Source: Zygnema cylindricum (taxonomy: Eukaryota > Streptophyta > Zygnematophyceae > Zygnematales > Zygnemataceae). Taken from it: a stretch of 64,000 nt of DNA. The stretch is from positions 202,811-266,810 of the forward strand of contig JBBHKE010001156.1 in NCBI GenBank assembly GCA_037447655.1. Direction: 5' to 3'. This document shows positions 1-64,000 of this stretch, one piece after another; positions within the stretch are counted from its first letter, which is position 1; every line of letters begins with the position of its first letter. The position numbers were made by a program, and so were the translations under genes. A model generated the notes under the pieces. That model did no database searches and was not told the DNA's origin. It worked only from the letters and a program-made list of their open reading frames with translations.

Positions 1-2639
1 ATGGTTCTCGTGGATTCTTTCGAAGAAACTCGACTTCTCCCCTATCCCTTGATTCCGAATCAATTTCGACCACGTCTTCCGCTTCGGGTAGAGTTTTCAC
101 TGAAGTTTTCACAGCCGAGTCCTTTTTGGTCTGATTTGTACCTGCAAGAATGTCATCTTCTCTAAAACCTGGATAGTTAGGAAGCTCAAAGTCATCGGAA
201 TTTTCTGACTCAAATCTGATTTTTACTGACTTCGTATATTTGAAGGGATCCACAGACTTTTCTTCATCCATAACTACTAGATGTTTTACTAAGATTATAT
301 CTTCCTTTTTTAGATCATAAACTCTATATCCTTTAACATCGTCATCATATCCTAATAAGTATCCCAGTTTTCCTTTAGAATCTAGCTTCCAATTAGACCG
401 ATCTGTATCTAGACTGAATACTTGACTGCCGAAAACCTTTAAGTGAGATATGTCTGGTTTCCGGCCTGTCCATCTCTCATAAGGTGTTTGATCTTTTATA
501 GTTGAAGTAAGAACTCTATTTTTGAGGTAATTAGCATAGTTTATTGCTTCTGTCCAAAACCTTTTTCTTGTCTTTTTATCTGATAACATACTTCTAGCAC
601 TATCACTTAGTGTTCTTTTTAACCTTTCAGCTACCCCATTCTGTTTCTGGTTTTCTGGAACTGTCTTTTGGTGTTTGACCCCATCTTCCCTCAGAAAATC
701 CTCAAACTGGTTAGAAGTATACTCTCCACCATTGTCACTCCTTATTCTCTTGATTGGAGTTTCATGGAGTTTTTCGTTCCATGCTTTATATTGTCTAAAA
801 CAATCCTGAGATTCGGACTTGTTTTTCAAAAAATACACTCGGGGATACCGAGACCAATCATCAGTGATAGTCATCATAAATTTTTTCCCCCTCGGTGAGG
901 GCACTTTAGCCTGTCCCCGAATATCTGTGTGTACTAGATCTAGAATTTTTTCTCCCTTATAGGTGGCTGTTTTAGGAAAGGGTAATCTGTGTGTTTTACC
1001 TTGAGCACATCCACTACAATCACTTATATTATCATTCTCACTGAACTTAATCCTTTCCACCACTCCTATCTTTTTCATCTCTCTTAACTTGTCTAAATTC
1101 ACATGCCCAAGCCTCTTATGCCAAATCATAATATCATGAACACCAGCATAATAAAGTTTTTTCTTTTCATTACTTAAAACCAGCCTAAACATCCCATGGC
1201 TACCTTTCTCAGCAATGAAATAGACATCCTCCTCAAAACTAGCAGTAAATACTTTTTCCTTAGTGTTAGTAAAAAAACCCTTATCATTTAATACCGATGT
1301 AGAGATGAGGTTTTTGTTCTGCTCCGGAATAAACAATACATCGGAGAATGTTACTATGGATGTCTTTCCTTCTACTAACACTTTCAAATCTACCGATCCT
1401 TCAAGAGTAGTGGTGACTATCCTCCCATCCCCGTACTCTATCTCTACGGTGGGAATATTTCTTATCTTAGTGAACAGGTGCCTATCCTTACACATGTGCA
1501 TGGAGGCACCTGAATCTACAATCCAGCCTGCTTCACCTTTCAATCCACCGTAAGCACATTTTTGCCTTCGTGGAATTTCAACCTCGTTTTTCGCCTCCAA
1601 CTCCTCATCTAAAAGGAGCTCATCGTCCTCGTCCTCGGATTCCGCCTCATGTACCTGTGTCACAAGGGCATTTTTCTTTCCTCTCGGGGTACCACCGGTC
1701 TGCCCCTCATTTAACTGAAGCTCGGTTAGCTTAGTGCACTCTGCCATATAGTGCCCAGGTTTCTTACAAAAGTGGCATAAACCTTTGGGAGCCCTTGGTC
1801 CGAACTCATCGGTCTGATTTTTCTGCTCCCTTCCCCCATAGTTTCCGACCGGTTTCCGGGAATCCTTGTTCCTCCAATCGGTCGCAGTTGCCAAGGCTTG
1901 CCCACTCTTTCCTCCCCTTTGGATCTCAATTGTATTCTCCCGAACGAGAATCATTCCTACCACAGAGTTCCATATCCACCTTGAGTTCGGCAAGTCCTGC
2001 ACACGGTTGACTATGTTTTCGAACTCATCGGGTAACTTCATCAGTAAACCGTTAACCTTTTCTTTTTCACTAAAATCTTTTCCCGCACTCTCTAGCTCCA
2101 TAAAGAGTGTAGCAAGCTCATTGCAAAAATCCAACATCTTCCCCCCTGTGTATACATACTCTTTAACTTTCTGATCAACCAACTGTTGTTGCTCAATCGT
2201 ACCACTTCGGTACATCTCTATGAGAGACATCCAAAGATTGGATGCCCTTTCTACCTGCAAATGAGGAAATGCAAGTCCTTGAGTGAGATGGCGTAGGATG
2301 AAGTGCTTTGCCGCCATATTGTTGAAGTCCTAGGTTTCAGTATCATTCTCCTCGTTCCTCGGAATAGGTGACATGAATGCCGAACCAGTTGCTATTGGTG
2401 TGGTCGCCTCCTTCTCCTTTCCTTTGTCCACCACCTCTCCTTCTTTTGTTTCCTCTGTTGAAGGTGGATCCTCTTTCCTGGTGAATCTGGTTCCTCCAAA
2501 CCTTGGAGGAATTCCAAGACTTGATGGACGCCCCAACCGTCCACTCACTATCCCCCAAAACCTTTTTTCGCATAGAGCTCCTATCATCATACTTTCCCAG
2601 TATATGAAGCCAGTTCCATTAAAGATTGGTACCCTAGAG
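1..2639 (-). pseudogene. Copia family A copy 1, gag to integrase, cut by window edge
   Basis: Read leftwards from the primer site, this is the 5' part of a Ty1/copia polyprotein. The gag start (PPSRVPIFNG) lies near 2640-2610. A TAG replaces a Trp codon at about 2330. A CCHC knuckle (CHFCKKPGHYMAEC) lies near 1785-1740, the protease D-S-G near 1525-1500, the pre-integrase motif WHKRLGHVNL near 1125-1095, and the integrase core and C-terminal part run to about 300. The remainder is the linker toward RT; RT and RNase H would lie outside the window. Compared with the copy at 26621-30271 it has extra stops and indels, so it is dead. The Trp-to-TAG change is shared with copy 2 near 40631, which suggests a common, already defective source. 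Confidence 0.88.
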
Positions 2640-2654
2640 GGTGGGCCCATTACC
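2640..2654 (-). other. Primer-binding site, half-tRNA iMet type (A1)
   Basis: On the minus strand it reads GGTAATGGGCCCACC, one base off the 15-mer GGTTATGGGCCCACC of the better copies. That 15-mer is complementary to the anticodon stem-loop of plant initiator tRNA-Met, the half-tRNA priming mode known from Drosophila copia and yeast Ty5. Confidence 0.8.
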
Positions 2655-3742
2655 TAAAACTCTAAGACCTCCATAAGTCCTCAGAGTAGACAGCTTCCAA
2701 GAAGCCTCTAGGATAACCATGACCCCTTTGTGTTTCAGCAAAAATAGCTGCCACCCTGGCAGACAATAACCTGACCAACTTCACCCATGTGAAGGCAAGT
2801 CTCCCTTGAGTTGATAGCAAAAGGAATCTGCGAGTTTGCTCCCCTGAGCAGTAATTTATGGAGAGTCAAAGTTGACCTTTTGTACAAAAGCTCTCTGGGA
2901 GAGAGGGTCATATCTCCTAATTTTTCTAAGTCCTATCTCTCTCACAGACTCTATCTACTGATGTACGGAGCCTCATATTACAGTTTCGTACACAGAAGTA
3001 CAGTTGTCGGTGTACTTTATGTACGGACATTGTACGACATGGCCTATATGTTGACACGTGGTATGTTCGGATTCGCTCCTGTAATCCTCGGAGATGCCGC
3101 GATCCAATGTAATTTTGCCACGTGTCATCCGATGTGGCGATGACCACAAACCTCCAAAATCCTCTTTCGCAATCTCGGCGTCAATTCCGGACGTCCGATT
3201 AAATTCATATTTAATCATAGTAGTAATAAATACATGCGCGATATTCATTTTATTAAATAAATAAATGCGCGGTATTGGTTTCTTATCCGCACCGTAATCC
3301 GTGCGTTGTCCCGTACCGGATCACATTTACATCACCCGCGGCTGCGGTGTCCTGCACCGAATCATATCCAAGATAGTAGCAGCTGCGTTGTCCGTACGGA
3401 TCTTATCCAAAGTAACCGCAGCTGCGTTTTCCTGTCTGTGTCGCAGCTTCGCTGCTGCGTTGCTGTGCTGCTCTGCTGTATAGCAGCTGCGCTGCTATTC
3501 CGTATAGCAGCTGCGCTGCTCTTCCGTATAGCAGCTGCGTTGCTGTCTGTATAGTTGCTGCGCTGCAACGCTGCTCTGAGACTGAAAGCTTTTCAAAAAG
3601 ACAACAGCTCCCTCTCCAATTTCTCAGTGACTGCGACAAGTTTGAGAGTTGGAGAGAGAAGTTAGAGGTAGACTGCCTCGGCTTCTTTCTATATTTCTAT
3701 TTAGACCTAGAAAATACTTAAAATAGACCATTAATTTCTACA
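2655..3742 (-). repeat. 5' LTR of copia A1 (minus), with internal minisatellite
   Basis: On the minus strand the LTR starts TGTAGAAATTAATGG at 3742 and ends against the primer site. It shares the TATTTTCTAGGTCT block, the GTAC-rich segment (about 2955-3040) and the CACGTG-type block (about 3118) with the other A LTRs at 13877-14922, 25593-26640 and 40957-42008. Unlike them it lacks the tRNA-like cassette; about 3330-3605 instead holds GCTGCTCTGCTGTATAGCA-type repeats. The flank at 3743 begins inside gypsy G1. Confidence 0.85.
3405..3605. repeat. GCTGCT-type minisatellite inside the A1 LTR
   Basis: Irregular repeats built on AGCAGCTGC and CTGTATAGC, ending in a GAAAGCTTTTCAAAAAGACA segment. 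The same arrangement with the same right end occurs outside an LTR at 14940-15225. Confidence 0.75.
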
Positions 3743-4961
3743 CTACTATGATGCGCTTCGGTGGTTGCGCAATCATAGTGTTGCGGTCCCGTAACATTGC
3801 TGTTGCGTTTCCTTGCCGAGTCCCCAAGATGATTGCGATGGTTGCGACATTGCGATTTGTTCCTTTATCACGTCCTCTGCAATTGTCCCTCCGGTTAAGT
3901 TGAGTGTCCGCAATCTGCGTAAATTGGTGCAGCAAATCGGACGAATATAGATCCTCCTCGTTCACCCAATAATCGTCTTCAACTTCGTAACCCTTCCATC
4001 CCACCAAATATTGTGTGGAGTTAGAATTTCGAAGTCGACGCGACTGAAGGATTTCTTCCACCTCGCACTCGTCAAATGTTACTTGAATAGGTGGTAATGG
4101 ATTATGTGGATGTCGATGAGGGAAAATTCAATCGGGGTCGCAAACTGTTCGAGGAGAGAAACATGGAAAACATTGTGGATATACCATTCCCGCGGAATAT
4201 CCTACTTATAGGCCACGCCTCCCACCTTTGAAAGGACAGTAAATGGGCGCGAAAATCTCGTTGCCAATTTCTTGGAGAGGGAACTTTGTAATGACATGTT
4301 TGACATATTAAGGCGAACCTTATCACCCACGCAATAGATGATGTCATTACGGTGAGTGTCGGCTTGCGACTTTTGACGGTCTTTTGCAAGTTGGAGAGCC
4401 TTTGCCGCCTTTTCCAGATTCACTTGTAACATTTTGGCAAAGTCTAGAGCTGCAGGCGTAGGACGCGACCAATAAATGTTTGGGCAGGGTGGGCTGTCGC
4501 CCATTGAGGGAAAATGGCGTAACATTCGTGGACAAGTGCACAACACTGTTGTAAACCACCTCAATTTCCGTCAAATGGTCCATCCAATCCGTTTGGTGCA
4601 CAGATTCATACTCCCGTAAAGCTTCCTCCAAAGTCCTGTTCACCCTTTCGATCTGAGCGTCGGTCTGAGGGTGATAAGTCGTGGACATGGCCAACTGTGG
4701 TCCACACAACTCGAACAAACTTCGCTAGAAGTGGCTAACCAACTTTCTATCACGGTCGCTGACGATCCTCTTCGGGAGTCCGTGATTGCGGAATATCTCC
4801 CAGAAGAATAAGTTTGCCACATCTTGAGCTGTAGCTGCAATTGTCGTGGGTACGAAATGGGCCATTTTCGTCAGGTAGTCCACGACGACGAAGATGGAGT
4901 CATATCCTTCCCGAGTTAATGGGAGAGCAACAATGAAGTCCATCGAAATCGCCTCCCAAAG
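3743..4961 (-). pseudogene. Gypsy G1 integrase core, C-terminal domain and chromodomain
   Basis: This is the 3' end of a Ty3/gypsy pol. Integrase catalytic segments are visible at 4943-4725 (DFIVALPLTREGYDS, VSDRDRKLVSHF) and 4718-4560 (TYHPQTDAQIERVNRTLEE, with the third acidic residue). A GPY/F-like tail follows at about 4340-4110 (GDKVRLNMSNMS, LATRFSRPFTVLSKVG). A chromodomain sits at 4061-3945 (EEILQSRRLRN, YLVGWKGYEVEDDYW), marking a chromovirus. Chromodomains of this family are thought to direct integration to marked chromatin. Frame changes between segments show decay. The LTR of A1 cuts it off at 3742/3743. Confidence 0.88.
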
Positions 4962-5317
4962 AACATATGGTATCCGGAGAGGTTGCTACAGACCTTGATG
5001 ACCCGATTCTGATTTATTTCGGTTACAAGAGTCACGTGTCTTGAGATATTCTGCGATGTCCCGAGTCACGTTCGGCCAATAATACGCCCCAGCAACACGT
5101 GCAATTGTTTTATCTTGTCCAAATGTCCACTGAGCGGCTCGTCATGACTTATTTTAAGTATCGTGTGACGTAACTCTTAGTTTGTCGGGACATAAAGTCG
5201 AGTTTGCTAGCTCGGTCTGTACCTCCACATACTGTTGGCGGGTCGAACTAACAACTTCCGTTTAACCAGTTCTTTGAGTGCATCGTCTTCGTCATATGCG
5301 ACCTTAATCCTCTTTAG
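4962..5317 (-). pseudogene. Gypsy G1 region between RNase H and integrase core, degenerate
   Basis: This stretch should encode the integrase zinc-binding region and the RNase H to integrase linker. Short translated bits on the minus strand are compatible with that, but I could not recover a clean HHCC motif. No other gene is visible. Confidence 0.5.
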
Positions 5318-6660
5318 TCACTGATCGTCCACTAGTATTGTACTTGTCACTGCGCTAATCTTCGGACCCTGCGCTTTCTCCGACACTGCGGTATCCTTTT
5401 TCATAGAGATTTTGCTTTGATCCTGCGATGCTTGCAAACCTTGCTCTTTCACTGGCGCAGCTACATTTGGTCTTCTGGACAGCGCATCCGCCGGGTTTAT
5501 CTTGCCCGATTTATACTCAATAGTTAATTTCGGTCCGAATGTCTGAAGAAACGTCATCCATCGAACATGTTTCTTGGACAACTTTGGTTGTGTCTGGAGA
5601 TACTGTAAGGCGTGGTGATCAGTGATGATTGTGATCAGCTTCCCTTGAACGTAGCATTTCCAAACTTCCAGCACGTTAATAATTGCTACTGTCTCCTTTT
5701 CATACGTGGCCCAGTTAAGTTTCGTTGCTCTGACGTTATAGGCAATGGGTTGAAGGCCATTGCCTTGATCCTTCATAAGAATCGCTCCAATAGTCGTATC
5801 GCCGACGTCGGTAATTATTGTCCAAGGTAACTCCGGGTCGGGGACAGCTAACTCAAGGGCGGTAACCAACCGCTCCTTTAACGTGTCAAAGGCTACCCCT
5901 TGCGCCGTTTTCCACTCATAGGGCACGTCATTATTAAGTAATCCGTGAGTGGTGCAACAATTTTTGCGAAACCTTCTAGGAAACGACGATAGTAGGAGCA
6001 TAATCGAATAAAGCTCCGTAACTCCGTAAAGTAAGTCGGCTGTGGCCACTCGTTGACTGCCTTAGTTTTGTTCGGATCCAGTGTGATCCCATCCCGGCTC
6101 ACCACATGACCCAAAAACTCAATTTTCTCCTTCAAAAAGTCACATTTACTCCTCTTTGGGTACAACTTGTTATTCCTAAAGACTTGTAAGACCGTTCGCA
6201 GGTGCACCACATGATCTTCCAACGTCCTGCTATACACCAGGATGTCGTCGAAGAAGACTATGACGAACGCGTCCAAATATTGCTAAAAGATTGAGTTCAT
6301 CAAGTGCATAAAAGTCGCTGGCGCGTTGGTCAAACCAAAGGGCATAACTAGGAATTGAAAGTGACTGTACCGAGTTCGAAATGCAATCTTTTCCACATCT
6401 TCCTCGGCAATTCGAATTTGGTGATAACCACTTCGTAAAACGATCTTCAAAAAGTATTTGGCACCTCTTAACCGGTCCAGCAGTTCATCTATCCTTGGTA
6501 GAGGGTACACAATTTTCACCGTCAACTTGTTTAGCGCTCGATAGTCTACACACGTAACCCTCCATCCTTATTATTCATGAAGAGGACGAGGTCTTTGTAC
6601 GGTGACTTGCTCGGTTTGATTGCTTCGGCTTCGACCAACCCCGCAAGTTGCTTTTTCAGT
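5318..6660 (-). pseudogene. Gypsy G1 reverse transcriptase and RNase H
   Basis: RT runs from about 6525 ([38 protein letters not shown]) to the catalytic FFDDILVYS near 6255 and the thumb (KCDFLKEKIEFLGHVVSRDG, near 6150). RNase H follows at 5850-5460 (TIITDVGDTTIGAILMKDQG, YEKETVAIINVLEVWKCYV, ITDHHALQYLQTQPKLSKKH, ending NPADALSRRPN). Domain order is the normal gypsy one. Stops and frame changes at about 6280 and 5900-6050 break the frame. It belongs with the integrase and chromodomain downstream and the protease remnant upstream. Confidence 0.9.
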
Positions 6661-7284
6661 TCATCCAATTATGTGTAACTCATCTAATACATTCGATTAG
6701 CCGGGGGTAACGCTTTGAGAACAAGCTCTATCTTGTGGTCTACTTCGCGCTTCGGAGGTAAACCTTCTGGGAGCTTCGGGGGAAAGACATCATTATACTC
6801 CTCGAGAAGCTTTGTCACGACTTCCGGGGCCTCTACGGAAGTCTTTTCGGTGTCATCACCTCCTTTCGAGTCAAAGTTGGGGTCTTTCTTACTCCATTTC
6901 TCCAAATCCCTCCTTCTTTTCATCCATAGGTTGGGCGACCTCCGTACAATTCTCCCCTTTCTGGAGTGCCTTTTAGGCGCAAGGCCGAGTAGAGTGTCCC
7001 TCTTCCGATACCTTACCAGCCGCTCCCACCTCATCTCGAACTCTTTTTAACCTTTCTTCACTCTCATGTTGCCACTTCTCCAATCCATCGTAGGGTTCTA
7101 TTTTTGCAGCCACGGCTTCCTTAAGATTACCTCATGTTCTCCAAGGGGTAATACATGAAGGTTGTCAAACCATTGGAACTTCCCAATTTTGACGCGAAAC
7201 CTCGGAGTACAATGAGTAATCAATGGGGAAATTCCGTCGGAAAATTGCACTGTCTAATGATTTGTTAAAACCACAAGAAGAAGT
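6661..7284 (-). pseudogene. Gypsy G1 protease end and RT N-terminal linker
   Basis: The minus strand from 7284 gives the end of a retropepsin-like domain (SAIFRRNFPIDYS, then LGEHEV and KIEPYDGLEKWQHES across frame changes), followed by a charged linker and the usual run into gypsy RT (VVTKLLEEYNDVFPPKLPEG, HKIELVLKALPPANRMY, about 6810-6690). The protease active site is not present: copia E inserted at 7285 has removed or displaced everything upstream. Confidence 0.7.
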
Positions 7285-7975
7285 TGAAATTCTGTGGTCT
7301 CCATTGTCCCACAGAATGAGCAGCCTATGCAAAGCCTCTAGGATAATATTTGCCCATTCCACTTTTTCACTAAATAGGTGCCGCACAGGCAAACAAAACC
7401 TTTGACCACCCTTCCCCTTGCGTGGACAAGACTACCCTAAGTCAACGCAAAAAGAATCACTGAATTTGCTCCCCTGAGTAGTAAGTTATGGTTGGCCAAA
7501 GATGGCCTAGAAATACAAAAGGTCATCTGGAGAGAGGAGCCTCAAACACGCTAAGTCCCTTATCTCCTGCTCACAACTACCTATTACTCTACCCTAGGCG
7601 AATCAAAAGAGTGTATAGTACAAGAAGGTACAGTGGCCGATTGTACTTCTTGTACGACCTTTGTACAACATGGCCTTCTAGTTGACACTTATCAACTTGG
7701 GAGCCATCGTTCCTCCTCCCATCTTTTCCTGCGTCCAATGATGCGGCGCCACGTGGCACAACGTGCCGCTATGTCCAAAAGCCGGCGGGGATTCATTCGG
7801 GTTCGGCGGGGGCGACAACGTTCGTCCGATAATGTACTTTACAAGGTTAGATTCGCGTTCGCGAACGTCGTTTGATTATAGATGACGTTTCGTCAATTTT
7901 AGTATGGTTAAGTGAGAGTGACGTTTTGCGTAACACTTTAATTAATTACCTAACAACATACGTGTATTGTTTCGC

Positions 7976-8046
7976 TAACACCTAAATGGTTAAGGCACAT
8001 AATACTCTGCAGACCAATGTTCAAATCCTGTTTAGGGCAACATTTT
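7976..8046 (+). other. tRNA-like cassette in LTR of copia E
   Basis: A-box-like ACCTAAATGGTTAAGGC (about 7979-7995) and B-box-like TGTTCAAATCC (8018-8028), spaced as in a tRNA gene. It lies on the strand opposite to the element. No intact cloverleaf is claimed. Confidence 0.65.
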
Positions 8047-8108
8047 GGTAATCTATCAATCTGTCTAACTGTCTGCTTGTTTCTTTTTGACTATGGCGGC
8101 ACCCATGG

Positions 8109-8111
<3 letters not shown>

Positions 8112-8173
<62 letters not shown>
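8112..8173. repeat. (CT)n microsatellite
   Basis: About 62 bases of uninterrupted CT dinucleotide inside the E LTR, at the position of a shorter CT-rich segment in the related LTR at 23311-24376. Confidence 0.97.
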
Positions 8174-8179
<6 letters not shown>

Positions 8180-8230
8180 TTACTCTAGAGTCTAAATTAA
8201 GAAGTGAATAATAATTACTTCTTTTCAACA

Positions 8231-8243
8231 CTCCCCTTAATTC
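8231..8243 (-). other. Polypurine tract of copia E
   Basis: Minus-strand GAATTAAGGGGAG directly before the LTR start TGTTG, matching the AAATAAGGGGAG tracts of the A, B and D families. Confidence 0.8.
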
Positions 8244-9844
8244 TTAGTCAACTTTTAATTTAAGTCCACAATTTTCTCTGCAAAATTTTAGTTTAAGAGA
8301 AGGCCCCGCTTTTGTCATCATGTCTGCAATCATCTCATTATCACTTTTATGAACCAGTTTAATTATTTTATTCTCAACCTTCTCCCTGACAAAGCTTAGT
8401 CTAATATCCATATGTTTAGCTTTGAAATGGTTTTTTGGATTAGCTGCGATAGAGATAGCAACTTGATTATCACAAAAGACATTTTGAGTCCCAGTTTTCA
8501 TGAACCCAAGTTCTTCGAGTAGAGATTTTACCCACATTAATTCTTTAGTGACAGCACATGAAGCCATGTATTCAGCCTCCATAGTGGACTGAGCAACTAC
8601 TTTCTGTTGTTTGCTACTCCAACAACATGCACCAGATCCAATTTGTAACACATATCCAGTTGTACATTGTCTCAAAGGCACATCCCCATAATTGGCACCT
8701 CTCCAAGTGGTGATATCAGTGTGCTTCTTTCCCAAATGCAACCATAATTCCCTTGTTCACACCAAATATCTCATCACTCTTTTGGCTGCTTCCCAGTCTC
8801 TTTTCCTAGGTTCATTTAGACTCAACTAGGAACACCTACAGCCGGAGCTATGGCCAGACGTGTACAATTCATAAAGTAAATTAAACTGTCTACAGTTTGC
8901 CGATAAGGAATTCTTTCTATAAACCTCTTTTCTTGCTCATCCATCTCATCATTCAAAATCAATATCCCTCCCATCTTCACTCCCCTCCGATACTTTCTTT
9001 AGATCCATGTGAGTGGTACACCCATTTGCTTTCTCCATCTGAAATATTTCTAGTATATTATCGATAGCTTCTTTCTGAGTGAGTCTTATAATTCTATTCC
9101 CTCTATCCCTCTCCATTTGATTCCCCAAAATGTATTAAGCCTCGCCGAGATTTTTCATGTCAAACCGACTTCTCAGATCGTGTTTGAGTTTGTTAACTTT
9201 ATCTAGGTACTTGCTTAAGAATAACAAATCATCTACATAAATAGCAATAAATATCACTCCATTTTCATCCTCAAATATATATATGGAGTGATCTGAACTT
9301 ATTCTAATGTATCCTAAACCTCTCAGAAATTCGTCCAATTTTATGTTCCATTGCCGCGGGGCTTCCTTAAGGCCATAAAGTGATTATATCAGTTTGTACA
9401 ACTTGCTTTCTTCTCCACTTTCCACGAATCCTTCAGGTTGCCCCTTATAGATTTCTTCTTCCAACTCTCCGTGTAAGAAGGCGGTCTTAATATCCATTTG
9501 GTGTATTTCCATTTCCTCAGCTGCGACTATACTTAAGAGGATTCTAACAAAAGGGAATTTGACTACGGGTGCAAAGGTTTCTTCATAGTCTATTCATTCT
9601 TTCTGAGGATAACCTTTAGCAACCAACCTAGCCTTATATCTCTCAATGGTATTATTTGGGTTTAGTCTAAGCTTAAAACCCCACTAACATCCAATCGGTT
9701 TTCTGTCCGGTGGACAATCTACCAACTCCCATGTATTGGCTTCTATGATAAAGGTCATTTCTTCATTGACGGCAGTGATCCACCAGCTCTTTTCTGGGGT
9801 ATTTATAGCCTCTACGTATGTCTGGGGTTCTTCTGGGTGAGACA
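8231..9844 (-). pseudogene. Copia E reverse transcriptase and RNase H
   Basis: RNase H is well preserved at 8741-8244 (TTWRGANYGDVPLRQCTTGY, QSTMEAEYMASCAV, FCDNQVAISIAANPKNHFKA, MIADMMTKAGPSLKLKFCRE). RT lies at about 9840-9135: EEPQTYVEA near 9835, then segments equivalent to GCKWVFKLK and KTAFLHGELEEEI, ending YVDDLLFLSKYLDK at 9275-9210. Several stops and frame changes (9340-9620 and 8750-9130) show decay. The upstream integrase half of the same element lies at 12256-13740, separated by two inserted LTRs. Confidence 0.9.
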
Positions 9845-11026
9845 TGAAACTCTGAGACCTCCATTGGCCCTCAGAGTAAGCAGATCCAAAGAAGCTAATC
9901 TAGATAGTGCCGAATCCTAACTTGATATAAACCCAAATGACTGAACCCTTGACAATCAAAACCCAAATATAGATTCACCCTTGTGAAATAAGACTTTCTG
10001 TGTGGTCACTTCCACCACAGAATGCAAAGTTAGAATATGAGATTTGGACACATTCACTCACTTTGACTTTCCCTTTGAAATGCAACCACCTTGGCAGACA
10101 AAAACTCTGACCGACTACACCCTTGTGTAGCCTGGACTCCCTTGAGTGCGCAGCAAAAAGAATCACTGAAAATGGTCAAGTAAATTGATAGTGAAGGCTG
10201 CCCAAAGTTAGCCATTTATACAAGATGCTATCTGGGAGAGGCGACTACCTACTCAAAACATTCTAAGTCCTATTCTCACTCTAAGACCCTATCTACTGAC
10301 GTACGGCACCAATCACTTCACTGTACCGTACAGATAAATACAGGTGCCGGTGTACTTTATGTATGACAATCTTACGATATGGCTGAAATGTCCACACATG
10401 ACATATATCTATTTGTTCCCGTAATCTCCGGTGTCGCTGCAATCCAATGTTGACGTGCCATGTGTCATCATATGTGGCGATGACTGCAAACCGCCAAAAG
10501 TACATATCCCGCGATCGCGGCGCCTATCGTGGCCGTCCGATCAAATCCGACTATATTTCTAGCCGTTGAAAATATACGCGCGGTATTTGTTTCGCGGTCG
10601 AACCAAATGCGCGGTATCCGTTTCAATACATAAAATCGTACTCCGTACTATCCATAACTGTATCTATGCAATACGTATATATTTCCAGTTAAATGAACTT
10701 GTCTACGTGTAACTATTTAAATAATTATGAAACCCCAAACGTCATAATATCAGCTCCAGTCTAAATGGATAAAGTCACCGGCGAACGGCGAATTGACGGA
10801 CGATAGGTTCCAGGATCAATTCCTGGGTCCGTCAAATACCTTTTGGTAAGCCTTACTAATTTACCCCTTGTCTTCTCTAGAGAGCTTAGGCAGTCATGGC
10901 TCTAGCTCCCTATCCAGCCTTCAGTGACTAAAACAAGTGTGGGGGCTTGGAGAGGGGAGTTAGAGGCAGACTGCCTCTGCCTTTTTCTATCCTATTACAG
11001 ACCTAGAAAATACACAAATATCAACA
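9845..11026 (-). repeat. Copia LTR (B-like), no body attached
   Basis: On the minus strand it begins TGTTGATATTTGTGTATTTT at 11026 and ends GAGTTTCA at 9845. It contains the family blocks: TTTTCTAGGTCT, the AGCCATGGCT block (about 10895), the tRNA-like cassette (10757-10836), CATGTGTC/ATGTGGCG blocks and a GTAC-rich segment (about 10300-10375). It interrupts the pol of copia E and abuts a second LTR at 11027. No internal copia domain is attached to it. Confidence 0.78.
10757..10836 (+). other. tRNA-like cassette in LTR
   Basis: A-box-like AGTCTAAATGGATAAAGTC (10758-10776) and B-box-like GGATCAATTCC (10813-10823), antisense to the LTR. Confidence 0.6.
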
Positions 11027-11846
11027 TGAAATTATATGGGCTCCATTGCCCACAGAATTCGCAGATCCAAAAGAAGCTAATCTAGATAGTGCCGACTCCA
11101 AGTTGATATAAACCCAAATGAATGATCCCTCGACAATTAGAACCCCAATACACTTTCACCCCTGTGAAGAAAAGACCTTCTGTGTGCTCAGTTCCACCAC
11201 AGAATACAAAGTTTGAATATGTGTTTTGGACAATACTCCCCACTTTGACTTTCCCACTCAATATATGCCACCTTGGCATGCAAAGACTCTGACTGTCTAC
11301 ACCCTTGTGTAGCTTGGACTCCCCTGAGTCCGCAGCAAAAAGAATCACTAAATTTGCTCACCCGAGCATTAAGTTATGGCTGGTCAAAGTTGACCTTTAT
11401 AGTTACAAACTCTCTTAGAGAGAGGTACCTAAATATCAGTAAGTCTTGATCTGCCTACTCACGACTACCTACTACTAAACCCTAGTCCAATAGGAACACT
11501 TTATAGTACAAGAAGGTACAATGGGCGATGTACTTATTGTACGGATATTGTACGACATGGTCTACAAGGTGACACCTGTCAAATCGGTAGCCATGGTTCC
11601 TCCTCCCATCTCCTTTGGCATCAAATAACGTGGCGCCACATGGCACCGCGTGACGCTATCTCCGAATGTCGCCAAAAGCTCACTTCACGTGGCAGCTACA
11701 ATGTCGGCCGTCAGATCAAAACATATTTTACACGGTTCAGATTCGCGTACATGCATAAATTGTTCCTCTTCGTTAGTGTGGTGTTAACAAGCCTTTGCGT
11801 TAAGGTTTATATACCTTTGAAACCCGAAATACCTATCGTTTCGTTA

Positions 11847-11917
11847 ACGCCTTATTGGTTAAGGCTTACCTCTACAAATATAACCACAGACCATGGTTCA
11901 AATCTGTTCTAGAGCAG
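11847..11917 (+). other. tRNA-like cassette in LTR
   Basis: A-box-like CGCCTTATTGGTTAAGGC (11848-11865), which folds as a D-arm with stem GCCT/AGGC, and B-box-like GGTTCAAATCT (11895-11905). The D-arm resembles tRNA-Leu/Ser. Confidence 0.68.
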
Positions 11918-12007
11918 TTTTTGGTTATTTGTTAGTTTGTTAGAACTCTCTACTTCTATTCTTATAAATACCTATTGTACCCCACATATGCCATCGTCGA
12001 CTCTAAG

Positions 12008-12066
12008 CTATAGGCTAAAGCTAATGGATGTTATAGGATGGTAGATACTAAGATCAAATCCTGATT
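12008..12066 (+). other. Second, weaker tRNA-like block
   Basis: TAGGCTAAAGCTAATGG (about 12011-12027) and AGATCAAATCC (12051-12061) resemble the A and B boxes of the neighbouring cassettes. It lies only about 140 bases from the previous one and supports the composite nature of this LTR. Confidence 0.4.
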
Positions 12067-12255
12067 TCGTCGTATCCATTTTGGTACAAACTACGATTAG
12101 CCTATCCTCTTTAGACAGCCATGGCTCTAGCTCTCTCTCTGGTCTTCAGTGACTGCAACAAGTATGGGGACCGGAGAGATTTGAGCGAGAAGCAGGCTGC
12201 CTTTGTTGACTTACTCTATTTATTTTTCCAATACAGAACTAGAAAATATATAAAT

Positions 12256-13740
12256 GTGAGTTTATTATTCACATGCCTTTCTTGAAGCCGTTTACTACTT
12301 CTTTTTCCTCCTTCAAAATTTGACGCCGGTATGGAAGGCATCCTCGGGTTTTGTTGAGGAATATTTTCATCTCCCCTATCTTCGAATTCCGGTGTTTGAT
12401 CAAATTCCTCGTCGGTTTCCACTCCGTATTGTGGTGTTACCTCGGATGTTGTCTTTTCGTTTTTTCCTTTGGCACATCTACAGATTTTTCCTTCTCCCCG
12501 TCTTCCTTCTCTTAGTTTCCCAAGTCAAAGTCAGAATACTGACCCGATTCAAATCTGATTTTGACTTCTTTGTTATATTTGAATGGATCAATAGACTTTA
12601 CTTCTTTCATCACCACTATATGTTTTACCAAAATGATATCTCTCTTTTTTAAGTCATATACTCAATATCCTTTTGTGCTCTCATCATATCCTACAAGATA
12701 TCATGGTTTCCCTCTTCCCTCTAACTTCTATTTAGTCTTATCAAAATCCAAACTGTAGACTTGACTTCCGAACACTCTCAAACTAGACAAATCTGGTTTT
12801 TTTCCCGTCCACCTTTCATACGGAGTGTCCTCTTTATTTGCCGAAGTTAACACTCAATTTTTGATAAAGTTAGCATATTTCATAGACTCAGCCCAAAACT
12901 GCAATCCTATTCTTTTATCAGTTAACATACTTTTAGACATATCTCATAAAGTTCTATTCACTCTTTTTGATACTCCATTTTGTTCCGGATTATAAGGAAC
13001 AGTTTTCTCATGATGGATTCCTTCTTTTTTAAGAAATTCTTCAAATTCCTTTGATGTGTATTCTTTCCCATTATCGCTTCTTATCTCTTTTATTGAGGTT
13101 TCATGTAATTTTTCACTCCATACTTTGTATTCTTTGAAACATCTTAGTACCTCTGACTTATGTCCAAGAAAATATACCTTAGTGTATCTAGACCAATCAT
13201 CTGTAATGGTTAACATCCATCTTTTCCCCCTATGTAGAACATACCTAGCTGGTCCCCAAACATCAGTGTGAACTAGATCTAGTACTTTCTCTCTTCTAAA
13301 TGTGGATGCCTTTGGAAATGGAGGTCTATGAATCTTCCCTTGGGCACATCCACTACAATCATCTGAGGTCTCATCATCTCCAAACTCAATTCCATGCACT
13401 ATTTTTTTTTCTTCATTTTCTTTAATCTCTCTAGATTCACATGCCCTAACCTCTTGTGCCAAAGCATCAAATGACTTCCACACGAGTAGAGAACACCTTT
13501 TTCATTGCAAAGTACAATTCTGAACATTCGTTGACTACCCTTTTCAGCTATGAAATAAACCACATTATCAAAGCTAGCTACGAAGATTCCTTTCTTAGTT
13601 CCGATTTCGAACTCTTTTTCATGTAGAACAGCTGTAGAGACTAGATTCTTGCTAAGCTGTGGAATGTAAAGAACATATGAGAGTGTTACAATTGAAGCCT
13701 TTCCATCAACTAGAACTTTTAATTCAACCGATCCAACAAG
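12256..13740 (-). pseudogene. Copia E protease remnant and integrase
   Basis: From right to left: end of the protease (LVGSVELKVLVDGKAS, YIPQLSKNLVSTAVLHEK, 13740-13600), pre-integrase motif (MLWHKRLGHVNLERLKKMK, about 13470-13410), zinc site (DDCSGCAQGKIHRPPFPKAS, 13365-13310), integrase core (LDLVHTDVWGPARYV, TITDDWSRYTKVYFL, RSDNGKEYTSKEFEEF, YNPEQNGVSKRVNRTL, 13290-12945), then the C-terminal tail with SIPASNFEGGKRSSKRLQER near 12330-12290. The D-D-E acidic residues are at HTD, RSDNG and, by position, the NGVSKR segment, where the usual E reads K. Stops at 12944 and after kill the frame. RT and RNase H follow at 9844-8231 past the inserted LTRs. Confidence 0.88.
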
Positions 13741-13876
13741 GTTTGATGGACGCCCCAACCGTCCACTCACTATCCCCCAAAACCTTTTTTCGCATAGAGC
13801 TCCTATCATCATACTTTCCCAGTATATGAAGCCAGTTCCATTAAAGATTGGTACCCTAGAGGGTGGGCCCGTAACC
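13741..13876 (-). pseudogene. A-type gag start fused to E protease, with mutated PBS
   Basis: The minus-strand frame 13896-13399 opens MEVLEFQVTGPPSRVPIFNG and runs through GRLGRPSN straight into protease (LVGSVELKVL), omitting the rest of gag and the protease active site. The switch is near 13741, where A-type sequence meets E-type sequence in frame. The primer site at 13862-13876 reads GGTTACGGGCCCACC, so its ATG is now ACG while the upstream ATG at 13894-13896 survives. The fusion could come from template switching or from recombination after insertion. Confidence 0.75.
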
Positions 13877-14922
13877 TGAAACTCTAAGACCTCCATAAGT
13901 CCTCAGAGTAGACAGCTTCCAAGAAGCCTCTAGGATAACCCTGACCCCTTTGTGTTTCAGCAAAAAGAGCTGCCACCCTGGGAGACAAAAACCCTAACTA
14001 ATTGCACCCCTGTGAAGGCAAGACTCCCCTGAGTCGGTAGCAAAAAGAATCTCTGAATTTGCTCCCCTGAGCAGTATGTTATGGAGGGTCAAAGTTGACC
14101 TTTTGTACAAAAGCTCTCTGGGAGAGGGGGTCCTATCTTCTAATTTTTCTAAGTCCTATCTCTCTCACAGACTTTATCTACTGATGTACAAAACCAATCA
14201 GAATTGAGTTCCGTACGCAAAAGTACAGCTGCCGGTGTACTTTAGGTACGGAGATTGTACGACATGGCCTAAATGTCGACACATGTCATATCCGGATTCG
14301 GTGCCATAATCTCCGGAGATTCCACGATCCAACGGAATTTCGCCACGCGTCATCCGATGTGGCGATAGCCACAAACCGCCAAAATCTTCCTCCGCGATCT
14401 CGGCGCTAATCTCGACCGTCCGATTAAATTCGGATTTAATCGTAGCCGTAATAAATACATGCGCGAAATTTGTTTCAATTACGAAACAAATGCGCGGTAT
14501 TGATTTTTGTCCATACCGTAATTCGTACATTATATATTATTGGATCTATGTATCCCGTAATCCATTTTAGTTAAATGATTTATCGCACGTATAATCATTT
14601 AAATATATATCGTACTATATAATACGTAACTCTACTGCTAGACTTAACGGCTAAGGCTACCGGCTATTTCCTGTCTGCCGGCCGGTAGGTGCAAGGATGA
14701 ATTCCTGCCGCCGGCATATACCTTTTAAATAAATAAACCCTAATATAAAATTCCCGTAAACCTCAGGATAGCCAAGGTAGCCATGGCTCTAGCTTCCTCT
14801 CTAATTTCTCAGTGACTGCGACAAGTTTGAGAGTTGGAGAGAGAAGTTAGAGATAGACTGCCTCGGCTTCTATATTTCTTTTCAGACCTAGAAAATACTA
14901 ATAAAAACCATTAGTTTCTACA
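13877..14922 (-). repeat. A-type 5' LTR (minus)
   Basis: Plus-strand ends are TGAAACTCTAAGACC at 13877 and TTTCTACA at 14922. It matches the A LTRs at 25593 and 40957 in block order, with a GTAC segment (about 14208-14262), CACGCGTC/ATGTGGCG blocks (about 14344-14365), the tRNA-like cassette at 14637-14720 and CCATGGCTCTAGCTTCC. The element body to its left is E-type apart from about 136 bases, so the two LTRs of this unit differ (compare 7285-8230). Flanks (GAAGT at 7280-7284, CAAAC at 14923-14927) do not match. Confidence 0.82.
14637..14720 (+). other. tRNA-like cassette in A-type LTR
   Basis: A-box-like TAGACTTAACGG (14639-14650), B-box-like GGATGAATTCC (14695-14705), and a CTGCCGGCCGG/CCGCCGGC stem flanking the T-arm-like hairpin. 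Antisense to the LTR. Confidence 0.65.
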
Positions 14923-14939
14923 CAAACAATATCAAATAT

Positions 14940-15225
14940 AATCATGGTTGCGTTGTCCTGTTTGTGTTGCAACTTCGCTGCTGCGCTGCTCTACTGTATA
15001 GCAGCTGCTCTGATGTATAGCAGCTGCTCTGCTATATAGCAGCTGCTCTGCTGTATAACAGCTGCTCTGCTGTATAGCAGCTGCTCTGCTGTATAGCAGC
15101 TGCTCTGGTGTATAGCAGCTGCTCTGCTGTATAGCAGCTGCGCTGCTCTGTTGTATAGCAGCTGCGCTGCTCTGTCTGTATAGCATCTGCGCTGCTCTGA
15201 GATTGAAAGCTTTCCAAAAAGACAA
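14940..15225. repeat. 19-bp minisatellite, GCTGCTCTGCTGTATAGCA
   Basis: About eight head-to-tail units of roughly 19 bases between 14985 and 15175, with point variants. The unit junction AGCAGCTGCT is palindromic. Flanking TTGTGTTGCAACTTCGCTGC and GAAAGCTTTCCAAAAAGACA match the minisatellite segment in the A1 LTR. There are no unique spacers, so it is not a CRISPR array. Translated frames through it are only repeats. Confidence 0.92.
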
Positions 15226-16318
15226 CAGTTTTGCTCGGAATCTTGCAACTTTTGGGGCCCTGCGGGACAACCTCGCGTCATCACTCGCTGATTGTACTTT
15301 ATTGTTGTTCGGATATCTATTAGCTTGCAGTTACATCACACGAAAGTGAGGTGTACTACAAAAACTTGTACTTCGACCGTACCATGCCGTATTAACTTTT
15401 GGTGAGATTTTGAAAAACAACATCACAAGAGATACGACCATGATTATTCAAGGTTACGGGCAAAAACATTTACTGTCGATTTTATTTTGGACTTCATCCG
15501 CATAGCAATTGCTTCATCTGCCTCGGGTGTGTCCCCATGTATCAAAACTACACCGCGAATAGTAATTAGAGTAAAGAAATAATTAGAGTAAAAAAATGAA
15601 AATTAATAATTAGAGTTATTAATTCTATAACCAACCCTTTTCAAAAAAAAAAAGTTACTCCAATTTTGGCGTAAACTTGGGGGCTGAATATATCTACTGT
15701 AAATTAGGTACAAGTACAAAATTTGACAAAATGTTCATTTTCACGTCATTCTGACGTTTGCTCTACGAAGTTTGCTAAAACGCAGTTACATGATTACGGC
15801 CCGTATTAAATCATAATTTGTACTTTTTTACTTAATAAAGTACAATTATGCACGGTCAAACACCAACCGTACGCCACACTATTTAAGACGACATTGTGTT
15901 AAAGTTATTAACGCTTATTCAAAAAAAACCTTAAACAATATAAAGAATATATACCTTAATAATTTAGAATAATGTACTCTATTTATGGTGATATAGTCAA
16001 AATTTGGGGTGACGCAATTATCGTACATAACTCTAATTACATTCGCGGTGTATCGATTTTTTTTTTTTGTCGTTTTCCCTCAAAACGCAGTCTCGAACAA
16101 GAAAAACTTTAACCGTACGAGAAAATAAATTATACCACAGTATAGTTAACGTCTAGTCGATATTTTGAATGTACTCCATGTTTGTTGTCATGTGATGCAT
16201 TTTGACGTTTTCAGAGAATCCAACCCATCAAAAAAATTCATCAGAAATCGCCTCAAGTAGGGATTTCAGCAAAAGTACCCCTAAACAATGAATGAAAAAC
16301 GACCCACGCACCCGCTAC
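15226..16318. other. AT-rich stretch with no recognisable gene
   Basis: About 1.1 kb without a meaningful reading frame. It has an ATTAGAGTAAA-type direct repeat near 15560-15620 and short A/T runs near 15640 and 16055. A GACCGTACCATGCCGTA block near 15377 recurs in slightly altered form near 24762. I cannot assign it; it may be an eroded transposon or the original flanking DNA. Confidence 0.5.
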
Positions 16319-16539
16319 TTTGGTTTAAACAAGAATAGCAACCACCCAGGCAAGTAACAATTCTGACTTATTTCACCCTGGTGAAGGCATGACTCCCTTG
16401 GGTCGGCCGCAAAAAAATCACTGAAAATACTCACCCAAGCGGCATGTTATGGTTGATCACCAAACGTATAAGAGAGCTCTCTCGGAGAGCAGGACTTAAA
16501 CACTATCTAAGTCCTGAACCCTTACTCTTAACCCCTATT
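16319..16539 (-). repeat. Fragment of copia LTR split by copia D
   Basis: GCAACCACCCAGGCAAG, CACCCTGGTGAAGGCATGA, GCGGCATGTTATGG and AGAGAGCTCTCTCGGAGAG follow the order seen at the inner end of the other LTRs, read in minus orientation. Copia D starts at 16540; its flanks (CTATT and CTATC) are near-identical, so this fragment probably continues at 22887. Confidence 0.65.
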
Positions 16540-16761
16540 TGTTGAAATCACAAGATTTATGGGAGGTATTTTTTAGGTCTAAATTAGTTAAAGTAGCTAA
16601 AAGAAAAAGTATAGGCAGCCTGCCTCCACCTTCTCTATCTAGCCCCCATACTTTTTGTAGTCACTAAAAGAGAGAGAGGGCGGTGGAGCCATGGCTGCCT
16701 TAGCTCCTTATGCAGGGCTAAAGAGTGACCTAAGTCACTGTGAACCAAAAAGGATGAGTTT

Positions 16762-16840
16762 GGTAGGACTCGAACCTCCGACCGGCAAGGCGAGGCGTAG
16801 CCGTCAGCCCTTACCAGTCTGTCGTAGTAGTCCGTTAGGG
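16762..16840 (-). other. tRNA-like cassette in D LTR (5')
   Basis: On the minus strand the B box reads GGTTCGAGTCC (16766-16776), an exact fit to the tRNA consensus GGTTCGANTCC. An A-box-like ACAGACTGGTAAGGGC lies about 35 bases before it. Confidence 0.72.
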
Positions 16841-17315
16841 TACATAGGGTGTGACTACTATTTAAACATTAACTAGAGCGTCAATCAGATTAACCGCATT
16901 ACTATTAGACAACATAGAAACCCGTTGGATTTTATAGTGCGCACGAAATAAATGTACCGGACATTTGTTTTGAACGGCGAGCATTAAAAGCATGTTTGGA
17001 TTAGACGGCCCGCGTCATTGCCGAGATCTTGGAATAGCCGCCATGGCGGTTTTCGGTCGTAACCTGACCTGGATACACGTGGCAAGATATATTTGGGAAG
17101 CAAGAAATCCAGAGAGCATGAGGACAAGTTCGAAAGAGACAGGCGTCCACTCCATGGCCTTGTCGTACACAAGTCGTAGAGAAAGTACATCGACCTTAGT
17201 ACCTTCTGTACTATACAATCTTTTGATTGGATTGTACATCAGTAGATAAGGGTTGTGAGAGGGGTTTAGGGCTTAGAGGATTGAGGAGGTAGCCGCCTCT
17301 CTCCCAACTAGCTTG

Positions 17316-17321
17316 TATAAA
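17316..17321 (+). promoter_or_regulatory. TATA box of copia D 5' LTR
   Basis: TATAAA in the context GCTTGTATAAACATTGG, downstream of the GTAC cluster and about 220 bases before the LTR end. The same motif is at 22664-22669 in the 3' LTR and at 53942 and 57120 in B2. Confidence 0.6.
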
Positions 17322-17518
17322 CATTGGCATCTTTGCCACTTCATAATTAATCGCTTGGTTGGGCGTTTTCAGTAATTTTTTTTGCAGTGGACTAAAAGGA
17401 GTCTAAACTGCGTAGGGGAACAGCCAGATTGTCTATTTTTCTGCTTGGGTGGTAGTTGTTCTAGTTGAAAGTGGGTTAGTGTAAAATTACCTAGAGACTT
17501 CCTCAATTTTTGGCCATA

Positions 17519-20500
17519 ATGGGGGACACAGAATTGCAGGTTATGGGCCCACCCTCTATGGTGCCCATAATCAATGGATTTCGGTTCATTTACAAGAAAG
17601 CCATGATGACCGGGGCATTATATGAAAAAAATATACAGGGGTATTGTTAGTCGACAAGTGAAACGTCCATCTCAGGGAACTCCACCAGGGTTTGGAGGAG
17701 TGAGGTTTTCTACATCAGCATCTACTCCAACGGAGGAGACAGATGATGGGGACAGCAGTATATCCAAAAAGGGAAAGGAGACACCTTTAACTCTTATTGC
17801 CACGGCACCTAGAGCGGTGGCTGTGAAGATCGAGGAAAATGATATTCAAATGTGGGAGTACACCAACATGAATGCCAGGCATTTTATTCTGAGGTACCTT
17901 ACTCAAGTTTTCGCGACCTCTCATCTTCACATCTTCAAGGCCGAGGAGTTGTGGATGACTTTAGGCGAGATCTATAGAGCTGGTACCATTCAAGAGCTCC
18001 AGCTGGTGGAGCAAAGGTTGGGAAGTTATACTTACAAACGAGGGAAGATGTTAGATTATTGTAATGATCTCTCTTGTCTGTACATAGAGATGGAAAGTGC
18101 CGGATGGACAAGCACTATGAAGATGAAAGTTAACACCTTCATCATAAAGTTGCCTGATGATTATGAAAATATAGAGTACCGAGTAGAAGAAATGGATGAT
18201 AATTCTTAGAAGTGGAACACCGTGGTCTGAATGATGCTCGTGAAGAAAGACACTATTGAGATCGGTAGAGGAGGAAAGATCGTTCAAGCTCTAGCTGCCG
18301 GAACGGACCAGTGGAGGAAGGATCTGAAGAATCCGTACAACAGCTTCAAATGGGAGAAGGACCAATCTATAGAACCGAGGGCTCCAAAGGGTCTTTGCCA
18401 TTTCTGCAAAAAACCATGACACTTCATAGCTAATTCCATCAAGCTATCGGAGCTGAGGCTCCAAGAAAACCGTGGGAGGGGTTTTTTCGAAGGGAAGAAG
18501 AAAGCACTTGTAGTCACACGAGTGAAAGGAGAGACCGAGGAAGACGAGTCTTTTAAGAAGTAGGATGGGGAGCTCCTTCTTGATGAAAATCTAGAGGAGA
18601 AAGATATCCCTCGGAAAATAGAAGTGTGCCCTTGGAGCAATTTGGGAAGCTCCAGGTGAGAGATGGATCATCAACTCAAGTGTATCCATGTATATGTGTC
18701 TTGACACGCACCTCTTCACTAAGATAAAAAAAATCCCTACTGTAGAAATAGAGTATGGGGATGGGATAGTAGTTACCACAGATCTAGTGGGCTCGGTAGA
18801 TCTAAAAGTCTTAGTGGAACGTAAGACTTCTATTCTTACCTTCTCAGATGTGCTCTACATTCCTCAGCTGAGTAAAAATCTTATGTCTACTTCAGTATTG
18901 GATGACAAGGATTTTGATACCTTCACTAGAAAGGGAGTCTTTACAGCTAAGTATCAAGATGAATTCTACTTCACAGCATATAAGGGTAGCCAAGGAATGT
19001 TTAGGCTTAACCTGAGTAATGAAAAAAATAGTGTTTACTATGGTGGTGTCCCGAGCTTGATGATCTAGCATAATCGTTTGGGACATGTGCATTTTGGTAG
19101 GCTGAGGGAAATAAAGAAGATGGGTGTAGTAGAAGGCATTCAGTTTGGGGATAATGAAACGATGGATGATTGTAGTGGCTTTGACCAAGGTAAGGTTTAC
19201 AAACTCCACTTTCCCAAAACTGCCACATATAGAGGGGAGAAAGTTCTAGATCTGGTCCACACAGATATCTGGGGACCAACAAGAGTACCTTCTGTTGGGG
19301 GGAAGAGGTATATGCTGACAATTATTGATGATTGGTCCAGGATTTCCAAAGTCTACTTCTTAAAAACAAAGTCTGAAACACCAAAGTACTTTAAAGAATA
19401 CAAAGTCTGGAGTGAGAAGTTGCACGGAACCCCCATTAAGCGAATAAGGAGTGATAATGGGGGGGAGTACACCGCTAACCAGTTTGAGGAATACTTGAGA
19501 GATGAGGAAGTTTAGCATCAAAAACTGTACCGAATAATCCAGAACAAAATGGAGTAGCTGTGAGGTTGAACCAGACTTTGGGAGATAGTGTATGCAGTAT
19601 GTTGGTAGATAAAAAAATAGGAAGAAGATTTTGGGCAGAAGTAAAAAACTGTGCTAACAAAATTAACAATAGAGTCCTAACTACAGCTGTTAAAGAAATG
19701 ACCCCTTATGAGAGATGGGTTGGAAGGAAACCAAAAATTTCTCACTTGAAAGTATTCGATAGTCAAGTTTACAGTCTTGACACAGATAAGAAAAACTGGA
19801 ATCTAGATGCTAAAGGGAAACCGAGATGTTTTGTGGGATATGATGAGGATGTTAATGGATAGAGAGTTTATGATTTAGCTAAACAAGATATCATTCTGGT
19901 AAAGCATCTAGTTGTCATGGATGAAGAGAAGTCTTTTGATCCCTTCAAATACACTAAGAAAATCAGAATCAGTTTTGAGTTCGAGAGTGAGGAGGACTTA
20001 GATCTTCCCAGAAAGGACACTAGTGAAAACGTGATTGCAGATTAAGGGGAGATCAAAGATGGGGGAGATATCTCACAATCCCCTAATACTTCTACACACT
20101 ATGAAGAGAGAGATGAAGAGGAGCCAGAACTGGCTTCCATGGATAGCAGAGCTGAATAGACAATGCGGAGGAATCCAAGACTTCCCTCCATTCCAGCTTC
20201 GGACTTTGAGGGAGGACGAGGAGCAGCAAACGACTACAAGAAAAACAGGCTGCTCACAAGATAACAAAGCTATCTCACCCAGATGAGCCTCAGTCATACT
20301 CGGAGGCAATGGACAGTCCGGAGAGAGATAGATGGGTCATAGCCATAAATGATGAGATGGCTTCAATTATGCAGGCTAAAACTTGGGAACTGGTGGACTG
20401 TCCTCCAAATAGAAAACCTATCGGGTGCAAATAGGTGTTTAAATTGATCTGAACCCAGATAATACTATTGAGAGATATAAGGCTCGGTTGGTAGCAAAGC

Positions 20501-21870
20501 GGTTCACCCAAAAAGATGGGATAGATTATGAGGAGACTATTGCTCCGGTGGTTCAGTTCCCATTTGTAAGGATTCTCCTTAGTACAGCAGCAACGAAAGA
20601 CATGGAAATTCACCAAATGGATATCAAGACCGCTTTCTCCAACGGTGTACTAGAGGAAGAAATATTTATGAGACAACCAGAGGGGTTAATAGAGGAAGGA
20701 GAAGAGAGCAAAGTCTGCAGGTTAATAAAGTCTTTATATGGACTGAAGCAGGCTCCCAGACAATGGAACAAAAAATTAGATGAGTTTCTCACCGGTCTGG
20801 GATATATTCGGATCAATTATGACCATTCTATTTATATGTTTGAGGATGAGAATGGAGTGATTTTTATTGCAATTTATGTGGATGATTTGCTGGTGTTAAG
20901 CTAATCTTTGGAGAAGATCAATAAATTAAAGAAAGATCTTAGGAGAAGATTTGACATGAAGGATTTAGGAGAGGCTAAAAATGTTTTGGGATATCCAAAT
21001 AGAAAGAGATAGAGGGAAGAGAATAATCAGACTTACTCAGAAGGAAACTATCAGAAATATGCTTGAGAAATCTCACATGGAAAAGGCAAACAGTTGTACC
21101 ACTCCCATGGACTTCAAGAAAGTAAGTGATGGGAGTGTAGAAGGAGGAGTGATTATACTAGATGATCAGATGAGTCCAAAAGAGAGACAGTTTATGAATT
21201 CTATTCCTTACAGACAGGTTGTAGCAAGTTTGATTTACTTTATGAATTGTACTAGGCCGGATATAGCAGCAGCTGTTGGAGTCTTTAGTAGGAGTTTTAA
21301 TGACCCTAAGAAGAGAGACTAAGAGGCAGCTAAGAGAGTGATGAAATACTTGGTGGGAACTAGGGATTTATGGTTGCATTTGGGAGGGGAGCACACTCAC
21401 ACCACTACCTGGAGTAATGCGAGTTATGGGGATGCACTTATGAGAAGATGCACTTCTGGGTATGTGTTGTATGTGGGGAAGGTGTTTGCTATTGGAGCAG
21501 GAAGCAACAAAAGGTGGTTGCTCAGTCCACTATAGAGGCTGAATACATGGCCTATTGTTCTGCTGTGAAAGAACTGATGTGGGTCAAGTCTTTGTTGCAA
21601 GAACTGGGGTATATGATGAAAGGAGTGCATGAAGTGTTTTGTGATAATCAGGCTGCAATTGCAACTGCGGCCAATCCTAAACATCATTTCAAGGCTAAGC
21701 GCATGGATATAAGGTTGATTTTTGTGAGGGAAAAGGTAGAAAATAAAATTGTGAATCTTGAGTACAAGGTGATGGGGAAATGGTGGCTGATACGATGACA
21801 AAACGTGTGCTCTCCCCTAAGCTAAAGTATTGTAGAGAAAAATGTGGTTTAAAAGAGAAATTGAAATTTG
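17519..21870 (+). pseudogene. Copia D gag-pol, degenerate
   Basis: Gag begins at ATG 17519 in the LTR (MGDTELQVMGPPSMVP) and breaks near 17650. The body of gag is 17622-18209 (HFILRYLTQVFATSHLHIFK). The knuckle near 18390-18430 reads CHFCKKP then a stop. Protease C-terminal part: 18688-19068 (HLFTKIKKIPTVEIEYGDG). Integrase: 19078-19862 (DDCSGFDQGKVYKLHFPK, HTDIWGPTRVPS, RSDNGGEYTANQFEEYL). RT: about 20310-21000 with YVDDLLVLS near 20890. RNase H: 21340-21870 (QSTIEAEYMAYCSAVKEL, FCDNQAAIATAANPKHHF). Stops include several Trp-to-TAG changes (about 19065, 20434). Closest relative here is family A. Confidence 0.92.
17539..17553 (+). other. Primer-binding site of copia D
   Basis: GGTTATGGGCCCACC, an exact complement of the initiator tRNA-Met anticodon stem-loop (residues about 25-39 counting from the 5' end). 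It contains the ATG at 17543, in frame with gag. Confidence 0.9.
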
Positions 21871-21875
21871 ACTAG

Positions 21876-21888
21876 AAAACAAGGGGAG
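21876..21888 (+). other. Polypurine tract of copia D
   Basis: GAAAACAAGGGGAG ends where the 3' LTR starts with TGTTG at 21889. Confidence 0.85.
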
Positions 21889-22886
21889 TGTTGAAATCAC
21901 TTGATTTAGGGGAAGTATTTTCTAGGTCTTAAATTAAAATAAAAAGAAAAAGAAAGCACAGGCAGTCTGCCTCCACCTTCTCTCTCTAGCCCTCATACTT
22001 GTTGTAGTCACTGAAAGAGAGAGAGGGCGGTGGAGCCATGGCTGCCTTAGCTCCTTAGGTAGGGCTTAAGAGTGACCTAAGTCACTCTCAACTAAAAAGG
22101 TTGAGTCTGGTAGGACTCGAACCTCCGACCGGCAAGGCGAGGCGTAGCCGTCAGCCCTTACCAATCTGTCGTAGTAGTCCGTTAGGGTACATAAGGTGTG
22201 ATTATTATTTAAACATTAACTAGAGCATCAATCCGATTAACTGAATTACTATTAGACAACATAGAAACCAGTTGGATTTTATAGTGCGCACGAAGTAAAT
22301 GTACCGGACATTTGTTTTGAACGGCGAGCATTAAATGCATGTTTGGATCAGACGGCCCGCGTCATCGTCGAGATCCCAGAATAGCCGCCTTGGCGATTTT
22401 TGGACGTAACATGACTTGGAGACACGTGGCAAGATATATTTGGGAAGCAGGAATCCTGGGGAGCATGAGGACGAGTCAAACGAGATAGGCGTCCACTCCA
22501 TGGCCTTGTCGTGCACAAGTCGTACAGAAAGTACATCGGCCTTAGTACCTTTCTCTATTGTACAGTCTTCTGATTGGTTCGTTCATCAGTAGAAAGGGGT
22601 TGTGATAGGGGTTTAGGACGTAGAGGTTTGAGGAGGTAGCCGCCTCTCTCCAAACTAGCTTGTATAAATATTGGCATCTTTGCCACTTCATAATTAATCG
22701 CCTGGTAGGGTGTTTTCAGTGATTCTTTTTGTTATGGACTCAAGGGAGTCTAGACTGCAAAAGGATGCAGTCATATTGTCTATTTGTCTTCTTGGGTGGT
22801 AGTTGTTCTAGTTGAAAGTGGGTTAGTGTAAAATTACCTAGAGGCTTCCTCTATTTTTGCTCCATAATGGGGGACACAGAATTGCA
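21889..22886 (+). repeat. 3' LTR of copia D
   Basis: Near-identical in layout to 16540-17538, including the tRNA-like cassette (22109-22185), TATA box (22664-22669) and terminal ATG block (ATGGGGGACACAGAATTGCA). Confidence 0.92.
22109..22185 (-). other. tRNA-like cassette in D LTR (3')
   Basis: B box GGTTCGAGTCC on the minus strand (22113-22123); A-box-like block about 35 bases upstream. Conserved against the 5' LTR copy. Confidence 0.7.
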
Positions 22887-23310
22887 CTATCTAGTGAACT
22901 ATTAACCTATCACAACACTTTAATGTACACTTTGTAGAAAGGAAGGCACACACATCGTGTTTTAGTATGTACATCTTTTGTACGACACCTATGAGGAATG
23001 CTAACCTTCTTTACCTATCGCCATGGGTTTGTCGCGTCTCCCTCCGCTGATCTTTTGTTGACTTGCCATGTGTCATTTTGTTGCCTATTTTGGCATAGGC
23101 CACCAGAGAGTCATTTCGGGATGGCGGTGCTCACGCGTGCTGTGTGCTTCCATAATTCCTAAATAATGTTGTTTGGTTGATTCCGACGTCGCGCAAGACA
23201 TTCTTTGCTGCCGTCGTAAAATTCCAATTCGATATAACCACGTTAAATAAATAAAGTTTATGTAAACAATTTCATTTTATATCGAACCCTATACGCGTGA
23301 CAATTCTTTT
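22887..23310 (-). repeat. Probable continuation of the LTR split by copia D
   Basis: No coding frame. GTACACTTTGTAGAAAGG, GTATGTACATCTTTTGTACG, TTGCCATGTGTCATTTT and ATAACCACGTTAAATA occupy the places of the GTAC, CACGTG and AT-rich blocks of the other LTRs in minus orientation. A diverged LTR type; assignment is by block order only. Confidence 0.5.
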
Positions 23311-24074
23311 TGAAACTCTATGTGCTCCATCGCCACAAAAATCGCACATCCAAAGAAGCTAATCTGGAATGATGTGGGCTCCAACCGATATAAACCAAAT
23401 GATTGTGCTTTTTTGAAAATCATAACCCCATTATACTTCACCCTGTGAAATAAGACTTTAACAAGTTCCACCACGAATGCAAGTTAGTGGGAGTTTTGGA
23501 TACATTCACCACTGACTTTCCCTTAGAAATGTAGCCACCCTAGCGGAGACAAAATCTTTGGTGACTACACTTGTAGGCTAGACTCCCTTGAGTCCGCAAC
23601 AAAAAGAATAATTGAATTTGCTCCCCTGAGCATTAAGTTATGGCTGGTCAAAAGATGATCTTTATAGTTACAAGCTCTCTTAGAGAGAGGTACCTAAATA
23701 TCACTAAGTCTTGGTCTGCCTACTCACGACTACCTACTACTAAACCCTAGTCCAATAGGAACACTATATAGTAGAAAAGGTACAATATGCGATGTACTTA
23801 TTGTACGGCCATTGTACGCCATGGTCTAGAAGGTGACATCTGCCAAATCAGGAGCCATGGTTCTTTCTCTTATCTTCTCTGGTATCAAATAATGTGGCGC
23901 CACGTGGCACCGCGTGACGCTATCCTCAAAGGCCGCCGAAAGCTTATTTTGGGTGGTAGCTGTAGTGGTGGCCGTCAGATCAGTTTTATTTATACGAGTT
24001 CGATTCGCTTCCATGCATTAATTGATTAATGCGCGTTTTCGTTAGTCTGCTGTGAATTATAGGATAGGATCAAT

Positions 24075-24148
24075 AGATAAATATGCGTGAAACATTTCAT
24101 GTGTATCGTTTAGATAAATATGCGTGAAACATTTCATGTGTATCGTTT
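24075..24148. repeat. 37-bp tandem duplication
   Basis: Two identical head-to-tail units beginning AGATAAATATGCGTGAAAC, inside the solo LTR just before the tRNA-like cassette. Absent from the other E-like LTR. Confidence 0.9.
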
Positions 24149-24149
24149 C

Positions 24150-24232
24150 GTTAGTGCCTTAATGAATAAGGCGCGGGTCTACATAGATTTTTGCAGACCC
24201 CTGTTCAAATCCGGCCAGAGGCAGTATTTTGC
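24150..24232 (+). other. tRNA-like cassette in solo LTR
   Basis: D-arm-like GCCTTAATGAATAAGGC (about 24156-24172), an anticodon-arm-like inverted repeat GGGTCT...AGACCC (24175-24200) and B-box-like TGTTCAAATCC (24202-24212). This is the most tRNA-shaped of the cassettes. Confidence 0.68.
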
Positions 24233-24376
24233 TAAAACTAGTAAAAATACCTTATAATTCATTCTTCCTCCTTCTAAATGACACAGCAGCCATGGCCTGC
24301 CTTTGGTCCTCTCTTTCTCTCTCTTTACATTCTAACTAAAATATAGAAGTGAACAATTAATTACCTTTTTTCAACA

Positions 24377-24426
24377 CTCTACTTATTTTTCCACTATAGA
24401 CCTAGAAAATACATAAATTTCAACAC
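24377..24426 (-). repeat. Outer-end stub of another LTR
   Basis: The minus strand reads TGTTGAAATTTATGTATTTT then CTAGGTCTATAGTGG, the canonical LTR start, cut off after 50 bases by the solo LTR. Confidence 0.7.
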
Positions 24427-24793
24427 TTTTACGGCTTACTGGATAAGGCGGATAATTTTTGGGTTTATGTAGTAGGACCCGGGACCCAAGATCAAATCTA
24501 GGTCAGACCAATCATTTTCATATAGACCTGTCTATCCCTCTCCTATCCGTCTTTTTCATGACGGCGGACGTTCGCAAGCGTGACAATTTTTTATCCACTG
24601 TTACAGTATTTCGCCAGTCAAAGCTGTTCGACAGATTGACCGTCAAATATGAACTTAAAGGTACGTAGCTTGTACAAGACTGTACTTCAAATGTACAATT
24701 TCTGACAACTATCTGAGTGCAGCAAAAATAGTCTCTGCGATTAGCAATTCTTTTTTAATATTGACCGTATCATGCCGTACTGTTTTTTTATGA
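24427..24793. other. tRNA-like block followed by unassigned DNA
   Basis: 24431-24449 (ACGGCTTACTGGATAAGGC) and 24489-24499 (AGATCAAATCT) look like A and B boxes, outside a recognisable LTR. 24520-24793 has GTAC motifs (about 24662-24700) and no gene. It ends where a Helitron 5' terminus begins. Confidence 0.45.
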
Positions 24794-25592
24794 TCAGTAT
24801 ATAAACAAGAGAACGTTGTTCGCCTTTCACGAAACCCTTATATAGGCATTATGTCTGTCAAGGATTTTTTCTGTCCGCAGTACGGAAGGCCGTACCGCTG
24901 GCATGGTGTAGCGTTGTCGCCCGTCGCGTTACAGACCTCTGTACCGCTGGCATAATTCTACGCTGCCGCCCGCCAATTGGCATAATGCTACGCTGCCGCC
25001 CCTGGCGTAATTCTACGTACCGACCGTTGGCGTAATTCTACGCTGCCGCCCGCCAGCTGGCAGTGTTCTACACTGCCGGCCGCTGGCGTGATTCTACGCT
25101 ACCGCCGGCTGGCGTAATTCTACGCTGTCGCCTGCTGGCGTAATTCTACGGTGCCGCCCGCTAGCTGGCAGTTTTCTACGGTGCTTGCCACTGGTGTGAT
25201 TTTACGCTGCCGTCGGCTGGCGTAATTCTACGCTGTCGGCCGCTGGCGTAATTCTACGCTGCCGGCCGTTGGCGTAATTCTACGTTGCCGCCCGCCAGTT
25301 GGCAATTTTCTACGTTGCCGCCAGCTGGCGCAATTCTACGCTGCCGGCCCCTTCCGGCAGGTGGCCGTAGGCGTATTTCTACGCTGCCGCCGGCTGGAGT
25401 GATTTTACGCTGTCGGCTGTTGGCCTAATTCAACGCTGCCGACCGCAGGCGTAATTCTACGCTGCCGTCGGCTGGCGTAATTTTACGCTGCCGCCCGCTG
25501 GCGTAAATCTACGCCGCCATGCGTCAGCAGTACTTACCGCCGTACCTGGCACAATGTTACTTTGCCTGCGACGTCCGCAATAGGGACCGTCG
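24794..25592 (+). mobile_element. Helitron 1, 5' terminal fragment
   Basis: It starts TCAGTATATAAA after an A, as Helitrons do (A/T target, TC start). The same start and following segment (TATATAGGC, TCTGTCAAGGATTTTTTCTG) occur at 31306 at the head of the coding Helitron. A minisatellite fills about 24895-25530. It stops at 25592, where the copia A LTR begins after CGTCG. The rest of this Helitron is not found. Confidence 0.72.
24895..25530. repeat. About 26-bp minisatellite of Helitron 1
   Basis: More than twenty units of the type GCTGGCGTAATTCTACGCTG plus CCGCC, with point variants and some GCCAGCTGGC-containing longer units. Most units hold the perfect hairpin GCGTA-ATTC-TACGC. Confidence 0.9.
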
Positions 25593-25799
25593 TGTAGGAA
25601 TTAATGGTTTTAAGTATTTTCTAGGTCTAAATAGAAACAAAGAAGCCGAGGCAGTCTACCTCTAACTTCTCTCTCCAACTCTCAAACTTGTCGCAGTCAC
25701 TGAGAAATTGGAGAGGAAGCTAGAGCCATGGCTACCTAAGCTATCCTCAGGTTTTACGGGAAATTTATATTAGTCTACGGATTAATTACTAAAAGGTAT

Positions 25800-25880
25800 G
25801 TGCCGGCGGCAGGATTTGATCCTGGTACCTGCCGGCCGACAGCTAGGAGATAGCCGGTAGCCTTAGCCGTTAAGTCTAGT
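25800..25880 (-). other. tRNA-like cassette in A LTR (copy 3)
   Basis: On the minus strand: A-box-like TAGACTTAACGG (25867-25878) and B-box-like GGATCAAATCC (25812-25822), with the flanking stem TGCCGGC/GCCGGCA. Confidence 0.7.
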
Positions 25881-26273
25881 GGTACTGATGCATAGTATAT
25901 AGTACGATAATTATTTATACAGGTACACGTAGAATAATTCATTTAACTATAACTATTTACGGGACACATAGATATGGAATTGTAAAAGTACGAATTGCGG
26001 TACGGATATGAAATCAATACCGCGCATTGATTTCGGAAGCGAAACAAATACCGCGCATGTATTTATTACGGCTACGATCAAAAACGAGTTTAATCGGACG
26101 GCCGGAAATTGCGCCGAGATCGCGGAAGGAGAATTCGGCGGTTTGTGGGCAGCGCCACATCGGATGACACGTGGCGATGTAACATTGGAGCGCGGCATCT
26201 CCGAGGATTTAAGGAGCGAATCCGGATACTCCACGTGTGGACATTTAGGCCTAATCGTACAATATCCGTACAT

Positions 26274-26297
26274 AAAGTACACCGGCAGTTGTACTTT
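26274..26297 (+). promoter_or_regulatory. GTAC inverted repeat in A LTR
   Basis: AAAGTACA, spacer CCGGCAGT, TGTACTTT, with further GTAC motifs on both sides. The same palindrome with an 8-base spacer is found in the B LTRs. GTAC is the core recognised by plant SBP-box factors; any role here is inference. Confidence 0.55.
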
Positions 26298-26620
26298 TAC
26301 GTACGGAACTGAAATCTGATTGGTTCCGTACATCAGTAGATAGAGTCTGTGAGAGGGATAGGACTTAGAAAAATTAGAAGATAGGACCCTCTCTCCCAGA
26401 GAGCTTCTGTACAAAAGGTCAACTTTGACCCTCCATAACTTACTGCTCAGGGGAGCAAATTCAGAGATTCTTTTTGCTATCGACTCAGGGGAGTCTTGTC
26501 TTCACAGGGGTGAAGTTGGTCAGCGTTTTTGTCTGCCAGGGTGGCAGTTATATTTGCTTAAACACAAAGGGGTCAGGATTATCCTAGAGGCTTCTTGGAA
26601 GCTGTCCACTCTGAGGACTT

Positions 26621-29600
26621 ATGGAGGTCTCAGAGTTACAGGTTATGGGCCCACCCTCTAGGGTACCAATCTTTAATGGAACTGGCTTCATATACTGGGA
26701 AAGTATGATGATAGGAGCTCTATGCGAAAAAAGGTTTTGGGGGATAGTGAGTGGACGATTGGGGCGTCCATCAAGTCTTGGAATTCCTCCAGGGTTTGGA
26801 GGAACCAGATTCACCAGGAAAGAGGATCCACCTTCAACGGAGGAAACAAAAGAAGGAGAGGTGGTGGACAAAGGAAAGGAGAAGGAGACGACCACACCAA
26901 TAGCAACTGGTTCGACGTTCATGTCACCTATTCCGAGGAACGAGGAGAATGATACTGAAACCTGGGACTTCAACAATATGGCGGCAAAGCACTTCATCCT
27001 ACGCCATCTCACTCAAGGACTTGCATGTCCTCATTTGCAGGTAGAAAGGGCATCCGATCTTTGGATGGCTCTCATAGAGATGTACCGAAGTGGTACGATT
27101 CAGCAACAACAGTTGGCTGATCAGAAAGTTAAGGAGTATGTATATAAAGGGGGAAATATGCTGGATTTTTGCAATGAGCTTGCTACACTCTTCATGGAGC
27201 TACACAGTGCGGGAAAAGATTTTAGTGAAAAAGAAAAGGTTAACTGTTTACTGATGAAGTTACCTGATGAGTTCGTGAACATAGTTTACCGTGTGCAGGA
27301 CTTGCCTGACTCAAGGTGGATATGGAACTCAGTGGTAGGGATGATTCTAGTTCAAGAGAATACAATCGAGATCCGAAGGGGAGGAAAGAATGGCCAAGCC
27401 TTGGCAACAGCCACTGATTGGAGGAACAGGGATTCCCGAAAACCGGTCGGAAACTATGGGGGTAGGGAGCAGAAAAAACAGGCCGACGAATTCCAACCAA
27501 GGGCTCCCAAAGGTTTATGTCATTTTTGTAAGAAACCGGGGCACTATATGGCAGAGTGCACTAAGCTAACCGAGCTTCGGTTAAAGGAGGGGCAGACCGG
27601 TGGTACCCCGAGAGGAAAGAAAAAGGCCCTTGTCACACAGGTACTTGAGGCGGAATCCGAGGACGAGGACGATGAGCTCCTTTTGGATGAGGAGTTGGAG
27701 GCGAAAAATGAGGTCGAAATTCCACGAAGGCAGAAATGTGCTTACGGTGGATTGAAAGGTGAAGCAGGCTGGATCATAGATTCAGGTGCCTCCATGCACA
27801 TGTGTAAGGATAGGCACCTGTTCACTAAGATAAGAAAGATTCCCACCGTAGAGATAGAGTACGGGGATGGGAGGATAGTCACCACTACTCTTGTAGGATC
27901 GGTAGATCTGAAAGTGTTAGTAGAAGGAAAGGCATCCATATTAACATTCTCCGATGTATTGTTTATTCCGGAGCTGAACAAAAATCTTATCTCCACATCA
28001 GTATTGGATGATAAGGGTTTTTTTACTAGCACTAGGGAAGGAGTCTTTACTGCTAGTTTTGAGGATGATGTCTATTTCATTGCTGAGAAAGGTAGCCATG
28101 GGATGTTTAGGCTGATCTTAAGTAATGAAAAGAAAAAACTTTATTACGCTGGTGTTCATGATATTATGATGTGGCATAAGAGGCTTGGGCATGTGAATCT
28201 AGATAAGTTAAGAGAGATGAAAAAGATGGGAGTGGTGGAAGGGATTCAGTTCAGTGAGAGTGATGATATAAGTGATTGTAGTGGATGTGCTCAAGGTAAA
28301 GCACACAGATTACCCTTTCCTAAATCAGCCACCTATAAGGGAGAAAAAATTCTAGATCTAGTACACACAGATATTTGGGGACCGGCTAAAGTGCCCTCAC
28401 CGGGGGGGAAGAGATTTATGATGACTATAACTGATGATTGGTCTCGGTATTCCCGGGTATATTTTTTGAAAAACAAGTCCGAAGCTGAGGATTGCTTCAG
28501 ACAATATAAAGCATGGAGCGAAAAACTCCATGAAACTCCAATCAAGAGAGTAAGGAGTGACAATGGTGGAGAGTATACTTCTAACCAGTTTGAGGATTTT
28601 CTGAGGGAAGATGGGGTTCAACACCAAAAGACAGTTCCAGAAAATCCGGAACAGAATGGGGTAGCTGAAAGGTTAAATAGAACACTAAGTGATAGTGCTA
28701 GAAGTATGTTGACAGATAAAAAGATAGGAAAAAGGTTTTGGGCAGAAGCTATGAACTGTGCTAATTACCTCAAGAATAGAGTTCTTACTTCAGCTATAAA
28801 AGATCAAACACCTTATGAGAGATGGACAGGCCGGAAACCAGACATATCTCACTTAAAGGTTTTCGGCAGTCAAGTGTTCAGTCTAGATACTGATCGGTCC
28901 AATTGGAAGCTAGATCCTAAAGGAAAACCGGGATACTTATTAGGATATGATGAAGATGTTAAAGGATATAGAGTTTATGATCTAAAAAGGGAAGATATAA
29001 TCTTAGTAAAGCATCTAGTAGTTATGGATGAAGGAAAGTCTGTGGATCCCTTCAAATATACGAAGTCAGTAAAAATCAGATTTGAGTCAGAAAATTCCGA
29101 TGACTTTGAGCTTCCTAACTACCCAGGTTTTAGAGAAGATGACATTCTTGCAGGTACAAATCAGACCGAAAAGGACCCGGCTGTGGAAACTCCAGTGACA
29201 ACTCTACTCGAAGCGGAAGACGTGGTGGAAATTGATTCGGAATCAAGGGATAGGGGAGAAGTCGAGTTTGTTCGAAAGAATCCACGAGAACCATCTATTC
29301 CGGCCTCAGATTTTGAGGGGGAGAGGAGAAGTAGCAAAAGACTGCAAGAAAAACAGGTTATTAACAAGGTAACTAAACTATCTCATCAAGATGAACCTCA
29401 AACTTATGGAGAGGCGATGACTTGTCCAGAAAGAAACCGATGGAAGACAGCCATCAATGAGGAGATGGCTTCAATCATGGCAGCCGATACTTAGGAGCTG
29501 GTGGACTGTCCACCTAACCGAAAACCAATCGGTTGTAAGTGGGTTTTCAAACTAAAACTGAACCCAGATAACACAATCGAGCGCTACAAGGCTAGATTAG

Positions 29601-30271
29601 TGGCAAAGGGATTTACACAAAAGGAAGGAATTGACTACGAGGAAACCTTTGCCCCGGTGGTCAGATTTCCCTCCGTCCGCATACTTCTCAGTTTAGCAAT
29701 GGCGGAAGACATGGAAGTGCATCAGATGGACATCAAGACAGCCTTTTTGCATGGAGAATTGGAAGAGGAGATCTTCATGCGACAACCCGAAGGTTTTGTG
29801 GAGGAAGGAGAGGAGAGTAAGGTATGCCTGCTGATTAAATCTCTTTATGGTTTGATACAGGCGCCTCGACAGTGGAATAAGAAGCTTGATGAGTTTCTTA
29901 CCGGTCAGGGATATATTCGGATCAGCTCAGATCACTCAATCTATGTTTTCGAAGATGAGGAAGGTTTTATATTTATTGCAATTTATGTTGATGATTTGCT
30001 TGTTTTAAGTAAATCAATGGAAAAAATTAACAAACTGAAAACCGATCTTAAGGGGAGATTTGAAATGAAGGATATGGGAGAAGCAAGATATATTTTGGGA
30101 ATTCAAGTAGAGAAAGACAGGAAAAGGAAAATTATAAGATTGACTCAAAAGGAAGCAATAGGGAACATGCTTGAAAAATTCCAGATGGAAAACGCTAACA
30201 GTTGTACCACTCCCATAGACTTGAAAAAAGTAAGTGATGGAAGTGGAAGTAAGAGTGATGATCTTAGATGA
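26621..30271 (+). pseudogene. Copia A gag-pol, one nonsense codon, open to RT
   Basis: One frame from ATG 26621 (in the LTR) or 26645 (in the primer site) to 30271, broken only by TAG at 29492-29494, where the copies have Trp. Gag occupies about residues 1-330 with the knuckle CHFCKKPGHYMAEC near 297-312. Protease D-S-G-A is near 385. Pre-integrase WHKRLGHVNL is near 517. Integrase D-D-E segments are HTDIWGPAK (about 583), RSDNGGEYTSNQFEDF (about 645) and NGVAERLNRTL (about 682). RT after the stop has GCKWVFKLKLNPDN, KTAFLHGELEEEI and YVDDLLVLSKSMEK (29983 on). The tail near 30230-30271 leaves frame before RNase H. It is the best family A copy here. Confidence 0.93.
26641..26655 (+). other. 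Primer-binding site of copia A copy 3
   Basis: GGTTATGGGCCCACC, exact complement to the initiator tRNA-Met anticodon arm. Its ATG (26645) is codon 9 of the frame opened at 26621. Confidence 0.92.
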
Positions 30272-30980
30272 TCAGATAAGTCCACAGGAGAGAATTATAA
30301 ATTTTATTCCTTATAGACAAGTTGTAAGAAGTTTGATCTAATTTATGAACTGTACAAGGTCGGACATAGCAGCAGCAGTAGGAGTCCTCACTAAGAGTCT
30401 TAAGGATTCTAAAAAGAGAGATTGGGAGGCAGCCAAGAGAGTCATGAGATATCTGGTGGGAACCATAGAAATATGATTGCATTTGGGAGGGGAGCACACT
30501 GATATCACTACTTGGAGTTATCCCAGTTATGGGGATACACCTATGAGAAGATACACTTCTGGGTATGTGTTGTATGTGGGGGAAGGTGCTTGCTGTTGGA
30601 GCAGTAGGCAACAAAAGGTGGTTGCTCAATCTACTATAGAGGCTGAGTAAATGGCCTCTTGTTGTGCAATGAAAGAGTTGATGTGGGTCAAGTCCTTGTT
30701 GCAAGAACTGGGGTATATGAATGAGGGAGTGCATGAAATTTCTGTGAAAATCAGGTTGCCATTGTTATTGCAGCCAATCCAAATCATCACCTCAAAGCTA
30801 AACATATGGACATAAGATTGAGCTTCGTGAGGGAAAATGTTGAAAATAAAATTGTAAATCTTGTGTATAGGTCTGATAAAGAAATGGTGGCTGACATGAT
30901 GACCAAACCTGTGCCCTCTCCCAAGTTAAAATATTGAAGGGAAAAATGTGGATTGAAAGAAAAGTTAAGATAAGACTAGA
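30272..30980 (+). pseudogene. Copia A copy 3 RNase H, degenerate
   Basis: Homologous to the D RNase H at 21160-21870: recognisable pieces are RQVV near 30318, the NCTRSDIAAAVG equivalent near 30350-30380, a THYGDT-like segment near 30520, QSTIEAE followed by TAA near 30640-30650, and NPNHHLKAKHMDIRLSFVRE near 30775-30835. Several stops and frameshifts. The D-like character and the D-like LTR that follows suggest the recombination point lies upstream of here. Confidence 0.8.
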
Positions 30981-30992
30981 AAATAAGGGGAG
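30981..30992 (+). other. Polypurine tract of copia A copy 3
   Basis: AAATAAGGGGAG immediately before the LTR start TGTTGAAAAAAC. Confidence 0.88.
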
Positions 30993-31305
30993 TGTTGAAA
31001 AAACTAGTTTTTAGGTATTTTCTAGGTCTAAAACATTAGCGCAAAAAGATAAGGAAAATGCAAGCAGTTTAACTCCATCTCTTCTCTCTTGCCCCCATAC
31101 TTGTTGTAGTCATTGAAAGAGAGAGTGAGAGTGATGGAGCCATGGCTGCCTCAGCTCCATAGGCAGAACTAAAGAGTGACTAAAGTCACTCTCAACAAAA
31201 GGTTGAGTCCGGCAGGACGCGAACCTACGACCGGCAGAGCGTGGCGTTGCCGTTAGCTTTAACCAGTCTGTCGTAGAGGTTTGTTAGGATGAATAGGGTT
31301 TGATA
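30993..31305 (+). repeat. Truncated D-like 3' LTR
   Basis: TGTTGAAAAAACTAG, TATTTTCTAGGTCT, GGAGCCATGGCTGCCTCAG and the tRNA-like cassette match the D LTR rather than the A LTR at 25593. It ends abruptly at the Helitron 2 5' terminus. Confidence 0.8.
31203..31275 (-). other. tRNA-like cassette in truncated LTR
   Basis: B box GGTTCGCGTCC on the minus strand (31215-31225), a consensus match, and an A-box-like block at about 31257-31273. Confidence 0.68.
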
Positions 31306-31404
31306 TCAGTATATAAATAAGAGTCTTTTAGACGCCTTTGTGGAAAGCCTTATATAGGCGGTGTGTCTGTCAAGGATTTTTTCTGTCTTCAGTTTGGAAG
31401 GACG

Positions 31405-32060
31405 CACCGTTAGCACGATGTAGCGTTGCCGCCCGTCGCTGTGCAAACCGCTGTACCGCTGGCATTATTCCACGCTGCTGCCCGCCGCTTGGCATAATAC
31501 TACGCTGTCGCCGCTAGCGTAATTTTACGCTGCCGACTGCTGGCGTAATTCTACGCTGCCGCCCGCCAGCTGGCAGTTTTATACGTTGGCGGCCGCTGGC
31601 GTGATTCTACGTTGCCGCCGGTAGGCGTAATTTTACGCTGCCGCCGACTGGCGTTATTCTACGCTGCCGGTTGCTGGCGTAATTCTACGGTGCCGCTCGC
31701 TAGCTGGCAGTTTTCTACGCTGCCTGCCGCTGGTGTGATTTTACGCTGCCGCCGGCTGGCGTAATTCTATGTTGCCGCCCGCCAGCTGGCTATTTCCTAC
31801 GCTGCCGGCAGTTGGCGTAATTCTACGTTGCTGGCCCCTGGCTTAATTCTACGCTACCGGTAGGTGGCCGCAGGCGTAATTCTACGCTGCCGCCGGCTGG
31901 CGTGATTTTATGTTGCCGGCTGTTGGCCTAATTCTACGCTGCCGGCCGCAGGCGTAATTCTACGCTGCCGGCAGCTGGCCGCAGGCGTAAATCTACGCTG
32001 CCGCCGGCTGGCGTAATTTTATGTTGCCGCCCGCTGGCGTAAATCTACGCCGCCGTGCGT
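31405..32060. repeat. About 26-bp minisatellite of Helitron 2
   Basis: Same unit family as at 24895-25530 (GCTGGCGTAATTCTACGCTG plus CCGCC), again starting about 100 bases from the Helitron 5' end and ending in CTACGCCGCC(A/G)TGCGTCAG. Its place in two Helitron copies makes it part of the element. Confidence 0.9.
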
Positions 32061-32382
32061 CAGCAGTACTTACCGCTATACCTGGCACAATGTAACGTTG
32101 CCGTGCGATCGTCCGCAATACGGACCGCCGTACCGCTGGCGTAATGCAATGTTGTCGCCCGCCACTATCTACGAATGACCAACGGCTGTACCGTAAAAAA
32201 AAACACTTTTCATTTTGCACATCTGTAGATTTCAAGAACAACATAAAATTAGTACGCTTATTCGACCTGCAGAGTAATTGGCTGAAAAGTACAACTTTCG
32301 TCTGGCTGAACTTTGGAACGGCCATGCCATCTCGGCCGACTAACGCCTCAACTTGCAAGTGTTCAAATACAATATTACCCAG

Positions 32383-32917
32383 GTAAGTTGATTTGTATAT
32401 TGATGTATGTTGTAGAGCTGTAACTACACAAAAACGTCTTTTTTCGTTTGAAAGATGGGGTAGTTCATGAATTGTTGGTAAGAGGTCCTTAAAAAATGAT
32501 TTTTTTGTTTCCAAGTGGGATTTATTTATGAAAATGGTGCAAAATGTGTAGATATGAGTAGCGTATGTTAATTCACTCAACGTACGATAAACCACTTTTG
32601 TCGTTTGAAATAGTTTGTGATGTGTTTGTGTTGTTGCTTTGAATCATGTTATGTTTCGTGTTATGAAGTGTGTAATCTATAGTAGTACGCTTTTGAACTT
32701 GAACCGAAAAAGTTAATTATCACATAGAATGCATGATAGTACGGAAATGAAATTTGGGTTACATAATGGAAAGAGAGTTTCATGTTTTCAAGTTGTTCAT
32801 TGAATTGTGTTATGGTCGACGGTGGTTGATAGTGTATCATGTGTTGATGTGAGTGTGCCTATTTCAATTGAACATAAATCGACAAACACATAAAACACAT
32901 GATGTTTTTACCTTTAG
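32383..32917 (+). other. Predicted intron 1 of the Helitron 2 transcript
   Basis: Donor CCCAG/GTAAGT at 32382/32383 fits the plant consensus. A T-rich acceptor TTTTTACCTTTAG ends at 32917. The upstream exon would be 5' untranslated sequence. Confidence 0.55.
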
Positions 32918-32952
32918 GAAATACGTACAGGAGTGGCATTTGAGCCCAATAG

Positions 32953-33690
32953 ATGCTTGAACCTACAATTGAAGAAATACGATATCGTTCAGGTGAGCTA
33001 AAAAAATCACACTATGGTTATTGTTTCATGTAAATATAATGAGTATTGCTAAATAACTTTATAAAATGATATTATTGGTTGTTTTGTTGAGTTTTTTGAT
33101 ATGTTGGTAAGATAGATATCTTTAAGCAAAAAAAATTCAAAAAAATGATGAAAATTTGTATGCGGGATACATGCATGCCAATTTTCTCTTCCAATTGAAA
33201 AGTTGTTATGTTAGGTTTAAGTTGGAAAAATATAATGAAAGTGAATAAAGACGAATAAAAAAGTAATTATTTATTTTTTGCGTACATATAATCGTTATAC
33301 TTTTTGTTCATGTGGCAAATAAAAGCTTTGTAAAAACTAATATGTTACATGCCACGGGAATTAAAAAACATATACTGACCATATTTTATGCGCGTACGCA
33401 GGGTCTAATTTACCACATGGACAACCAAACACTATATACACTCCTACTACGACCGAAAAAACAACAAAGCAATGCGAAAAACGGTTGCGTGAAGGACGTG
33501 AAAGAACCAGAGTTACACGTGCAATAGAACAAGGACGAGATTATGGTGTACCAACACAATCGCAACGCATTGGCTCACAACGAAAAGCTACTAAGCGCGC
33601 GCGAGAAACCTCTGAACAACGACTACAACGCCAGTTTAAAGATCGTGAAAGAAAACGAGAAAAATGTGCGTTTGTGTGGTTTATAAAACC
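32953..33690 (+). pseudogene. Helitron 2 N-terminal exons with STPR-like repeats
   Basis: ATG at 32953 (MLEPTIEEIRYRS) runs to a donor CAG/GTGAGC at 32992/32993. An acceptor GTACGCAG at 33394-33401 restores the frame at 33402, giving GSNLPHGQPNTIYTPTTTEK and then basic repeats (CEKRLREGRERTRVTRA, ARETSEQRLQRQFKDRERKR). These resemble the 23-residue STPR repeats, which bind DNA in some proteins and occur in Helitron proteins. That the frame stays open across the predicted intron of 409 bases supports the start choice. The frame leaves the repeat pattern near 33690. Confidence 0.6.
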
Positions 33691-33970
33691 ACGTTGTGAT
33701 TGTTGTTCCCATATAGATTATAGTCAGACTTTCAACACGTAAAACAATGTGATCGTGGATGTGCGCATTTGAATGCTTAAATGAAGAAGCTCTCATGAAA
33801 ATAGAAAAGGTGTACAAACTCAACTTTAAAATAACATTATGTTTTTCCAACGTATATAAATTATAGTTGTATTTTTGCTTTAATGGTAAAATAACGGTAA
33901 AATAAAACGCAATAAATAAAATTGGAAGGAGAAATTCGCGTAGATCCAAAGTTGTATACATAATTACCAG
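33691..33970 (+). other. AT-rich gap, possible intron in Helitron 2 gene
   Basis: It separates two blocks of the same basic repeat. The right border ATTACCAG/CTTGG looks like an acceptor and the next exon opens in frame. A convincing donor is not visible (TTT/GTGTGG at about 33677 is weak), so an inserted or eroded segment is also possible. Confidence 0.4.
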
Positions 33971-34852
33971 CTTGGACATGTGGATGCAGTAAGACCCACA
34001 TCGACAAAAGAAACTGATGATCAACGCAATGAACGGTTACGTCAAGAACGTACAAAAAAACGAGCACAAGACACCCCTGAAAAACGTGAGGAGCGGCTAC
34101 AAAAAGATCGTGAAAGAAAACGAGCGAAGCGCGCTCTAAATGATAATATTGGAAATGAGGTGGCAAGGAAAAACCTTCGAGACGTAGAGGAGCAACATAC
34201 AGTAAACTTAAGGTTAAAAGAGAATGACGTGTGGACCGCTGAAATAGATACTATTCATGTTGAAGAACATTTTGCTCAAAATCATGACGAGGATGAAAGA
34301 ACACAAGCTGCAGGACCAGAAGTTAATACTATTCAATTCAACACGGAATGTACTCACCAATCCTCCCGCGAGCCTGAATTTAGACAACCTAACATACAAC
34401 AACAAAACGCGACAGAAGAACAACGCGATATTCGAAGACGTATAGAAGGTGATCTTCAACGTCAACGTATCATACGCCGACGTGCAGGGGTGCAAAAAGT
34501 TGCTTTAGGACTTCATGAAGATAACATCTTTCCTGAACGACATATACTTCTACCTATGGAAATTACATGCACTCATTGCAATGCACAAAAATGGGCAGGA
34601 GAGAGCGCTGGAGTTTGTTGTGTACTTGGCAAAGTACAACTTGCTTCATATGAAACGCCTCCTTCGGAGCTTTTAACTTTGTATAGCAATGCTAATTTCT
34701 TGAATAAAATTCGTTCGTACAACATGGTGTTTTCGTTTACCTCACTTAGTGCATCCACAACACTCCCTCTCAACGACCAATCGATTGGAGCAAGTAACGT
34801 CCCTTTCAATTTCCTTATTCAAGGAAGGATATGTCATCGAATAGGTTAACTG
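33971..34852 (+). pseudogene. Helitron 2 middle region, basic repeats and N-terminal part
   Basis: Open from 33971 to a stop near 34849. It starts with two more STPR-like repeats (DDQRNERLRQERTKKRAQ, DTPEKREERLQKDRERKRAK), continues through a Gln/Glu-rich linker, and has a CTHCNAQKWAGESAGVCC segment (about 34565-34625), the zinc-finger-like CxxC...C pattern usual ahead of the Helitron N-terminal domain. No enzyme activity resides here. It joins the Rep region through a damaged stretch (34850-34940) with two stops and a frameshift. Confidence 0.72.
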
Positions 34853-35609
34853 TAACCCCAAGAAAATCAAGCTGCGTTTGTACAAGTCTATGTATTTGAA
34901 GCATCAATAAAGACGCAAGTAAACAGGCGACCACGATGTAGTGACAATGATTCAAAATATGATGAAAAAACACAACCCTTTGGCGCAACAATTTATTTCA
35001 GCCGGAGAACGAATCCATGAAGCCCCTGAATTACGCTTAATACTAAAAGATACTGTTCACAATTTAGACCAACGTGGTTACCATCGGCCACAAGCAGAAG
35101 AAGTGGCAGCAATTTTGGTTAACCCAATAGAAAATACTGAAGGAAGAGATATAGTTTTGAATATAAAAGGAGGCAATCGAATGATGCGCATATTCGAGTC
35201 ACACGCATTATATGTCCCACTCCAATACCCACGTCTATTTCCATATGGTGAACTCGGGTGGCATTTTGGTTTGGAAATGACAAATGGAAGACGTGTGTCC
35301 CCAAGAGCATATGCTGCCTATCGTTTATTTACGCGTGCAGGAGAAAACAATTTAATACACAAAGCCGATCGCCTATTCCAACAGTATTGTGTGGAACAGT
35401 ATGTGAAAGTGGAGCAACAACGACTTAAGTTCCAACGCGAGAATCAACGTACTTTGCGCGCAGAGTTGTTTGGGGGATTAATGGATTTGATACCACGCGA
35501 CCAATGTGTCGTAACCGATGAGGCGAGGCAACAAAGTCACGCAAACATTTCGGCAACAAATAATGTGATGGTAAACCAACGCAATGAAGAGCTTTCAAAA
35601 ACAGGGTGA
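34853..35609 (+). pseudogene. Helitron-like N-terminal domain
   Basis: After QAAFVQVYVFEASIKTQVNR in another frame (about 34870-34930), the frame 34941-35609 carries HNLDQRGYHRPQAEEVAAIL, then ESHALYVPLQYPRLFPYGEL with GWHFGL, and RLFQQYCVEQYVKVEQQRLK, the typical signature of the domain preceding Rep in plant Helitrons. It ends at a stop (35609), after which the conserved continuation (LAPSFIGGDRYM) lies in another frame. Confidence 0.85.
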
Positions 35610-36632
35610 CACATCATTTTAGCGCCAAGCTTCATAGGCGGTGATAGGTATATGCGGGGAACAATACCAAAACGCCATGGCAATTGTACGCGCACTCGGC
35701 AAGCCAAATTTATTTATAACAATCACATGTAATCCTAACTGGAAAGAAATCAAACAATCATTAAAACCAGGAGAGATTGCCCTCTAACCGACCTGACATA
35801 ACTGTGCGCGTGTTTTCACTGAAGTTGAAAGCTATACCTCAAGGCATTTCAGACCGTGTATTAGGAGTACAAGTGGGAAGAATTCACGTGATTGAGTTTC
35901 AAAAACGCGGTTTGCCTCATGCACATTTGCTCTTAATGTTAGCTGATGAGGACAAACCTCGAATACCCACAGAATATGATATGTTCGCTTCAGCAGAGAT
36001 ACCAGATCCCATGAACAAGAAATTGTACAAAACAGTGAAAGCATGTATGATGCATGGTCCATGTGACGTACGCTGTTTGCGTGAGGGCAAATGCAAGAAA
36101 GGATTTCCAAAAGCATTTTGTGAAGAGACTCAAGAGGACGGTAATGGATATCCGGATAAGAAATATTGGCCGTGTTATTACAAAAAATGGAAAAACACTT
36201 GATAATCAATTTGTCGTTCCATACAATCCTTGGTTTTCGCACAAATACAACTGTCACATTAATGTCGAAGTGTGCTCAACAGTAGCATCGGTCAAATATT
36301 TGTACAAGTATGTGTACAAAGGGCATGATCGCGCCGCAGTGTTATTAGGAAACAACGAGCCCAGGGACGAAATTCAACAATACTTAGATGCCCGATACGT
36401 ATCCGCATCGGAATCATGTTGGAGATTGTTCGAGTTCCCTTTACAAGCTAAGTCTCACACTGTAGAAAAGCTTCCCGTGCATTTACCTTATCAGCAAATG
36501 GTTACGTTTCATGCAACAGAAAATGCGTCAACAATTTTGAATCGTGCTTCGTCTACGAAACTTACAAGTTACTTCGACTTATGTGCCAATGATGAGACCG
36601 CACGTTCCCTTTTGTATCCAGATATCCCTTAA
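35610..36632 (+). pseudogene. Helitron Rep (HUH endonuclease) region
   Basis: Rep starts the rolling-circle-like transposition by nicking DNA. Motif 1 is FITITCNPNW near 35711-35742. The HUH motif is in EFQKRGLPHAHLLLML (about 35895-35942), with histidines flanking the small residue. The tyrosine motif is KYLYKYVYKGHDRA (about 36290-36335) with both Tyr residues. Three frames are used (35630-35790, 35777-36202, 36190-36632), so at least two frameshifts disable it. Order and spacing agree with Helitron Rep. Confidence 0.88.
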
Positions 36633-37520
36633 CATTACATTTGGAAGAATAAATATTGGCAAAAGCGAGCAAGAGTTAATCAAAGTGTCATAGGGAGAAT
36701 GGTTACTTGCTCACCAGTTGAACCCGGACGTTATTACTTGCGTTTGTTACTTTGTTATCGACGAGGACCACAGTCATTCAAAGATTTGTGTACTATCGAA
36801 GGTGTCGAGTATGCCACATTTGCCGAAGCTGCAAGTGCAATGGGACTTCGCGATGATGATGTAGAGAGGGAAAAATGCATGGAAGAAGCAGTATCATTCC
36901 AAATGCCAAAACAACTCCGACACCTATTTGTCACAATCCTCCTCTGCGCTAATCTTCAATCCGCAAAATTATTATGGGAAAAGCACTTCAAAGATATGTC
37001 TGAGGATATCCACTATAAAAATCGTGCGAATTACACAGCTCATGAGTCGCGTAATAATGAGAATCTTCAACGAGAAGAAGAATACGAGACTTTATTGGAC
37101 ATTGAACAATTCCTATGTGGGGGCGGTAAATCGCTTACGGATTATCCAACTTTACCCCAATTGTCAGACTATCCAGAGCAACTCATTCGTCAAACACAAA
37201 AACGAAATCCATTAATAGACGCCGAAAAATCCTACAATCTTGAAGACATGACACGAGTGTTATCATCAATCACCACACTCAATGTGGAACAGAAAAAAGT
37301 ATATGACGCAGTTACAAATGCACTACAAGATACTTCAAAGGCCGAAACTTGCTTCTTTCTTGATGGACTAGAAGGGACAGGAAAGTCATTTGTCATAGAG
37401 AAGATTTTGGCAAAAGTGCGTACTAACGGCAAAATAGCTATAGCCGTTGCTGCAAGTGGTATAGCAGCATTGTTATTGACAGGAGGAAATACAGCGCACT
37501 CAAGATTTAAGCTTCCATTC
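36633..37520 (+). pseudogene. Helitron Pif1-type helicase, 5' part only
   Basis: 36699-37520 gives the segment before the helicase (RYYLRLLLCYRRGPQSFKDL, EGVEYATFAEAASAMGL) and the start of the helicase with Walker A GLEGTGKSFV (about 37363-37392), IAVAASGIAALLL and GGNTAHSRFKLPF (ending about 37515). Motifs II to VI are missing because copia A sequence begins. An in-frame stop near 36630 precedes it. The helicase would unwind the displaced strand during rolling-circle transposition. Confidence 0.87.
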
Positions 37521-40500
37521 TCCCCCATATCCTCCATTTCAAATCTCCCCTTAAGATCGGTTTTCAGTTAATTAATTTTTTCCATTGATTTACTTAAAAC
37601 AAGCAAATCATCAACATAAATTCCAATAAATATAAAACCTTCCTCATCTTCGAAAACATAGATTGAGTGATCGGAGCTGATCCGGATATATCCCAGACCG
37701 GTAAGAAACTCATCAAGCTCCTTATTCCATTGTGGAGGCGCCTGTTTCAAAACATAAAGAGATTTAATCAGCCGGCATACCTTACTCTCCTCTCCTTCCT
37801 CCACAAACCCTTCGGGTTGTCGCATGAAGATCTCCTCTTCCAATTATCCATGCAAAAAGGCTGTCTTGATGTCCATGTGGTGCACTTCCATGTCTTCCGC
37901 TGCTGCCAAGCTGAGAAGTATGCGGACGGAGGGAAATCTGACCACCGGGGCAAAGGTTTCCTCGTAGTCATTTCCCTCCTTTTGTGTAATTCCCTTTGCC
38001 ACTAGTCGGGCCTTGTAGCGCTCGATTGTGTTATCTAGGTTCAGTTTTAATTTGAAAACCCACTTACAACAGATTGGTTTTCGGTTAGGTGGACAATCCA
38101 CCAGCTCCCAAGTATCGGCTGCCTTAATTGAGGCTATCTCCTCATTGATGGCTGTCTTCAACCGATTTCTTTCTGGACAATTCATTGCCTCTCCATAAGT
38201 TTGAGGTTCATCTTGATGAGATAGTTTAGTTACCTTGTTATTAACCTGTTTTTCTTGTAGTCTTTTGCTACTTCTCCTTCCCCCTTCAAAATCTGAGGCC
38301 GGAATAGATGGTTCTCGTGGATTCTTTCGAACAAACTCGGCTTCTCCCCTATCCCTTGATTCTGAATCAATTTCCACCACGTCTTCCGCTTCGGGTAGAG
38401 TTGTCACTAGAGTTTCCACAGCCGAGTCTTTTTCGGTCTGATTTGTTCCTGCAAGAATGTCATCTTCTCTAAAACCTGGATAGTTAGGAAGCTCAAAGTC
38501 ATCGAAATTTTCTGACTCAAATCTGATTTTTATTGACTTCGTATATTTGAAGGCATCCACAAATTTTCGTTCATCCATAACTACTAGATGCTTTACTAAG
38601 ATTATATCTTCCCTTTTTAGATCATAAACTCTATATCCTTTAACATCCTCATCATATCCTAATTAGTATCCCGGTTTTCCTTTAGGATCTAGCTTCCAAT
38701 TGGACCGATCAGTATCTAGACTGAATACTTGACTGCCGAAAACCTTTAAGTGAGATATGTCTGGTTTCCGGCCTGTCCATCTCTCATAAGGTGTTTGATC
38801 TTTTATAGCTGAAGTAAGAACTCTATTTTTGAGGTAATTAGCATAGTTCATTGTTTCTGCCCAAAACCTTTTTCCTATCTTCTTATCTGACAACATACTT
38901 TTAGCACTATCACTTAGTGTTGAATTTAAGCTTTCAGCTACCCCATTCTGTTCTGGGTTTGGTGGAACTATCCTTTTGGTGTTGGACCCCATCTTCCCTC
39001 AGAAAATCCTCAAACTAGTTAGAAGTATACTCTCCACCATTGTCACTCCGTATTCTCTTGATTGTAGTTTCATGGGGTTTTTTCGCTTTATATTGTCTAA
39101 AACAATCTTGAGCTTCTGACTTGTTTTTCAAAAAATACACCCGAGAATACCGAGACCAATCATCAGTTATAGTCATCATAAATCTCTTCCCCCGCGGTGA
39201 GGGCACTTTAGCCGGTCCCCAAATATCTGTGTGTACTAGATCTAGAATATTTTCTCCGTTATAGGTGGCTGTATTAGGAAAGGGTAACTTGTGTGCTTTA
39301 CCTTGAGCACATCCACTATAATGACTTATATCATTACTCTCGCTGAACTGAATCCCTTCCACCACTCCCATCTTTTTCATCTCTCTTAACTTATCTAGAT
39401 TCACATGCCCAAGCCTCTTATTCCACATCATAATATCATGAACACCAACATAATAAAGTTTCTTCGTTTCATTACTTAAAATCAGCCTAAACATCCCATG
39501 GCTACCTTTCTCAACAATGAAATAGACATCCTCCTCAAAACTAGCAGTAAAGACTCCTTCCCTAGTGCTAGTAAAAAAACCCTTATCATCTAATACAGAT
39601 GAAGAGATGAGGTTTTTGTTCAGCTGTGGAATAAACAATACATCGGAGAATGTTAATATGGATGTCTTTCCTTCTACTAACACTTTCAAATCTACCGATC
39701 CTACAAGAGTAGTGGTGACTATCCTCCCATCCCCGTACTTTATCTCTACGATGGGAATTTTTCTTATCTTAGTGAACAGGTGCCTATCTTTACACATGTG
39801 CATGGAGGCACCTGAATCTACAATCCAGCCTGCTTCACCTTTTAATCCACCGTAAGCACATTTATGCCTTCGTGGAATTTCGACCTCGTTTTTCGCCTCC
39901 AACTCCTCATCCAAAAGGAGCTCATCGTCCTCGTCCTCGGAATCCGCCTCAAGTATCTGTGTGACAAGGGCTTTTTTCTTTCCTCTCGGGGAACCACCAG
40001 TCTGCCCCTCCTTTAACCGAAGCTTGGTTAGCTTAGTGCACTCTGCCATATAGTGCCCAAGTTTCTTACAAAAATGACATAAACCTTTGGGAGCCCTTGG
40101 TCCAAACTCGTCGGTCTGATTTTTCTGCTCCCTCCCCCCATAGTTTCCGACCGGTTTCCGGGAATCCTTGTTCCTCCAATCGGTCGCAATTGCCAAGGCT
40201 TGGCCACTCTTTCCTCCTCTTCGGATCTCAATCGTATTCTCTCGAACGAGAATCATCCCTACCATTGAGTTCCATATCCACCTTGAGTCCGGCAAGTCCT
40301 GCACACGGTTGACTATGTTTTTGAACTAATCGGGTACTTCATCAGTAAACAGTTAACCTTTTCTTTTTCAATAAAATCTTTTCCCGCACTCTCTAGCTCC
40401 ATGAAGAGTGTAGCTAGCTTATTGCAAAAATCCAAAATCCCTCCCCCTTTGCATACATACTCCTTAACTTTGTTATCAGCCAACTGTTTTTGCTGAATCG

Positions 40501-40941
40501 TACCACTTCGGTACATCTCTATGAGAGCCATCCAAAGATCGGATGCCTTTTCTACCTGCAAATGACGACATGCAAGTCCTTGAGTGAGATGGCGTAGGAT
40601 GAAGTGCTTTGCCGCCATATTGTTGAAGTCCTAGGTTTCAGTATCATTCTCCTCGTTCCTCGGAATAGGTGACACGAATGCCGAAACCAGTTGCTATTGG
40701 TGTGGTCGCCTCCTTCTCCTTTTCTTTGTCCACCACTTCTCCTTCCTTTGTTTCCTCCATTGAAGGTGGATCCTCTTTCCTGGTGAATCTGCTTCCTCCA
40801 AACCCTGGAGGGATTTCAAGACTTGATGGACGCCCCAACCGTCCACTCACTATCCCCCAAAACCTTTTTTCGCATAGAGCTCCTATCATCATACTTTCCT
40901 AGTATATGAAGCCAGTTCCATTAAACATTGGTACCCTAGAG
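37521..40941 (-). pseudogene. Copia A copy 2, gag to RT, 3' part lost
   Basis: Minus strand: gag 40944-40313 (PPSRVPMFNG equivalent, MMIGALCEKRFWGIVSGRLG; TAG for Trp near 40631; AAKHFILRHLTQGLACRHLQ). The frame 40304-39015 covers the knuckle CHFCKKLGHYMAEC (second G present, P changed), protease DSGASMHMC, NKRLGHVNL (W-H lost: MWNKR) and the integrase core HTDIWGPAKVPS. The integrase remainder is 38992-38579, the linker 38578-38250, and RT 38250-37530 (GFVEEGEESKVCRLIKSLY, YVDDLLVLSKSMEK). It ends inside RT at about 37521, in the segment GRFEM.DMGE, at the junction with Helitron 2. Frame changes at 40620, 40310, 39010 and 37844. Confidence 0.9.
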
Positions 40942-40956
40942 GGTTGGTCCATAACT
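40942..40956 (-). other. Primer-binding site of copia A copy 2, mutated
   Basis: Minus strand AGTTATGGACCAACC, three changes from the 15-mer; the ATG is kept. Confidence 0.75.
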
Positions 40957-42008
40957 TGAAACTGTGAGATCTCCATAAGTCCTCAGAGTGGACAGCTTCC
41001 AAGAAGCCTTTAGGATAACTCTGACCCCTTTGTGTTTCAGCAAAAACAACTTCCACCTTGGCAGACAAAACTCTTAACACTTGCACCCTTATGAAGGTAA
41101 GACTCTCTTGAGTGGATAGCAAAAAGAATCTCTGAATTTGATCCCCTGAGCAGTAAGTTATGGAGGGTCAAAGTTGACCTTTCTACAGAAGCTCTCTGGG
41201 AGAGAGGGTCCTATCTCCTAATTTTTCTAAGTCCTATCTCTCTCACAAACTCTATATATTGATGTATGGAACCAATCAGATTACAGTTCTGTACGCAAAA
41301 GTACAGCTGCCGGTGTACTTTATGTACAGACATTGTACGACATGGCCTAAATGTCGACACATGTCATATCCGGATTCGGTGCCATAATCTCTGAAGATAC
41401 CACGATCGAATGTAATTTCGTCACGTGTCATCCGATGTGGCGATGGCCACAAACCGCCGAAATCTTCTTCCGCGATCTCGGGGCTAATTCCGGCCGTCCG
41501 ATTAAATTTGATTTTAATCGTAGTCGTAATAAATATATGCGCGGTATTCGTTTCACTAAAGAAATAAATGCGCGGTATTGATTTCTTGTCCGTATCGTGT
41601 TCCGTGCTTATACATTACCGGATCTATGTATCCCGTAAACAATTATAGTTAAATGATTTATCCTATGTATTTATGTTTAAATAAATATCAAACCATATAC
41701 TACGTAACATTAGTTCTAGACTTAACGGCTAAGGCTACCGGCTAACTGCTGTCTGCCGGCCGGTAGGTACCAGGATCAAATCCTGTGGCCGGCATATACC
41801 TTTTAGTAAATAAACCCCTAACTAATATAAATTTCCCGTAAACCTCTGGATAGCCTAGGTAGCCATGGCTCTAGCTCCCTCTCCAATTTCTCAGTTACTG
41901 CGACAAGTTTGAGAGTTGGAGAAAAAAGTTAGAGGTAGACTGCCTCGGCTTCTTTCTATATTTCTATTTAGACTAGAAAATACTTAAAATTTACCATTAA
42001 TTTCTACA
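40957..42008 (-). repeat. 5' LTR of copia A copy 2 (minus)
   Basis: Plus-strand ends TGAAACTGTGAG (40957) and TTTCTACA (42008). Blocks match the other A LTRs: GTAC segment (about 41292-41340), CACGTGTC (about 41422), tRNA-like cassette (41711-41800). It lies next to gypsy G2 integrase; the first five flank bases are GGCAA. Confidence 0.92.
41711..41800 (+). other. tRNA-like cassette in A LTR (copy 2)
   Basis: A-box-like TAGACTTAACGG (41717-41728), B-box-like GGATCAAATCC (41773-41783), enclosed by TGCCGGCC/GGCCGGCA. Confidence 0.7.
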
Positions 42009-42684
42009 GGCAACACTACCAACTCAATCCATTTGGAAAAATGTTCGATCATGACCAGCACGAATTGGTTCCCCCTCCTGCTGGTTCGAAAAGGTCTAGA
42101 GACCATCGATAAAACATTCCCCGGATTGGCAGCAAATGAAGCTTTGTCCCGCCTTTTTTGTCGATAACTGCATCGACTCGGTCACACAAAGGGCATGTCT
42201 ATAGGATTCAGTTGACCTAGGTCCGCAACCCGTGCCACCAATAAGACCCAGCAACTAGAGAAGCGGTCATTTTCTGCCCAAAGTGTGTGCATTGCTGATG
42301 AAAGCGAGTGATCACAGTTTCTTGATCTGATGGGGGAGGAACCATCTTCCTCGTTTCGTCCGCCCATTTTCGGAGGAGAATGCCTCGATTCCAGTCGTAC
42401 GCCTCCACCCAGGTCTGAACGAAGGACAATTGAACTCCAAAAAGATGGGAGAGAGGGGATCCCTGCTGAATGGATTCGAGAGAATCAAGGTCATTCCAAA
42501 TATCCTTCCTTCCGGCTCCTTTCGGCTCTTGCCCTCCACGTCTGCCGCATAAGTCCACAGTTCCCCCCAAGATCAAAGAAGCTAGATAAAGGCAGAGGAG
42601 GCTCTAATAATCCCCAAAGTATTCTCTGAGTCCTCATTGTGCCAAGCGCCGATAGAGTCTAGCGTGGAAGGATCGGGATTTCGG
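42009..42684 (-). pseudogene. Gypsy G2 integrase, zinc-binding region and start of core
   Basis: Minus strand. The zinc-binding region reads MVPPPSDQETVITRFHQQC, then THFGQKMTASLVAGSYWWHG (about 42340-42230), with the last Cys pair lost in frame changes. The core begins near 42200-42010: DAVIDKKGGTKLH-like sequence across frames, a YRWSLDL equivalent, and NQFVLVMIEHFSKWIELVVL, the segment around the first catalytic Asp. It is cut at 42009 by the LTR of copia A copy 2; the rest of integrase is not found beyond it. Confidence 0.82.
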
Positions 42685-43187
42685 CTAAGTCCGTCGCCAT
42701 TTTCGTGGATTTCCCCAGCCCCGGTGGATAATACTAAAATCATATTCTTGCAGGATTAAAACCAATTTGGTGAGTTTGCCAGTTAACTTAGTGTTTTCTA
42801 TGATCCATTTGAGAAGTTGATAGTCTTTAATAAGTGTTACCGGACCCCGTATAAATAGGGCCAGAAATGCTGGATTGCCCATACAGCTGGGAGGAGCTCT
42901 CCATGGTAAGTGTTGTAGTTTCCCTCTGCCCTGTTGTTACTTCTGCTGGCGTCAACCACCACATACACAGCTTCATCGTCATGAATTTGAGCCAAAATTG
43001 CCCCAAATCCAAACATACTCCAATCAGTGTGAAGGAGGAAAGGTTTTTGGTGATTAAGCATCCGGAGCATAGGGTGCTGTTTCAGCGAATCCTTCATGAA
43101 CTGGAAGGCAATGTGCTGTTCTTTGGCCCACTGCCACTCTTGGTCTTTCCCTAGCAACTGATTTAAGGGCTGGGCGTGACTGCTCAA
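42685..43187 (-). pseudogene. Gypsy G2 RNase H
   Basis: QPLNQLLGKDQEWQWAKEQH connects RT to RNase H (43165-43105). LLHTDWSMFGFGAILAQIHD (about 43045-42990) holds the first Asp; SRSNNRAEGNYNTYHGELLP (about 42945-42885) the Glu; then WAIQHFWPYLYG, and in the next frame LIKDYQLLKWIIENTKLTGK with EYDFSIIHR (42840-42730). A frameshift near 42850 splits it. Its role would be removal of the RNA template during reverse transcription. Confidence 0.9.
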
Positions 43188-44113
43188 CTCGAGGATGAAC
43201 CTCTGCTAATAGTTTGCCAAGCCAAGAAATGTTTGAAGGGCCGAGATGTCCTGTGGTGGAGGAAGCGCCTCAAGGGCCACAACCTTCACTATATGGGGGC
43301 CAACTGTCACGGGTGTCACTTCATGTCCAAGGTAAATAATTTTATGCACCCCAAAAATACCTTTGCCCTGGTGACATTTCAAGCCTGTTGCTTGGAGGGC
43401 CTGGAGGACAATCTGGACATGCTCAAGGTGTTCCTCAAAGGTCTTGGAAAAGATGATGACATCATCAATGTAGCATCCGGCACAGTGAATTCCTCGGAGC
43501 GCCTCGTCCATTGCCGGCTGGAATTTGGCCGGGGCATTTTTAAACCCCAAAGGCATGTAAATCCATTCATACAACTGGGAACTTGCCCAAAATGTTATCC
43601 TCTCCCGATGCTTTGGTTCCATTACAATTTGATGAAACACGTTCTTTATGTCCAAGGTGGAGTAAATAGTGGCCCCAGCAAAAAAGTCGATAATCTCTTA
43701 CAGAGTTGCCCTCGGAAACCAGACAGAACTAGTTGCAGCGTTCACCATTAGATAGTTACCGCACATCCCAAAATCTATTGTTTTCCTGGAAGAATCCTTC
43801 TTCGGAGGAAGAACTGTCAGAGAAGTAAATCCGTGGAGTCTTGTACTCTTTTGAAAAAATCCACTTGCTACCAAGGTTTGGACTTTGGCGGTGATGAACT
43901 CCTTATCTTTGAAGCTGAGAGGATACTGCTTTTGCTAAACAGTCGCTATCTTGTCTGTCAAGTCAATTTGGAAAGGAGTCCCCTAGTAGATACCTACATC
44001 TATGTCTGACCAGGAAAACACTTGCTTATTTTTGGCCAAAAGTTTTGAGGGATGGGCCTTCTGCTGAGAATCCAACTGTTCCCCCAAGGTCTTATCCATT
44101 TTTCCTAGCTCAA
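43188..44113 (-). pseudogene. Gypsy G2 reverse transcriptase
   Basis: From 44113: LGKMDKTLGEQL, KLLAKNKQVFSWSDIDVG (the conserved run-in to gypsy RT, about 44065-43985), palm segments near 43830-43740 (SLTVLPPKKDSSRKTIDFG), then 43655-43206 in one frame: MDIKNVFHQIVMEPKHRERI, YMPLGFKNAPAKFQPAMDEA, the catalytic CYIDDVIIFSKTFEEHLEH, and YLGHEVTPVTVGPH with FLGLANY. The catalytic YIDD is intact. Stops near 43980 and 43660 break it. With the stack at 44114-60815 removed, this continues from the methyltransferase side. Confidence 0.92.
44109..44113. other. Target-site duplication of copia B1 (left)
   Basis: CTCAA directly before the LTR start TGTTGAAATATG; the same pentamer follows the 3' LTR at 60816-60820. 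This pairs the two halves of gypsy G2. Confidence 0.93.
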
Positions 44114-45291
44114 TGTTGAAATATGAAGTATTTTCTTGATCTAGAGATTGTAAAAATAAAAGGAAAAGAGGAGACATTGACAGCCTACCTCTAACTCTTC
44201 ACTCAAGTCCCCAAACTTGTCGCAATCACAGAAGACTTGAGGAGGAGTTAGATCCATGGCTGCCTGTGCTATCCAAAGAGGACAAGAAGGCAAATTTACA
44301 ATTACCAAAAAGATTATGACAGACCCAAGATTTGATCCGAATACCCGCTGTTTGTCAAAATAGTCATTAGCTTATCCGTTTAGTCTAAGACTAGTTTAAT
44401 TGTTATAGGGTTTGATATTTATATAAAGACTCACACATAGACTAAGTCATTCAACTGAAACTTTATTTGGGATGCATAGATTCAGTTATGTAGAGTACGG
44501 AGTACATTACGGAGAAGAAACAAATATCGCGCATTTTGTTTTGATACCGAAACAAATGCCGCGCAAGTATTTATGACGGCTACAATTAAAATCTAGTTTT
44601 GATCGGACAGCCGGGAAGGATGCCGAGATCGCGGAAGAGAATCGCAGCGGTTTGCCGTCATCGCCACGTAGGATAACACGTGGCACAATGACATTGGATC
44701 GGGGCAACTCTGGAGATTACGAGAACATATCCGAATATGACATGTGTCGACATTTTGGCCATGTCGTACGATTGCCGTACAGAAAGTACACTGGCACCTG
44801 TACTTTTATGTACGACACAGTAATTTGATTTGTGCCGTACGTCACTAGAGAGAGTTTTAGAGAGAGATAGGACTTTGAAAATTTAGTAGGTAGTAGCCTC
44901 TCTCCGATAGAGCTCCTATGCAAAAGGTCATCTTTGACCATTCATAACTATCAATTTAGTCGACAATTTACAGTGATTCTTTTTGCTCCCGACTCACAGG
45001 AGTCAAAGCTACACAGGGGTGTATCGGTCAAAGTTTTAGCCTGCCAAGGTGGCTGCATTTCTAAGGGAAAGTCAAAGTGGGTGAATGTGTCCTAAACTCA
45101 TATTCTAACTTTGCATTCTGTGGTGGAACTGAGCACACACAAAGTCTTATTTCACAGGGGTGAAGCTATAATGGGGTTCAAATTGTGAAGAGGTCAGTCA
45201 TTTGGGTTTATATCAACTTGGAGTCTGCACTATCTAGATTAGCTTCTTTTGGATCTGCGATTTTTGTGGGCAATGGAGCACACAGAGTTTA
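44114..45291 (+). repeat. 5' LTR of copia B1
   Basis: TGTTGAAATATGAAG to CAGAGTTTA. The inner end has lost one base relative to the family (TTTA for TTTCA), which puts the LTR ATG (45273) out of frame with the primer-site ATG (45296). Includes the tRNA-like cassette (44322-44395), CACGTGGC (about 44689) and the GTAC repeat AAAGTACA/TGTACTTT (about 44783-44806). Confidence 0.92.
44322..44395 (-). other. tRNA-like cassette in B1 5' LTR
   Basis: Minus strand: A-box-like TAGACTAAACGGATAAGC and B-box-like GGATCAAATCT, spaced about 50 bases apart. Confidence 0.65.
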
Positions 45292-45306
45292 GGTTATGGG
45301 CCCACC
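45292..45306 (+). other. Primer-binding site of copia B1
   Basis: GGTTATGGGCCCACC, exact; the gag frame opens at its ATG (45296). Confidence 0.92.
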
Positions 45307-47022
45307 ATCTAGGGTGCCTATGTTCGATGGAACATACTTCACTTATTGGGAGATTACAATGGAGGGATTGCTTTTCGAGAAACACTTATGGGGAATTGTT
45401 TCGGGACAAGTGAGATGTCCGCCACATGGCTTTGGAGAAGCTTACTATGGTGAATCATCTAAGGCTGCCCAGAATATCAACCGAAGTTCAGATGCAACAG
45501 AAGGCGAAGGGAAAAACCTTGCCGTGGATGGGGAAATAGGGGAGAAGGTAAAAGGGACACCTATGGTGAAGGGAGCAAGGCTCTCAGCAATGGGACCACT
45601 TGTAGGGATTAAAACTGAAGAAAATGACAGAAAAATATGGGAATACAAAAACACTATAGCAAAACATCTCATACTTAGAAACGTGTCTAAGTCCATAGCT
45701 ATCACTCTTATAAACTTAACGAAGTTTTCAGAGATATGGGAAGCACTAAATCAGATTTATAAGAGTGAGACTATTCAGAAGCAACAATTAGTAAAACAGG
45801 AAATAGATGCCTATGTTTATAAAGGCGGTAGCATGATAGAGTTTTGCAATGATATTGCTGTGCTATATGTTGAGCATGAAAGTGCAGGATATGTAGAATC
45901 TGAGGAGAGGAAGATCAATACACTACTCATGAAACTCCCAGATGAGTACGAAATCATCATTTGTTGTATGTAGGCAATGGATGGCTTATCATGGACTTGG
46001 AGCTTTACCATGGGGAAAATTCTTGTGAGGGAAAGCACTTTGAAGCTTCGTAGGGGAAGTGAGAGTGTGAATGCATTTACAGCTAGTGGTGATTAGCGTA
46101 AGCGTGACGTGGGGAACGGCGGTGACGAGCGGAAGCGTGATAAGCGGAAGAAAGACAAAGGTGAACCTTATCGGAATTTTCGTGGAAAGAGAGGGAGAGG
46201 AAAAGAAAGGGGAGCTTTGAAAAATGGGGTTTGCTTCTTTTTTAGGGAGTCGGGTCACTATATAGAGGAGTGTCCTAGTTTGGAAGAAATTAAAAGTTGG
46301 AATGTTGATGAGGAGGAAGAAGGGGAAGAGGAGAACGAGGATGAAGATTTTTTGGAGCTTCTCCGCATTGGTAATATGGGGAAGAAAGAAAAGCACACAG
46401 AAATTCCACGAAAGCAACAGTGTGCTTTTGGAGGTATAAGGGAATTAAAGAGAGAGGAGAAAATTGAGGATAGTTTCATAGATATTTTAGAAATAGAAAA
46501 CTGGTCGGAAAGGGAGACTTCAACGGATTCCGAGGAAAGGGGAGAAGTAAATCTAAAGGGGGCTCTAAAAGATAGGGGAGGAGAGGAATATTTGATTAAA
46601 AGTATAGGGGAGGAGAATAATATTTGATTAAAAGTTTAGGGGAGGAGAAATTTTTTTTGGAAGTAAAAATAGAAAGTGATAGTGGAAAGAATTCCATGGG
46701 AGAGAGTGAGGTAAATGAGATAATTATCATGGATAAAAATATGAGTTCGGAAGATGTAGATTTCATGAGGAACATAGAGAGGACTAGTGACTTTTGGGAA
46801 TATTTGACGGGGGGTGGATTTGACATCACTACTTGGTGTGATGTTGCTTGTGAAGATGTGCCTGTAAAAAGGTTATCATCAGGTTATGTGTTGCAGATTG
46901 GGGATGGGGCTGACTGTTGGAAATGCAAAAGGGAAAGTGGATTTTGGTTGGATGAAAACGGGAGGAGGTGGATTAAATATTTGCTCCGGTTTATGAAAAG
47001 TGTCATGCAAAATAAAAAGTAA
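45296..47022 (+). pseudogene. Copia B1 gag with RNase H remnant
   Basis: The frame from 45296 gives MGPPSRVPMFDGTYFTYWEI, a gag body with KTEENDRKIWEYKNTIAKHL and EERKINTLLMKLPDEYEI, then stops (45971 and 46094) and, in the same frame to 46627, a knuckle in which the second Cys is Phe (CFFFRESGHYIEEC, about 46231-46272), followed by a Glu-rich stretch. After a frameshift, 46800-46920 reads FDITTWCDVACEDVPVKRLS and GYVLQIGDGADCW, which is the start of copia RNase H. Protease, integrase and RT are absent. Family B cannot move without help from another element. Confidence 0.88.
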
Positions 47023-47133
47023 GATCAACAAGATGAAATTATTTTTGGTCATCTAATACACTTTCTTAAATATAAAGGTATTTGCTTAAAGCTTCATGAA
47101 GGAAAAAGGAAAAATGAAATGAAAATTTATATA

Positions 47134-47296
<163 letters not shown>

Positions 47297-47328
47297 TTAG
47301 ATGGGAGTTGAAAGTAAAGTAGACTAGA

Positions 47329-47340
47329 AAATAAGGGGAG
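47329..47340 (+). other. Polypurine tract of copia B1
   Basis: AAATAAGGGGAG before TGTTGAAATT at 47341. Confidence 0.9.
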
Positions 47341-47362
47341 TGTTGAAATTTAAAGTATTTTC
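47341..47362 (+). repeat. First 22 bases of the B1 3' LTR
   Basis: TGTTGAAATTTAAAGTATTT then TC; the LTR resumes at 59654 with TTTCCTAGGTCTAGAG. The pentamers TTTTC (47358-47362) and TTTCC (59654-59658) are the target duplication of element C with one change. Confidence 0.9.
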
Positions 47363-48263
47363 TGTTGTTCTACAACCACAGTAGCAGGAGGAGAGCTTGA
47401 AGCAGTAGTAGTGGAAGTAGACATATAAAGCAGAAGCTAACAAGCACTATACTCAACAGCCAACTTCAAGATGTGATAGAATGCAACTCACTAATCTATG
47501 CAGACTCAAATTTTGCATAACAATAGTAAGCACAGTGTAGAATCACTCTACGAAGATTAAACTCAATTGATCTAGCCAACCATAAGATATTCACATTGCA
47601 TATTCACAAAAACTGCCTTAGTTGATTAATATCCCAAGACTTGGATAATCACAATTTGTCTAAGTCCCAAACTATATACTCACAGTGAGTATCTGCTAGT
47701 CATACTAATTTAAGTGACTGTACTACAGTACTATTATATGCTACGACAAAGTACTTAAACTGTACATACTGCTCTAAAAGTACTTCCAAAACCTAATTTT
47801 TCCTTTTCTCTAAATCTGAATAGTGTGACACTATTTTAAATTAGCTAAACTACAAAACCTTGTTTCCAAATAATTACAAATAGAAGGCCGCACATTAAAT
47901 GTTTCTGGCGCTTAGTCAGCAATGGTCCATAGCATTCGACCGACTGTTGTCGTATAGTACGAAGCACCTGATACCGTCCAAGTGTGCTTCGTCATTTGTG
48001 GTCCCTTCTAAATCGCGTCCGTCAATTTGATGTCAATCAACGACCTTCCTTGGCTGACCGTACCATACTTTTCCAGATATGCGGTTTGCATTCATTTCGT
48101 CCGATTTCATCAATCCGCTCGTTAATCTCCTAACACGTGTAACTGGTCATCGGCGCTACTGCGTGAAACCAGCAACACCCTTTTTCTGCCGATGCGTGTC
48201 CAACTGGCCGTACAGTACACTATCTTAGTCTTCTGTTACTATAACACTATTTGAGGTAAGTAT
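47363..48263 (-). repeat. 3' LTR of copia C, outer-flank part
   Basis: Matches 58668-59567 almost base for base (TGTTCTACAACCACAGTAGC at the start, TATTTGAGGTAAGTATT at the break). It continues at 51922 after the inserted element F. Confidence 0.93.
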
Positions 48264-48815
48264 TGTTGTTTTTAGAAAGCTTTAGTCCTCTTTATGCCTC
48301 AGCTGTGAGAGAGAGAGCTGTTCAGGACTTAAGCTATTTTTGGTTGAGTTCGGTTCAGTACTTACCGAAATTAGTGTGACAGTGAAGTTGGGAGTTCACG
48401 GTTCATTCACACTTGGGACACGTGTCGTCACTTGGGAGAATGCGTGAATATGTCCTCCGTGGACGTACGGAAATTCGGCAGGACCACTGGACTTCGTGAA
48501 GTCAATTCTACGGTGCCAAATCCTCTAATCGGCGGCTGTCAGCGGTCCGATTAGAGGATTTGGCACCGTAGAATTGACTTCACGAAGTCCAGTGGTCCTG
48601 CCGAATTTCCGTACGTCCACGGAGGACATATTCACGCATTCTCCCAAGTGACGACACGTGTCCCAAGTGTGAATGAACCGTGAACTCCCAACTTCACTGT
48701 CACACTAATTTCGGTAAGTACTGAACCGAACTCAACCAAAAATAGCTTAAGTCCTGAACAGCTCTCTCTCTCACAGCTGAGGCATAAAGAGGACTAAAGC
48801 TTTCTAAAAACAACA
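48264..48815. repeat. Perfect 269-bp inverted repeat of F LTR
   Basis: Arms 48264-48532 and 48547-48815, spacer CGGCTGTCAGCGGT. I see no mismatch between the arms. Each arm equals the first part of the F 3' LTR (from 51174). The spacer is the inverse of the next LTR bases, so the two LTR copies are joined at LTR positions about 269 and 283. Confidence 0.95.
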
Positions 48816-48996
48816 CTCCCCTAAAGCTTTAGACTCTGCTAGTCACTCAGTCCACATGCCTCTCTACAAAACTTCAATTTGGGAGCAGGTAAGGGTTTCG
48901 TCATCATATCAGCCACCATTTGCTCATCCGGTAAATAACTCAACTTCAAGACTTTTCCCATCACCTTTTCTCTTACAAAGTGAAGCTTTTCATTGT
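48816..48996 (-). pseudogene. Inverted copy of the F pol 3' end
   Basis: Reverse complement of about 50990-51173 (the end of RNase H, the stop codon and polypurine tract), with small differences near its inner end. It is joined to plus-strand integrase coding sequence at a shared GTGCTT. The reading frame that runs through it on the plus strand (from 48856) is a by-product. Confidence 0.9.
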
Positions 48997-51153
48997 GCTT
49001 CTTATATCAGAAATAGAGTGGAAACCCGGGCTGTTAGGGGTAAGACACCTTATGAAGTTTGGACAGGCAAAAAGCCAAATGTTAGTCATTTTAGAGTTTT
49101 TGGTAGCAAATGTTTTATCTTGGATAATCTTCCTAATTGGAAGCTTAGTCCAAAATCTGTACCTGGCGTCTTTTTAGGCTATGATGATGAATCTGCAGGT
49201 TATAGAGTGTATAATCCTCAGAGAGGATGTCTTCAAACAGCCAGGAATATTCAGATTAAAGAAGAAAGTCAATCTGTTGATGTTTTTAGCATGGATGCAG
49301 CTGAAAGGAAAGAGAAAATACAAGAGTATATCATTCTTGAGCAGGTACCTTTTACTCCATCCTCTTCTACTACTTCTACCTCTCTCCCAAATGCCTCTGG
49401 GCCGTCTAATACTCCTTCTGGAGCTGCTCCTTCTGTCGATGCTCCTCCGAATACACGCCTTGTGCGGCAATCTAAGGAACCAACCGTTCCCGCGTCAGAT
49501 TTTCCGGGGGGAAGAAGGCAAAGTAGCCGCCTTCGAGGCGACCGAGTTGAGAGTGCTTTTTCTGCAAGCACAGGGGAGCCGCTTACTATTCATGAAGCTT
49601 TTTCCGTTCCTGAAAAGGATCATTGGATCTCGGCTGCAAATGAAGAGATAAAGTCAATTATGGAAGCCCAAACTTGGGAACTTGTGGAGCTCCCACCGAA
49701 CAGGAAAGCTATCGGTTGTAAGTGGGTCTTCAAATTAAAATTGAATCCTGATAATACAATTGAGAGATATAAAGCTAGACTGGTTGCTAAGGGATTTAGC
49801 CAAAAGGAGGGAATTGACTATGAAGAGACCTTCTCTCCTGTGGTTCGCTTTCCTACTGTTAGAGTTTTGCTATCTCTTGCCGCAATAGAAGATATGGAAT
49901 TGCATCAGATGGATGTTAAGACAGCTTTCTTGCATGGTGATTTGGAGGAAGTAATTTATATGAAGCAGCCAGAGATGTATGCAGAAAAAGGGAAAGAAAA
50001 TCTGGTCTGTAAACTGTTGAAGTCCCTTTATGGTCTGAAACAGGCTCCGAGGCAATGGAACCTGAAATTAGATGAGTTTTTAACCAATCTAGGCTTTACC
50101 AGGATAAGTTCAGATCACTCAGTCTATGTAATGCAAGGTGATGATGGAGTGATTTATGTGGCAGTTTATGTAGATGATTTGCTATTAATTAGCAAATCCA
50201 TCAATGAGATTAATAAAATAAAATCAGCTTTGAATTCCCGGTTTGAAATGAAAGACATGGGTGAGGCTAAGTATATTCTAGGAATTCAAGTAGAAAGAGA
50301 CAGGAAACAGAAAATTATTTATTTAACTCAAAAGGAAGCAATCAAGAACATGTTAGAAAAGTTTGGCATGTCGGACGCAAAGGGGAGTGCCACTCCTATG
50401 GAATTCAGGCAGAAATTGGAAGGCACGGAAACGGATGGTGGTGTTTTGGTTGATGGTTTCTTAGATTCAGGGGAGGCAGATTCTATGTCCTCCATTCCTT
50501 ACAGGCAGATTGTCGGAAGCCTCATTTATTTCATGAATTGTACTCGTCCCGACATCGCAGCAGCGGTTGGAGCCTTAAGCCGAAGCCTTCAGAATCCAAG
50601 GAAATCAGACTATGAGGCAGCAAAGAGAGTTCTTCGTTATCTTGCAGGAACTCAAAATCTTAGACTCTCTCTCGGTGGAGAGGAAGTCAAAATTCATACA
50701 TGGAGCGATGCGAGCTACGGAGATATGCCGAGCCGACGCTCCACCACCGGATACATTTTGAAGATCGGAAGTGGAACTTGCTGCTGGAGCAGCAAACTTC
50801 AGAAGGTAACGGCTCAGTCTACCATGGAGGCTGAGTACATGGCTGCTAGCTCGGCAGTTAAAGAGTTACTTTGGGTAAAGTCTCTTCTCCAAGAGCTTCT
50901 CTTTATGCAATCTGGACCACAGATAGTGTGGTGTGATAATCAGGCAGCAATCGCTATTGCATCTAATCCCAGTCATCACTTTAAGAGTAAGCACATTGAT
51001 ATCAAGCTACACTTTGTAAGAGAAAAGGTGATGGGAAAAGTCTTGAAGTTGAGTTATTTACCGGATGAGCAAATGGTGGCTGATATGATGACGAAACCCT
51101 TACCTGCTCCCAAATTGAAGTTTTGTAGAGAGGCATGTGGACTGAGTGACTAG
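48997..51153 (+). CDS. Copia F pol: integrase tail, RT and RNase H, open
   Basis: Open without a stop to 51153, but without its own start because the element is rearranged; the ATG at 48856 lies in the inverted segment. It begins in integrase (SYIRNRVETRAVRGKTPYE, KPNVSHFRVFGSKCF), then a Ser/Pro-rich linker. RT is at about 49670-50290 (GCKWVFKLKLNPDN, DYEETFSPVVRFPTVRVLLS, KTAFLHGDLEEVIYMKQPE, catalytic YVDDLLLISKS near 50168). RNase H runs to the end (WSDASYGDMPSRRSTTGYIL, QSTMEAEYMAASSAVKELLW, CDNQAAIAIASNPSHHFKSK, MVADMMTKPLPAPKLKFC). Active-site residues I can check are present. Gag is absent, so it cannot form particles by itself. This is the most intact pol in the window, which agrees with a recent insertion. 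Confidence 0.93.
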   Translation, partial: ASYIRNRVETRAVRGKTPYEVWTGKKPNVSHFRVFGSKCFILDNLPNWKLSPKSVPGVFLGYDDESAGYRVYNPQRGCLQTARNIQIKEESQSVDVFSMDAAERKEKIQEYIILEQVPFTPSSSTTSTSLPNASGPSNTPSGAAPSVDAPPNTRLVRQSKEPTVPASDFPGGRRQSSRLRGDRVESAFSASTGEPLTIHEAFSVPEKDHWISAANEEIKSIMEAQTWELVELPPNRKAIGCKWVFKLKLNPDNTIERYKARLVAKGFSQKEGIDYEETFSPVVRFPTVRVLLSLAAIEDMELHQMDVKTAFLHGDLEEVIYMKQPEMYAEKGKENLVCKLLKSLYGLKQAPRQWNLKLDEFLTNLGFTRISSDHSVYVMQGDDGVIYVAVYVDDLLLISKSINEINKIKSALNSRFEMKDMGEAKYILGIQVERDRKQKIIYLTQKEAIKNMLEKFGMSDAKGSATPMEFRQKLEGTETDGGVLVDGFLDSGEADSMSSIPYRQIVGSLIYFMNCTRPDIAAAVGALSRSLQNPRKSDYEAAKRVLRYLAGTQNLRLSLGGEEVKIHTWSDASYGDMPSRRSTTGYILKIGSGTCCWSSKLQKVTAQSTMEAEYMAASSAVKELLWVKSLLQELLFMQSGPQIVWCDNQAAIAIASNPSHHFKSKHIDIKLHFVREKVMGKVLKLSYLPDEQMVADMMTKPLPAPKLKFCREACGLSD

Positions 51154-51173
51154 CAGAGTCTAAAGCTTTAGGG

Positions 51174-51916
51174 GAGTGTTGTTTTTAGAAAGCTTTAGTC
51201 CTCTTTATGCCTCAGCTGTGAGAGAGAGAGCTGTTCAGGACTTAAGCTATTTTTGGTTGAGTTCGGTTCAGTACTTACCGAAATTAGTGTGACAGTGAAG
51301 TTGGGAGTTCACGGTTCATTCACACTTGGGACACGTGTCGTCACTTGGGAGAATGCGTGAATATGTCCTCCGTGGACGTACGGAAATTCGGCAGGACCAC
51401 TGGACTTCGTGAAGTCAATTCTACGGTGCCAAATCCTCTAATCGGACCGCTGACAGCCGCCGCCAACAAATAGTGACGAGGCGTGACTAGATCATTATCA
51501 CTTTACGTTGTCTGAACTTCGGTGTAAATATTTGTGATAGAATGTTAGATGTACGGCTGGAATGCCTCCGTACAGCTTAGTGTAGTTTCGGTGTATAAAA
51601 GTAGGACTTAGTGAATTTGATTTTTAGGAACAAATGATATGAAAAATGTACACTCAGTTTTATGTAATTTCATTTCTACATATCTCACAGATTTGTGAGC
51701 GGAATTCATTGCAATTTTGTGTGTGTGTTCCTTTGTAAGTTATCTACATTGTGGCAAATTTTTAGGACATTTGATGCATTTTTTTGAAAGTTATAGTCTG
51801 TCAAAGTTTCTGATCAGCCATCGGTATTTGTGGAAGCTTCCTCTCTTGATTTGTTCTACGATGACTACTGCTGCATCTTCTTCATCTTCAGTACCAACAC
51901 TTGTCTCAGAACAACA
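51174..51916 (+). repeat. 3' LTR of copia F
   Basis: TGTTGTTTTTAGAAAGC to GAACAACA, 743 bases, after the purine tract TTTAGGGGAG. It has GACACGTGTC (about 51330). No tRNA-like cassette. Confidence 0.93.
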
Positions 51917-51921
51917 AGTAT

Positions 51922-52007
51922 TACAGGTTTTCATTTCCCAAAATATTCTAAGTCCTTAATTCCTCCTCACAGCTTTATCTACTGAGTAAAGGTTTCCAAT
52001 TTCAACA
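51922..52007 (-). repeat. 3' LTR of copia C, inner part
   Basis: Matches 59568-59653 (TACA.GTTTTCATTTCCCAAA, ending TTTCCAATTTCAACA). With 47363-48263 it sums to about the 986 bases of the other LTR. Confidence 0.9.
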
Positions 52008-53014
52008 CTCCCCAATATCTTTAGACGCAGTCACTCACTCAACCCAATAGCCTTTGCATTGTCATCATATCCCACAAAGATCTCAGGTAAGCCCTTTGCT
52101 TCCATTTTCTATCTAGTCTGCGGTGTGTCTAAGACAAAACATTTGCTGCCAAATACTCTAAAGTGACTAACATCCGGTTTCATGCCTATCCATAGTTCAT
52201 AAGGTGTAGTCTTAACCGATCTAGATGCAACTCTGTTTTTAATATAGACCGCACAATTGAGTGCTTTAGCCCATAATTTCAAATTTAAACCTTTGTCTGC
52301 AAGCATGGACCTAGCTCTTTCTATGACATTTCTATTTAGTCGTTCAAAAACAACATTCTGTTCCGGTGTGTACAGAACTGTCAAGTTATGACTGATACCT
52401 TCCGGGAGGAGAAACTGTTCGAACTCCTTTGAAGTTTATTCTCCTCCGTTGTCCGATTTTAGCGCCAAGATCGGAACTCCATGCAGCTTTTCTACCCATG
52501 CCTTGTAGAGCTTGAATTGTGTAAACATTTCACTCTTATGCTGCAAGAAGTAGACTCTTGTGAACCTCGAATAGTAATCACTGAACATAACCATATAGTG
52601 GACACCTCTAGCTGATGGAACTTGTGATGGACCGAGAACATCCGAGTGGATAAGTTGTAGAACTTTGTCCGATCTCTGGTCAGATGGTTGTGGAAAAGGT
52701 AAAATGTGGATCTTTCCAAGTGAGCATCCATCACATGATTTCATAGGTTGAGAAGTAAGAGAAACACCTTCAATTTCCTGAATTCACCATCTTTTGTAAA
52801 CTATCATAATTGATATGGCCTTATCTCTTATGCCATAGTTCATTAACACATGATACACTGGAATAGAGAACATCATTTTCTTTGTATTCAGCCATATCCA
52901 TCCTATACATCTTGCTTCCATCTCTAGTTTTTGTCTCTGCAACTTTACCTAGCTTGCTAACAACCTGTCTGCCTCTTTAGAGGATTACATCAAAGCGTTT
53001 GCTCTCTACCAAAG
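52008..53014 (-). pseudogene. Copia C integrase; RT and RNase H deleted
   Basis: From 53014: end of protease region (VESKRFDVIL), pre-integrase ELWHKR with GHINYDSLQKMV (about 52850-52795), zinc site SCDGCSLGKIHILPFPQPSD (52735-52680), core LIHSDVLGPSQVPSA, SDYYSRFTRVYFLQHKSE and LKSDNGGE (52665-52436), YTPEQNVVFERLNRNVIERA and RVASRSVKTTPYELWIGMKP (52384-52180). The final part reads IFVGYDDNAKA and jumps directly to GLSE and a stop, the last residues of copia RNase H, next to the polypurine tract. So the middle of pol has been removed. B2 sits at its right border. Confidence 0.9.
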
Positions 53015-53209
53015 TGTTGATATTTGAGTATTTTATAGGTCTATTTTAGGATAGGAAAATAGCGGAGGCAGTCTGCCTCTAACTTCTTCTCCAAGCCCCC
53101 ACACTTGTTGTAGTCACTGGAGGCTGAAGAGGGAGCTAGAGCCATGGTTGCCTAAGCTGTCTAGAGAGACAGGTAGTAGAATCTGAGTAGATTTACCAAA
53201 AAGAATGAC

Positions 53210-53290
53210 GGACCGAGGATTTGATCCTGGTACCTGCCGTCCGTCATACTAGCCGTTAGCTTTGTCCGTTTAGTCTAGGACTTGTGCTAA
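53210..53290 (-). other. tRNA-like cassette in B2 5' LTR
   Basis: Minus strand A-box-like TAGACTAAACGG (53266-53277), B-box-like GGATCAAATCC (53217-53227). Confidence 0.68.
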
Positions 53291-53604
53291 GATGTATAGG
53301 GTTTGATATGTATTTAAACACATACACGTAGGTTTTCCCATTTAATTAGATTACTGTCTATAGGATATAAAAACAGTTGTACTATTAGAACCGGACGAAA
53401 CAAATAGTACAGACATTTGTTTCGACGGTTCGTATTTAATACTTATATCAATCAAACGGCCGTGGTTAGCGTCGGTCTCGCAGAAAGGACAATTAGGCAG
53501 TTTTCGGACTTCGCCACTTCGGATGACACGTGGTAACAACGTACAGAATTATGGAATTTACGGAACGGAAGAAAACAAATCCGAAAGTGACAAATGTCGC
53601 ACTA

Positions 53605-53870
53605 TGGCGACATCGTACAATGTACGTACAGAAAGTACCTCGACACTTGTACTTTCTTGTACGGTACCATTTTTCTAACGCGACATGACCTGGCGCCACG
53701 TGGAGAGATAAGATTTGGAGGTAGGAATTCCGGAGATTATAAGAGCGAATCCGGATAAGACATGTGTTGACTTTTTAGCCATGGTGTACAATGACTGTAC
53801 AAAAGGTACACCGACATCTGTACCTTTATGTACTAATACAGTACTGCGATTGGTTCGTACCTCAGTACTA
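53605..53870 (+). promoter_or_regulatory. GTAC clusters upstream of the B2 TATA box
   Basis: Seven GTAC tetramers in about 65 bases (53605-53670) and eight in about 95 bases (53780-53875). The second includes the palindrome AAAGGTACA-8-TGTACCTTT (53802-53827). Such density is far above the expectation of one per 256 bases. It is repeated in the 3' LTR (about 56790-57050). Confidence 0.55.
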
Positions 53871-53941
53871 GAGGGTTTAGAGAGGGGTTTAGGACTTATA
53901 ATATTTCTAGTAGGTAGCTGCCTCTCCTAGAGAGCACCTTG

Positions 53942-53948
53942 TATAAAT
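53942..53948 (+). promoter_or_regulatory. TATA box of B2 5' LTR
   Basis: TATAAAT in CCTTGTATAAATGGC; conserved in the 3' LTR at 57120-57126 and similar in D at 17316. Confidence 0.6.
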
Positions 53949-54296
53949 GGCAAACTTTGGCGAGCCATAACCATAAACTCAGTTGACCATTTTCAGTGAT
54001 TCTTTTTGTTGCGGACTCAAAGGAGCTCAAGCTACAGAAGGGTGTAGTTGGTTAGAGTCTTTGCCTGCCTAGGTGGCTGCATTTCTTAGGGAAAGTCAAA
54101 GTGGGTGAATGTGTCCAAACCTCATATTCTAACTTTGCATTCTGTAGTGGAACTGAGCACACAGAAAGTCTTATTTCACAGAGGTGATGCTGTAATGGGG
54201 TTCTGATTATCAAGGGGTTAATAATTTGGGTTTATATAAACTTGGAGTCGGCACTATCTAGATTAGCTTCATTTGATCTGCGAATTCTGTGTGGCA

Positions 54297-56174
54297 ATGG
54301 AGCCCATAGAATTTCTGGTTATGGGCCCACCATCTAGGGTGCCTATGTTCGATGGAACAGACTTCACTTATTGGGAGTTTACAATGGAGGGATTGCTTTT
54401 TGAGAAGCACTTATGGGGAATTGTTTCGGGACAAGTGAGGTGTCCACCAGCGGGCTTTGGAGGAGCTCACTATGGAGAATCATCTGGGGCTGCCCAGAAA
54501 ACCAACCGGAGTTCAGATGCAACCGAAGGTGAAGGAAAAATCATTACGGTGAATGGGGATATAGGGGAGAAAGATAAAGGGACACCTATGGTGAGGGGAG
54601 CTAGGCTCTCGGCTACAATTCCACTTGTGGGGGTTATAACTGAACTAAAAACTGAAGAAAATAATAGGAATATTTGGGAATATAAAAACACTATAGTAAA
54701 ACATCTCATACTTAGATATGTGTCTAAGTCCATAGCTATCACTCTTTTAAGTCTAATCAAGTCTTCAGAGATATGGGAAGCACTAATTCAGATTTATAAG
54801 AGTGAGACTATACAGAGGCAGCAGTTAGTAAAACAAGAAATAGAGGCCTATGCTTATAAAGGCGGTAGCATGATAGAGTTTTGCAGTGATATTGCTGCAT
54901 TATAACTTGAGCTTTCTAGTGCAAGATATGTAGAATCTGAGGAGAGAAAGATTAATACACTAATCATGAAACTCCCAGATGAGTACAAAGACATCATTTA
55001 CCGTATGCAGGGAATGGATGTCTCCTCGTGGACTTGGAGCATCACCATGGGGATAATACTTGTGAGGGAAAGCACCTTAGAGCTTCGTAGGGGAAGTGAC
55101 AGGGTGACTGCATTTACAGCTGGTAGTTATTGGCGAAAACGTGATGTGAGGAACAGCGGCGACGAGCGGAAGCGTGATGAGAGGAAGAAAGACAAAGGTA
55201 AACCTTATCGAAACTTCGGTGGAAAGAGAGGGAGAAGAAAAGAAAGGGGAGCTTTGGAAAAAGGGGTTTGCTTCTTTTGTAGAGAACTAGGTCACCATAT
55301 GGAGGAGTGTCCTCGTTTGGAAGAACTTAGAAGTTGGGGTGTGAATGAGGAGGAAGAAGGGGAAGAGAAGAAAGAGGATGAAGAAATCTTGGAGCTTCTT
55401 CACATCGGTAGAATGGAGAAGAGAGAAAAGTACACAAAAATTCCACCAAGGCAACAGTCTGCTTTTGGAGGTATAAGGGAAGTAAAAAGAGAGGAGGTAC
55501 TTGAGGATGTCGAGGAGTGTAAAGTGTATGACTTAGAAATGAGAAAGTCAGATCTAGGATCCATAAGTGAAAACGGGAAAAAAAAAATTAATGAGGATAA
55601 TTTTATAGGTATTTTGGAATTAGAAAACTGGTCGGAAAGGGAAACTTCAACGGATTCCGAGGAAAAGGGAGAAGTGAAACTCGAAGGGGTTTTAAAGGAT
55701 ATGGTAGAAGAGGAATATCTAATGAAAGGTTTAGGGGAGGAGAAATATTTATTGGGAATAAATTTAGAAAGTGAGAGTGAGGAAAGTTTAATTTTTGGGG
55801 GTAATGGGTTTGACATCACTAAAAAGAGTGATGGCATTTATAAAGGTGCGCCTGTAAAAGGGTTAGCATCTGCGTGTGTATTGCAGATTGGAGATGGGGC
55901 TGGCTGTTTGAATTTCAAGAGGGAAATTAGATTTAGTGTGGATGGAAAAGAGACGAGGTGGATAAAATGTTGGCTTCGATTTATGAAAAGTGGGATGCTA
56001 AATAAAATATGTGGTGTAATTATTATTCCGGTTTATCAAATGTTCTATTTTAAATACGAGAATATTTTATTAAAGTTTCATGAAAAGAAAAGGAAAAGGA
56101 AAAAGAAAAAGGGTGGAGAGGGTGTGTTTGTTTGTTTGATTTTTTTGGCTATGTGGGAGTCGAAAAAAAAATAG
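54297..56174 (+). pseudogene. Copia B2 gag fused to an RNase H remnant, one stop
   Basis: One frame of about 625 codons with a single TAA at 54903-54905. It opens MEPIEFLVMGPPSRVPMFDG, continues FTYWEFTMEGLLFEKHLWGI, then the gag body (ENNRNIWEYKNTIVKHLILR, EERKINTLIMKLPDEYKDI). A basic stretch precedes a proper CCHC knuckle, CFFCRELGHHMEEC (about 55270-55311). After it comes an acidic Glu-rich region of about 150 residues, then FDITKKSDGIYKGAPVKGLA and VLQIGDGAGC (55810-55905), a relic of RNase H lacking its active site, and a Lys-rich tail. Gag alone can build particles in this superfamily, so the element may be carried by pol from relatives. Confidence 0.9.
54317..54331 (+). other. Primer-binding site of copia B2
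   Basis: GGTTATGGGCCCACC, exact; its ATG (54321) is in frame with the LTR ATG (54297) and with gag. Confidence 0.93.
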
Positions 56175-56180
56175 ACTAGA

Positions 56181-56192
56181 AAATAAGGGGAG
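56181..56192 (+). other. Polypurine tract of copia B2
   Basis: AAATAAGGGGAG before TGTTGATATATG at 56193. Confidence 0.92.
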
Positions 56193-57494
56193 TGTTGATA
56201 TATGAGTATTTTCTAGGTCTATTTTAGGATATGAAAATAGCAGAGGCAGTCTGCCTCTAACTTCTTCTCCAAGCCCTTACACTTGTTGTAGTCACTGGAG
56301 GCTGAAAAGGGAGCTAGAGCCATGGCTGCCTAAGCTGTCTACAGAGACGGGTAGTAGAATCTGAGTAGATTTACCAAAAGGAATGACGGACCCAGGATTT
56401 GATCCAGGTACTTGCCGTCCGTTATAGTAGCCGTTAGCTTTGTCCGTTTAGTCTAAGACTTGTGCTAAGGTGTATAGGGTTTGATATGTATTTAAACACA
56501 TACACGTATGTTTTCCCATTTAACTAGATTACGGTCTATAAGACATAGAAACAGTTGTACTATTAGTACCGGACGAAACAAATAGTACGGACATTTGTTT
56601 CGACGGTTCGTATTTAATACCTATATCAATCGGACGGCCGTGGTTAGCGCTGGTCTCGCAGAAATGACAATTTGGCGGTTTTCGCACTCCGCCACTCTGG
56701 ATGTCACGTGGCAACAACGTACGGGATTACGGAATTTCCGGAACGGAAGAAAACAAATCCGGAAGTGACAAATGTCGCACTATGGTGACATCGTAGAATG
56801 TACGTACAAAACGTACTCCGACACTTGTACTTTCTTGTACGGTACCATTTTTCTGACGCGGCATGACCAGGCGCCACGTGGAGAGATAAGATTTGGAGGT
56901 AAGAATTCTGGAGATTATAAAAGCGAATCCGGATAAGACATGTGTTGATTTTTTAGCCATGTCGTACGATGACCGTACAAAAGGTACACCGACATCTGTA
57001 CCTTTATGTACTATTTTGTAATGCGATTGGTCCGTACCTCAGTACTAGAGGGTTTAGAGAGGGGTTTAGGACTTAAAAATATTTCTGGTAGATAGCTGCC
57101 TCTCCCAAAGAGCACCTTGTATAAATGGCAAACTTTTGCCAGCCATAACCATCAACTAAATTGACCAAATTCAGTGATTCTTTTTGCTGCCTACTCACGG
57201 AATTCCAGGCTACAGAGAGGTGTAGTCGGTTAGAGTGTTTGCCTGCCAGGGTGGCTGCATTTTTCAAGGAAATTCAAAGTGGGTGAATGTGTCCAAATCT
57301 CATATTCTAACTTTGCATTCTGTGGTGGAACAAAGCACACAAAAACTCTTATTTCATAGGGGTGGAGCTTTAATGGGGTTTTGATTGTCAAGGGGTCAAT
57401 CATTTGGGTTTATATAAACTTGGAGTAGGCACTATCTGGATTAGCTTCTTTTGATCTGCAAATTTTGTGTGGCAATGGAGCCCATAGAATTTCA
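56193..57494 (+). repeat. 3' LTR of copia B2
   Basis: TGTTGATATATGAG to GAATTTCA, 1302 bases, the same length as the 5' LTR with scattered substitutions, implying some age. Confidence 0.96.
56388..56470 (-). other. tRNA-like cassette in B2 3' LTR
   Basis: Minus strand A-box-like block at 56443-56455 and B-box-like GGATCAAATCC (56395-56405). Confidence 0.67.
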
Positions 57495-57499
57495 CAAAG

Positions 57500-58655
57500 A
57501 AGTAGAAAATATATTCTTTTTGAACTCAGGTACATATAACACATTGTGGAGAGTTCTTTCTACCCACTTTTCCCCCACATCTACCATTAAAGATACATCA
57601 CCCTGTGCTGAAGTTTGCTCACTCATGCCGCAGGCATAGTAGATGTCCTTGGGAGGTGTCACCTTGAGGTTGGAAAAACTAGATTTGTTCCAACACATGT
57701 GTGCCGAAGCTCTTGTATCCATGATCCATCCTGTATCTCTCTGACCTTCCATAGCTGCCACCATTGCAAATAATTCTGCTTCTTCACCTTCAGTGTAAGA
57801 CAAGGAATCATCTTCTTCAGTTGCAGAACTTGAGAAGAGAGCAGTTCCCCAAGAAGAGTTCCCAGAAAAGCCCTTATGATATAGGCTTTGCTGCCAGCCT
57901 GGACGATATAGTCCTATTTCATTTGCCTTTTTTAGCTTTGAACAATAGCTGCATCCATGTCTATTTTTAGAGCAGTAAAAACAAGTAGTAGCCTGTCTAT
58001 TTGGTCTATTGTTGTACTGATTCACACTCTGACTCATATCCTCATTTCTGTTTTTATTAAGTAAAGTTCTCTTGTCAAAATTTGTGTTCAAAGCTTGTAC
58101 CTTTCTCTCTTCATGAAGTGTTTTAGTAGTTGCTTCTTCTTCTAAGATCAGATTGTATACTAACTGAAAAGTCCAGCTAGATTTATCATGAGTTTTCAGC
58201 TGGACAAACACTCCTTTTATATTACTAGGGAGTCCCCTAACAAGTAAAGCTGCCTGCTGGAACTCAGAAAATGAGCCACCAGCAGACGAATGTGCATCAA
58301 TAAGAGCACGCAAGTTATCACAATATTCCACCATACTCCCCCCGGAGTATTTATAGTCCCAGAATTGTCCAGCCATCAGAAAGTCCTACGGACATTAGAT
58401 TTCTCAAAAGCAATTTTTAGTGATTCCCAGATTTCTTTTGCTTTCTTCATTTTTAGCCGAGATATGACCAAATTCTCGGAGATGCACAAAATCAGATTGT
58501 TTCGTGCCAGTGAGTGTTTCTTTGCCCAACTCGCATCTGTTTTACTTAAAGTACCATCTAAGACCTCGAATAGATCTGCAGTTTCAAATGTGGATTCAAC
58601 CATCGCCGCCTAATATGCATACTTTTGGCCATTGAATATGGGAATTTTTGATGAA
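57500..58655 (-). pseudogene. Copia C gag and protease start
   Basis: The frame opens at the primer-site ATG with MGLSSKIPIFNGQKYAY, then a stop and a second start (MVESTFETADLFEVL, 58603). The gag body uses 58603-58376 and 58376-57500 (SWAKKHSLARNNLILCI, EFQQAALLVRGLPSNIKGVF). The knuckle CFYCSKNRHGCSYC (about 57990-57949) fits CX2CX4HX4C. Protease reads GWIMDTRASAHMC (about 57735-57697): the Gly of the D-T/S-G triad is Arg, so the enzyme would be inactive. It ends at the CAAAG duplication of B2 and resumes at 53014. Confidence 0.88.
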
Positions 58656-58667
58656 AGGCCCATAACC
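58653..58667 (-). other. Primer-binding site of copia C, partly conserved
   Basis: Minus strand GGTTATGGGCC followed by TTTC: the first 11 bases match the iMet anticodon-arm site. It borders the LTR end and again supplies the gag ATG, although this LTR is unrelated to those of A, B, D and E. Confidence 0.78.
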
Positions 58668-59653
58668 GGTTGTTCTACAACCACAGTAGCATGAGGAGAG
58701 CCCGAAGCAGTAGTAGTGGAAGTAGACATTTAAAGCAAAAGCTAACAAGCACCCTACTCAACAGCCAATTTCAAGATGTGATAGAATGCAACTCAGTGAT
58801 CTATGCAAACTCAAATTCTGCATAACAGTTGTAAGCACAGTGTAGAATCACTCTACAAAGATTCAACTCAATTGATCTAGCCAACCATAAGATATTCACA
58901 CTACAGATTCACAAAAACTGCCTTAGTTGATTAATATCCCAAGACTTGGATAATCACAATTTGTCTAAGTCCTAAACTATATACTCACAGTGAGTATCTG
59001 CTGGTCATACTAATTTAACTGACTGTACTACAGTACTGTTCTATGCTACAAGAAAGTACTAAAACGGTAATTACTATTCTAGGAGTACTTCCAAAACCTA
59101 ATTTTTCCTTTTCTCTAAATCTGAATAGTGTGACACTATTTTAAATTAGCTACACTACAAAACCTTGTTCCCAGATATTTACAAATAGAAGGCCGTACAA
59201 TAAATGTTCCTGGCGCTTAGTCAGCAGTGGTCCATAGCATTAGGCTAACTGTTGTCGTGTAGTATGACGCACGTGATACCGTCCAAGTGTGCTTCGTCAT
59301 TTGTGGTCCCTTCTAAATCGCGTCTGTCAATTCGATGTCAATCAACGGCCCTTCTTGGCTGACCGTACCATACTTTCCCAGATATGCGGTTTGCACTATT
59401 TCGTCCGATTTCATCAATCCGCTCGCTAATCTCCCTACACGTGTAACATGTCATTGGCGCTACTCCATGAAACCAACAACACCCTTTTCCTGCAGACGCA
59501 TGTTCAATTGGCCGTACAGTACACTATCTTAGTCTTCTGTTATTATAACACTATTTGAGGTAAGTATTACAAGTTCTCATTTCCCAAAATATTCGAAGTC
59601 CTTAATTCCTCCACACAGCTCTATCTATTGAGTAAAGATTTCCAATTTCAACA
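58668..59653 (-). repeat. 5' LTR of copia C (minus)
   Basis: On the minus strand TGTTGAAATTGG at 59653 to GTAGAACAACC at 58668. Matches the split 3' LTR. No tRNA-like cassette. Confidence 0.93.
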
Positions 59654-60815
59654 TTTCCTAGGTCTAGAGATTGTAAAATAAAAGGCAAAGAGGAGACACT
59701 AACAGCCTGCCTTTAACTGTTCACTCAAGTCCCCACACTTGTCGCAGTCACTGAAGACTTGAGGAGGAGTTAGATCCATGGCTGCCTGTGCTATCCAAAG
59801 AGGACAGGAAGGCAAATTTATTGTTACCTAAAAGATTAAGATATACCCAAGATTTGATCCGGATACTCGCAGTCTGCCAAACTAGCCGTTAGCTTATCCG
59901 TTTAGTCTAAGACTAGTGTTAAATGTTTTAGGGTTTGATATTTATATAAAGACTCACACATATACTAATTCATTCAACTCAATTTTTATTTGGGATGCAT
60001 AGATTTAGTTAATTAGAGTACGGAGGACACTACGGAGAAGAAACATATAACGCGCTTTTTGTTTCGATAGTGAAACAAATACCGGCAAGTATTTATGACG
60101 ACTACGATTGAAATATAGTTTTGATCGGACGGCCGCGAATGATGTCGAGATCGCAAAAGAGAATCGCGGAGGTTTGTGGTCATTGCCACACAAGATGACA
60201 CGTGGCACAATGACATTGGATCGTAGCAACTCCGAAGATTACGAGAACAAATCCAGATATGACATGTGTCGACATTTTGGCCATGTCGTACGATTGCCGT
60301 ACACAAAGTACACCGGCACCTATACTTTTATGTACGACACAGTAATTTTATTGGTGTCGTACGTCAATAGATAGAGTTTTAGAGAGAGATAAGACTTATA
60401 AAATTTAGTAGGTAGTAGCCTCTCTCCGAGAGAGCTCTTGAAAAAAAGGTCATCTTTGACCATTCATAACTATCAATTTACTTGACCATTTTCAGTGATT
60501 CTTTTTGCTACGTACTCACAGGAGTCCACGCAACACACGGGTGTAGTCGGTCAAAGTTTTTACCTGCTAGGGCGGCTGCATTTCTAAGGGAAATTCAAAG
60601 TGGGTGAATGTGTCCAAATCTCATATTCTAACTTTGCATTTTGTGGTGGAATTGATCACACAGAAAGTCTTATTTCACCGGGGTGAAGCTATAATGGGTT
60701 TTTGATTGTCAAGGGGTCAGTCATTTGGGTTTATATCAACTTGTAGTCAACACTATCTAGATCAGCTTCTTTTGGATCTGCTATTTCTGTGGGCAATGGA
60801 GCACACGGAGTTTCA
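59654..60815 (+). repeat. Remainder of the B1 3' LTR
   Basis: TTTCCTAGGTCTAGAG to CGGAGTTTCA. Parallel to 44136-45291 block by block. Ends at the CTCAA duplication. Confidence 0.93.
59846..59926 (-). other. tRNA-like cassette in B1 3' LTR
   Basis: Minus strand A-box-like TAGACTAAACGGATAAGC and B-box-like GGATCAAATCT (about 59850-59860). Confidence 0.65.
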
Positions 60816-60820
60816 CTCAA
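60816..60820. other. Target-site duplication of copia B1 (right)
   Basis: CTCAA, identical to 44109-44113. With one copy removed, the minus-strand frame of gypsy G2 runs on from AVIE into LGKMDK without a shift. Confidence 0.93.
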
Positions 60821-61090
60821 TTACCGCTTAGGCTTTCGGTGGTTGCCCCCAGCATGTGATATCAAATTCTAGTCCCACTTGTGGGTCCACTTTCCCCTTG
60901 TCTACTAGAATGCTATTGGTGACAACTTCCGCTAAGTTGTCCCTTTTCTGAACCACTGCTCCCCCCCACTGGAGAAATACTCGGGTGTGGAATGTGAATT
61001 TTTCTCTTTGCCCTCACCCCCTCAAGCTACAAAGTCGCTTGCATTGCCAACAATTTAGGAGCTTGAAGGTATGTCATTTGAGATTTTGGG
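60821..61090 (-). pseudogene. Gypsy G2 linker between methyltransferase and RT
   Basis: One minus-strand frame reads KFTFHTRVFLQWGGAVVQKR, SILVDKGKVDPQVGLEFD and CWGQPPKA, then a stop and AVIE up to the insertion point. I recognise no domain. Its place directly before the RT run-in makes it a linker of the same polyprotein. Confidence 0.6.
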
Positions 61091-61099
61091 GACTAGAGA

Positions 61100-62194
61100 C
61101 TAGAAAATGTAAGAGCATGTTTTATCAACCATGTGATGGCATTCAAATCTTGGTGCTGCCATATTAAGCTGCACCTCCGAAGGTCTGAAATATATGGTGC
61201 AGCTGTGGTTTCCGGATCCAATCCCATGGCTAGCTCTCGTTCTGCAATTGTTGGTGTCCTCTAGGTTTACGTTGTATCCTCGAAGATCATTCCCGCAGCT
61301 CCTTTCAGATATGCGTGGCTGTGAGGAAAAGAAACCAACGTATGAAGGGCTCCGCGTGGAATTTTTGGCTGGTTGCACCTGAAGAATGGGAAACGGTCGG
61401 CTTTTGTCACTAGTGTTGCCATTCGCCCCTTTTCGAGGATCTGCTGCACAAAATTTTGAGGGTCAAGGATCTGCTTCTCCAAGATTTTTTTCAAGACGGG
61501 AAGCGGGATTATATTAGTCCAGTAAGCTCTAACTCTTTGTTCCTAGGATCCCATTGCGATGCATCAAAGACCAATGGAGCCCCTAAAATCTTTGTAACAT
61601 GATTCCAGCTCTCGGTCACTTGTTTTTTTCAATCATCTCTCGGGTGAACATTTTCCAAAATGTACCCCACCGGCGTATTTTGGTGTTGTTGTACCCATGA
61701 GATTAACTGCACCATTATTAAAAATGTTTTACTCCTCAGGTCCCTATGCCCTTTTCCTTTTCCGACGAGAAAGTATCCTTGACATGGCCACCGTGCCACT
61801 ACCAGATCTATTCTTCCCAAGCTGGCCAGGTGACGCGTCATGATGTTATCCACATTCTCGGGAGACTCAGGTGAGCTTTGGAAATTGCGGACACTGGAAG
61901 TTGTTGAGGATATAGGTGGTGGAGTTGTTGGAGGCGGTGTTTGCTAACAACTTCTGTTTCGCGTGATATTTCGACGGCTACATAGGATTCCACTTGGTAT
62001 CCTGCTTTCAAAACAACTTTCAAATCATAGCTGATTCCAGATAATAACGATAAGATCCGGAGTCTTGAATTGGGAATCTTCAATGACATCACTTGTCGCT
62101 TGAATTTCTCGTTGTCGGATATGGTTCTTAAAACCTCACACCGGAGGTCAGAAACTGTTACCGTTAGTGATAACTCTGAGAATTTCTGATCCAC
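61100..62194 (-). pseudogene. C5 cytosine DNA methyltransferase inside gypsy G2
   Basis: Motifs appear in canonical order on the minus strand. Motif I RILSLLSGISYDLKVVLKAG (about 62063-62000; the usual second Gly is Ser), motif II SYVAVEIS (about 61990-61970), IDLVVARWPCQGYF with the catalytic Cys of PCQ at 61779-61787, DLRS a little later, motif VI YILENV (ENV at 61647-61655), motif VIII region DASQWDPRNKELELTGLI (about 61566-61513), then LVTKADRFPFF and LVSFPHSHAYLKGAAGMI (61430-61290), and a motif X-like PTIAERELAMGLDPETTA (about 61250-61195). Plant DRM enzymes have a permuted motif order; this one does not. At least three frameshifts and a stop (61629) make it a pseudogene. Cytosine methylation of DNA would be the ancestral activity. 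Confidence 0.88.
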
Positions 62195-62890
62195 TGCCCG
62201 CTAAAGTTTCGTGATTTGTAATCATCTGTCATTGTATTCCTCTTCCCACCGCTTACAAATACGGAATTGCTAAATCTCTGCGGCTATATCTGTTGAGCTG
62301 TCAAAGAGTTTAGTGGGAGAGGATGTTGCATATACAAGGTAATAGCCGGACATAAGAGCATTTTGTCTTTCTACGATTCTATAAATCTAAAGAAACCACC
62401 ACCTTGGTCTTTTTGGGATCTTCAAGGTCCCTAAAAGTGAACTGCTCCTTCCACACACTCAATCCCTTATTCAGCCGGGTCCACGTTGCCATCCCCAACA
62501 GAATTTCAAACTGCTTACCTTGTACCACCAAGAAAAGAAGTTGAATCCGGATAAGTTGTCCCGCGTCATCCGAAAATTCAATCTCTAAGGCCTTTATAAT
62601 TCGATGGACTGGCTCCCTTCCGCTGCTGACGGTACTCAGTCAGATGTCGCTTGGGCCGATTTTTGGCACGAGCTCTAGTGGCATCTGCTGTAAAGCAGAG
62701 GTGGTGATCAGATTTGGTAGCGCTTGGTACCGACCACTATATCTTGATATCCTCCGTAGCCGTTAAGCTTGAAATTGTCGGTCTGGTTCAGGATGAGAGC
62801 CATCGATAACGCCTTGTAATCCCTATCCATTATAGGGGTTTTGGGTTCCGAGGAAAAAAAGGCGGCTTTGGGCTAATTTCCCAAAGCTAC
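62195..62890 (-). pseudogene. Gypsy G2 retropepsin-like region
   Basis: A minus-strand segment near 62700-62400 reads LITTSALQQMPLELVPKIGP, REPVHRIIKALEIEFSDDAG, LLFLVVQGKQFEILLGMATW and LSVWKEQFTFRDL, the shape of the second half of a retroviral-type aspartic protease (F.VV...F.ILLGM). The catalytic D-T/S-G triad is not readable; the stretch just before (VVGTKRYQ, near 62730) is where it should be. Frames change at 62706, 62640 and 62360. Sits between gag-like sequence and methyltransferase. 62195-62400 has no readable protein. Confidence 0.5.
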
Positions 62891-64000
62891 GTTTTTCCTT
62901 TCCAGATGAATTTCCTCTCCTTCTGCCTGAATAAGAGCTTATTCGAGCAGATTATGAGAAGAGGCCAAAGTCTTCACGTGGGTGAGGGCGTACGGCATTA
63001 GGTGCCTTACCAGCATGACAGCCGGTTTGGAGGAAGGGGGTTGGGACTCGGGCGTCTCCTTGTATGTTTCGTCATCTTCAACATCAAAATCTGCAGTCGG
63101 AGGGGTGCCAAAGGTTATTATCCGGGCGTTCGGCCAGGTATTTCTCAAACTATTCTTGATCATTTTGCTTATCAAGGTTCTCCTTTGCCAATTGTTTCTG
63201 TTAATCCGCCTGAAAGTGTTCAAAACCCGGAGGCAATTTTTTTTCACATTCCCATTTTTTGTATTTTTTCACCCCTACATTCCAAGCTCTGGACATAAAG
63301 GTTCGGGCGTGGTGAGCCTTTGGAGGTTCGAGATCCCAACCCATAACATCATCATAATCTCCACCCACCGTGGCTTCCTCTTCAAGCTCCGCCAGCTTTT
63401 GCAATAGCTCATGTTTCTTCCTTTGAAGTTTTCTGAGTTGCCGTCAAAGTAGGTGTCTGGGAGGAGGATCCTAAATGCAGGACGGCCAATTCCGGTGCCA
63501 TCGCAACCAATTGCTGGCTCTGTTGCTGGATTATATTTTCCTTGGTCAGCGGGGCCAGAGCTAATAGGGCTCGTTCCAGTTCCCCCATGGTGTGACACCC
63601 TCAGGGTAAAGGACCAGGAGGGGGAGCGGATTCATTATAGTTTTCCTACCATTGGTGAACAAATCATACTACATCATCTCCTTAGGGACCCCATTTTTTC
63701 AGAAACATTGCCCTAATTTATGCCCCATAAAACCAGAAGCTTCACATTTTGAGCCTTTCGGTGGTATATTTACTTATGATTTCGTTAGATATTTTTGCAT
63801 CATCAAACTTGGGAAGTTTTTTTTGCAACAGCTGAGATTGAGACATTTTAGTTTTTTCGCCTTGCGGCGTTGGGCGATAGTTATCCTTGGTCACTAAGGG
63901 TTTCTCTCCCCCCTTTCTCCTTTGATCCGTTCCTGCTGCTTCTGAGTCCTCTCAGCACGTTATTTCTCAAGTTCTTTATGTTTTAGAGCAAGGTGCAGTT
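62891..64000 (-). pseudogene. Gypsy G2 gag-like region, unrecognised, cut by window edge
   Basis: Minus-strand pieces are strongly charged: LHLALKHKELEK and AERTQKQQERIKGERGERN (63998-63910), KLAELEEEATVGGDYDDVMG with GVKKYKKWECEKKLPPGFEH (63400-63215), and ITFGTPPTADFDVEDDETYK with PESQPPSSKPAVMLVRHLMP (63135-62985). Some could form coiled coils. I find no zinc knuckle and no clear capsid signature, so gag is assigned by position upstream of protease only. Several frame changes. The element start lies beyond 64000. Confidence 0.5.

What the first reader, a model, noticed from the sequence alone, without database searches (positions are those of the whole stretch)
60816..62194. Gypsy retrotransposon that captured a cytosine DNA methyltransferase between protease and RT
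Seen: C5-methyltransferase motifs I, II, IV (PCQ), VI (ENV), VIII and X in canonical order on the minus strand, followed after a linker by gypsy RT, once the copia stack at 44114-60815 (exact CTCAA duplication) is removed. Known: methyltransferase capture by retrotransposons has been reported in dinoflagellates and a charophyte alga; to my knowledge it is not a described feature of land-plant gypsy elements. Inference: the element may once have methylated its own cDNA or the host genome, as silencing or protective self-marking. The non-permuted motif order argues against derivation from plant DRM.
Basis: partly seen in the sequence, partly recalled or inferred. Interest (0 to 1): 0.92.

Follow-up and report, generated by a model that had tools for sequence, protein, structure and literature searches.

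The report
DNA-methylating-enzyme gene inside gypsy retrotransposons
The window holds a decayed copy of a large family of jumping genes that carry their own DNA-methylating enzyme, a rare kind first described in a green alga and here found with a very young copy, a likely leaky stop signal that sets the enzyme's dose, and relatives in a liverwort.

Summary
Window 61099-62068 (minus) encodes a frame-broken, unpermuted cytosine methyltransferase between gypsy protease and RT; a 16.7-kb copia stack (44114-60815, CTCAA duplication) splits the element. The domain belongs to the family: at least 150 scored places in this genome, many in long open frames; 17 of 18 sampled RT copies carry it upstream. 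It is DNMT3-type by profile and fold and under purifying selection. Four of 8 examined loci show complete A-coding-B-A-B repeats, the layout published for KnitGypsy-Dnmt3 of the alga Klebsormidium, so the kind is known. New: an in-frame UAG between protease and methyltransferase in some subfamilies (18 of 20 loci; 16 of 20 exactly UAG CAA UUC), and in a relative elsewhere UAG CAA UCA, the tobamovirus readthrough motif, between methyltransferase and RT; a C-terminal PHD finger; a copy with 931-bp repeats 100% identical; relatives in Closterium and Marchantia; and a second architecture (enzyme between RNase H and integrase) that forms the other side of a 98/98 tree split. The host looks like a streptophyte, perhaps Zygnema; a land plant is not shown. 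What the enzyme methylates, and readthrough itself, are untested.

The parts
63684..63992 (-). gag C-terminal remnant (continues beyond the window into L027:2-1555)
   Evidence: tblastn with gag frame of L009
62469..62809 (-). aspartic protease
   Evidence: tblastn 75-79% identity to the L009 protease; Pfam Asp_protease_2 on L009 is 22.3 bits, just under the cut-off 24.3
62270..62272 (-). in-frame UAG (followed by CAA UUC); UAG also in 17 of 19 other examined loci
61099..62068 (-). C5-cytosine methyltransferase domain, DNMT3-type, frame-broken
   Evidence: open relatives
60816..61098 (-). linker between methyltransferase and RT, first half
   Evidence: collinear with L009 (alignment reaches 60954)
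44114..60815 (.). nested copia insertion, not part of the element
   Evidence: TG...CA ends and CTCAA duplication
44109..44113 (.). target-site duplication CTCAA of the insert, one copy (other at 60816-60820)
43317..43805 (-). reverse transcriptase
   Evidence: Pfam RVT_1 1.1e-21 on a window piece; tblastn 78%
42727..43124 (-). RNase H
   Evidence: Pfam RT_RNaseH_2 8.9e-26
42008..42366 (-). integrase, cut off at about 42008 by another copia insertion
   Evidence: LTR match of L027 to 42010

Best explanation
The sequence is a dead copy of an abundant gypsy-type retrotransposon family whose Pol carries a DNMT3-type cytosine methyltransferase between protease and RT, passed on with the element and kept by selection. 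Shown by sequence: domain order, split direct repeats A-coding-B-A-B, a conserved in-frame UAG before the methyltransferase in several subfamilies, a C-terminal PHD finger, many copies and one with identical repeats. Inferred: a small share of ribosomes reads the UAG through, so methyltransferase-RT-integrase-PHD is made in a minority as a Gag-Pol-like product and packed with the RNA; the PHD finger guides or tethers integration to marked histones, as chromodomains do in chromoviruses; the methyltransferase acts on the newly made cDNA or the insertion site, giving the new copy methylation from the start and so damping harm to the host or steering which silencing pathway finds it.
Against: No methylation, expression or transposition data here. 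In the same paper the Klebsormidium enzyme gave no methylation in yeast (called inconclusive there, as human DNMT3B failed too). Subfamily B has WECQ for WPCQ at the catalytic loop in 5 of 5 aligned domains, as have P0005 and Closterium P0043 and P0060, so catalysis cannot be assumed for these. CpG decay in the copies is mild and not clearly above non-CG change. The methyltransferase is under weaker constraint than RT (medians 0.26 against 0.08 in A). One A2 pair has dN/dS 1.39 at dS 0.007, and A pairs reach 0.78. The second codon after UAG ends in C in this family, one letter off the tobamovirus consensus, and subfamily B has no stop. Two of 20 loci have UAA.
Confidence: 0.6

Rival explanations
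1. The methyltransferase is kept for a non-catalytic or RNA-directed role: it binds the element's nucleic acid in the particle or methylates RNA, and DNA methylation of new copies comes from the host.
For: WECQ variant in 5 of 5 aligned subfamily-B domains and in P0005 and Closterium proteins; KnitGypsy and SymbioLINE enzymes showed no activity in yeast (PMC5890265, passage); mild CpG signal.
Against: Nucleophile Cys, motif VI Glu and motif VIII Arg invariant across subfamilies and other organisms; best solved relatives are the DNA enzymes DNMT3A/3B, DNMT2 far behind (32-33 against 96 bits).
Confidence: 0.22
2. The in-frame UAG is not a leaky stop but a dead end: the second frame is started internally, or from a spliced or subgenomic RNA.
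For: No expression data; the motif in this family is UUC, not YYA, in the second codon; a 3' RNA structure was not tested.
Against: Stop position and the following CAA are shared by subfamilies only about half alike in protein; frames on both sides are the same; an element from another organism has the exact UAG CARYYA at a different junction.
Confidence: 0.2
3. Private capture: a host methyltransferase gene fell into this one gypsy copy and is unrelated to its replication.
For: None beyond the broken single copy in the window.
Against: 17 of 18 RT copies have it; purifying selection; same order in Klebsormidium, Closterium and metagenome Pol proteins.
Confidence: 0.01
4. Two independent captures: the protease-MT-RT group and the RNaseH-MT-integrase group each took a DNMT3 gene, rather than one capture followed by a move within Pol.
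For: Clean split of the MTase tree by position, 22 against 27 rows, 98/98; in the fuller tree 27 rows, 100/96, with no protease-MT-RT row among them.
Against: RT tree shows the same split only weakly (85/72); members of both groups share a PHD finger after integrase; no host DNMT3 could be placed between them.
Confidence: 0.4

Closest known systems
KnitGypsy-Dnmt3 of Klebsormidium nitens (de Mendoza et al. 2018, PMC5890265)
   Same: Gypsy domains, unpermuted DNMT3-type methyltransferase in Pol, DIRS-like A-coding-B-A-B repeats (their legend to Fig. 4c), purifying selection; K. nitens protein KFL_009030040 (P0053) has the order MT-RT-RNase H-integrase and falls on the same side of the position split
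   Different: Here: conserved UAG before the methyltransferase in several subfamilies, PHD finger after integrase (not found in the partial P0053, and the word is absent from the paper's main text), at least 150 copies, a very young copy, a WECQ subfamily, another host
SymbioDIRS-Dnmt3 of dinoflagellates (PMC5890265)
   Same: Retrotransposon with a DNMT3-type domain in Pol and split direct repeats; activity on CG shown in yeast by the authors
   Different: DIRS-type RT and tyrosine recombinase; here gypsy RT and a DDE integrase (rve)
Plant chromoviruses (gypsy with chromodomain; recalled)
   Same: A histone-reading domain after integrase could serve the same purpose
   Different: PHD finger instead of a chromodomain; a methyltransferase; split repeats
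Tobamovirus UAG CAR YYA readthrough (PMC3542737)
   Same: UAG CAA at the junction; L052 fits the motif exactly
   Different: Window family has UUC in the second codon; readthrough itself untested

Membership tests
KnitGypsy-Dnmt3-type elements | Unpermuted DNMT3-family methyltransferase in Pol | tested here: met
KnitGypsy-Dnmt3-type elements | Gypsy RT, RNase H and DDE integrase | tested here: met
   RVT_1, RT_RNaseH, Integrase_H2C2, rve over cut-off in L009 and L019 pieces
KnitGypsy-Dnmt3-type elements | Split direct repeats A-coding-B-A-B | tested here: met
   Complete in 4 of 8 loci (L009/10 with an extra duplicated piece, L015/16, L019/20, L023/24); B-A-B without a 5' A found in L021/22; A pair only in L017/18 and L025/26; rearranged in L011/12. 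L013/14 was fetched but not examined; not visible in the window copy
KnitGypsy-Dnmt3-type elements | Methyltransferase under purifying selection | tested here: met
KnitGypsy-Dnmt3-type elements | Common descent with the K. nitens element | tested here: inconclusive
   Same side of the MTase split (98/98) and of the RT split (85/72, not starred); equating P0053 with the published element is mine, by species and domains
SymbioDIRS-Dnmt3 | Tyrosine recombinase | tested here: not met
   rve integrase in the place expected
Plant DRM methyltransferases | Permuted motif order | tested here: not met
   Motif I before IV, VI, VIII, X (motif names recalled)
Chromoviruses | Chromodomain after integrase | tested here: not met
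   Pfam scan of the pieces at E 0.01 lists PHD (6.1e-11 in L020; 0.00037, under cut-off, in L010) and no chromodomain
UAG CARYYA readthrough signals | UAG followed by CAR YYA | tested here: inconclusive
   L052 UAG CAA UCA fits; window family UAG CAA UUC, last letter differs, exact in 16 of 20 loci
UAG CARYYA readthrough signals | Measured readthrough | not testable with these tools
   needs a reporter assay

The most novel reading that the evidence does not exclude
A single old lineage of DNMT3-armed, PHD-bearing, split-repeat gypsy elements has persisted across streptophytes, from Klebsormidium and Closterium to the liverwort Marchantia, and tunes the dose of its methyltransferase by moving one leaky UAG: before the enzyme (low dose, with Pol) in the window's family, after it (high dose, with Gag) in L052 and perhaps Marchantia, and no stop at all in subfamily B; the enzyme writes methylation on the element's own new copies.
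Probability: 0.4. Interest if true: 0.82.

Novelty: new variant of a known kind. Interest (0 to 1): 0.62.

Why it matters
Transposons are normally the targets of DNA methylation. A family that keeps its own DNMT3-type methyltransferase under selection, with a very young copy and related proteins in a standard laboratory plant (Marchantia), makes it possible to ask by experiment why an element would methylate DNA, and whether elements shape host methylomes. The arrangement of the stop codon offers a natural comparison of dose: enzyme with Gag, enzyme with Pol, or one fused frame.

Tried and rejected
Chance resemblance: rejected by shuffles and family data. Private capture: rejected. Bacterial or viral source: a scan of 84,980 prokaryote genomes confirmed 4 loci; the only strong one is L052 (43% over residues 65-387), a contig of a cyanobacterial bin with gag-protease-MTase-stop-RT-RNase H-integrase-PHD and best read as eukaryotic contamination; the other three are 28-33% over 108-146 residues. 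IMG/VR: a window piece confirmed none of 42 candidates; the profile gave 7 loci, six at 28-36% over 107-140 residues and one at 61% over 28 residues. Reassigned UAG: unlikely, as a subfamily-B frame runs 2395 residues without a stop. Ordinary LTR element: rejected for the copies with B-A-B repeats. A 4-bp duplication TTGG flanks the youngest copy, TGTC...GACA; of the other two loci with both outer ends readable (L015/16, L023/24) neither shows a clear one, so integrase-type insertion rests on one case. CpG decay as a sign of methylation: inconclusive. Host DNMT3 gene for rooting: the 150 scored of 548 candidate matches to a DNMT3A fragment include many known element copies and none was recognised as a host gene, though they were not examined one by one; the one DUF3444 match is a DnaJ gene; so trees are unrooted. 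Tree tests are discarded: the groups left out fragment rows of the same clade, and two RT rows were badly cut; one search replaces them. DNMT1, CMT and DNMT5 chains did not appear in the profile search at E 0.1, which excludes nothing by itself. Host name: 18S searches did not complete, and the one rbcL request was not repeated.

Full report
Observation. The window's minus strand carries, in order, a gag remnant, protease, an in-frame UAG, a C5-cytosine methyltransferase, a linker, and after a nested copia stack the RT, RNase H and integrase of one gypsy-type element. The copy is collinear with an uninterrupted relative, L009, at 67.9% nucleotide identity over protease-MTase and 73.5% over RT-integrase. 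The methyltransferase is at 62068-61099 in three blocks of different frame; 100 dinucleotide shuffles stay at or below 22.3 bits against 181.

Family. The genome holding the window (352.8 Mb, 2689 contigs) gave 123 scored matches to Pfam DNA_methylase out of 782 candidates, many in open frames of 500-2395 residues, 150 scored matches to the family's RT out of 3527 candidates and 150 to a DNMT3A fragment out of 548; these overlapping, capped lists are lower bounds. Of 18 RT copies picked by hand along the list of 150 (about ranks 2 to 101), 17 have the methyltransferase in the stretch 0.7-1.7 kb upstream, one of them only a short piece. By tblastn the fetched copies fall into groups: A (L009-like, 85-100%), a 69% group (L039, L040), A2 and its kin (L017, L030, L032, L033, L003, L036; about 51-64%), a decayed L031 (38%), and B (L019-like, 67-100% among themselves, about 38-42% to A).

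Anatomy. Pfam scans of pieces give, for L019/L020, zf-CCHC, aspartyl protease, DNA_methylase, RVT_1, RNase H, Integrase_H2C2, rve and PHD in one frame; for L009/L010 protease, then a separate frame with DNA_methylase, RVT_1, RNase H, integrase and PHD. The CCHC, protease and L010 PHD matches are just under Pfam's cut-offs; PHD in L020 (42.6 bits) and in L052 (39.9 bits) is well over. Direct repeats are not plain LTRs: L019/L020 has A (931 bp, 100% identical), coding, B (about 243 bp, 99.6%), A, B; the same layout is complete in 4 of 8 loci examined and partial or rearranged in the other four. The youngest copy runs TGTC...GACA, has TTGG on both sides, and the inner B-A junction reads GACA-GC-TGTC, as if the two ends had been joined. 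De Mendoza et al. (PMC5890265; part 1 of 7 of the text, section 9 and passages seen) describe this repeat layout for KnitGypsy-Dnmt3.

The stop. In 20 loci outside group B (window included; picked mostly from copies with open frames, so not a random sample) the codon between the protease and methyltransferase frames is TAG in 18 and TAA in 2, never sense; TAG CAA TTC is exact in 16. Other stops differ from copy to copy. L052, from a cyanobacterial bin, has a first frame with protease and MTase (CCHC and gag read by eye; its 5' end is cut by the contig), then TAG CAA TCA, then RT-RNase H-integrase-PHD in the same frame; no terminal repeats were seen on this contig. UAG CAR YYA is the consensus of tobamovirus readthrough (PMC3542737, one passage). 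I infer programmed readthrough; it was not measured.

Relatives. Three protein searches gave 17, 44 and 10 matches, partly the same proteins. Named ones are Marchantia polymorpha (P0022, P0025, P0032, P0036), Closterium NIES-53 and NIES-54 (P0043, P0060) and Klebsormidium nitens (P0053); the rest are mostly metagenome proteins. No RT was found in the 4 Marchantia proteins, and Pfam confirms only the methyltransferase in P0022 (protease and zinc-knuckle motifs there are read by eye). Two architectures occur: MT before RT, and MT between RNase H and integrase. For the position tree 19 of 68 domains, of unknown position, were dropped. Among the 49 left, 22 (15 with RNase H before the MT, 7 fragments with integrase right after it) are separated from 27 (24 of the first kind, own copies included, and 3 from Marchantia placed by eye) with support 98/98; the RT tree of 22 rows shows the same split, 10 against 12, at 85/72, not significant. 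In the fuller tree of 67 domains a clade of 27 at 100/96 holds the second kind and no row of the first. No host DNMT3 could be added, so one capture with a move inside Pol and two captures both remain open.

Host. The only DUF3444 match in the genome (2 candidates) lies in a gene whose upstream frame has a DnaJ domain; that DnaJ-DUF3444 genes mark the plant lineage is my recollection. Assembly size and contig number (352.8 Mb, 2689) are near those of Zygnema cf. cylindricum SAG 698-1a_XF (359.8 Mb, 3587 scaffolds; copia 29.8%; PMC11096116, section 6 and passages). This is a guess, not an identification.

Print record. A search for the published element names and DNMT-retrotransposon phrases found only PMC5890265. 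Searches joining DNMT3 or retrotransposon terms with charophytes, bryophytes, gymnosperms, Marchantia or zygnematophyte genera listed no report of such elements in Zygnematophyceae or Marchantia; I saw listings only (12 of 69 and 12 of 895 in the last two), apart from passages of PMC12344493 and PMC6453930. PMC12344493 repeats the streptophyte and dinoflagellate cases. The library is partial, so absence there is weak.

Verdict. Real, and of a known but rare kind; the new points are the placement of the likely leaky stop, the PHD finger, the size and youth of the family, the relatives in Closterium and Marchantia, and the second architecture.

Noticed in passing
window 35765-37571 (+): Frames resembling a Helitron Rep/helicase (named from memory, not scanned), followed at 37568 by a copia-like frame on the minus strand.
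   Followed up: no
window 4656-6552 (-): A second, distant gypsy element (RT 36%, RNase H 30%, integrase 24% to the family studied); whether it carries a methyltransferase was not examined.
   Followed up: no
window 47100-47330: Long TA repeat inside the copia stack, seen as (YI)n frames on both strands.
   Followed up: no
L052 (CADCWO010000201.1): A eukaryotic-looking gypsy-DNMT-PHD element in a contig filed under an uncultured Synechococcales genome: probable contamination of a reference bin.
   Followed up: partly
P0030, P0033 and 13 further proteins: Pol proteins with the methyltransferase after RNase H; in 13 of these 15 a PHD match follows the integrase. From metagenomes and EukProt; hosts unknown.
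   Followed up: partly
P0061: A 1608-residue protein with RT-like motifs, a DNMT domain and a PF05869 call, perhaps a DIRS-type element of the dinoflagellate kind (from memory).
   Followed up: no
L025/L026: Flanks of 2517 bp repeated at 99.2% outside the element's own repeats: a larger duplication or nested element.
   Followed up: no
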